Below are positions 1 to 30,833 of a DNA stretch of 30,833 bases, one piece after another; position 1 is the first letter of the stretch; each line of letters begins with the position of its first letter. The notes under the pieces are model-generated. The model was not told the DNA's origin. It did no database searches and saw only the letters and a program-made list of their open reading frames with translations. The position numbers and the translations under genes were made by a program. Origin of the DNA: a virus; IMG/VR virus record IMGVR_UViG_3300049596_000305, positions 1 through 30,833 of that record, one strand, 5' to 3'.

Positions 1-351
1 ATCTGAAGTAGTATCAATTTCTTTTGCACATAAAACAATATTAAGTTTAAAAGCTATATTTGGTTTATAAATTTCTAAATATGTATATATGCCCTTGCAA
101 TATCTTAATGCTTGTAAAAAAGCTGATATTCCTGCTTTTTCTTTTTTCAGTTCGTAAACAGTTATTTCAAAATAACTATTACTTAAAAAATCGTGTGGTA
201 TTTTTTCATAAGTAACTAAATCTGCAATACCATAATTACCAATTCTTAATTGTCTTAATTTTTTACCACTAATTAACAATCCTTTTTCTTGTAGTTTTTC
301 ATTATCTGTTTCCCAAATAATTTGTTCTAAATCCTTTTCTAAAAATTTCAT
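1..351 (-). CDS. RecB/Cas4-like PD-(D/E)XK nuclease, 3' end outside window
   Basis: The first 117 codons of a minus-strand gene that runs off the left edge. The translation begins MKFLEKDLEQ and has the core of the PD-(D/E)XK nuclease fold: D44 in GIADL, then E67-x-K69 in VYELKK, then Q80-x-x-x-Y84 in QALRY. The QxxxY motif is typical of the RecB/Cas4/lambda-exonuclease branch. In phages such enzymes process DNA ends for recombination. The gene follows an SSB and an annealing-like gene, so a recombination exonuclease is a reasonable inference. It has its own host-type promoter and a long structured leader. No Shine-Dalgarno sequence is visible before the ATG. The missing C-terminus prevents a firmer family assignment. 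Confidence 0.6.
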   Translation of the reverse strand, partial: MKFLEKDLEQIIWETDNEKLQEKGLLISGKKLRQLRIGNYGIADLVTYEKIPHDFLSNSYFEITVYELKKEKAGISAFLQALRYCKGIYTYLEIYKPNIAFKLNIVLCAKEIDTTSD

Positions 352-370
352 ACGTTCCGTATTTTAAATG

Positions 371-460
371 AAAATTCCATAATCGTTTGGACTAAATGTA
401 GGAGCGTCCGCCCGATTATGGAATAAATATTTTTTAAATTAGTATTAGCTCCTACCTTAA
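371..460 (-). ncRNA. Structured leader or small RNA with pseudoknot
   Basis: Downstream of a host-type promoter the minus-strand transcript can form a perfect 12-bp stem (ATTCCATAATCG at 424-413 with CGATTATGGAAT at 385-374). A nested 4-bp stem is possible (GGAC 409-406 with GTCC 392-389). The loop carries GCTCCTAC (405-398), exactly complementary to GTAGGAGC near the RNA 5' end (455-448), giving an 8-bp pseudoknot. The long stem is followed by a short U-rich run (UUUUCAUUU), so it could also act as a terminator. The nuclease start codon lies 20 nt beyond this block. It could be a riboswitch-like attenuator, an autoregulatory leader or a short independent RNA. I do not recognise the class. 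Confidence 0.5.
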
Positions 461-468
461 TACAAATG

Positions 469-499
469 CAAATATAATATTTTAATTTAAACCTGCAAA
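469..499 (-). promoter_or_regulatory. Bacteroidota-type promoter for the nuclease gene
   Basis: On the minus strand TTTG (499-496) is followed after exactly 19 nt by TATATTTG (476-469), matching the Bacteroidota housekeeping promoter TTTG-N19-TAnnTTTG. Transcription should start near 462, giving a leader of about 110 nt before the nuclease ATG. The -33 box lies inside the hairpin that follows the SSB gene. Confidence 0.75.
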
Positions 500-517
500 A
501 TTAATTGCAGGTTTTTA
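491..517. terminator. Hairpin terminator after the SSB gene
   Basis: ACCTGCAA (491-498) and TTGCAGGT (505-512) form a perfect 8-bp stem with a 6-nt loop. The T-run is better on the plus side (five T) than on the minus side (TTTAAATT). It lies 10 nt past the SSB stop codon, so it probably ends that unit, perhaps weakly. Confidence 0.6.
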
Positions 518-526
518 TTAACAATT

Positions 527-874
527 TTAAAAAGGCAATCCATCTGCAGCTTGTTGTAATACTTCTGATGGTGCTGTAAAAGTTTCTGCTTGTGTAGTTG
601 TACTTGCATCTTCTTTATCAATTCTCCAGCCATTTAAACTACAATACCATTTACCGTTATAAGAATTACCTCTAATATTAATTCCCACCTTTACGTTTTG
701 CCCTATTGCGTATTTGTCTAATATTTCACATTTGTCTTGCACAAAATCAATAGGCACTTCTTGAGCATATTGCTCATCGGTTTTAACTACTAATAATCTT
801 TTTTTGAAAGTTCCTGCACTTCCTACTACTTCTGTATTTCCAATATGGATAATACTACCAATTACTTCACTCAT
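527..874 (-). CDS. Single-stranded DNA-binding protein, DUF3127-like
   Basis: A 115-aa protein with an OB-fold-like pattern of alternating strands (EVIGSIIHIGNTEVV..., KKRLLVVKTD, GQNVKVGINIRG, YNGKWYCSLNGWRI). It has an acidic, low-complexity tail ending DGLPF, which resembles the LPF tip by which bacterial SSB recruits partner proteins. The size and tail match the DUF3127 group found in Bacteroidota and their phages. It should coat single-stranded phage DNA in replication and recombination. It is last in the 1722-527 unit, after an annealing-like protein. A host SSB paralogue would normally be longer. Confidence 0.7.
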   Translation of the reverse strand: MSEVIGSIIHIGNTEVVGSAGTFKKRLLVVKTDEQYAQEVPIDFVQDKCEILDKYAIGQNVKVGINIRGNSYNGKWYCSLNGWRIDKEDASTTTQAETFTAPSEVLQQAADGLPF

Positions 875-893
875 TTTTATTTAATTTAATTAA

Positions 894-1280
894 TTATTTA
901 CGTTTAAAATCTTCGCTTTCATCTTCTCCAAATACTCCCAATTCATAAAACCCTGTTAGTTTTAAAACAGCTCTACTCATTGCACGTTTCTCTGCCATTT
1001 CCATAACATACCAACTTTGAGTGTTACCATCTTTAAAACTATCACCTTTTAAAGCACTACCAAAAGTTTCAATTCGTGTATTTTCTTTTAATGCAGTTGC
1101 TTTAACTACACAAAATTTAGGTTCGCAATTTATAACATCGTAAGTTATTTGTACTTTTTCTTTTGCTTGTATCTTATCAATACCACTACGAGTAATAATA
1201 ATATAATGCTGGTGCTTGTATACATCATCTTTAGTTAATTCAAACTTAACATAAAGCTCTTTTAATTTATCTACATTCAT
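894..1280 (-). CDS. Phage conserved protein, possible annealing (Rad52/ERF-like) factor
   Basis: A 128-aa protein. The C-terminal half carries MAEKRAMSRAVLKLTGFYEL (residues 95-114) followed by the acidic GEDESEDF (118-125). This resembles phage proteins with an AEKRAxxRxxLKLxG...SEDE signature, and recalls ERF/Rad52-type annealing proteins, which end their core in a similar basic helix and acidic stretch. The N-terminal half (ITRSGIDKIQ, VQITYDV, VVKATAL) looks like short beta strands. It lies directly before an SSB and upstream of a nuclease, the usual company of an annealing protein. The family assignment is inference; plain 'conserved phage protein' is the safe call. Confidence 0.45.
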   Translation of the reverse strand: MNVDKLKELYVKFELTKDDVYKHQHYIIITRSGIDKIQAKEKVQITYDVINCEPKFCVVKATALKENTRIETFGSALKGDSFKDGNTQSWYVMEMAEKRAMSRAVLKLTGFYELGVFGEDESEDFKRK

Positions 1281-1284
1281 AATT

Positions 1285-1722
1285 TTAATATTTAATTGTT
1301 AAACTATCTGCTGAATATTTTACACTTACTTTTGGTATTTCGCAACCATCACTATCATACAAAGGTTCTGTTTGTTTTAAAGCTATTTTTAAAACTTCTT
1401 CACGTTCTTTTAATTTTCTGTTTAAATCTGCCCAAAGTTCATCTTCTGCAAATTGTATCATTTGGCGACCATTTACAGGATTAATTTCTATTCCAAACGC
1501 TATTTGCTTTTCAGCAGGAATACTATCTTTAATTGCATCGTAAATAGTGTTAATCGTTTCTTTAATTCTTACAGCTTGGCTAAACATTTCTAACTTTTCG
1601 TGTTCGCCATTGTTAATTAATCTGTTTGCAAATTCAACAGCGTTTGCTTGTACTTGCTTTTTTGTTGGGTAACTTTCTGCAATCTGTTGCATACTCATTA
1701 ATTCATAAAGATTTTTGCTCAT
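1285..1722 (-). CDS. Conserved phage protein of unknown function
   Basis: A 145-aa soluble, mostly helical protein, first in the unit that continues with the annealing-like protein and SSB. The N-terminus (MSKNLYELMSMQQIAESYPT) and the beta-like end (IPKVSVKYSADSLTIKY) flank charged helices that may form a coiled coil (about residues 95-118, DLNRKLKEREEVLKIALKQ). No catalytic motif is visible. Its position suggests a role in recombination or DNA metabolism. The ATG follows an AT-rich leader (AAAACAAAAACATT) nearly shared with two other early units. Confidence 0.6.
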   Translation of the reverse strand: MSKNLYELMSMQQIAESYPTKKQVQANAVEFANRLINNGEHEKLEMFSQAVRIKETINTIYDAIKDSIPAEKQIAFGIEINPVNGRQMIQFAEDELWADLNRKLKEREEVLKIALKQTEPLYDSDGCEIPKVSVKYSADSLTIKY

Positions 1723-1750
1723 AATGTTTTTGTTTTGATTATTAATACTG

Positions 1751-1792
1751 CAAATATAAATATAATTTATTTAATAAAAAAATATTTTATTA
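1751..1792 (-). promoter_or_regulatory. Dyad-type phage promoter (copy 1)
   Basis: The minus strand has TATATTTG (1758-1751) but no TTG box at the -33 distance. Instead, 11 nt upstream, lies a 23-bp AT-only block (1770-1792) identical at three places in the window. Its core has perfect 8-bp arms (TAATAAAA and TTTTATTA) around 5 nt. It drives the 1722-527 unit. The dyad could bind a phage regulator or act as an UP element. Confidence 0.6.
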
Positions 1793-1795
1793 CTT

Positions 1796-2068
1796 TTATT
1801 CAGTTATCATTGTGTAATTCTTACGAATAACTGTATCTATTTTAAAAGCTAATTCGTTTAAATACGTTCCTTTAGATATTTGTTTGCTTTCAAATATTGC
1901 TTCCATCATAGGCTCTAAAGCATCTTCTAAATCTTTGCCTTTGTCTATAATTTCTTTTGCTAAAAAACTATTTGCTTGTATATCGTTTAACTCTGTAATT
2001 AGTAAATAAGTTAAAGTTGCAATTTTATGGCTACTTAAATTATGCTTTTTATTTGTTTGTAGTTTCAT
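1796..2068 (-). CDS. Hypothetical early phage protein
   Basis: A 90-aa, mainly helical protein with a basic N-terminus (MKLQTNKKHNLSSHK) and a mixed-charge body (FLAKEIIDKGKDLEDALEPM). No motif is recognised. It is the last gene of the 3117-1796 unit, 2 nt past the stop of the gene before it. Its stop codon lies 3 nt before the dyad of the next promoter. Function cannot be assigned. Confidence 0.5.
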   Translation of the reverse strand: MKLQTNKKHNLSSHKIATLTYLLITELNDIQANSFLAKEIIDKGKDLEDALEPMMEAIFESKQISKGTYLNELAFKIDTVIRKNYTMITE

Positions 2069-2070
2069 AG

Positions 2071-2352
2071 TTAATTTTGTATTGGTTGTTGGAATACTGT
2101 ATCTTTTACAGTTGTATAGGGTAAAGCTGCACGTCTATTAAAATAATTGCTTACATTGTTATTTTCGTTTATAGCTTCTAATTTGCGTTTACTTAATTCT
2201 TCTTCAAAATCACGTTTTAATTCTAAAAATAAATTAATACTTTGTGCAGTTGTTTTATCTCTGAATAAGATAATTTTTAAATCTGCTACTTCTTGCGATT
2301 GGTTTTTAACTCCTGTTAAAATATTCCAGTAATTTGTTAATCTGTTTTTCAT
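2071..2352 (-). CDS. Hypothetical early phage protein
   Basis: A 93-aa protein with a central charged helix (about 42-62, LFLELKRDFEEELSKRKLEA) and a flexible, Asn-rich C-terminal third that ends FQQPIQN. No domain is recognised. It lies 4 nt after the small HTH gene and is probably co-transcribed with it. The plus-strand open frame opposite it is a by-product of AT-rich coding sequence and not a gene. Confidence 0.5.
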   Translation of the reverse strand: MKNRLTNYWNILTGVKNQSQEVADLKIILFRDKTTAQSINLFLELKRDFEEELSKRKLEAINENNNVSNYFNRRAALPYTTVKDTVFQQPIQN

Positions 2353-2356
2353 AATT

Positions 2357-2569
2357 TTAAATTTTAGTTATAATTTCGTTTTCTACTAATATTAAATCTT
2401 TATCAATTAAACCTTTTTGCTTTAATAATTTAGCAAGGTGTACAGCTTCTTTTAAATTATATTGTTTTTTCTTTTGGTAGTGTATTAGTTGAGTACTTAC
2501 CCCTGTGTGCTTACTTAACCTGTATGCTGTTAAATCTGTTTGTTCTAATAATTGCTCGATTGCGTTCAT
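2357..2569 (-). CDS. Small Cro/C1-like helix-turn-helix protein
   Basis: A 70-aa protein with one predicted helix-turn-helix: residues 13-34, LTAYRLSKHTGVSTQLIHYQKK, fit the XRE/Cro pattern (A-x-x-L-S-x-x-T-G-V-S-x-x-x-I). The rest is two short helices and a tail (LILVENEIITKI). This is Cro size and too small for a full repressor. It lies in an early-type operon behind one of the three dyad promoters, so it is a candidate binder of that dyad. That link is inference only. Confidence 0.6.
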   Translation of the reverse strand: MNAIEQLLEQTDLTAYRLSKHTGVSTQLIHYQKKKQYNLKEAVHLAKLLKQKGLIDKDLILVENEIITKI

Positions 2570-2571
2570 AA

Positions 2572-2754
2572 TTATAATTTTTCTATTTCTTGTTTAACTT
2601 CTTCAAAATATTTTACATTACAATTTCGTATTTTTAATTCAAAAATTATAACATCAACTGCTATTAATGCACATTGTTTACCTTGTATTACTCTACCATC
2701 ATAAATTCGTAAATACTTATTTACTAATTCTATTGCTTTTTCTTTTGGTGTCAT
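2572..2754 (-). CDS. Conserved small phage protein
   Basis: A 60-aa protein (MTPKEKAIELVNKYLRI...KQCALIAVDVIIFEL...YFEEVKQEIEKL). Small proteins with this layout (an MTPKEKA start, a central KQCALIAVDE-like helix, and a W/YFEEVKQEIEKL end) are, from memory, very common in Bacteroidota phages, but their function is not known. The start codon overlaps the stop of the upstream gene (ATGA), indicating translational coupling. Confidence 0.6.
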   Translation of the reverse strand: MTPKEKAIELVNKYLRIYDGRVIQGKQCALIAVDVIIFELKIRNCNVKYFEEVKQEIEKL

Positions 2755-2924
2755 TTTATCTGGTTTTTAAGTTGTTCGATTGTTTTTTCAAGTTCACTCA
2801 TATAGTTTTCAATTTTAATAAAAGCCAAACCTAATTCTGTTTGTGCCATTACTTCGGTGTCTACTAATTCACTGCAATAAAGCTCGTGCATTTCTGCTCT
2901 TAAATCTTCTAATTTAGTTGCCAT
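2751..2924 (-). CDS. Small coiled-coil protein
   Basis: A 57-aa gene: MATKLEDLRAEMHELYCSEL at the N-terminus, and a heptad-like C-terminus (YMSELEKTIEQLKNQIK) suggesting a coiled coil. It overlaps the upstream gene by 11 nt, and its TGA overlaps the next ATG, so it fits tightly in the 3117-1796 operon. No function is recognised. That both ends join its neighbours by overlap is the main support for it being real. Confidence 0.55.
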   Translation of the reverse strand: MATKLEDLRAEMHELYCSELVDTEVMAQTELGLAFIKIENYMSELEKTIEQLKNQIK

Positions 2925-3117
2925 AAAATAAGTTGTCTAAAGGTAATACAAAGTGAAAGTCTTTTACTTCTAACGCATCAAATAAATGCATCATTTCAAT
3001 TACTTTTAAATTAGTCCAAGCTACCTCTTTTGTTAAAACCATAACCAAGTCGATAGAAGTGTAAGCTGCTAATTTTAATTTGTTTTCTTGTGATAATTTT
3101 TCATAAAGTGTTTTCAT
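2914..3117 (-). CDS. Hypothetical early phage protein, first in its unit
   Basis: A 67-aa helical protein (MKTLYEKLSQENKLKLAAYT at the start, LPLDNLFYGN at the end). It has no recognised motif. It is the first gene behind the second dyad-type promoter. Its leader, AAAACAAAATATT before ATG, nearly repeats those of the units starting at 1722 and 26362. Confidence 0.5.
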   Translation of the reverse strand: MKTLYEKLSQENKLKLAAYTSIDLVMVLTKEVAWTNLKVIEMMHLFDALEVKDFHFVLPLDNLFYGN

Positions 3118-3148
3118 AATATTTTGTTTTAATTATTAATTGATAGGG

Positions 3149-3189
3149 CAAATCTACAACTTTAATTTTAATAAAAAAATATTTTATTA
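3149..3189 (-). promoter_or_regulatory. Dyad-type phage promoter (copy 2)
   Basis: The minus strand has TAGATTTG (3156-3149), preceded after 10 nt by the same 23-bp AT block (3167-3189) found at 1770-1792 and 26415-26437. There is no TTG at -33. It starts the unit of small genes 3117-1796. Confidence 0.6.
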
Positions 3190-3202
3190 GTTTTTTTTAC
3201 AT

Positions 3203-3227
3203 AAAAAAAGGTTAGCACTTGCCAACC
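3203..3227 (-). terminator. Intrinsic terminator after the membrane protein gene
   Basis: GGTTGGC (3227-3221) pairs with GCTAACC (3216-3210) on the minus strand through one G-U pair and a 4-nt loop, followed by seven U. The pairing is complete only in the minus direction (an A-C mismatch on plus), so it ends transcription coming from 3878-3252. Confidence 0.8.
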
Positions 3228-3251
3228 CCTTAAAACATTGATAAAATTAAT

Positions 3252-3878
3252 TTAAAATATTTTTAGATAATATCCAATACCTATCCTTTTTTCTGTATCA
3301 AATGAAGCATTTATCATATTGCCTCGTTTATTTCTAATACCAATTCCTGCAGAAAATAGCGGTTTATCTAAAAGTAAAGTATTTGCAACGTTTACACCCA
3401 AATATAAATTGTTTTTTGGCTTCGGTGCATCTACTTCTAAAGTTTGTGCTTTAATAGTGTAATCAAACTTCATAGCGTGTATTTTACCGCTCACTTCTCC
3501 GCTTACTTGAGCATTTATATACTTGTCGTCAAATTGTTGCTTAAAAGCGTTTATTTCGATTGCTTTTGCATACGCTTGTATTTGTGCTAAACTATCCATT
3601 TTGATAAACTCGTTTTGCATACGATTATTTTCATCAAATAATTTATCTATTTGTGAAACGTAAAAACCAACCCCTGCAGTATCACGTACCTTTTTAGTTA
3701 TTGGCACGTGTACTATATTGGTTTGTATTATTGCTTTTCCTTTGACTTCTTTGGTTTGTATTTTTATCTTTTCTGCAAATTGTGGCTCTGAACCGCAACC
3801 ACGAAAAAACAAAACAATAAATAAAATTACCCAACCTAACCACTTTAAATTTTCTACTAAATTAATTTTCTTTTCCAT
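3252..3878 (-). CDS. Membrane-anchored phage protein, spanin candidate
   Basis: A 208-aa protein with a single N-terminal membrane segment (about 12-25, KWLGWVILFIVLFF) followed by RGCGSEPQ. C28 is a possible lipidation site, but the residues before it fit a lipobox poorly. The rest would be periplasmic: a helical stretch (75-120), then strands (GEVSGKIHAMKFDYTI) and a C-terminal beta-rich part (NLYLGVNVANTLLL ... IGIGYYLKIF) like the end of an outer-membrane or periplasmic domain. No classical spanin genes were found in the window, so this is a candidate for joining inner and outer membrane in lysis. It is not next to the endolysin, and a surface or exclusion role is equally possible. Confidence 0.45.
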   Translation of the reverse strand: MEKKINLVENLKWLGWVILFIVLFFRGCGSEPQFAEKIKIQTKEVKGKAIIQTNIVHVPITKKVRDTAGVGFYVSQIDKLFDENNRMQNEFIKMDSLAQIQAYAKAIEINAFKQQFDDKYINAQVSGEVSGKIHAMKFDYTIKAQTLEVDAPKPKNNLYLGVNVANTLLLDKPLFSAGIGIRNKRGNMINASFDTEKRIGIGYYLKIF

Positions 3879-4068
3879 TTACAATATCTTTTAATTGATT
3901 AAATATATTTTCGTGTTTATTGCCCCAAAACATCTCACAATTAACTGCATCTTCTTCTCTGTTAAAATCACAATAAGCTTGCCTATATTCATTTGCAGGT
4001 GCTGTAAATCTGTAACACATTAATTTTGAAGGACATTTATTATCTTGGCATTTTGCTATATCACTCAT
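3862..4068 (-). CDS. Cys-rich small protein, paralogue 2
   Basis: A 68-aa protein with C7-x4-C12-x5-C18-x-RFTAP, a later C33 and CEMF near residues 44-47. The same spacing (KC-x4-C-x5-C-x-RFT-x-P ... CEMF) is in the gene just upstream (4244-4071), so the two are tandem duplicates. The cysteines suggest a zinc-binding fold. Its end overlaps the start of the membrane protein gene by 17 nt. Function unknown. Confidence 0.6.
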   Translation of the reverse strand: MSDIAKCQDNKCPSKLMCYRFTAPANEYRQAYCDFNREEDAVNCEMFWGNKHENIFNQLKDIVNGKEN

Positions 4069-4070
4069 AA

Positions 4071-4244
4071 TTAATTGTTTTGAGCTAAAAACATTTCACA
4101 CTCATTATCTTTTAATGGTGTTTCTAAAAAATAATCTTGGTTTTCCTCATCCGGTGTAGTAAACCTTAAACACATAAAATTTAATTCACATTCTAAATCT
4201 TTGCATTTAACAAACTTTTCATCTGCGTTAATGTTAATTTCCAT
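4071..4244 (-). CDS. Cys-rich small protein, paralogue 1
   Basis: A 57-aa gene translated MEININADEKFVKCKD... It has C14-x4-C19-x5-C25-x-RFTTP, then Q-x-Y and CEMF (49-52), parallel to the next gene downstream. It begins inside the end of the 55-aa gene upstream (11-nt overlap) and stops 2 nt before the next ATG. A zinc-binding role is inferred from the cysteines only. Confidence 0.6.
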   Translation of the reverse strand: MEININADEKFVKCKDLECELNFMCLRFTTPDEENQDYFLETPLKDNECEMFLAQNN

Positions 4245-4401
4245 CTGCTAATTCTTTTAATGCTTCGTTAATACTTCCTTGTTGGTAACCTATTTGAATT
4301 AATAAACCTGTAAAAATATCAAATATTTCATCTGTTGTTAAATCATCGTTTTGCGTTTCTACTGTGTAGGTAGCTCCGTAATGTTTAATTTCTATTTTCA
4401 T
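4234..4401 (-). CDS. Conserved small acidic phage protein
   Basis: A 55-aa gene: MKIEIKHYGATYTVETQNDD, then DEIFDIFTGLLIQIGY and a short tail. It looks like two strands followed by an amphipathic helix. Small proteins with the MKIEIKHYG...YTVET...DDLT layout recur, from memory, in Bacteroidota phages without known role. It overlaps both neighbours (17 and 11 nt), supporting its place in the operon. Confidence 0.6.
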   Translation of the reverse strand: MKIEIKHYGATYTVETQNDDLTTDEIFDIFTGLLIQIGYQQGSINEALKELADGN

Positions 4402-4531
4402 ATTTCAATTTTATTATTTTGTGATATACTTTGTTTACTGATTCCTTATTGCAACCTCTGTTATAATTAAATTTTATAATTCTTTGTATTCTTTGTAATG
4501 GTGAGTATTGCTTTTCTTTTTTTTCTAACAT
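4385..4531 (-). CDS. Small basic hypothetical protein
   Basis: A 48-aa, strongly basic protein (MLEKKEKQYSPLQRIQRIIK ... NKVYHKIIKLKYENRN). It begins 2 nt after the metallophosphoesterase stop and overlaps the next gene by 17 nt. The charge would allow nucleic acid binding, but no motif supports that. Function unknown. Confidence 0.5.
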   Translation of the reverse strand: MLEKKEKQYSPLQRIQRIIKFNYNRGCNKESVNKVYHKIIKLKYENRN

Positions 4532-4533
4532 AA

Positions 4534-5736
4534 TTAAAATATTATAGGGTTAATACTTTTTTGGTTCTCGTAATAGTTAAAAACAATAAAACTACTATTT
4601 GTGTTTTTAAAGTTAGTTTTTACCCAATCACTTGGCGGAGAAAAAGCACCAAAGTTTTGATATTCAAAAGCAGATGATGAAGTAAAATCTAATAATAATT
4701 GGTGGCTATCACCTTTGCTAAATTCTATTGTGAAATAATGCAATCTGTACTCATCAATATAGTTTTTTATCTTTTCAATTTGTACAGCGTCTAAATGTGG
4801 TTTAAAACCAAACTTCATATTTTTATCGTCTTTACCGTGAGTTAAAATAAAGCATCTGTTTTCTACGATATAATGGTCGATAAATTTTCTTTGATTAGTT
4901 ACCTTAACGTTTTCGTATTTAAGCTCAATATATGCTTTAAAAGCACTATTAACAATGTAGCCAAAACTTCCAGCGTGGTTATCATTACAAATATTAATAC
5001 ATTCTATTTTATTGTAATAAGGAATTAAAGTATCTATTAAACGTATTTTAAAACTTAAACCTACATCAAACGCTTTTTGATTATCCATATTTTGTGGTAA
5101 ACTATGCCCACCACGAGTAGTAACTGCATCGTAACCATCCATAAAATCGCCTAATTCGTGAATGATTAAAGTATCTGATTTCCTGTTAATTAAAGTTTGT
5201 GAAACCATAGTTTCTAAACGTTTGTTTAATTCTAATTCGTTCCAAGCACCATCGTATAAACTGTAACCGTTTTGGTTTACTTCCATACCTACGTGAACAT
5301 CAGTATAAACTAATCTGTCAAATAATGATAAATCTAATTTACGTTCTATTTTAGGTAATTTAATTGGTACAACTAAATCTTTAAAAATGTTTGTAAAATC
5401 AATTTCTTTTTCTAATTCTACTTCCGTTTGTGGTTCTATGTATTCTGGGTTTTTAACAAATATGCTGCTTTGCTTTGTTTTAAGCCACATATGTTTTACC
5501 GAAGTGTTTGGTACATCTAACTCGTTTGTAGCGTTGTAAATACCCTCGTGTTCATCTAACAAGCGTAATCTGTTTCTTTTAATATAAGTGCGAAGTAAAT
5601 CCACATCTTTATTAACGTTACCGCCCTCGTTGGTGTTTAATAGTTTTTTTGCAATTTCAGTATCAGTACAGTTTTTATTATCCTGTAATAATTCAGTTAA
5701 ATTAGCATCGTAATTTTTCCATTTTGATACGCTCAT
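4534..5736 (-). CDS. Calcineurin-like metallophosphoesterase
   Basis: A 400-aa protein with the metallophosphoesterase motifs in order: D146-x-H148 (YTDVHVG), GDFMDG at 196-201, NDNH at 251-254, H300 (LTHGKDD) and GDSH at 342-345. Residues of these motifs normally hold two metal ions and cut phosphate esters. The N-terminal part (about 20-60) looks like a helix-turn-helix region, so it may act on DNA or RNA. It is the first gene after a strong host-type promoter and heads the run of small genes down to 3252. The substrate cannot be read from the sequence; a nuclease or nucleotide phosphatase is most likely. Confidence 0.75.
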   Translation of the reverse strand: MSVSKWKNYDANLTELLQDNKNCTDTEIAKKLLNTNEGGNVNKDVDLLRTYIKRNRLRLLDEHEGIYNATNELDVPNTSVKHMWLKTKQSSIFVKNPEYIEPQTEVELEKEIDFTNIFKDLVVPIKLPKIERKLDLSLFDRLVYTDVHVGMEVNQNGYSLYDGAWNELELNKRLETMVSQTLINRKSDTLIIHELGDFMDGYDAVTTRGGHSLPQNMDNQKAFDVGLSFKIRLIDTLIPYYNKIECINICNDNHAGSFGYIVNSAFKAYIELKYENVKVTNQRKFIDHYIVENRCFILTHGKDDKNMKFGFKPHLDAVQIEKIKNYIDEYRLHYFTIEFSKGDSHQLLLDFTSSSAFEYQNFGAFSPPSDWVKTNFKNTNSSFIVFNYYENQKSINPIIF

Positions 5737-5761
5737 AATTTATTTTGTTTAAAAGTTTCAA

Positions 5762-5792
5762 CAAATATATATAAATAATTTGTATAAACAAA
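5762..5792 (-). promoter_or_regulatory. Bacteroidota-type promoter, leftward
   Basis: On the minus strand TTTG (5792-5789), 19 nt, then TATATTTG (5769-5762). It reads into the metallophosphoesterase gene with a leader of about 20 nt. It overlaps a rightward promoter of the same class, so the two may exclude each other. Confidence 0.75.
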
Positions 5793-5809
5793 AAAAATTG
5801 TTATATTTG
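5779..5809 (+). promoter_or_regulatory. Bacteroidota-type promoter, rightward
   Basis: On the plus strand TTTG (5779-5782), 19 nt, then TATATTTG (5802-5809), a perfect match. Nothing of gene size follows on this strand before a terminator at 5848-5877, which points to a short RNA product. Confidence 0.7.
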
Positions 5810-5814
5810 CATAT

Positions 5815-5877
5815 CATAATTGAGTTTTAAGTTATTAATTAAGAAAAAACCCTTGCAGTTTATGTAAGGGTTTTTTT
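5815..5877 (+). ncRNA. Candidate small RNA between divergent promoter and terminator
   Basis: A plus-strand promoter at 5779-5809 and a hairpin ending in seven T at 5871-5877 bracket about 65 nt. The hairpin (AACCCTTGCA 5848-5857 with TGTAAGGGTT 5863-5872) pairs fully on the plus strand using a G-U pair. On the minus strand the same site gives an A-C mismatch. So the hairpin is shaped for rightward transcripts, although both flanking genes are leftward. The 5' part is A/U-rich with no clear ORF or RBS. The target is unknown. Confidence 0.5.
5848..5877 (+). terminator. Terminator, better paired on plus strand
   Basis: A 10-bp stem (5848-5857 with 5863-5872), a 5-nt loop GTTTA, and T7. It also lies 5 nt past the peptidase stop, with A6 upstream, so it may end leftward transcripts of the lysis genes as well, with one mismatch. 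Confidence 0.75.
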
Positions 5878-5881
5878 GATT

Positions 5882-6256
5882 TTACCAACGAGCTTTTACG
5901 CCCCTTGTATCGTAATGCACCCAATTAGGGTAAATACCTATTCCGCCTTGTTGCATTTTACCACTTGCAATTAAACCCTCAATTACTTTAGCAACCTCTT
6001 TAGGTGTAACTCCTTTTACTTGAATATCTGCAGCAGTTCCGTTTATGTGTTGGCTAAATTTAGCGCCTTTTATTTTTGCGTTATATTCTGGGCTTCTATA
6101 TCCGCTTGTAATTGATATTGTTTTATTAATAGCATCACGTAACACCTGTAAATTTTTAGCTAATTTAATAATGTTAATCATTACATCGTTAGGCATAGCA
6201 GAACCATCTTTGCAGTTAAATTCCTCTAAACTAAAATTAGTCGTTATTTTTGCCAT
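5882..6256 (-). CDS. Endolysin, peptidase M15 family
   Basis: A 124-aa single-domain enzyme of the Peptidase_M15_3 type. It has SGYRS (51-55), the zinc motif SQHINGTAAD (68-77, ligands H70 and D77), and a C-terminal WVHYD with H114 as third ligand. These enzymes cut D-Ala or L-Ala/D-Glu bonds of peptidoglycan stem peptides; as a phage protein it should open the wall at lysis. No signal peptide is visible, so it needs the holin to reach the periplasm. It overlaps the 57-aa membrane protein gene by 20 nt. It is the last gene before the terminator. Confidence 0.85.
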   Translation of the reverse strand: MAKITTNFSLEEFNCKDGSAMPNDVMINIIKLAKNLQVLRDAINKTISITSGYRSPEYNAKIKGAKFSQHINGTAADIQVKGVTPKEVAKVIEGLIASGKMQQGGIGIYPNWVHYDTRGVKARW

Positions 6257-6410
6257 CGTTTTTTTTCTTTAAAGTTTCAACTGTTTTTAATATTGTGTAA
6301 AAAATAGAAGCTATTAACAAAACTATCTTTAAGGTGCTTTCTATATTTGAAAAACTTAACATCATAGTGACTGTGTTTAAAAAATATAATTTTAAATCGT
6401 TATGCGACAT
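6237..6410 (-). CDS. Small single-pass membrane protein of the lysis cassette
   Basis: A 57-aa protein (MSHNDLKLYFLNTVTMMLSF...) with one hydrophobic segment (about 24-43, ESTLKIVLLIASIFYTI) and a Lys-rich tail (LKKKNDGKNND). It overlaps the holin-like gene by 11 nt and the endolysin gene by 20 nt, so it is wedged in the lysis cassette. It may be a second holin, an antiholin or an endolysin-release factor. No motif separates these options. Confidence 0.55.
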   Translation of the reverse strand: MSHNDLKLYFLNTVTMMLSFSNIESTLKIVLLIASIFYTILKTVETLKKKNDGKNND

Positions 6411-6600
6411 TTTTAGCTTTCATTAAACGTTCAACAATATTAGTAACTCCCTCGATAGTTATGTAAGAAGTAGCAATAATTACCCAATCAGTAGAAGTAA
6501 TAACCCCAGAGAATAAACCCGTTGAAGCTATTACAAACACCGTTAGTTTTCTACTTAACCACTTACTCAATATAAAATCTATTTTTTCTTTACTGCTCAT
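6400..6600 (-). CDS. Holin-like protein
   Basis: A 66-aa protein with two hydrophobic segments (about 20-35, TVFVIASTGLFSGVI, and 38-54, DWVIIATSYITIEGV) between a basic N-terminus and a basic C-terminus (ERLMKAKNVA). Size, topology and place two genes upstream of the endolysin fit a class II holin. Its ATG overlaps the upstream stop codon (TAATG), so it is translationally coupled to the gene before it. The call rests on topology and context, not sequence similarity. Confidence 0.65.
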   Translation of the reverse strand: MSSKEKIDFILSKWLSRKLTVFVIASTGLFSGVITSTDWVIIATSYITIEGVTNIVERLMKAKNVA

Positions 6601-6905
6601 TAGATTGCAAATGTATGTTTAGGGTTTTCAACCTCAATAGCATTAGTAAACTTAATTTCTTTTTCGCTCATTACGTCAAAATGGTAACCATCTGCGTAAA
6701 CAGGTGCAGTTATTTCTTTAAAATCTGCATCGTAAGTTCCATTTGTTAAAACTATTAAACCTATTTCTACTATTGCTTGTATTCCTTGCCCGTATTGTAA
6801 AGTAATTTCTTTGTCAAGGTTTTCTACTTCTACATAAACTTTCTTAGCTAATAAGTCAGCTATTGCAGTTTCTTTGTCTGTGTATTTTAATTTTGCTATG
6901 TACAT
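6600..6905 (-). CDS. Conserved phage protein between fibre and holin genes
   Basis: A 101-aa protein of mixed alpha/beta character (MYIAKLKYTDKETAIADLLA ... EVENPKHTFAI). It starts 1 nt after the stop of the lectin-like gene, and its own stop overlaps the holin start. It could be a small virion component or a fibre-associated protein. I do not recognise a domain. Proteins of this size occupy the same slot in related phages as far as I recall. Confidence 0.55.
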   Translation of the reverse strand: MYIAKLKYTDKETAIADLLAKKVYVEVENLDKEITLQYGQGIQAIVEIGLIVLTNGTYDADFKEITAPVYADGYHFDVMSEKEIKFTNAIEVENPKHTFAI

Positions 6906-6906
6906 T

Positions 6907-8136
6907 TTATAAAGTTGTTAGTTCTGCTAATTCAGCATTTGTTAAACGTGTTTTCCAAAGAGCTGCAGCACTATAAAAAGATAAAGAGATATTAAAATTT
7001 CCCCATAAAGAATTAAAAGAAATCGCATCACAAGCTGGTATTGTTGTTGCATTACTTCCTGTCGCAATTTGTACTCCATTAATATAAAAAGCATAACTTC
7101 CTGCTTTATAAGCAAAAGCAACTTTAACTCTTGAACCTAAAGTATATGAAGTTGTTTCAAAAAATAAATTAGCACTACCATTATAAGATTGAGCATAAAT
7201 ATTATTCCCCTGCGAACCAATACCAACTACAAAATTTGAGCTAGCTTTTTGAACACTAAATAAATAACCATCTACAGGCAAAGCATTTATTTTACCATCA
7301 AAGAAAATAGTCCCCTCTGTTTGCCCTATCAAACTACTTATACCTGTTTTAGATATTACATCTGCGTTTCGTGTTACTGTACTTGCTACTGTTGGAATGT
7401 AAGAAGTAGCGTAAGAACCTGCTTCTAATTGAGCGCCCCAAAGATATAAACCATTTGTTCCATTTCCTGTAAAAATTAATGAACCATTATATAAACCAAT
7501 TACTAATATATCTGCAAGACCTACCGAAGTATATGTTATAGAACATTTTAACCAACCATTACCATAATCTTCTATTTTTGACGAAGTAGCTGCACTAACT
7601 CCCGATGTTTGAGGAGCAGAAATTGTTTTAGTAGCTAAATTAAATATTTGACCTTTAGAAGAATTAACTTCGTACATTTCAAAAGTATTATATTCGCCAA
7701 CCTTAGCAAAAATAGACCTTGTATAAACTGTTGAAGTATTTACAACAGAAACCTTAACTATTTCGTGTGTTCCATTTTGAGCGGTAGCAATAATTTTATC
7801 AGCATTTAAAATACCACTTGGAGAATTAATTGCATTATCAGTTACTATTATACGATATTTATCCCAAGATGCATCACCCATATTTTCACTATGAGTAGAC
7901 AAGTTTGTTCTTTGTGGCTCAACTAATATACTCGGACAACTTGAATTTGTATAATCTAATCTCGGTACATTAACCGCTACGCTTTCAATTAAACCTGCAC
8001 TATTAACTCTTGTTGCTGTTGTTGCTCTTGTAACGCTTAAATCTCCACTACCATCAGTTGGTTTTATAGCGTATAACTTACTCGCTTTCGTTCCGTTTGG
8101 TGTTACTACCAAAGAAGCACTTTCAAATAAACTCAT
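6907..8136 (-). CDS. LamG/concanavalin-like virion protein, receptor-binding candidate
   Basis: A 409-aa protein. The N-terminal part (about 1-80: SLFESASLVVTPNGTKASKL, SVTRATTATRVNSAGLIE, CPSILVEPQRTNL) is a conserved module of phage structural proteins. Next comes a carbohydrate-binding-like beta region (85-250). From about 265 a second jelly-roll follows (QTEGTIFFDG ... VAFAYKAGSYAFYINGVQI), with the usual LamG end ALWKTRLTNAELAELTTL. Such modules bind glycans, so a tail fibre, tip or capsid decoration contacting the host surface is likely. It is coupled (TAATG) to the 78-aa gene before it. There is no catalytic motif. Confidence 0.65.
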   Translation of the reverse strand: MSLFESASLVVTPNGTKASKLYAIKPTDGSGDLSVTRATTATRVNSAGLIESVAVNVPRLDYTNSSCPSILVEPQRTNLSTHSENMGDASWDKYRIIVTDNAINSPSGILNADKIIATAQNGTHEIVKVSVVNTSTVYTRSIFAKVGEYNTFEMYEVNSSKGQIFNLATKTISAPQTSGVSAATSSKIEDYGNGWLKCSITYTSVGLADILVIGLYNGSLIFTGNGTNGLYLWGAQLEAGSYATSYIPTVASTVTRNADVISKTGISSLIGQTEGTIFFDGKINALPVDGYLFSVQKASSNFVVGIGSQGNNIYAQSYNGSANLFFETTSYTLGSRVKVAFAYKAGSYAFYINGVQIATGSNATTIPACDAISFNSLWGNFNISLSFYSAAALWKTRLTNAELAELTTL

Positions 8137-8372
8137 TATATATTTTCTATTAAATTAATTAAACATTGTTTTGCTTCAAATACTCCACTATCTGTAGCTA
8201 TTCTTGCTATGAAGTCTATAACAGCTTCTATTTCATTACCTAAAATTTCAGTTTGTCCTGCATCACTAACAGAATAAATAGAACCCCAACTAATATCGTT
8301 ATTGATAGCACCTTGCCCCCAACCGATATCGTTGTTATTTACTCCTTGCCCCCAATCTATACTATTTGCCAT
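8136..8372 (-). CDS. Small virion protein with WG repeats and the DGGxFEA motif
   Basis: A 78-aa protein made of two parts. Residues 5-33 hold three near repeats of I-x-WG-Q-G-x-x-NN-D. Residues 53-77 (DFIARIATDSGVFEAKQCLI...) match a motif that occurs twice at the N-terminus of the 820-aa tail protein (RVxxDGGTFEAxxCLxNxI). Sharing this module suggests that both are virion parts that interact or are attached alike. It overlaps the HNH endonuclease end by 11 nt and is coupled to the lectin-like gene after it. Confidence 0.6.
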   Translation of the reverse strand: MANSIDWGQGVNNNDIGWGQGAINNDISWGSIYSVSDAGQTEILGNEIEAVIDFIARIATDSGVFEAKQCLINLIENI

Positions 8373-8904
8373 TATTAGATTTTAATGTTTCTACTTTTTT
8401 TAACTGCTCTACTTTAGCTAAATATAAATTTAGCTTCTTAAAGTTTTTTATCTTTACGTTAATATATTTTTTTATCTCCATCAATATTTTTTTTTTAACT
8501 AAATTCTTAAGAGAATTTACTTGTAATCCATTTTCAACTGAATGTAAATAATTTTCATAATTAGTAACCCATTCTAAATTTTCAACCCTATTATCTGTTT
8601 TTACACAATTTATATGATTTACTTGTAATTTATTTTCGTTGTTAGGTATAAAAGCTTCCGCTACTAACCTATGAACTAAATACTTTTTACAAATTGCATT
8701 TATACAAATTGTAAGTCTGCAATATCCTCTTTTAGTAATATAAAAAGGAACTAATTTACCTTTATAAGTAAATAATTTTTTTTTAGTAATATCTTTAGGG
8801 TCTGTCCTTTCAATTTTTCTTGTAATACTTCTAACCCTACCTAAATTACTAACTTCATAATAGCCATTGTATCCACTTATTGGCTTCCAAATTTCTGTTT
8901 GCAT
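8362..8904 (-). CDS. Free-standing NUMOD4-HNH homing endonuclease, C-terminus likely frameshifted
   Basis: A 180-aa protein. Residues 4-27 (EIWKPISGYNGYYEVSNLGR...) are a NUMOD4 DNA-binding module. Residues 78-118 carry the HNH core (HRLVAEAFIP, VNHINCVKTDNRVENLEWVT). After VNSLKNLVKKK the sequence becomes Lys-rich and unlike the family. At this point there is a run of ten A (8496-8487). In a neighbouring frame the next codons read NIDGDKKIY, as expected after HNH in these enzymes, then a stop. So the C-terminal DNA-binding helix region appears lost by a frameshift in the homopolymer (or a sequencing error). It sits between structural genes and overlaps the next gene by 11 nt. Confidence 0.75.
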   Translation of the reverse strand: MQTEIWKPISGYNGYYEVSNLGRVRSITRKIERTDPKDITKKKLFTYKGKLVPFYITKRGYCRLTICINAICKKYLVHRLVAEAFIPNNENKLQVNHINCVKTDNRVENLEWVTNYENYLHSVENGLQVNSLKNLVKKKILMEIKKYINVKIKNFKKLNLYLAKVEQLKKVETLKSNNGK

Positions 8905-8950
8905 ACGCTTTATTTAAATTAATTTTTTGTAAAAATAATAAAAAATATTA

Positions 8951-9463
8951 TTATATCATCCAACCCGAATAAAAATTATTTGTATCAGGGTTTACATCTT
9001 CGTTATTATTACCATTGTACTCTGGAAATGTAGTTGTATTAAAACACATATAATCTATAAAACGTTGTGTATAACTTTCTGCTATATCCCTTTCTTTTTC
9101 AACTAAAAAATCAACCTCTGCTTTATCAACGTTAGTAGCACTTTCAGAAGTATGTTTAAACAATCCTTTGTTACTTAATGTATATGCTGCAAATGGTAAA
9201 TAGTAAACCATTGCCCAATGAACTAACATAGGTTTGATATACGTAACTAAAAGATTTCTGTAGTCTACAAATGCAGGGTCGTTAATATCATCGTTTAAAA
9301 TCAAATCCTGTAACTTTTTGTAAAGTTGAGAACCTAAATAATTTTGAATAGTAATATCTTGGCTAATTTTAATATACTCGATAAAATCATCAGCATCTAA
9401 ATTACCATTTAATATTGTAAATTTCTTTACATCTTCTGTACTTATTAATAATGCGTAAGCCAT
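8951..9463 (-). CDS. Head-tail connector, DUF6712-like
   Basis: A 170-aa, mostly helical protein starting MAYALLISTEDVKKFTILNG. The pattern of DADDFIEYIKISQDITIQNYLGSQLYKKL, an aromatic hydrophobic helix (LVHWAMVYYLPFAAY) and NKGLFKHTSES fits the connector proteins (DUF6712-like) that sit under the portal in Bacteroidota phages. The acidic, Asn-rich tail ends YSGWMI. It follows the portal gene after 3 nt, the expected place for a head-completion protein. Confidence 0.65.
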   Translation of the reverse strand: MAYALLISTEDVKKFTILNGNLDADDFIEYIKISQDITIQNYLGSQLYKKLQDLILNDDINDPAFVDYRNLLVTYIKPMLVHWAMVYYLPFAAYTLSNKGLFKHTSESATNVDKAEVDFLVEKERDIAESYTQRFIDYMCFNTTTFPEYNGNNNEDVNPDTNNFYSGWMI

Positions 9464-9466
9464 ATC

Positions 9467-11254
9467 TTAATTTGTTTTAGGTAAAAATCCCTTGTTTGGC
9501 ATATCTATCGGTCTTTGTGAAACTAAATTAGGGTTTTTAATAACGTAACCATATTGTTCAGCTTTTGCACCTGCTATCTGTCTTGCCTTTGGTGAATTAA
9601 CATCTATATTTACACCCTCAAAACTTGCGTAAACTTGTTTATTCCATCTATGGTGACAAGCACCACCGCCTTTATAAAGCCAAATTGAATAAGTATCTGC
9701 ACCTTTTGGACCCCAACCTTTATTTACTGCTTGTTCTGACATTCTAATAATATCCTCTTTACGATATATTTTACTTGCTTCTGACATTTTTTTGCAAAAC
9801 AATCTACTTTTATCGTTTGTAACTCCTGCATAAACATAACGTGTAATAAATCTAATACCATCAATGTTTTCATCTTGCTCACTTTTTGCGTTACCTCTTG
9901 CAGTTCCTGTACTTACAAAATTGTAAACTTTGCTTAATAAACTTTCTTTAGTTTCTTTAGCTAATATTTCGTTTTCTGCATCATCACCATCATAATCTAC
10001 TTCGCTTTCATCAATTAAAAGCCATTCAGCGTTTGCTGTTTCACCTAAATCAATTAAACTATTAGCTACATCGTTATCTAAATTATCTTCGCTTAAACAA
10101 CAAGTATGTGCAGATAATTGTGTTCCTGTTTCTTCTGCTACTTGCTCTGCTGATTGTGCATTTTCTAAATCTGTAAATTCTAAAGGCTGAATAGTTTTAA
10201 AATATAATTTTAACTTAATATTATTAACCGCTAAAATAATATCTAACGCTTCGATAATTTCTAATTGATAAGGTTTAATTACCAAGTTATCATATAACAA
10301 AGTAGCTGTTTTAATTTCATCTGCATTGTTACTAAAACCACCACCTGCATCACGAATACCTAAAAGCATTGGAGAAGTAACTCTATGCCCTACAACTAAT
10401 TTTTCAAAACACTCTTTAGATAAATATTCATAGTGTGCAGGTGCATCGTTTAAAGGAATATCATCTACAGTAGTTTTATTTTCTACCGAGCTGTTAAATC
10501 CTACAATTACTTTTTCACCTCTTGCACCTGTTAATTTTCTTTTAACCTCGTTTGCTATTTCTTCTCTTTTTTCTTCTGGTGGCACACCGTTATTAAAGTT
10601 TATAACTTTAGTACCACTAAAACCATTCATTACATCGTTAATCAAATAATCGCTTATTTCTTCTTCTAACTTTGCGTAAGGTAAAGCACCAGAATAATCA
10701 ATAGGAGTGTAATAATGATAACCACTAATATAAGGTTTGATAACGTAAATTTCAACTTCATTACGATTACCAAAACCAAAAGCAGGTATTCTTTTTAATT
10801 CATCACTTGGTTTTTTATTAGCCCAATCAGCGTGGTAAAACCATTCTTCAATTTCGCCTTTTGAATTACATTTACCTGCTCTTAAAGTATGCATTGGAAA
10901 ATGGTCTATAAATTTAACCTCTCCTTTTTCATAACCTACTTGCATAGCAGCCATACCTAATAGCTTACGCTCTAAACCTACTTTTCTTAAAGAGTTAGGT
11001 TTGATTATAGATATCATTTTAGCGTACTCGTCTGGCTTTTTATTTGCGTCTAATGCTGATAAACCTTTTCCGTAAATCATATTAGCCACACCTGTAATAA
11101 TAGCGTTGTTTGTTGTGCTATATAAATATCGGTGTATTAAATAATTAAAATAATTATTATCTGTACCGTATTCTACAAACTCACCTTTTTTACTTTCGTT
11201 TATTTGTGGTGAAGTATAAGCACTTAAATTTAAAATGTGAAACATATTATTCAA
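9467..11254 (-). CDS. Portal protein with C-terminal MuF-like extension
   Basis: A 595-aa protein. Residues 1 to about 400 look like a portal: NNAIITGVANMIYGKGLSAL, a mixed core, GFNSSVEN, and the long helix (ADEIKTATLLYDNLVIKPYQ...) that forms the portal stem. An acidic linker (420-460) leads to a second domain at about 470-550 with FITRYVYAG, SRLFCKKMSEASKIYRKEDI, WGPKGADTYSIWLYKGGGAC and HHRW. This Cys/His-bearing domain resembles the minor head (MuF-like) proteins usually encoded next to the portal. A fusion would put DNA channel and head factor in one chain. It overlaps the upstream gene by 8 nt. Confidence 0.75.
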   Translation of the reverse strand: MNNMFHILNLSAYTSPQINESKKGEFVEYGTDNNYFNYLIHRYLYSTTNNAIITGVANMIYGKGLSALDANKKPDEYAKMISIIKPNSLRKVGLERKLLGMAAMQVGYEKGEVKFIDHFPMHTLRAGKCNSKGEIEEWFYHADWANKKPSDELKRIPAFGFGNRNEVEIYVIKPYISGYHYYTPIDYSGALPYAKLEEEISDYLINDVMNGFSGTKVINFNNGVPPEEKREEIANEVKRKLTGARGEKVIVGFNSSVENKTTVDDIPLNDAPAHYEYLSKECFEKLVVGHRVTSPMLLGIRDAGGGFSNNADEIKTATLLYDNLVIKPYQLEIIEALDIILAVNNIKLKLYFKTIQPLEFTDLENAQSAEQVAEETGTQLSAHTCCLSEDNLDNDVANSLIDLGETANAEWLLIDESEVDYDGDDAENEILAKETKESLLSKVYNFVSTGTARGNAKSEQDENIDGIRFITRYVYAGVTNDKSRLFCKKMSEASKIYRKEDIIRMSEQAVNKGWGPKGADTYSIWLYKGGGACHHRWNKQVYASFEGVNIDVNSPKARQIAGAKAEQYGYVIKNPNLVSQRPIDMPNKGFLPKTN

Positions 11255-11576
11255 AAATTACGTATTCGTTTGTTGTTGGGTGTTGAGTATATTGGTCTTT
11301 GTTAATCGTATAATTTGCAATTATTTGATTAGTGCAAAAAACTTTATCTCTATAAACTACATCTGTACCATCTAATATAGTAAGAGTGTAATATTTATTT
11401 TCTTTAATTGGGAATATTGCAGAAGTTGCTACGAAATATCTATCTATTGAAAACGTGGAATTAATCTCTACTTCTACGTTAGTTTCCTCATCTCTCAATA
11501 CAATAGCATCAGCATTACTACCATAAATTACAGCGTTTAATGTTTGAGCAGTTGCTTGTTCTCTTAAGATTATCAT
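11247..11576 (-). CDS. Small structural protein upstream of portal
   Basis: A 109-aa beta-rich protein (LNAVIYGSNADAIVLRDEET, YYTLTILDGTDVVYRDKVFC) of unknown family. It is the first gene after a strong terminator and carries the GTTTTTAAATAAA element in its leader. It overlaps the portal gene by 8 nt. A head or head-tail joining role is suggested by place only. Confidence 0.5.
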   Translation of the reverse strand: MIILREQATAQTLNAVIYGSNADAIVLRDEETNVEVEINSTFSIDRYFVATSAIFPIKENKYYTLTILDGTDVVYRDKVFCTNQIIANYTINKDQYTQHPTTNEYVIFE

Positions 11577-11581
11577 ATTCT

Positions 11582-11594
11582 TTTATTTAAAAAC
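11582..11594 (-). promoter_or_regulatory. GTTTTTAAATAAA start-site element (copy 1)
   Basis: The minus-strand 13-mer GTTTTTAAATAAA ends 5 nt before the ATG of the 109-aa gene. Identical copies precede the starts near 13797, 15612 and 22967. The terminator just upstream (11627-11665) implies that transcription must restart here, so a late promoter is possible; a translation element is the alternative. Confidence 0.5.
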
Positions 11595-11626
11595 ACAAAA
11601 GTTCTGTTTTTGTTTCGACATATTAT

Positions 11627-11665
11627 AAAAAAAAAGCGAGAATTGTTTAAAATCTCGCTTTTTTT
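11627..11665. terminator. Strong bidirectional-looking terminator after tail tube gene
   Basis: GCGAGA (11636-11641) pairs with TCTCGC (11653-11658). A nine-A run and a seven-T run flank the stem and can extend it. It lies 17 nt past the tail tube stop codon. Confidence 0.85.
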
Positions 11666-11681
11666 ACATTAAAAAAATTTA

Positions 11682-12209
11682 TTAAGAACCAACTACTACT
11701 GTAAATCCTGCAGCAGTTAAAGTATCTCCAATAAAATTAGCAGGTACTTTTTCCATTCCTGTTAAAGATAAAGTATAACCAGATAAATCTCCCATTGCAC
11801 CACCTGTTACAATAGTACCACCTGTTACATCCATACCGTGTTGTAAACCTGCGTAAAAGAAATTACCGTTGTTATCCTCTATAATAACTTGAGGGCGACC
11901 GTAAGCCATTAATTTTAATTCTTTGTTGTCTTTAGGAGTTAATTTTTTAAATGTTAATTCCAAAACTTGCTCAAAAAACGTTGTTCCGTTCTCTCTTGAG
12001 CTGTTAATATTTTGAGTAAAGGTAGAAGCACCTTTTAACTCATATTTGTATGCAGATGGTGTACCAGCTACTGCATCGATTACATCAGTATTTGTAACAT
12101 CGTAAGTGTAACCTGTTGCATCTCCGTAATTAACGAAGTAAACATTTTTTAAACCACCTACGCTATCTTTACATACTTCTAATCTTCCTAAACTTAAATC
12201 ACAAGCCAT
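11682..12209 (-). CDS. Major tail tube protein
   Basis: A 175-aa protein beginning MACDLSLGRLEVCKDSVGGL. It has alternating strands typical of siphovirus tube subunits (KNVYFVNYGD, KYELKGASTFTQNINSSREN, FFEQVLELTFKKL) and a C-terminal GLQHGMDVTGGTIVTGGAM then LSLTGMEKVPANFI. The length and the STFTQ...E-x-G-T-x-F-F-E-Q pattern fit tail tube proteins of Bacteroidota siphoviruses. It is flanked by terminators on both sides, as is common for genes expressed at very high level. It sits directly after the capsid gene, unlike lambda, where tail genes follow the head block. Confidence 0.65.
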   Translation of the reverse strand: MACDLSLGRLEVCKDSVGGLKNVYFVNYGDATGYTYDVTNTDVIDAVAGTPSAYKYELKGASTFTQNINSSRENGTTFFEQVLELTFKKLTPKDNKELKLMAYGRPQVIIEDNNGNFFYAGLQHGMDVTGGTIVTGGAMGDLSGYTLSLTGMEKVPANFIGDTLTAAGFTVVVGS

Positions 12210-12231
12210 AGTGTATATTTTTTAAAAGTTA

Positions 12232-12265
12232 AAAAAAAAGGCGGTGTTTATTGCACCACCTTTTT
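12232..12265 (-). terminator. Terminator after major capsid gene
   Basis: GGTGGTG (12260-12254) pairs with CACCGCC (12246-12240) on the minus strand with one G-U pair and a 7-nt loop, inside A5/U9 flanks. It is fully paired only in the leftward direction. Confidence 0.85.
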
Positions 12266-12284
12266 ATAGTTATTTATTTATTAA

Positions 12285-13217
12285 TTATGCAGGAGTATAA
12301 AGTACGATTTCAGAACCGATACCGTATTGAACACCAGCTAAAAATCTCATTATTACTCTAACGTTTTGAGAACCATCGATATCTGACATATCAATTACTC
12401 TTACTTCGTTTAAGTCTGATAATAAAGAAGTACCAAAGTATAAGTTTGATTTTTCTGCAGCCATCATATAGTTAGAAGCTAATCCGTTTGCAACAAATAC
12501 TTTTACACCATCAAAAGATAATGAACCGTTGTTAAACCATTGTGTACCTTGTGAGTTAGTACCGTTAGCACCTAAACCAGAAGCAGCAAAACCACCTAAA
12601 GCTCTTACGTAAGCACGTGCAACGTTTTGAGAAACATAAATGTATAAATCTTCTTTTCCGTATAATGTAGCAGGAATAGCATCAACTACTTTACCCATTT
12701 CAGCAATTACGTTAGCAGCAGTTACAGTAGTACCAACTACATCAATAACTGTAGCATCAGCAGTAGCTAAAGGCACAAATCCGTTAAATTCTCCTGCGTT
12801 AGCAGTAGCACCTCTCCAAATGTTAGTTTCAGTTTTTTCAGCTACTTTAGCAGCAACGTGAGCGATTAAGAAATCAGCAAAAGTTTTAGGTAATGTATCA
12901 AAAGCTGATAAACCCATTTCCATACCTTGCCAAGTACTTCTGAAATCTTTAGCACAAAGCTCTAAATTTACTTGAAATTCTTCTGGTTGAATAATTCTTT
13001 CAGTTAAAGTAACTGTAGAAGTTGCGTCAAAAGCACAAGTTGCGTCTTTAACGATTGCATCAGTACCAACTCTTTGGATAACTGATTTGAATAAAATGTT
13101 TGGCATTACTTCAATTCCACCATTTTCGATAGTAGAAGCTGATAATAATGCTGCTGAAATGTATTTCTTTGAAAATTCACCAGCGTAAGTTGTTGTAATA
13201 CTTGTTGTAGTAGCCAT
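12285..13217 (-). CDS. Major capsid protein, HK97 fold
   Basis: A 310-aa protein placed between the scaffold and tail tube genes. It has the general makeup of HK97-fold capsids: a short N-arm (MATTTSITTTYAGEFSKKYI), an E-loop-like stretch (about 50-75), a long spine helix region (FADFLIAHVAAKVAEKTETN, about 112-131) and an A-domain (DLYIYVSQNVARAYVRALGG; GVKVFVANGL; FLAGVQYGIGSEIVLY). The codon use is slightly richer in G+C than neighbouring hypothetical genes, fitting high expression. A terminator follows. It is the main shell protein, 415 copies or more per virion if T=7. Confidence 0.8.
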   Translation of the reverse strand: MATTTSITTTYAGEFSKKYISAALLSASTIENGGIEVMPNILFKSVIQRVGTDAIVKDATCAFDATSTVTLTERIIQPEEFQVNLELCAKDFRSTWQGMEMGLSAFDTLPKTFADFLIAHVAAKVAEKTETNIWRGATANAGEFNGFVPLATADATVIDVVGTTVTAANVIAEMGKVVDAIPATLYGKEDLYIYVSQNVARAYVRALGGFAASGLGANGTNSQGTQWFNNGSLSFDGVKVFVANGLASNYMMAAEKSNLYFGTSLLSDLNEVRVIDMSDIDGSQNVRVIMRFLAGVQYGIGSEIVLYTPA

Positions 13218-13233
13218 TTTTTTTAATTAATTA

Positions 13234-13797
13234 TTAGTTTGCTATTTTGTTCATTACTCTGTCTAAAGTATTCATTCCTCTGTTTTGAGAAAAGTTTACT
13301 TTGTCTACGTTTGATTTTGCATCTGGGTTGTGTGTTAAAGGTTGAGCAGATAATTCTACTTCTTTTACCTCTACATTTTTCATAGATGCTAATTCAGTTT
13401 TTAATGTTTCGATTTCAGCTTTTAAAGCATCTACATCTTCTTGCGAAAAGTGAGATTCTTTAACTGTGCTTTCGATTACTTTTTTAGCAGTTGCTGGTGC
13501 TTGAGCTGCTTCAACCTCAACTTCTACTTCTGGTGTAGCTTCCTCTTCAGGTGCTTCAACTTCCATTTCTTTGATTTCTTTGATTTCGCCCTCAACCTCA
13601 ACTACTAAAATCATTCCGTTATCAAGAGTATACTCACCTACAGGTAATGCTACTCTATCTTCACCACTTACAATAAACACCGCTTGACCTGCTTCGAATA
13701 ATTCTGCTTCGATTAAAGTTCCGTTGTCTAATGCCATTTGCTCAAGTTTGATTTCCATACCAAGCAATTTTTTGATTTCTGTAATTACGTTTGACAT
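13234..13797 (-). CDS. Capsid scaffolding protein
   Basis: A 187-aa protein. The N-terminal part is a small beta domain (LDNGTLIEAELFEAGQAVFI, RVALPVGEYTLDNGMILVV). An acidic Glu/Ala/Pro-rich linker (about 75-105) follows, then a coiled coil (SQEDVDALKAEIETLKTELA, about 117-140) and a C-terminal tail (NTLDRVMNKIAN). This layout and the place directly before the capsid gene fit an internal scaffold that a prohead protease would later degrade. Its leader contains GTTTTTAAATAAA. A moron facing the opposite way lies upstream, so it probably needs its own promoter. Confidence 0.65.
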   Translation of the reverse strand: MSNVITEIKKLLGMEIKLEQMALDNGTLIEAELFEAGQAVFIVSGEDRVALPVGEYTLDNGMILVVEVEGEIKEIKEMEVEAPEEEATPEVEVEVEAAQAPATAKKVIESTVKESHFSQEDVDALKAEIETLKTELASMKNVEVKEVELSAQPLTHNPDAKSNVDKVNFSQNRGMNTLDRVMNKIAN

Positions 13798-13807
13798 ATT
13801 TATTAAA

Positions 13808-13820
13808 TTTATTTAAAAAC
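13808..13820 (-). promoter_or_regulatory. GTTTTTAAATAAA start-site element (copy 2)
   Basis: This copy ends 10 nt before the scaffold ATG. The opposite-facing gene pair and its terminator separate the scaffold from upstream late genes, which makes local initiation likely. No TAnnTTTG box is seen on this strand here. Confidence 0.5.
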
Positions 13821-13837
13821 AATATTATTTAATTGTT

Positions 13838-13868
13838 GTTGTATTTTTAAAAAATATTTGTATATTTG
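13838..13868 (+). promoter_or_regulatory. Bacteroidota-type promoter of the moron pair
   Basis: GTTG (13838-13841), 19 nt, then TATATTTG (13861-13868) on the plus strand. Transcription should start near 13874, 15 nt before the first moron ATG. It would be read by the host housekeeping sigma factor without phage factors. Confidence 0.8.
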
Positions 13869-13888
13869 TAAAACAAAAAAATATAATT

Positions 13889-14209
13889 ATGGAAAAAAAT
13901 ATTAAAGTTTTAGGTTTAAATTTTAAAGATGAAAATTATTTTAATTATTTATATTCAACTGATAATTGTTTTGTTGGTTACGTAAGTAAATTAACTAAAG
14001 AACAAAAAGAATTACTTAATGCTAAATTGATTTGGAAAAGAGAAAAATCAAAAGAAAGTCCTGTAGAAACTTTAGAAAAACAATTAGATAGTTATGCCGA
14101 CCATAATAAAGATAAGTTTGAAATGGAATGGGATTTTTTAAAACAATTAATTAAAGAAGCTAAACAACAAGAAAAAAAACACTATAAAAAAAGCACCAAT
14201 TTTTGTTAA
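13889..14209 (+). CDS. Moron protein A, unknown function
   Basis: A 106-aa, soluble, highly charged protein. The first half (MEKNIKVLGLNFKDENYFNY ... CFVGYVSKL) reads as a few strands and a helix. The second half (TLEKQLDSYADHNKDKFEME and following) is a long charged helix ending in a Lys-rich tail (KQQEKKHYKKSTNFC). No domain is recognised. It is one of only two plus-strand genes in the window, with its own host-type promoter, set between late head genes. That is the usual layout of a moron expressed outside the lytic programme. Candidate roles are host modification, superinfection exclusion or anti-defence; none can be chosen from the sequence. Confidence 0.65.
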   Translation: MEKNIKVLGLNFKDENYFNYLYSTDNCFVGYVSKLTKEQKELLNAKLIWKREKSKESPVETLEKQLDSYADHNKDKFEMEWDFLKQLIKEAKQQEKKHYKKSTNFC

Positions 14210-14229
14210 AACTTAAAAAAAATAATTTT

Positions 14230-14481
14230 ATGAAAAAAACAATTATGCAATATCTTTTAGATATAATAGAAACAAGATTAATGTTAAATAATGAAAAAAT
14301 AATTTATAATATAGATATTGATTATTTTTTAAATAAAGAACAAGAAGAAAAAGATATTTTTTCTTTAGAGTTTGCAAAATGGTATCATTCAGTTAATAAT
14401 AATGAATATCATTTATACCCTAATTCCAATATAGAAGAACATTTAAAAATATTTAAAAAAGAAAAAGGGTACTTATTATAG
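14230..14481 (+). CDS. Moron protein B, unknown function
   Basis: An 83-aa protein (MKKTIMQYLLDIIETRLMLN ... FAKWYHSVNNNEYHLYPN). The ATG at 14230 is chosen over a TTG at 14203: it follows an AT-rich leader (AAAAATAATTTT), whereas the TTG lies inside the end of gene A. The body is acidic and aromatic, with no recognised motif. The last codons (GYLL, stop) lie within the terminator hairpin. It is co-transcribed with gene A. The pairing of two small unrelated charged proteins leaves a toxin-antitoxin or inhibitor pair open, without direct support. Confidence 0.65.
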   Translation: MKKTIMQYLLDIIETRLMLNNEKIIYNIDIDYFLNKEQEEKDIFSLEFAKWYHSVNNNEYHLYPNSNIEEHLKIFKKEKGYLL

Positions 14482-14495
14482 TACCCTTAATTTTT
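14465..14495. terminator. Bidirectional terminator between moron and late genes
   Basis: AAGGGTAC (14465-14472) and GTACCCTT (14481-14488) form a perfect 8-bp stem with an 8-nt loop. T-rich tracts follow in both directions (TTAATTTTT on plus, T5 on minus). It ends the moron transcript and could stop leftward transcripts after 14494. Confidence 0.85.
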
Positions 14496-14835
14496 AAACT
14501 GATAACAATCTATTTATTATTGTATCAATAGCGTTTATATTGCCATTAACTTCTGATTTTGCCTTTTGTACTTTAGCTAACTCACTATCTAAACCTAAAT
14601 CTTTTATTAATCTTTCTGCTTTATCAAGTTCTTTAATTAATTCTCTATTTTTTTTTAAAGAAATATCAGCTAATTTTAAAGCTTGTGTTTTTAAATCTAA
14701 TGCTTTAATAACTTCTTTATTTGCTTCGGCTAAAGTTGCTTTTAAATCATCATATATTGTAGCTAATTCTATTTCGTGTTTACCTAATTCAGTTTTAAAT
14801 AATTTACTGAACATTTTTTTTTCGTTTGCTGTCAT
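14494..14835 (-). CDS. Coiled-coil late protein
   Basis: A 113-aa protein that is nearly all helix, with heptad-like patterning (ELATIYDDLKATLAEANKEV, LKKNRELIKELDKAERLIKD). It lies between the protease and scaffold genes and ends at the moron terminator. A minor scaffold, a protease partner or an assembly factor is plausible. No homology is recognised. Confidence 0.55.
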   Translation of the reverse strand: MTANEKKMFSKLFKTELGKHEIELATIYDDLKATLAEANKEVIKALDLKTQALKLADISLKKNRELIKELDKAERLIKDLGLDSELAKVQKAKSEVNGNINAIDTIINRLLSV

Positions 14836-14837
14836 TG

Positions 14838-15032
14838 TTATCCGTTTACTCTTGTTATTACTCTTACTCCGTTTGCTTCTGTAACTGTTACGCTATCTAC
14901 TCCGCTTGTTGTACCGATTGCTTGTTGGCTTAATTCACCTTTGCAACATTCTTTGCTGTATGTGTTATCATCACAAAGACAACCTTTTTTGCCACCTACA
15001 GGGCTTGTTCTACTTTTTGTTTTCTGACTCAT
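14838..15032 (-). CDS. Small Cys-rich head-module protein
   Basis: A 64-aa protein. The basic N-terminus (MSQKTKSRTSPVGGKKG) is followed by CLCDDNTYSKECCKGE (18-33, four cysteines) and a beta-like end (GVDSVTVTEANGVRVITRVN). The C-x-C...YS-x-x-CC pattern recurs, from memory, in Bacteroidota phages near the protease. It overlaps the protease gene by 23 nt. The function is unknown; a disulphide or metal-stabilised minor virion part is possible. Confidence 0.6.
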   Translation of the reverse strand: MSQKTKSRTSPVGGKKGCLCDDNTYSKECCKGELSQQAIGTTSGVDSVTVTEANGVRVITRVNG

Positions 15033-15612
15033 TGATTAACTTTTTAATTTGATTAATAATTTCTTCTTTTCTATTTTGTGTACTCAACTGCTTTTTTTCT
15101 TCTAATTTATCTGCAAAATATCCCTCTAATGAAAACCCTTTTACTTTACCTGTTTTAACGTAGTCATTCCAAATGCCATCATCCTCAACTTTAACAGAAG
15201 CCATCCAAGTACCTATAGGCACACTTAAATTATAAATAGCACTTTTATCTTTTTCAGTATTTTCAACAATCCAACTTTCAACTACGGTTAAACCTTTAAT
15301 TTCTTTTCCGTGTTCTAAAGTCCAATTGTTTTGATTGCCATTTTGAAAAAATAATTGACTTGCTTTATTTACCGTATCTTTTGAAAAGTAAATGTAATAT
15401 TCATCTTCTCCATTGCGTCTGTAAATTGGCTTCTCTGGTATTAAAACTGCACCCATTAAAATACGTTTTTCTGTATCTACTTGAGCAAGTTTAATTTCTT
15501 CAGCTTTTAACGCTACAAAGTTAGACTCAATAGCAGGAGTTTCTACTACACTAATTGCATCTACTCCGCTTAATACATCTTTATCGTCTATTATTAATTC
15601 TATTAAATTCAT
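15010..15612 (-). CDS. Prohead protease, XkdF-like (Peptidase S78_2)
   Basis: A 200-aa protein. The core is typical of the XkdF-like phage protease family: KRILMGAVLIPEKPIYR (49-65), EYYIYFSKDTV (71-81), NNWTLEHG with H101 as the likely catalytic His, LTVVESWIVE (108-117), and VKGFSLEGYF with S161 as the nucleophile. These serine proteases mature the prohead by cutting scaffold and capsid. The C-terminus is a Lys/Glu-rich helix that could interact with scaffold. It follows the tape measure gene and its leader contains GTTTTTAAATAAA, ending 5 nt before ATG. Confidence 0.85.
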   Translation of the reverse strand: MNLIELIIDDKDVLSGVDAISVVETPAIESNFVALKAEEIKLAQVDTEKRILMGAVLIPEKPIYRRNGEDEYYIYFSKDTVNKASQLFFQNGNQNNWTLEHGKEIKGLTVVESWIVENTEKDKSAIYNLSVPIGTWMASVKVEDDGIWNDYVKTGKVKGFSLEGYFADKLEEKKQLSTQNRKEEIINQIKKLINESENKK

Positions 15613-15617
15613 AGTAT

Positions 15618-15630
15618 TTTATTTAAAAAC
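15618..15630 (-). promoter_or_regulatory. GTTTTTAAATAAA start-site element (copy 3)
   Basis: The element ends 5 nt before the protease ATG, the same spacing as at the 11576 start and the second ATG of the 22973 gene. It lies in the 43-nt gap after the tape measure stop codon. No terminator is seen in this gap. Confidence 0.45.
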
Positions 15631-15655
15631 ATTAATTACTCTATTTTGTTATTTT

Positions 15656-17728
15656 TTATCCTATACTTGCGTTACTAATTATATTTCTATCTAACGCTTG
15701 TTGGCTTGTAACTTGGTTAGCAACTACAAACGCTTGAACAGGTTGTTGGCTTCCTAATGTAGTTGCTAATTGATTAACTCCACTATTACCTACAACGTTA
15801 AACTGTGGTGCAGCAGCAGGCATAGATGGTGCAGCACCACCGCCACCACCAACACTTGCAGAACCACCACCACTACTACCAGAAGCAGAAGCTGATTTTA
15901 TTTTAGCAATTTGTAAAGCACTAAACACTCCAGCTAAACCTGCTTGAACAATAGGGTAAGCAGGGAATAAAGCAGTAATAGGTGATTTTTGTGCAGTTGT
16001 ATATGCGTTTTGCACACCTTGAATACCACTTATAATAGTTTGTGCTATTGCTGCTGCCTTTCCTATTTTAGAACCTTTACCTGCAACTTCTTGAAGTAAA
16101 CTTAAACCTTGATTTGCAAAATCTGCTTTAGCATTAAATAATTGATTTTCTTTTTCAATTTCTTCATCTTTTAATTTTTTTCTGTCATCAGAATATTTCT
16201 TTTCAATAACAGCACGTTGTTCTTCGCTTAATGCTTTATCCTCTAATAATATTCGCTCTTGTTCGTTTAATGCTGTTCTCCTTGCTTCAAATGCTAATAG
16301 TTCATTATCAATTATTATTTGTTGTTGCTCTACTTTTTTATTTCTTTTTTCTTCTTCTATTGCATCTTCTGCTAATATAATTGCTTGGTCTATTTCTTGC
16401 TTCTTTAAAGCAAATTCACTTTCTGCATCTACTCTTGCTTGTGTTCCTGCATTTGCACCATCAATTACACTTTGTAAACGCTCTAACTCAATTATTTTAT
16501 TTTGTTCTAAAGCATTCTTTTTAGCTTGTAATTGTGCTTCTTCATTTTTAATACGTTCAGCATTAAAGTTAGCTTCATTAATTGCTAAAGTAGTTTCTGC
16601 TTCTTGTTTAGTTTTAGTTAAATCTATTAACTCTTTATTTAATGCTAAATCATTTGCTTTTTGTTCAGAACGTAAACCCTCAACTTGTGCTAAAACTCCC
16701 TCACGATTTGCTAAAGCATTTGTTAAAGCAACTTGGTTTTCAATATTATTATTTTGCGAAAGTGTAGATTGAGCCGCTGCTATTTGTGCTGCTGCTTGTG
16801 CTAACATAGCAGATTGCTGATTTTCTAAAACATCTTTTAATTGATTATTAGCTTTTATTCTATCTTCAACACTATTACGTTCTTCATCTCTAACTTGTCT
16901 TAATTTTTCTGCTTGTCTATCGTATTGCTCAACTAAACGTGCTTGATTTGCTTCTGCTAACTTTGCTGTGTTTTGTAAATTAACATTTGCCTTTGCTTGT
17001 TCGTATGCACTTGCAATAGATATTTTACTAACCCCATCAATAGTACCCTCTACAACTGCACCTACTTCGCTAATTGCTTTTCCAATATTATTACCTACTT
17101 GTTTACCAGCTTCTACTGCATCAGTTCCTACTTTCTTTAAACTTGCTTTTGTTTCATCTATTCGCTCTGTAAGTTTCTTAATAGTCTTTGCATCTTTGTC
17201 ACCAAAAATACTTTCTTCAAAAGCTAAACGTACTTCATCAATTACTAATTTAATTCCAAAGAATGCAGCTTTTAATGGTGTTAAACCTAACTTTAATAAA
17301 CCACCAACTACAGCTGTTAAACCCTCAAAACCTTTAGTTGCACCACCAACTTTTTCAATAACAGAAACTACTACATTTGTAATTTGACTAAATACATTTG
17401 AAACTGTACCTAATACAGCACTAAATACATCAGCAACTTTTTGATTACTTGTAAATATTTCTTTTAGCGTTGTCATTAAACTAATAACTAAACCAATACC
17501 CATAGCTTTTAACGCTACACCTGTTGCTTTAAACCCCTCGCTTAATGACTTTGTGCTTTTCTCTGTTTCTTTTACATTCTTATCTATATTGTCTAAAGAC
17601 TTTTTACCTGTCTTTGCAAAATCTTCTACAGAATTTTCTAACTTTACAACCGATTTGTTTAAGTCATTAATGTCTTTTTCTGCTGCGTTAGCATTTACAT
17701 CAATTTCTATTGTTTTTTTAATTGCCAT
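15656..17728 (-). CDS. Tail tape measure protein
   Basis: A 690-aa protein, one of the two longest here. It opens with a coiled coil (about 5-65, INDLNKSVVKLENSVEDFAK). Hydrophobic segments follow (about 68-90, MGIGLVISLMTTL; 140-165, AVVGGLLKLGLTPLKAAFFG), then long Ala/Gln/Glu-rich coiled coils (220-530), another small-residue hydrophobic region (550-605) and a Gly/Ser/Pro-rich stretch before a conserved-looking tail. This is the tape measure layout. At about 1.5 angstrom per residue it predicts a tail of roughly 100 nm, hence a siphovirus. It overlaps a 47-aa gene by 22 nt. Confidence 0.85.
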   Translation of the reverse strand: MAIKKTIEIDVNANAAEKDINDLNKSVVKLENSVEDFAKTGKKSLDNIDKNVKETEKSTKSLSEGFKATGVALKAMGIGLVISLMTTLKEIFTSNQKVADVFSAVLGTVSNVFSQITNVVVSVIEKVGGATKGFEGLTAVVGGLLKLGLTPLKAAFFGIKLVIDEVRLAFEESIFGDKDAKTIKKLTERIDETKASLKKVGTDAVEAGKQVGNNIGKAISEVGAVVEGTIDGVSKISIASAYEQAKANVNLQNTAKLAEANQARLVEQYDRQAEKLRQVRDEERNSVEDRIKANNQLKDVLENQQSAMLAQAAAQIAAAQSTLSQNNNIENQVALTNALANREGVLAQVEGLRSEQKANDLALNKELIDLTKTKQEAETTLAINEANFNAERIKNEEAQLQAKKNALEQNKIIELERLQSVIDGANAGTQARVDAESEFALKKQEIDQAIILAEDAIEEEKRNKKVEQQQIIIDNELLAFEARRTALNEQERILLEDKALSEEQRAVIEKKYSDDRKKLKDEEIEKENQLFNAKADFANQGLSLLQEVAGKGSKIGKAAAIAQTIISGIQGVQNAYTTAQKSPITALFPAYPIVQAGLAGVFSALQIAKIKSASASGSSGGGSASVGGGGGAAPSMPAAAPQFNVVGNSGVNQLATTLGSQQPVQAFVVANQVTSQQALDRNIISNASIG

Positions 17729-17850
17729 TTTATTGCTTTTTTAAGTTCGGTTAGTGTATCTGGTAATCTATATTTTCCTTTTGCAATATCTATTGCTTCG
17801 CTTGTTCCAAACTTTTGAAATTCAAGCATCTGTATTACTAATTTTAACAT
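17707..17850 (-). CDS. Small tail-operon protein before the tape measure
   Basis: A 47-aa basic protein (MLKLVIQMLEFQKFGTSEAI ... KKAIKWQLKKQ). It starts 1 nt after the 820-aa tail gene stop (TAATATG) and overlaps the tape measure start by 22 nt. The tight packing supports it. The motif LPDTLTELKKAIKWQ looks like a single amphipathic helix. Its role is unknown; a tape-measure chaperone is possible by place. Confidence 0.55.
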   Translation of the reverse strand: MLKLVIQMLEFQKFGTSEAIDIAKGKYRLPDTLTELKKAIKWQLKKQ

Positions 17851-17851
17851 A

Positions 17852-20314
17852 TTATCTCGCTTGTCTTATTACTATTATATCTCCTAAATTACTTTCTACA
17901 CTATATATTTTTTCAGCACCAGAAGTATTAGATTTTAAATCTAATTCTACGTAATCTTCGCCATTTATTATATCTATTATTTGCCCTGTTGGGTCATTTA
18001 AAATACTCCAACTTAAAGCTTCTCTACCTACTGTATTAATTCTAAATGGTCTTGCTATATTATCAATTTCAAAAATTAAAGAATTATTAAAGTTAATAGT
18101 TCTAAAATCTTGTATCAATTCAAACTTACTTTCAAACGTATCTAAATCCGTTGTAAAAGAATTTATAATATACCTTTTATCACGTATTACAATTCTGTCG
18201 TTTAAACGCAACGCTAATAGCTCTGAATAAGGCAAACGCATACTTACTTTAACCATTCTTGACTTCATAGAATATAAGTTATTCAAATAGTCAAAATAAT
18301 AATCTTTAAATAAAGTATTGTTAATAGTTTGTAAATTATAAGTGCTATACTCAATACCCCAATTTAAAGTATGTTGATTGTTTTGATATTTTACATCTTG
18401 CCCAAATACATTATAATTAGTTATATTGTTTGTAGTTGTACCATTATTAAAATAGAAATCACAAGCAGCGTTTTCGTATTGATATAAAATTATAGGTTTT
18501 GGTATGTACTTATTAAATTCTTTATTAAGCGAATAACCTACCTGTAAATTAGTTCCTGTAAATTTATTAAACATCAAATTTTCAAATGGTAATTGAATAG
18601 TATAATCAGCACCATCGTTATTAAATTGATAATCTAAATTACCATATTCTTTAGAATTATTATCATAATAATTTCTGTTTAAAAAACTTTCAGATTTTTG
18701 ATATTGAAAATTTACTTTTTTATATGGTTTAATTCTATCATACTCAAAATCTGTAACGCAATTTTCTGAAAAGTCTTTTATTTCTCCTTGATAATACCAA
18801 TTTTCTAACTGCTCTAAAGTATAATTTTCCTCATCAAAACTAAACGCTGTTAGGTTAAACATTTTTAAAATGCTACTAAAGAAATCAGCTACTTTAATAT
18901 CTGGCATAAAAGTTGGTAAATCTAAATCACCACTTGTTACACCACTACCTAAACCTATTGTAGATATTGTAGTTACAGTATTATTGTTTTCATCATACTC
19001 ATAAATATTACTAAAAATACCATTGTTAAAAGTAACTGCTAAAGTTGTACTTAAATACACTTTGTAAACTCCTTGCGTATTAGGTAAATAAACTTGTGCA
19101 GAAATTCCTGTGCCTGTTACATTAAATACAAAAGCATCATTATTAAAAACACTAACTATATAATTAGTAGCAGTTGAAAATGTTATCTCATATAAATTAG
19201 TAGCAATAAAATAAACTCCTGTAAGTGAATTAGAATTTAACTCATCTATAACAGCAGGGTTAATAGTAAAACTATCTGCATTTAAAGTAACATAGTTTTG
19301 GTCTACTGTATCTGGAGTGTATTGCATTAATACTTTAGTACTAAAAGGAATAAATGTATCTCTATTCTTTAACCACATATAAGCTTTTGTAAATCTACTT
19401 TGTGTTAAAAAGTTTCCGTTAAAACTTACTCCGTATTTATTCTCTATTGCATCAAATATACGTGCTATTTTTAAAGCAGGGAATAACTCGTTATAATGAA
19501 TGTGGTGTGAGTTTTGGCTTATATCATTTACACCACCACCGCCATACTGCCAAACTCTTTGGCTTGAAATTAAAGGAAATGCTAAATCAGTATCAGAAGT
19601 AGTTGTTACTTTAGTTTGTACATTTGCACCATTATAATTAATAGTGTAATCGTTTAACTCTGCAATATCTTTTAATTTATCTTCACCAAATTTATCACTT
19701 AAAGAAACTAAATTACCGTAAAAAGTAATCTTGTAATCTTCAATACGATTATCTTTAACCGTTGCACTTTCTAACTGCCATTTACCTGTTCTAAATACTT
19801 GCGTGTCAATTTCAATGTAACCGTTATATCTAAAGTTTTGATTAAAACCATTATCTAATGCGTTTTCGTACCAATGCCTAAAAATTTCGTTATTAGTATC
19901 ACTTGCAGGAATTGTGAAACTTTGACTATAATCGGTAAATACTTTTGATATATCATTAACATTTTGTATAGAAGAAGTAATACTAATTTTTTCATCGTTA
20001 AATAATTCTATGCGTCTAACAACATCTATTTCGGTTGGTGTAGGTGTAACTCCACCCAAATCATTTATTATATTTAGTAAGCAATTTTCTGCCTCAAAAG
20101 TACCACCATCTGTTTGCACTCTATTAGCAAAGTCGCTTATAGTATTTAAAGCAACACCAAAAACACCACCTAAAGAATTAATTTGATTTATTAAACAGGT
20201 ATTAGCTTCAAAAGTACCACCATCAGCAAGTACTCTATCTTTAAATTTGTTTGCAACTAAACTAACCGAGTCATCTATAACTTGTTTAGTGTATATGTAT
20301 AATGCTGTTTCCAT
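17852..20314 (-). CDS. Large tail/baseplate protein with N-terminal tandem DGGTFEA motifs
   Basis: An 820-aa protein. Its first 90 residues carry two copies of a 27-residue unit, (22-50) FKDRVLADGGTFEANTCLIN and (61-88) FANRVQTDGGTFEAENCLLN, each ending LGG. The main body starts near 98 (VVRRIELFNDEKISITSSIQ) and is beta-rich throughout; the region at 125-200 (DYSQSFTIPASDTN, FRTGKWQLESATV, YKITFYGNL) resembles a distal-tail or baseplate hub domain. No enzymatic motif is seen. It is coupled to the gene before it (shared base at 20314) and followed by the tape measure region. It is probably a tail tip or baseplate component. Confidence 0.6.
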   Translation of the reverse strand: METALYIYTKQVIDDSVSLVANKFKDRVLADGGTFEANTCLINQINSLGGVFGVALNTISDFANRVQTDGGTFEAENCLLNIINDLGGVTPTPTEIDVVRRIELFNDEKISITSSIQNVNDISKVFTDYSQSFTIPASDTNNEIFRHWYENALDNGFNQNFRYNGYIEIDTQVFRTGKWQLESATVKDNRIEDYKITFYGNLVSLSDKFGEDKLKDIAELNDYTINYNGANVQTKVTTTSDTDLAFPLISSQRVWQYGGGGVNDISQNSHHIHYNELFPALKIARIFDAIENKYGVSFNGNFLTQSRFTKAYMWLKNRDTFIPFSTKVLMQYTPDTVDQNYVTLNADSFTINPAVIDELNSNSLTGVYFIATNLYEITFSTATNYIVSVFNNDAFVFNVTGTGISAQVYLPNTQGVYKVYLSTTLAVTFNNGIFSNIYEYDENNNTVTTISTIGLGSGVTSGDLDLPTFMPDIKVADFFSSILKMFNLTAFSFDEENYTLEQLENWYYQGEIKDFSENCVTDFEYDRIKPYKKVNFQYQKSESFLNRNYYDNNSKEYGNLDYQFNNDGADYTIQLPFENLMFNKFTGTNLQVGYSLNKEFNKYIPKPIILYQYENAACDFYFNNGTTTNNITNYNVFGQDVKYQNNQHTLNWGIEYSTYNLQTINNTLFKDYYFDYLNNLYSMKSRMVKVSMRLPYSELLALRLNDRIVIRDKRYIINSFTTDLDTFESKFELIQDFRTINFNNSLIFEIDNIARPFRINTVGREALSWSILNDPTGQIIDIINGEDYVELDLKSNTSGAEKIYSVESNLGDIIVIRQAR

Positions 20315-21300
20315 TATATTACATCATTTATTAAGCCATAGTTAAACTCAAACTCTATTTCGTAATTAATGTTTTTATCTTTTAAATGTGTTTTGCGTTC
20401 CGAAGATTGGCTTTTTACTATTGCAGGTTTGTTATCCAATAGTACAACTTCGCTTAATAACAAATCTTGTATTAAGTCAAAATAATTTTCATCTACCCAA
20501 CCTGTGTTGCATTTAATCTTTTGTTTACCTTGTTGGTTAAACGTTCTTTTCTGCCCTTGTAAGACATTATAATTAACGCTGCTTGGTAATAGGTTAAACT
20601 CTTTATTTGTTGCCTCTATTGATTGTAAATTAGCTTTAAAGAATGTAAGATATTCCCAACCACCAAACCTATTAATAAACGTGCAAATAATTGGTGTATA
20701 TTTAGGTTCGCATAATTCCTCTGATTTAACAATAATACTTTCAATAACTGTAGTTTCTTCTGTTAGTGGTAATTTATAAAGTGATGGCTCTGTTACATCA
20801 ATATATCCGTAAGAAGTATCATAGTAACCAATTTCAAAAAATGCATTTATGTAATTACTTGTAAAATTTTTAACATACTTTTTTATATCAGCATTAAACA
20901 AAGGTACAATATTTGCTGTTTCTGAATTATTGTAGCCACCTGTATAATCTGTGTAACCATTTAAACAAACAAATGTTTCTGTAGATAACAAACTAAAAAC
21001 CCCTAACGTAAGTTCAGTATATCTTTTAACTACGCAATAAGCCCAATTTAAATCATTTTCTTCGGTAGGTACACTAACGTAAACAGGTGCAATAGGTTTG
21101 ATATATTCTTTTGCATAATTAGCAATGTTATAAATGTTTTCCGTTTGCGTTGGTGTTGGTGTTTTTTTACTTAAAGTATAAGTAGGTAAAATAGGCACAC
21201 CATTACTTTTATTATATAAATATAATTCTACTTTGCTACCTAATTGGTTTGCTTCATTTATCAGTATAAAATACGGACTTCTAACAAATATTTTTTTCAT
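20314..21300 (-). CDS. Tail structural protein
   Basis: A 328-aa beta-rich protein (MKKIFVRSPYFILINEANQL, YNIANYAKEYIKPIAPVYV). It has one middle part of tandem strands and a C-terminal region (INYEIEFEFNYGLINDV) ending in hydrophobic strands. Its start overlaps the upstream stop and its stop overlaps the next start by one base each (TAATG), so the three tail genes are translated in a chain. I think it is a tail or baseplate component of the type seen in Bacteroidota siphoviruses; no characterised family is recognised. Confidence 0.55.
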   Translation of the reverse strand: MKKIFVRSPYFILINEANQLGSKVELYLYNKSNGVPILPTYTLSKKTPTPTQTENIYNIANYAKEYIKPIAPVYVSVPTEENDLNWAYCVVKRYTELTLGVFSLLSTETFVCLNGYTDYTGGYNNSETANIVPLFNADIKKYVKNFTSNYINAFFEIGYYDTSYGYIDVTEPSLYKLPLTEETTVIESIIVKSEELCEPKYTPIICTFINRFGGWEYLTFFKANLQSIEATNKEFNLLPSSVNYNVLQGQKRTFNQQGKQKIKCNTGWVDENYFDLIQDLLLSEVVLLDNKPAIVKSQSSERKTHLKDKNINYEIEFEFNYGLINDVI

Positions 21301-21812
21301 TACTTTTTATTTATTGTATATTGTAAAAATTGTTCTAAATCTAAACCATAAGCTTCTACTAATTCATCTGGCAAACGCTCAAACGCTTTTTCAAATGGTT
21401 TGGTAAAAAACAAACTTGGCTTAATACCATTCTTTAAAATACCACCTGCAATTAAATAAGCTGTACTTTTATAACTCATAAATTTACCGCTCTCTTTATT
21501 CTTAAATTGAAACCTACGTTTAGTAACCCAATCTTGTATTGGTTTTAACGGTGGTCTTTTAGTTGTATAAGCAAATGGTGTATCGTATTTCTTTTTAGTT
21601 CCGCTAACTCCTTTGTCTTGAAACTCGCCATAGTTCTCCATTAAAAATGATAAACGAAAACTATTAGCACTAACTTCTATTTGACTATCTAAACTATTGT
21701 AAAGATTTTTGTTTACGTTCTTATTGCCTTTAGTTAAATTACTTCTGCTCTGCTGAATAACGTATTTAGCAAAGTCGTTTAAATACTTATATGTTTGTTC
21801 TGTGTTTTGCAT
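21300..21812 (-). CDS. HK97 gp10-like tail completion protein
   Basis: A 170-aa protein. A helical N-terminus (YKYLNDFAKYVIQQSRSNLT) precedes LRLSFLMENYGEFQDKGVSG, and then KPIQDWVTKRR and STAYLIAGGILKNGIKPSLF. The ME-Y-G-x-F-x-DKGVSG and G-I-K-P-x-x-F parts follow the gp10 (neck/tail completion) pattern, in which the protein joins tail and head. The following helix (PFEKAFERLPDELVEAYGLD) is usual for the family. It starts 1 nt after the upstream stop. Confidence 0.7.
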   Translation of the reverse strand: MQNTEQTYKYLNDFAKYVIQQSRSNLTKGNKNVNKNLYNSLDSQIEVSANSFRLSFLMENYGEFQDKGVSGTKKKYDTPFAYTTKRPPLKPIQDWVTKRRFQFKNKESGKFMSYKSTAYLIAGGILKNGIKPSLFFTKPFEKAFERLPDELVEAYGLDLEQFLQYTINKK

Positions 21813-22235
21813 TTAGCAAATAGTCATATCGTTTGCTACTAATACATCAAATGTAACAGCCCAACCTGCTAAATCGTTTTCAAACCTTTCTGTAAATGGT
21901 TCAAATGTAGGGTTACCTGTTAGCTCAAAATAATCATCTGCTAAATCACCTCTGTTTAATCTATCCATTATACGTACACCTAAAGCCATTTGTGTATTCC
22001 AAACATCTACTTTGTTACTCTCATCTTTTTGATTAAGTATATCCATTAAAAGTATAGTAATGTTAAACTGAATTACATTACTTAAATGCGTTGCACTATT
22101 AATAATAATATGTGACAAAGGAAACATTGTACGTTTAGATAAATCTACTTCAAATATATCGCCCTCTGTAACTGTATTTACAAAAGGTTCTTCTAATAAA
22201 GCAACTTTAATTTTATTTATAATATTATATACCAT
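21813..22235 (-). CDS. Tail terminator-like protein
   Basis: A 140-aa protein (MVYNIINKIKVALLEEPFVN). The mixed fold has FEVDLSKRTMFPLSHIIINS, then a long hydrophobic strand (NVIQFNITILLMDIL), WNTQMALGVRIMDRLNRGDL, and a final AGWAVTFDVLVANDMTIC. Length, order of elements, and position between the chaperone pair and the gp10-like protein suit a tail terminator or tail completion factor. It overlaps the frameshift ORF by 11 nt. Confidence 0.6.
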   Translation of the reverse strand: MVYNIINKIKVALLEEPFVNTVTEGDIFEVDLSKRTMFPLSHIIINSATHLSNVIQFNITILLMDILNQKDESNKVDVWNTQMALGVRIMDRLNRGDLADDYFELTGNPTFEPFTERFENDLAGWAVTFDVLVANDMTIC

Positions 22236-22494
22236 TACGTTTTAAATTTTTCATTTCTATTTCTGTTTTTTCTTTTTCAAATACTAACCACGTCATTAAT
22301 TGAGTGATGGGAAGTTTGGTAACTGCATCAAATCGTAGAATGTCGCCTTGAGCTGCTCCGTAGATTGATTGATACCAACCCCATTTTTTTCCAAAAGCTT
22401 CTTCGCTGTTTCCGAGTGCTCCAGTTCGCTGTGTATATAATCCATCAAACCGTTCACGCAATCGTTGGTTAAAGTCGAAAAAAAAACCAAGCAA
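22225..22494 (-). CDS. Tail assembly chaperone, T part read by -1 frameshift
   Basis: An open frame in the -1 phase relative to the gene at 22973-22296, overlapping it by about 200 nt. It has no ATG near its 5' end, only a TTG at 22494. Its protein (FNQRLRERFDGLYTQRTGAL, FGKKWGWYQSIYGAAQGDIL, FDAVTKLPITQLMTWLVFEK) contains the W-x-x-Y...GD...LP pattern of T-type chaperone ends. Ribosomes are expected to enter it at the T9 run (22486-22478), giving a fusion of 249 residues if translation starts at 22973 (165 from the first frame plus 84). It should bind the tape measure in assembly. Confidence 0.75.
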   Translation of the reverse strand: MLGFFFDFNQRLRERFDGLYTQRTGALGNSEEAFGKKWGWYQSIYGAAQGDILRFDAVTKLPITQLMTWLVFEKEKTEIEMKNLKRNGI

Positions 22495-22973
22495 CCTAAA
22501 ACTACATCTAAAGGCATATATTGTAAAAACTCTGCATAGACTTCTGACGATTGATATTCCTCTATTGTATATAAATCCTTAACTTTTGTTTTTATTGGTC
22601 TAAAAAGCACCGCCATAGCTTTGTGGTAAGTTGCTACATCGCTTAAATAGTTTTCTAAATCGATATACTCGCCAGAAGTCATATCTTCTAACTTTGGTAT
22701 AAACCCAAACTCGTAATCGCCTAACTTAAATGTTCTTATTAATTTTGGCTTTTTATTTAATAGACTACCTAAATGTTCTAACAATTCATCTGTATCAGCT
22801 AACCTAATACGTGCAACATCTTTTAAATCTATATTACAAAATATCTCAATAGTTTTTTGATTAACAAATTCACTCGGTTCGTTATCCTTAACTAACTTAT
22901 CAAACTTTTGATATTGCTTAAGGTGAATTTCGTTTAGCGTTTCTGGTATTTTAATATCTATTTTCATATTCAT
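22296..22973 (-). CDS. Tail assembly chaperone, G part
   Basis: A 225-aa protein (223 if started at the second ATG, 22967). It begins IDIKIPETLNEIHLKQYQKF, the usual start of Bacteroidota tail assembly chaperones. It ends in a helical region overlapped by the T frame. The product keeps the long tape measure soluble in assembly and is not part of the virion. The second ATG (22967) has the same 6-nt spacing to the TTTAAATAA core as the protease and 109-aa genes, so it may be the true start. It is the first gene of the tail block and lies behind a hairpin terminator. In lambda the G/GT pair sits directly before the tape measure; here four other tail genes and a 47-aa gene lie between. Confidence 0.75.
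   Translation of the reverse strand: MNMKIDIKIPETLNEIHLKQYQKFDKLVKDNEPSEFVNQKTIEIFCNIDLKDVARIRLADTDELLEHLGSLLNKKPKLIRTFKLGDYEFGFIPKLEDMTSGEYIDLENYLSDVATYHKAMAVLFRPIKTKVKDLYTIEEYQSSEVYAEFLQYMPLDVVLGCLVFFSTLTNDCVNGLMDYIHSELEHSETAKKLLEKNGVGINQSTEQLKATFYDLMQLPNFPSLN
22478..22486 (-). other. Slippery site for -1 ribosomal frameshift
   Basis: On the minus strand the 0-frame codons are GTT TTT TTT TCG. The heptamer T TTT TTT allows both tRNAs to slip back one base; translation then continues TTC GAC TTT in the T frame. The run has nine T. No strong downstream pseudoknot was identified by eye. Confidence 0.7.
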
Positions 22974-22985
22974 TTATTTAAAAAC
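22973..22985 (-). promoter_or_regulatory. GTTTTTAAATAAA start-site element (copy 4)
   Basis: The element touches the first ATG of the chaperone gene and lies 6 nt (after TTTAAATAA) before the second. It follows the terminator-like hairpin at 23012-23047, so transcription may restart here. Confidence 0.5.
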
Positions 22986-23011
22986 ATTAAAGTTGGTTTT
23001 TTGTATAAAGT

Positions 23012-23047
23012 AAAAAAAAACTAGTTAATTCGGATATATTCCGAATT
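23012..23047 (-). terminator. Hairpin terminator after the terminase block
   Basis: AATTCGGA (23027-23034) and TCCGAATT (23040-23047) form a perfect 8-bp stem around TATAT. Leftward, six bases then nine U (23020-23012) follow. The gap between stem and U-run makes it weaker than the others here. Confidence 0.6.
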
Positions 23048-23053
23048 GTTGTA

Positions 23054-23209
23054 TTATATTTGATTAGTTGCTAATTTGTAAGCGTGAATAAGTTTTTTTA
23101 TTTCTCCTACGTTGCGTGGTAAGTTAATAGTAACCTGCTTACCTGTCTTTTTTAATATGTGTACTTCTACCATATAAATCATTTCGCCATAGGTTGGGTT
23201 AGTAGACAT
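23054..23209 (-). CDS. Small protein overlapping the terminase end
   Basis: A 51-aa protein (MSTNPTYGEMIYMVEVHILK ... LPRNVGEIKKLIHAYKLATN). Its start overlaps the end of the large terminase gene by 11 nt. A shorter form from the internal M13 would be 39 aa. The VTINLPRNVGEIKKLI part looks like a strand plus helix. I do not recognise it. The overlap and the terminator directly behind support it being the last gene of the packaging unit. Confidence 0.55.
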   Translation of the reverse strand: MSTNPTYGEMIYMVEVHILKKTGKQVTINLPRNVGEIKKLIHAYKLATNQI

Positions 23210-24401
23210 AATAGCTACCTTTGTTTGGGTTATCTAAATGAAACGTAACATTGTAACGTATTGCATCGATAGCGTGGTTAAAATCATCTATGTATAATTT
23301 GCTACCTTTGTTTAGGTAAGCGTAATTGTTTAACTCTTTTGCAATATTGCTGCTTTCATTATCTACTATAATATCATAATCTAACATCATAGTAATACCG
23401 CTTTCAATAGTACCTTTTTTAATTGGCTCTATATTTAAACCTTTGTGCCTTAAATCTACTATTAATCTATTCTCTGCACTATCAGCTATTATTAATTTAT
23501 TGGTGGCTTTATCTGTGCATATCTTTGCGAGTTCTTCCATTCGTAAACCATTCTGATACAAATGTTCTTTAACGTAAATCTTTTTATGGTCTTTATCTAT
23601 TGCAACTTCTATTAATGTATCAGGGTCAATACTAAAACCAAAGTCTAAACCAAATGAAGTAGGTAAATTGTGTGGGTTAAATTCTCCAAACTTCCAATTA
23701 GTAAATACAACTCCCTCTGCTTTTTCTAACCAAGCACCCATTATCTGATGGTTATACTTTTGATTTCTGCGAGTTTTCATATCTTCTAATTGAAGTATAA
23801 AAGACTCTGATAGGTTTGCGTAATTATCTAAATAGGTTGTATGTATGTAAGTAGTATCTTTGTGTACTAAATTGCTGCCATCTGCAATACCTTTACTTTC
23901 AAAGAAACGTTTGTAAATAAAATGTTCTTTTGTTGCAGGGTTTAAAACTAATATAACTCTGTTTTGTATTCCTTTAGCACGTATTGAGAAATCAATTTTA
24001 TCAAAAGTATCTTCATCGTTTAATTCTTCTGCTTCATCTAATACCCAAGTAGTAACACCAGCTAAAGATTTTAAGTTTGCAGTTTGAGTACCGCTGCTTG
24101 TTTTAATACCTTTAAATAAGATTTTAGAACCTGTTTTTAAGTTTACTATTTCGTCTTTGGTAATATAAAAATCGTGGCTTAAATCGGCTGTTTCTATTTT
24201 ATCTATAAACTCTGGTATAATAGAAACGTGTGCAGAAGTTAAAGTATAACGTGTAAATAATATTACGTGTCCTACCTCGTAAGTAAGTAACAGTAAAAAC
24301 GAATTAAGGGAGTAGGATTTACCGGAACCTCTACCCCCTGTAATTACAAAGTACCTACTATCTGCCCCAAGTAAGTTATACTTCTGATTTAGATTTATCA
24401 T
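23199..24401 (-). CDS. terL: Terminase large subunit
   Basis: A 400-aa packaging motor. The ATPase has Walker A GGRGSGKS (22-29), Walker B TTWVLDE (117-123, D122 and E123) and the coupling motif LNPAT (153-157). The nuclease domain has the three acidic points D253 (GLDFGFS), D307 (ADSAE) and D379 (HAIDAIRY). It matches the PBSX/Terminase_3-type family in length. It packs phage DNA through the portal, using ATP, and cuts the concatemer. Its start overlaps the small subunit gene by 26 nt. Confidence 0.95.
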   Translation of the reverse strand: MINLNQKYNLLGADSRYFVITGGRGSGKSYSLNSFLLLLTYEVGHVILFTRYTLTSAHVSIIPEFIDKIETADLSHDFYITKDEIVNLKTGSKILFKGIKTSSGTQTANLKSLAGVTTWVLDEAEELNDEDTFDKIDFSIRAKGIQNRVILVLNPATKEHFIYKRFFESKGIADGSNLVHKDTTYIHTTYLDNYANLSESFILQLEDMKTRRNQKYNHQIMGAWLEKAEGVVFTNWKFGEFNPHNLPTSFGLDFGFSIDPDTLIEVAIDKDHKKIYVKEHLYQNGLRMEELAKICTDKATNKLIIADSAENRLIVDLRHKGLNIEPIKKGTIESGITMMLDYDIIVDNESSNIAKELNNYAYLNKGSKLYIDDFNHAIDAIRYNVTFHLDNPNKGSYYVY

Positions 24402-24669
24402 TAATCTTAAAAATATCCTTAATGTTAAAATCGTTTATGTTATGCGTTGTTTCTACAATCTCTTTTGGTTTTCCTAATAAATGTTCAGCAATAAATAATT
24501 GACCTCTTTGTGTTTCGTATAAATCTTTTACTAATTCTATTTTAGCTTCTTCATCAGTATCAACATTTTTAATTTGTTTAATAGCTAACAATAAAATAGT
24601 ATTAGTTTTTTGTTCTTCTACTTTAGTTGGTCTACCTTTTGATAATTTATGTCCCTTTTCAAATGCCAT
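24376..24669 (-). CDS. terS: Terminase small subunit
   Basis: A 97-aa protein starting MAFEKGHKLSKGRPTKVEEQ. The FEKGHKLSKGRP opening is a basic start common in DUF5681-type and small terminase proteins. A helical middle (KTNTILLLAIKQIKNVDTDE) and QLFIAEHLLGKPKEIVE follow, then a tail that interacts with its partner in similar proteins (INDFNIKDIFKIN). It overlaps the large subunit gene, the standard TerS-TerL arrangement. It should recognise the packaging site. Confidence 0.75.
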   Translation of the reverse strand: MAFEKGHKLSKGRPTKVEEQKTNTILLLAIKQIKNVDTDEEAKIELVKDLYETQRGQLFIAEHLLGKPKEIVETTHNINDFNIKDIFKINDKSKSEV

Positions 24670-24692
24670 ATTAAAAGTTATATTTAAATACG

Positions 24693-25079
24693 TTAAACAA
24701 TAGTTGCGTTATACACTTGTTGTAATTCTCTTATCATATCTCTCCAACAACTTCCGCAGCTTGTACTTTGAAAGTTAATATTAAATACTTCTTTGTAGAT
24801 TGTTCTTAAACGCTCTTGTAGTTTAATTGTTAATTGGTCTGGTTGGTTTGGTAAGAAGTCTTTTAAAAACGCTATGCTATCTTCTGACAAACAATTTAGC
24901 GTTTTGTTTTCTGTGCTTCTGTAACTCCATAACTTATTAAGCGTTTCTTTTCTATCCTCACAACCGCAAGGTATACCTGTTACTTCGCTTATCTTATCTA
25001 CTACTGCTTTAATTCCTGTTGCTGTGGTAATCTGTTCTATTGTATCACCTAACCCTTTTGCTTTTCTACCTCTTGCCAT
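24693..25079 (-). CDS. Conserved Cys-containing phage protein before terminase
   Basis: A 128-aa protein. The N-terminus is basic (MARGRKAKGLGDTIEQITTA). The center contains VTGIPCGCEDRKETLNKLWS (34-53), and the C-terminal part has STSCGSCWRDMIRELQQVY (105-123). The four cysteines could bind zinc. Proteins with IPCGCxxRKExLN occur in many Bacteroidota phages just before the terminase, to my recollection, without known function. DNA binding linked to packaging is a guess from place. Confidence 0.6.
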   Translation of the reverse strand: MARGRKAKGLGDTIEQITTATGIKAVVDKISEVTGIPCGCEDRKETLNKLWSYRSTENKTLNCLSEDSIAFLKDFLPNQPDQLTIKLQERLRTIYKEVFNINFQSTSCGSCWRDMIRELQQVYNATIV

Positions 25080-25087
25080 ATTGTTTA

Positions 25088-25255
25088 TTATTCTATATTA
25101 AATTTTTCAAAAATAAATTGCTGTAAATTTTCTATTGTTTCAAATACATAAGGCACAGGTGTTGTAGTACCTAAACTTATACATTTATCATTTGTATAAA
25201 CAATATATCCGTTTAGTACTTTTTCAATTCTTAAATTATAAATTTTTGTTTCCAT
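25088..25255 (-). CDS. Small hypothetical protein
   Basis: A 55-aa protein (METKIYNLRIEKVLNGYIVY ... TTTPVPYVFETIENLQQFIF). The look is a three-strand sheet followed by a helix. It overlaps the upstream gene by 20 nt and ends 8 nt before the next start. There is no recognised motif. Its shape resembles other small early phage proteins. Confidence 0.55.
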   Translation of the reverse strand: METKIYNLRIEKVLNGYIVYTNDKCISLGTTTPVPYVFETIENLQQFIFEKFNIE

Positions 25256-25466
25256 ATTGTTTAATTATTTTTTTATAATATAATTTATCTTGTTTTGTTA
25301 TTTCGTAATTGCCTTTTCTATTTTTATGTAATGTGTTTGATATCATAAATATTATATCTGCATTTGTTTCTTTTGGTGTTTCTGTTATTTCAAATTTACT
25401 CAAGGAATTAAAATCTATTTCAGAATAGTACTCCATCCAATTATAAATGTATTGTAAGTCTGTCAT
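25236..25466 (-). CDS. Hypothetical protein after the sigma-like gene
   Basis: A 76-aa protein (MTDLQYIYNWMEYYSEIDFN; a basic tail KLYYKKIIKQYGNKNL). It begins 1 nt after the sigma-like gene stop (TAATATG), so it is translationally coupled. A partner or anti-sigma role would fit this arrangement, but nothing in the sequence shows it. Confidence 0.5.
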   Translation of the reverse strand: MTDLQYIYNWMEYYSEIDFNSLSKFEITETPKETNADIIFMISNTLHKNRKGNYEITKQDKLYYKKIIKQYGNKNL

Positions 25467-25467
25467 A

Positions 25468-25956
25468 TTATTTTAAATTATTATAATCTTCTTGAAATAA
25501 CTCCCTTAACTTTTTCTTATGCCCTTTTAGTGAGTGGAATATACTTACAAAACTTATACCTGTTTCTTTGGCTAACTTTCTTATTGATAAATCGCTATCT
25601 CTGTAAATTGTAAATAGTTTTTTATCGTACATATCCCAGCTATTAACTTCGGCTTCGCATTTAGTTCTAAAGTTATACCACTCAATTTCATACTGCTCAT
25701 CAAAATCAGTTTCTTGTGCTTGGTCTACAAAATCTACAATTACAAATTTATTATAAAAGTGCTTTATAAAAACACTACGTATTACAATAAAAATATATCC
25801 TTTATTTAAATTATCACCTGTAAAGCATTTTTCTTCACTTGAGTATAGGTGTAACTTAATATAAGTTTCTTGCACTATGTCCTCATAGTTTACTTTATCA
25901 AATATCTTTGCATATTCAATTAATTGCTTGTGGTGTTTGTATAACTTTTCTAACAT
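25468..25956 (-). CDS. Phage sigma-70-like factor
   Basis: A 162-aa protein in the size range of ECF sigma factors. Residues 5-40 carry NYEDIVQETYIKLHLYSS, the sigma region 2 helix (ED-I-V-Q-E-T). Residues 104-153 hold a region 4-like helix-turn-helix (DKKLFTIYRDSDLSIRKLAK, ETGISFVSIFHSLKGHKKKL). The region between them is poorly conserved in appearance. It should redirect host RNA polymerase to phage promoters. It lies just before the terminase and late genes, the usual place for a late switch factor. An imperfect inverted repeat (25960-26013) covers its leader, suggesting control of its own expression. Confidence 0.65.
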   Translation of the reverse strand: MLEKLYKHHKQLIEYAKIFDKVNYEDIVQETYIKLHLYSSEEKCFTGDNLNKGYIFIVIRSVFIKHFYNKFVIVDFVDQAQETDFDEQYEIEWYNFRTKCEAEVNSWDMYDKKLFTIYRDSDLSIRKLAKETGISFVSIFHSLKGHKKKLRELFQEDYNNLK

Positions 25957-25959
25957 TAC

Positions 25960-26013
25960 ACAAATGTTACAAAAACATTTTATATTATTAAAACATCATT
26001 GTAACATATTTGT
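25960..26013. repeat. Imperfect inverted repeat before the sigma-like gene
   Basis: ACAAATGTTACA (25960-25971) faces TGTAACATATTTGT (26000-26013), complementary except for a 2-nt insertion. The inner arm ends 4 nt from the sigma-like ATG. It can be an operator with two half-sites or an RNA hairpin over the start codon. Confidence 0.5.
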
Positions 26014-26027
26014 ATAAAGTTATTAAC

Positions 26028-26135
26028 TTATTCTTCTATTTCATCTTCAAACTCGCAATGTTCTAAACAAGCACTACATAAATCAGTCCAAATGTAATGT
26101 GGTTCTGCACCACAGCAACTACTATAATTTTCCAT
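26028..26135 (-). CDS. Small Cys-rich protein, zinc-ribbon-like
   Basis: A 35-aa protein. It has SSCCGAEPHYIWTDLCSACL and EHCEFEDEIEE: a CC pair at 7-8, then C20-x-x-C23 and H26-C27. The CCG-A ... C-x-x-C-x-x-HC layout recurs in small Bacteroidota phage proteins as I recall. It begins 3 nt past the upstream stop. A zinc-binding role is inferred from the cysteines only. Confidence 0.55.
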   Translation of the reverse strand: MENYSSCCGAEPHYIWTDLCSACLEHCEFEDEIEE

Positions 26136-26138
26136 ACC

Positions 26139-26273
26139 TTATTGGTTTAGTTCATCTATTATTTTTAAATCTTCTTGTATATCTTGAAGCATTGTAATTG
26201 CATCTTGCCAATCTTTATTTATTATAGCATCTATAACTATGTCAATATCGTTTACTATTATTTCTATTGTCAT
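26139..26273 (-). CDS. Small acidic protein
   Basis: A 44-aa protein (MTIEIIVNDIDIVIDAIINK, then DWQDAITMLQDIQEDLKIID). It reads as two amphipathic helices. It starts 2 nt past the membrane peptide stop. No function is recognised. It belongs to the cluster of tiny genes behind the third dyad-type promoter. Confidence 0.5.
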   Translation of the reverse strand: MTIEIIVNDIDIVIDAIINKDWQDAITMLQDIQEDLKIIDELNQ

Positions 26274-26275
26274 AA

Positions 26276-26362
26276 CTAAAGTATAAAAAATAATACTGTA
26301 AAAAATACTGCCCAATAACCAAGTGCTAATAAATAATCTGATAATTTTAATTTAGTTTCCAT
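26276..26362 (-). CDS. Membrane micropeptide
   Basis: A 28-aa peptide (METKLKLSDYLLALGYWAVF, then FTVLFFIL) that is almost entirely one hydrophobic segment after a short charged start. Its ATG is the first after the dyad-type promoter at 26396-26437, and its leader (AAAACAAAACATT) nearly repeats those of two other early units. That leader supports it as real despite its length. A membrane-active role is possible. Confidence 0.5.
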   Translation of the reverse strand: METKLKLSDYLLALGYWAVFFTVLFFIL

Positions 26363-26395
26363 AATGTTTTGTTTTAATTGTTAATAATAATACTG

Positions 26396-26437
26396 CAAAT
26401 ATTATAATACTTTTTTTAATAAAAAAATATTTTATTA
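26396..26437 (-). promoter_or_regulatory. Dyad-type phage promoter (copy 3)
   Basis: The minus strand has AATATTTG (26403-26396), one base off TAnnTTTG, and 11 nt upstream the same 23-bp AT block (26415-26437) as at 1770-1792 and 3167-3189. It drives the tiny-gene cluster ending in the sigma-like factor. Confidence 0.6.
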
Positions 26438-26457
26438 ATTATTTTTATAATTTATAA

Positions 26458-27024
26458 TCATTTTAAATAAGTATCAAACATTTTAGGGTTAATTTCTCGC
26501 AAGTTAAACCAATCTTCATCTGTGTAATCTGTTAGCAATCTATCCCAATATTTTTTACCTCTTAATATTTTATTTGCTTTTAAGTAATCAGCTACTTGTA
26601 AATTATTCATTGGTCTATTTACTTTTGGCTTTTTAGGAGTAATTACTTTATCTTTTATTTCTTCTTCTATTTGCTTAAATGATTTTTGTTTATACCATTG
26701 GTTTCTATATTCAACAGAAGCTTGTTTAATATGTTCATAGTATTTATCTATGTATTGTTTATCTTGTTCGTTAAAAGCTTTAACAATTAATTGAGTAGCT
26801 TTATCTAATTTATAGTTTTTTAACTTTTTAATGTAATTGTAAATATTTGTTCTGTGGCAGTTTATATCAGCACATAGTAATTTTAGTAACTCGGATTGTT
26901 TTATATGTTTTAAGTTGTTGTATTGTTGTTCTACATATAATGCTTTTAAAACTACTGTAGGTACTTTTCTACTTTGTATTGATAAATCTATTCCTAAATT
27001 TTCTTTTATTTCTTGAATTGTCAT
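26458..27024 (-). CDS. Possible HTH protein after ninG
   Basis: A 188-aa basic protein. Around residues 44-68 it has a likely helix-turn-helix (SELLKLLCADINCHRTNIYN, then YIKKLKNYK). The C-terminal half is Lys-rich and ends DEDWFNLREINPKMFDTYL. It begins 1 nt after the ninG stop. It is the last gene of the replication/recombination block, and the dyad promoter starts just behind it. It may be a regulator or replication accessory protein; not recognised. Confidence 0.5.
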   Translation of the reverse strand: MTIQEIKENLGIDLSIQSRKVPTVVLKALYVEQQYNNLKHIKQSELLKLLCADINCHRTNIYNYIKKLKNYKLDKATQLIVKAFNEQDKQYIDKYYEHIKQASVEYRNQWYKQKSFKQIEEEIKDKVITPKKPKVNRPMNNLQVADYLKANKILRGKKYWDRLLTDYTDEDWFNLREINPKMFDTYLK

Positions 27025-27025
27025 C

Positions 27026-27571
27026 TTATTGGTTTTTAATTAATTCTTTTGTTTTTAGTTTATAAATTGCTATTAGTTCTTTTACCTCATCTATTGAATA
27101 AAGGGCTGGTATATTTTTTGCGTGTTTTAATTCGTTAAAGCGTTCTATTCCTATTCTGTTAGGTAATCGCCAAGCATACTCTATTAAATTACCGTGTAAC
27201 TCTTTGTTGCATCTTATACAACTGCTATGTACATTATCTTCATTAAATCGCAAGTTTGGACTTGAACCTACTGAATAAAAATGTGAAGCGTTTACATCAT
27301 TTTCTTTTAAAAACTTTTCACAACTTATGCACCGTTTACCTTTATCCCTTGTGCGAATATACGTATTAAAAACCTTTTGGCAAATATTTAGGTAGTCTGA
27401 TTTTGTCATTAGTTTCTCCTTAAGTACTTTTTTTTCTTTTTGCCAAGCACTTGCTTTTTTACTTTTCATATAATCAATAGCACATTTTGGACTGCAGCAT
27501 ATTTGAGTATTATTTTGCGGTGTAAATTTATCTTTACAACTAACGCATTTTCTTTGATATACTTTTTGCAT
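27026..27571 (-). CDS. ninG: NinG (Rap) recombination protein
   Basis: A 181-aa protein of the lambda NinG/Rap family. An N-terminal zinc knuckle (C9-x2-C12 and CCSPKC, 25-30) leads to the core with C81-x2-C84, NASHFYSVGSSPNLRFNED (94-112) and SCIRCNKELHGNLIEYAW (117-134). The core resembles an HNH-type nuclease. Rap cuts branched joints such as Holliday and D-loop structures in phage recombination. Its start overlaps the methyltransferase stop (TAATG). With NinB and a RecA-fold ATPase nearby, the phage has a lambda nin-like block. Confidence 0.85.
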   Translation of the reverse strand: MQKVYQRKCVSCKDKFTPQNNTQICCSPKCAIDYMKSKKASAWQKEKKVLKEKLMTKSDYLNICQKVFNTYIRTRDKGKRCISCEKFLKENDVNASHFYSVGSSPNLRFNEDNVHSSCIRCNKELHGNLIEYAWRLPNRIGIERFNELKHAKNIPALYSIDEVKELIAIYKLKTKELIKNQ

Positions 27572-28218
27572 TAAAATAACTTTTGCTGGTTAGTGTGGTT
27601 TTTAATACGTTCTATTGCTTTATCGTAATACTCTTTGTCTAGTTCACAAGCTGTTAGTTCGTATTTATAATCGTGACAAGCTATTGCTATACTTCCAGAA
27701 CCTAAATGTGTATCAAGTATTTTATCGTTTTCTTTTGCGTATTTGTCAAGTAACCATTTGTATAATTGTGGTGGTTTTTGTGTTGGATGAAATTTTTCGC
27801 TTTTATTTAAGTAAGCTGAATATCTAAATATTTTATTTGCACCATTAAAAGAAGTCCAAGCATATTCACAATCTGAAAAAGATAATCCTTCAGGAATTTC
27901 TTTATCCCAAATAATAAACTTATTACATATTCCTAAATTAAAATAATTACCACCCCATATAATTTGATTTTTAGAAACTCTAAAAAGTTCTTTAAAGTAT
28001 TCGTCACTTGGAATTGAGCTATCCCAATCTTTAGGTTTCCATTTTCTATTTTTAGCTTTAGATGCTTTTGGTGTATTACCTATTCCCATATTCATATTAG
28101 CTAAATCAATACCATAAGGCGGGTCTACAATAGACAAATCAAAATAGTTATCAGGGTAACGTGCCATTAGCTCCATATTATCCTCATTTGTAATAGTAAT
28201 ATTTTCTGTAATTTTCAT
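27571..28218 (-). CDS. Orphan N6-adenine/N4-cytosine DNA methyltransferase
   Basis: A 215-aa enzyme. DPPY is at 32-35 (catalytic motif IV), HPTQKP at 144-149, and the SAM-binding motif I as DTHLGSGS at 169-176, so the order IV then I marks the beta class. No restriction gene is nearby. It should methylate A (N6) or C (N4) in phage DNA, perhaps to escape host restriction or to mark replicated DNA. It is joined by overlap to ninG and follows ninB after 2 nt. The central target-recognition part is short, fitting a small phage enzyme. The recognition site cannot be read from sequence. Confidence 0.9.
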   Translation of the reverse strand: MKITENITITNEDNMELMARYPDNYFDLSIVDPPYGIDLANMNMGIGNTPKASKAKNRKWKPKDWDSSIPSDEYFKELFRVSKNQIIWGGNYFNLGICNKFIIWDKEIPEGLSFSDCEYAWTSFNGANKIFRYSAYLNKSEKFHPTQKPPQLYKWLLDKYAKENDKILDTHLGSGSIAIACHDYKYELTACELDKEYYDKAIERIKNHTNQQKLF

Positions 28219-28220
28219 AA

Positions 28221-28652
28221 TTATAATTTTAAAGTTAAGTCATCATTTGGACTTGGTAAAATAACACCAAAGTATTCAAATGTAAAGTTATTTATTTCTG
28301 CAAGTAAATCCATAAATTGACTTGTTGAAAGTTCTGTAGTAGATTTTATACGTTCTATTACTTCGCCTGTAGTTTCATTTACAAATAGTGTTTCTTTTAA
28401 AAACTTTAACTTAATTAAATCGTGAGTACTTTCATTTGTCATTATATGCCCTGCTTCTTTTAAACAGTTTTGCACTATTGGTATAATCACACCATAATAA
28501 AATCTGTTTTGTTGTGTACTTCTTTTCTTTTTAAACTTTTCTATTTTAATTACTACTTGCTTACCCTCAAAAGTTGCTATTGCATCTTTAATTAAATTCC
28601 TATTGCGTGTTAAACTTCCGTTTTTAACCTCGCTAATTATTTCAAAATTCAT
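28221..28652 (-). CDS. ninB: NinB-like recombination protein
   Basis: A 143-aa protein when started at the ATG overlapping the helicase stop (TAATG at 28654-28650). An in-frame upstream ATG (28685) would add an 11-residue extension but lies inside the helicase gene. The signature is KKRSTQQNRFYYGVIIPIVQ, as in NinB (KxRSxxQNRxYxG...). Lambda NinB (Orf) helps recombination mediators load on single-stranded DNA covered by SSB. The C-terminus ends in DDLTLKL. Confidence 0.8.
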   Translation of the reverse strand: MNFEIISEVKNGSLTRNRNLIKDAIATFEGKQVVIKIEKFKKKRSTQQNRFYYGVIIPIVQNCLKEAGHIMTNESTHDLIKLKFLKETLFVNETTGEVIERIKSTTELSTSQFMDLLAEINNFTFEYFGVILPSPNDDLTLKL

Positions 28653-29488
28653 TATAAAAACTCTTGTATTTCTTTTGGAAGCCAATCATTATCATCTACA
28701 TTAAATTTAATTTCTTTAAATGGTTGGTTCCTTGAATACTCACATTTTACTATGGTTACATCATCATCGACTTTTTCTACAAATACAACTGTTTCAGCTT
28801 TTTTTAATATACTACTTCCAACGTGTCCTACAGGTTTTGCAGTACCAAAGTTTTTATGTAGTATTCCTGTGCAATGCATTTTACCCTTTGCAGTCCAATT
28901 AAGTAACTTTTCTGTCAATCCTGTACTTTGTTCTAAACTATTAAAATCAGTAACTAAATCTACAAAACCATCAATAGACATTAAACCTATGTTATTTTTA
29001 AAATCGCTTTCAAATACTACCCAATCAATAAAATCAAAACGCTCTTTAGGTGTGTAACCACGTAAGCCAAAAGTTTTATAATATTCACAATTACCACCGA
29101 TTAATTCTAATACTCTGCGTTGTACTCTTTGTGCGTGAAAATGTGATTGCTCTGTGTCAAATGATAGTACAAATTTCTTATCTGCATTATGTCCTTTAAT
29201 ACTTGGGTTGTGTATGTTTGACTTACCGCCTATGTAAGCTGCTTCAATCATAGACTTAAAAAATGTTTTTCTACTTTTAGAAGCACCTACTATGCAGCTA
29301 AAATCACCATACGAACCAAATGGTATTGGGTAACTATTACCTTTGTAAATACTTTCTCCTATGCTTAATGCAATTGGTTGCTGTTTTATTTCTTCTGCAG
29401 GGTCAATTAAACTTTCTTTAAGTATTTGTTTAAAGTCTAAAATTGGTTCTGCATTACTATTTAAATCTTCGAAATTAAAATCACTCAT
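28652..29488 (-). CDS. RecA-fold ATPase, phage replicative helicase or RepA-like
   Basis: A 278-aa protein. Walker A is GASKSRKT (68-75), Walker B IGLMSIDG (167-174, D173), with VLSFDTEQS (107-115) and GILHKN (208-213) as sensor-like segments. The layout fits RepA/AAA_25-type hexameric ATPases encoded by phages next to a replication initiator. It would unwind DNA at the fork. Its start overlaps the upstream gene by 8 nt and its stop overlaps ninB. A pure recombinase is the alternative; the small size and the neighbours favour the helicase. Confidence 0.75.
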   Translation of the reverse strand: MSDFNFEDLNSNAEPILDFKQILKESLIDPAEEIKQQPIALSIGESIYKGNSYPIPFGSYGDFSCIVGASKSRKTFFKSMIEAAYIGGKSNIHNPSIKGHNADKKFVLSFDTEQSHFHAQRVQRRVLELIGGNCEYYKTFGLRGYTPKERFDFIDWVVFESDFKNNIGLMSIDGFVDLVTDFNSLEQSTGLTEKLLNWTAKGKMHCTGILHKNFGTAKPVGHVGSSILKKAETVVFVEKVDDDVTIVKCEYSRNQPFKEIKFNVDDNDWLPKEIQEFL

Positions 29489-29990
29489 AATAGTTTATAT
29501 CTTTTAATAATTCATTTGCAGTTTTTACAAAACTTTTTTCTACTAATTCAAAATCCCAATTCTTTTTTAATTGTTGTATAATTTCTTTTTGATTATCTGA
29601 AATTATATTTTTATCGTTTTCTATTTGCGTTTCATTTAACAAATGTGGGTTTGTTGTATTTACTCCAATTGAATTAAAATAATTTGTTAGTTCTGTGTTT
29701 GTTAAATTTTTTTGTAAATATATTAAGTTAAAATTTAATGGCAATGATAAATCGTATTTAATTTTTTTAATTGCTTCTTCAATACTTCCGTAATACATTA
29801 AATTTTGGTTTAACTGTATTGCTAATAATTTAGCATATAATAAGTTTTTAGTTACAAATTCTTTATTTTTATTTTCTAACGCTGTATTCAATAATTTTAG
29901 TGCGTCTATATCTTCGCTATAAATATTGTTTTTATTTCGCTTAAACACGTTGTAAATGCGTTTAAATGCGTTTTGTTCTGTCCAACTCAT
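29481..29990 (-). CDS. Replication block protein, helicase-loader candidate
   Basis: A 169-aa helical protein (MSWTEQNAFKRIYNVFKRNK...; Leu/Asn-rich middle; DFELVEKSFVKTANELLKD near the end). It overlaps the initiator by 4 nt and the helicase by 8 nt, in the slot where phages often encode a helicase loader. It has no Walker motif, so a loader of the AAA+ type is excluded. Function unproven. Confidence 0.5.
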   Translation of the reverse strand: MSWTEQNAFKRIYNVFKRNKNNIYSEDIDALKLLNTALENKNKEFVTKNLLYAKLLAIQLNQNLMYYGSIEEAIKKIKYDLSLPLNFNLIYLQKNLTNTELTNYFNSIGVNTTNPHLLNETQIENDKNIISDNQKEIIQQLKKNWDFELVEKSFVKTANELLKDINYYE

Positions 29991-30691
29991 AATCTATCTT
30001 GTTTAATTTGTTGTTTAGGTGCAAATGTTTTATCGTTTCTTGCCCAAGTTACTAACCTACGTTCAATATCAAAAGTTTTTTGTAATTCAAAAAGCATTTT
30101 AGTTTTTGAGTGATTAGGTTCAGTCCAATATTGAAAAAAGTTTTTAAGTAAGTCAATAGAATATTTATTTTTAAATGGTACTAATTTTTCTTTAAATGCG
30201 AGTGTGCGAATTTCTAAATTCGTTTTCTTTTCTTCCACTTCATCTTTAGTTTCTATTTCATCTTCTACTTCATATTTCGAAACCATACCGTAATGGTTTA
30301 AAAGGCTTTCGAACCCTTTAATAGGATTTTCTTTTGATATACTTAAATCACTATCTTTCAATTCGTTAGGTAATTCATTATAAATATCAATAGCACTCTT
30401 TTTCATATTAGTATTATAATTTTGATGTTTCATAAAATTAACCAATACTATATGATTTTTTACATACTTAACCTTTGAAAGCCTTTCAAACTCTTTTAAA
30501 GACTTTTCAATTATATCTTTATTCAATCCAGTATCAAAAGAAATTTTCTTTATTGATACTTCATAAATACCTAACATATTAGTTTTATCGTTTGTAATTA
30601 AATATAAAAATAATAGTTTTTCACTTGGTGTTAAATCCTCAATAAAAGGGTCAGACCAAAAAGCAGTTGATACACTTCTTAACTTACTCAT
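29987..30691 (-). CDS. Phage replisome organiser/initiator
   Basis: A 234-aa protein. The N-terminal domain (1-100) has the pattern of phage initiators with a winged helix: VSTAFWSDPFIEDLTPSEKL, LITNDKTNMLGIYEVSIKKI, then DIIEKSLKEFERL. An acidic linker (145-160) follows, then a C-terminal domain (NFFQYWTEPNHSKTKMLFEL, RRLVTWARNDK, about 186-222) common to the same group. It should bind the origin and recruit helicase. Many such genes carry the origin inside; no clear iteron cluster was seen here. Confidence 0.75.
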   Translation of the reverse strand: MSKLRSVSTAFWSDPFIEDLTPSEKLLFLYLITNDKTNMLGIYEVSIKKISFDTGLNKDIIEKSLKEFERLSKVKYVKNHIVLVNFMKHQNYNTNMKKSAIDIYNELPNELKDSDLSISKENPIKGFESLLNHYGMVSKYEVEDEIETKDEVEEKKTNLEIRTLAFKEKLVPFKNKYSIDLLKNFFQYWTEPNHSKTKMLFELQKTFDIERRLVTWARNDKTFAPKQQIKQDRL

Positions 30692-30693
30692 AA

Positions 30694-30833
30694 TTAAAAT
30701 CCTTTAGAAGATAAATTATACCCTTTTTCTTCTTTAAATTCAATACCATCTATTCCATAATTAAAAGAATAATTTGTAATTGTATTTAAAGTATTGAAAT
30801 CTTCACTATTTAATAAATCAGTTAAGAAAATAT
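30694..30833 (-). CDS. Partial gene at right edge, C-terminal end only
   Basis: The last 45 codons of a minus-strand gene that begins beyond the window (IFLTDLLNSEDFNTLNTITN ... GYNLSSKGF, stop at 30694-30696). It leaves 2 nt before the initiator ATG. Nothing in this end identifies the protein. Stop codons in the other two frames support this frame. Confidence 0.55.
   Translation of the reverse strand, partial: IFLTDLLNSEDFNTLNTITNYSFNYGIDGIEFKEEKGYNLSSKGF

Follow-up and report, generated by a model that had tools for sequence, protein, structure and literature searches.

A probable two-box promoter of late genes and its candidate ECF-type sigma factor in a tailed phage and its relatives

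The gp55-dependent late promoters of phage T4 consist of a −10-like TATAAATA as their only element and involve gp55, gp33 and gp45; we know of no T4-type late promoter with a −35 box. Sigma factors of the ECF type typically read a −35 box of the AAC type, the usual form of their −10 box being of the CGT type. The phages phiEco32, SU10 and 7-11 encode an ECF-like sigma factor (gp36) and have middle and late promoters, for which this group carries a single motif, tAATGTATAtA, 6–8 nt upstream of the start (PMC4281155, PMC4331800, PMC7881722). The late promoters of phage AR9 read AACA-N6-TA/G, are used by a phage-encoded multisubunit polymerase and give rise to leaders of 26–491 nt (PMC5312081). 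The housekeeping promoter of Bacteroidota, TTTG/TAnnTTTG, was described for Flavobacterium, and leaders of more than 10 nt, with an average of 33 nt, were found in F. johnsoniae for 87% of the transcripts with a probable promoter (PMC6847099).

The stretch of DNA analysed here, hereafter the window, comprises 30,833 bases with 29% GC and genes mainly on the minus strand. It codes for terminase, portal, head-protease, tail and lysis proteins and represents a tailed-phage genome or a large fragment of one. Exact matching on both strands retrieved four copies of GTTTTTAAATAAA, at 11582–11594, 13808–13820, 15618–15630 and 22973–22985, all of them on the minus (coding) strand, as a preliminary description of this DNA had reported, and no exact copy on the plus strand of the window. 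By comparison, Markov simulations of orders 2–4 gave 0.09–0.14 expected copies per window. The only 13-mers present four times were GTTTTTAAATAAA and its own one-base-shifted overlap, and any four-copy 13-mer appeared in 0–6% of the simulations. The four copies end 5–10 nt upstream of conserved structural-gene starts, in agreement with the placement first proposed; each is located no more than 25 nt ahead of a gene start, and such positions account for 3.6% of the window (P ~2e-6). The spacings first given (6, 6 and 11 nt, and 6 nt to the second ATG of the gene behind the copy at 22973–22985) were also right, and the conserved start is taken to be that second ATG (22967), since ATGAAAATAGAT stands there in relatives, several of which lack the first ATG.

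Degenerate searches with the 13-mer or its core were uninformative in a genome of 29% GC. When up to two mismatches to the 13-mer were allowed, the window held 22 matches for 22.5 expected, with no enrichment and the signal hidden, and the TTTAAATAA core alone occurred 11 times for 7.8 expected; a generic sigma-70 scan of the window was equally uninformative, with 101 sites found and 92.8 expected. A shorter form of the motif had been pointed out before the HNH gene. We do not retain it because it lacks the upstream box described below and the gene itself is sporadic, with relatives detected by blastp in 7 of 32 genomes, the window included; this short form is very likely an AT-rich coincidence.

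The 13-mer is real, but its description had missed the second half of the element, an [A/T]ACAA box located exactly 20 nt upstream, so that the consensus of the late element in the window is [A/T]ACAA-N15-GTTTTTAAATAAA. Four units, starting at 22967, 15612, 13797 and 11576, are preceded by it, always on the minus strand. The first putative late promoter (22973–23005; TACAA box 23005–23001, 13-mer 22985–22973; PWM score 31.2), which has conserved orthologous sites, stands before gene 22296–22967, the first of a unit running through the tape-measure gene. The second (15618–15650; AACAA box 15650–15646, 13-mer 15630–15618; score 33.0) precedes a head-protease-like gene (15010–15612) that matches the PHROG head maturation protease. 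The third (13808–13840; AACAA box 13840–13836, 13-mer 13820–13808; score 33.6) precedes gene 13234–13797 and, downstream of it, a conserved capsid-type gene of 310 aa (12285–13217). The fourth (11582–11614; AACAA box 11614–11610, 13-mer 11594–11582; score 29.3), upstream of gene 11247–11576 and the portal gene (9467–11254), is the most widely conserved site, being present in more than 50 related loci.

Three of the copies had been described as lying just after a terminator, which holds for two of them but not for the third. Directly before the fourth promoter, an intrinsic terminator on the minus strand (11629–11665) combines a stem-loop with a T-run (−15.8 kcal/mol, z −4.25), and a terminator is commonly found next to the promoter that precedes gene 11247 in related phages. 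A terminator-like stem-loop with a T-run, detected by scan and folding, lies in the same position before the first promoter (23012–23047, minus strand, z −3.46). By contrast, the nearest hairpin to the third promoter, listed on the minus strand, terminator-like and bidirectional (14465–14488), is ~650 nt away, the interval being occupied by a cassette that is encoded on the opposite strand and has a host-type promoter of its own; at the second promoter (15618) the preceding gene ends within 43 nt and a terminator is absent.

A portal search of viral contigs yielded 80 related loci, in which the 12-mer favours the coding strand at a ratio of 29:1 and the AACAA box keeps a constant upstream position. 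We collected 30 relatives, most of them nearly full-length, which together with the window make 31 phage genomes. The search of related genomes, which the preliminary description had suggested as a check, shows that the two-box element is kept in them: [A/T]ACA[A/G] lies exactly 20 nt upstream in 55 of the 56 coding-strand 13-mers, and an ORF starts 18–24 nt downstream in 55 of the 56, the lone exception being a copy in a distant relative that looks like coding sequence. By strand, the two-box pattern is distributed 56 to 0 in favour of the coding one. ACAA is rare at other spacings from the second box, and AACAA by itself shows hardly any enrichment at 36–44 nt upstream of gene starts (per position, 6.8 against 5.4), specificity being found only for the two-box combination. 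Genomes of the window's clade normally contain four sites, and these precede the same four genes each time. We searched this clade for a site upstream of the terminase (TerS/TerL) genes and found none; distant relatives possess a fifth site there. In the window and its relatives, the two boxes keep a spacing of 20 nt, whereas between 36 and 44 nt separate the upstream box from the ATG; in this measurement and that of agreement, two sites of one relative (G008) were anchored at an overlapping ACAACAA, which affects only those rows. The second box differs between clades and is common to the sites of one genome. Its agreement is 0.89 between sites of one genome and 0.82 when one site is compared across genomes, averages that include close relatives and are descriptive, with no test applied, and the spacer used as control gives 0.44 both within and between genomes. 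A second box shared within a genome is what a single trans-acting reader in each phage would be expected to produce.

With the portal query, the Nonlabens phages P12024L and P12024S were the only isolates retrieved. The P12024L portal is 36% identical to that of the window and its capsid-type protein 37%. P12024L contains seven AACAA-N14/15-CGTTA sites on its coding strand and none on the other, preceding genes 01, 05, 08, 37, 42, 45 and 46, and in all seven the ATG lies 31–32 nt after AACAA. At a similar map position, reached via annotation, it carries a divergent sigma factor gene with sigma-70 region 2. We found no report on P12024L promoters in the papers searched. The weak capsid relative Cellulophaga phage phi46:1 has no annotated sigma factor.

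In the window, the proposed reader of the late promoters is a 162-aa protein encoded on the minus strand (25468–25956). It had been noticed as a sigma-like factor, and its fold, together with HMM matches of its homologues, indicates a two-domain ECF-type sigma factor (sigma2 and sigma4). NCBIfam Sig70_bacteroi1 and sigma70-ECF match 20 of 20 homologues (TIGR02985 best 6.5e-13; TIGR02937 best 1.2e-8), the window's own copy falling below the curated cut-offs (5.5e-5 and 4.9e-4, respectively); in the homologues, the stretch AEDIVQETYIKL resembles region 2.2, and region 4 contains a helix-turn-helix. The AlphaFold model (mean pLDDT 85.5) has a pTM of 0.43, so that the orientation of the domains is uncertain. 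It consists of N- and C-terminal helical domains joined by a low-confidence linker (residues 71–77), in keeping with the size and content of ECF factors (sigma2 and sigma4 only, under ~200 aa, without regions 1.1 and 3), and structure comparison matches it best, over its full length, to ECF sigma factors. Residues 91–159 of the model superpose on region 4 of E. coli sigma-E bound to −35 DNA (2h27) with 1.7 Å over 69 residues (Z 9.6), a likeness at fold level only, and the modelled domain thus has the region 4 fold for −35 binding. The gene is conserved in every relative examined but one 23.6-kb fragment. Single-sequence patterns found no relatives of this sigma factor in the genome contigs, nor did tblastn in the phage records.

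A host-type promoter, TTG-N19-TATATTTG, lies on the minus strand at 5762–5791 before the gene at 5736, presumed early, and TAnnTTTG boxes at 3156 and 1758 precede genes starting at 3117 and 1722, respectively. A coding-strand TAnnTTTG, and with it a Bacteroidota sigma-A promoter, is absent from all four late sites, and we found no host-type promoter between terminator and gene start. Given that the host-type boxes lie outside the structural block, the genome appears to have two promoter classes, one of host type (presumed early) and one of phage type (structural).

We are highly confident, from the conserved placement, the fixed 20-nt register of the boxes and the 56:0 strand ratio, that the element is a promoter of the late (structural) genes, which bears out the promoter reading initially put forward. 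An AAC-type −35 box with a second box at fixed spacing, the sequence rule for ECF-dependent promoters, is found at 55 of the 56 sites, and the element is probably read by the phage sigma factor, with which it co-occurs. This pairing is drawn from co-occurrence, a pattern that common descent could also produce by itself, since among the relatives examined we found no genome with sites and without the sigma factor, or the reverse. A two-box promoter could accordingly be read by a host sigma factor, or by host polymerase with some other phage activator, the phage sigma factor doing something else; candidates for such an activator exist among the other conserved early proteins of unknown role, such as the Cys-rich neighbour of the sigma factor (24693–25079, present in 31 of 32 genomes). 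We consider this unlikely. In 295 genomes of the host's class, taken as the class of a Bacteroidota MAG carrying a relative, the two-box pattern is no commoner than expected by chance (6 occurrences, against 5 of the reversed control), and the three forward-strand copies have no ATG at the right distance. The pattern is also unlike TTTG/TAnnTTTG. Furthermore, the AAC box suits an ECF region 4, a region present in the phage protein, and P12024L has the same combination, in which second box and sigma factor have both diverged.

The alternative offered in the preliminary description, an A/U-rich leader before the ATG that enhances translation in a phylum without Shine-Dalgarno sequences, the real promoter being elsewhere, would account for the invariable position of the element immediately upstream of a start codon, and an A-rich context, especially A at −3, does promote initiation in Flavobacterium johnsoniae (PMC6847099). 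However, a translation signal is expected to be fixed relative to the ATG, whereas here the boxes are fixed relative to each other, exactly 20 nt apart, and their distance to the ATG varies by 8 nt (36–44 nt; 31–32 nt in P12024L), as in a −35/−10 promoter. Likewise, the element is restricted to a few units, where it precedes the leading gene, and most genes lack it, and two copies directly follow terminators with no host-type promoter between terminator and start, all of which makes the translational reading improbable. The least credible explanation is that the element overlaps some unrecognised promoter and serves as operator for a DNA-binding protein acting as a dimer. In the window's clade it does form a loose inverted repeat, AACA-N15-TGTT, but distant clades (TATT) and P12024L have lost the TGTT arm and kept the ACAA box with its spacing, and the orientation relative to the gene never flips; we therefore reject this reading.

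The likely arrangement is, therefore, a two-box late promoter read by host core RNA polymerase with a phage ECF-type sigma factor and starting four late units. We infer that the core enzyme would carry the phage protein at the late promoters, where region 4 of the sigma factor would read the ACAA box and region 2 the GTTTTTAAATA box. The four late units would be transcribed from the element, two of them directly after a terminator, while genes elsewhere would use the host TAnnTTTG promoter; the sigma factor, made earlier, would then switch on the structural genes. Transcription would start close to the final As of the 13-mer or a few nucleotides further on, leaving leaders of ~0–12 nt, so that the nearly leaderless late mRNAs suggested at the outset are again predicted, now from the two-box geometry. 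In P12024L, this geometry puts the transcript start on or next to the ATG; its late mRNAs should therefore be leaderless, with predicted leaders of ~0–2 nt. Applied to the window's clade, the same geometry leaves ~4–12 nt, and TTTAAATA taken as −10 box leaves ~0–6 nt. The leader length in this clade depends on the bases chosen as −10 box and is not strictly zero. Leaders of 12 nt or less are very probable in the late mRNAs, and strictly leaderless mRNAs in the window's clade are rather doubtful. Compared with the leader lengths of F. johnsoniae, such late leaders would be unusual.

In the full-text papers searched, with most subscription papers lying outside them, we found no late-promoter definition with a candidate phage sigma factor for Bacteroidota phages; within those papers, the promoter and its sigma factor are new for this phage group, phage ECF-like sigma factors for late genes being already known from phiEco32 relatives. 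Our results supply a promoter definition, a candidate factor, seven predicted sites in an isolate, P12024L, and starts predicted within a few bases. They also offer a case in which near-leaderless translation could be tested, the phylum being one without use of Shine-Dalgarno sequences, and sigma-promoter co-evolution could be examined through the second boxes, which are specific to each clade. If late mRNAs are leaderless, late initiation would differ from that on the mostly leadered host mRNAs, and a transcription switch would be coupled to a translation switch. More tentatively, a widespread lineage of aquatic Bacteroidota phages may share a late switch based on an ECF sigma factor, probably host-derived, with the promoter flush with the start codon and leaderless or nearly leaderless mRNAs.

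Compared with known systems, AR9 also has an AACA element before its late genes, but this is one short element used by its own polymerase with long leaders, and the similarity would be convergent at most. The Bacteroidota housekeeping promoter serves the same host polymerase and is found in the window before 5736, 3117 and 1722, being absent at the four late sites. T4 late promoters likewise have an AT-rich −10-like element before late genes and a phage sigma-like protein. However, the kinship with T4-type late promoters proposed in the preliminary description is unsupported: here the core is TTTAAATA, an upstream box with hardly any variation is present and the sigma factor has an ECF region 4, which fits −35 recognition. 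Among the proteins scanned with PHROGs, which represent part of the ORFs of a possibly incomplete window, there were no matches to gp55, gp33 or gp45. The phiEco32 group resembles the mechanism proposed here in that a phage ECF-type sigma factor redirects host polymerase to a few structural-gene promoters. By contrast, the window phage has two boxes at fixed spacing, another sequence, a Bacteroidota host range and a near-leaderless geometry; upstream of its four starts, a search for the phiEco32-type motif found GTTTTTAAATAAA and no AATGTATA. P12024L and P12024S (Inhavirus) share with the window phage related head genes, a region 2 sigma factor gene and a two-box late element, which differs in P12024L by its second box, CGTTAATA, and by its invariable 31–32 nt between AACAA and ATG, which is the geometry expected of leaderless mRNA.

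Between two late units, the window carries a cassette on the opposite strand (13839-14488), made up of two plus-strand ORFs (13889-14209 and 14203-14481), for neither of which was a PHROG match found. This cassette possesses its own predicted promoter of the host type, TTG-N19-TATATTTG, as well as a terminator-like hairpin that would be bidirectional. Another gene, at 8362-8904, codes for a NUMOD4-HNH endonuclease of the homing type and is flanked by tail genes; blastp detected relatives of it in only 7 of the 32 genomes compared.

In distant relatives of the phage (L077, L051 and others, G010-G020), a fifth copy of the late promoter element precedes the terminase genes; here the ATG follows at a greater distance than it does for the other four copies. 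A relative of the capsid gene, with 59% identity, is found in a contig labeled as a Woesearchaeota archaeon (L204, CP070803.1); this contig probably belongs to a phage or prophage of Bacteroidota and was mis-binned.

The leader of the phage sigma factor gene (25957-26030, minus strand) contains an inverted repeat, ATGTTACA...TGTAACAT, that is kept in at least five close relatives and might regulate sigma, either as an operator or as an RNA hairpin. Directly downstream of the sigma gene lies a gene (24693-25079) conserved in 31 of the 32 genomes, which codes for a Cys-rich protein (CGC...CGSC), a possible zinc-binding co-factor or anti-sigma. In the distantly related Nonlabens phage P12024L, the gene for the Cys-rich protein is preceded by a predicted promoter of the late type.
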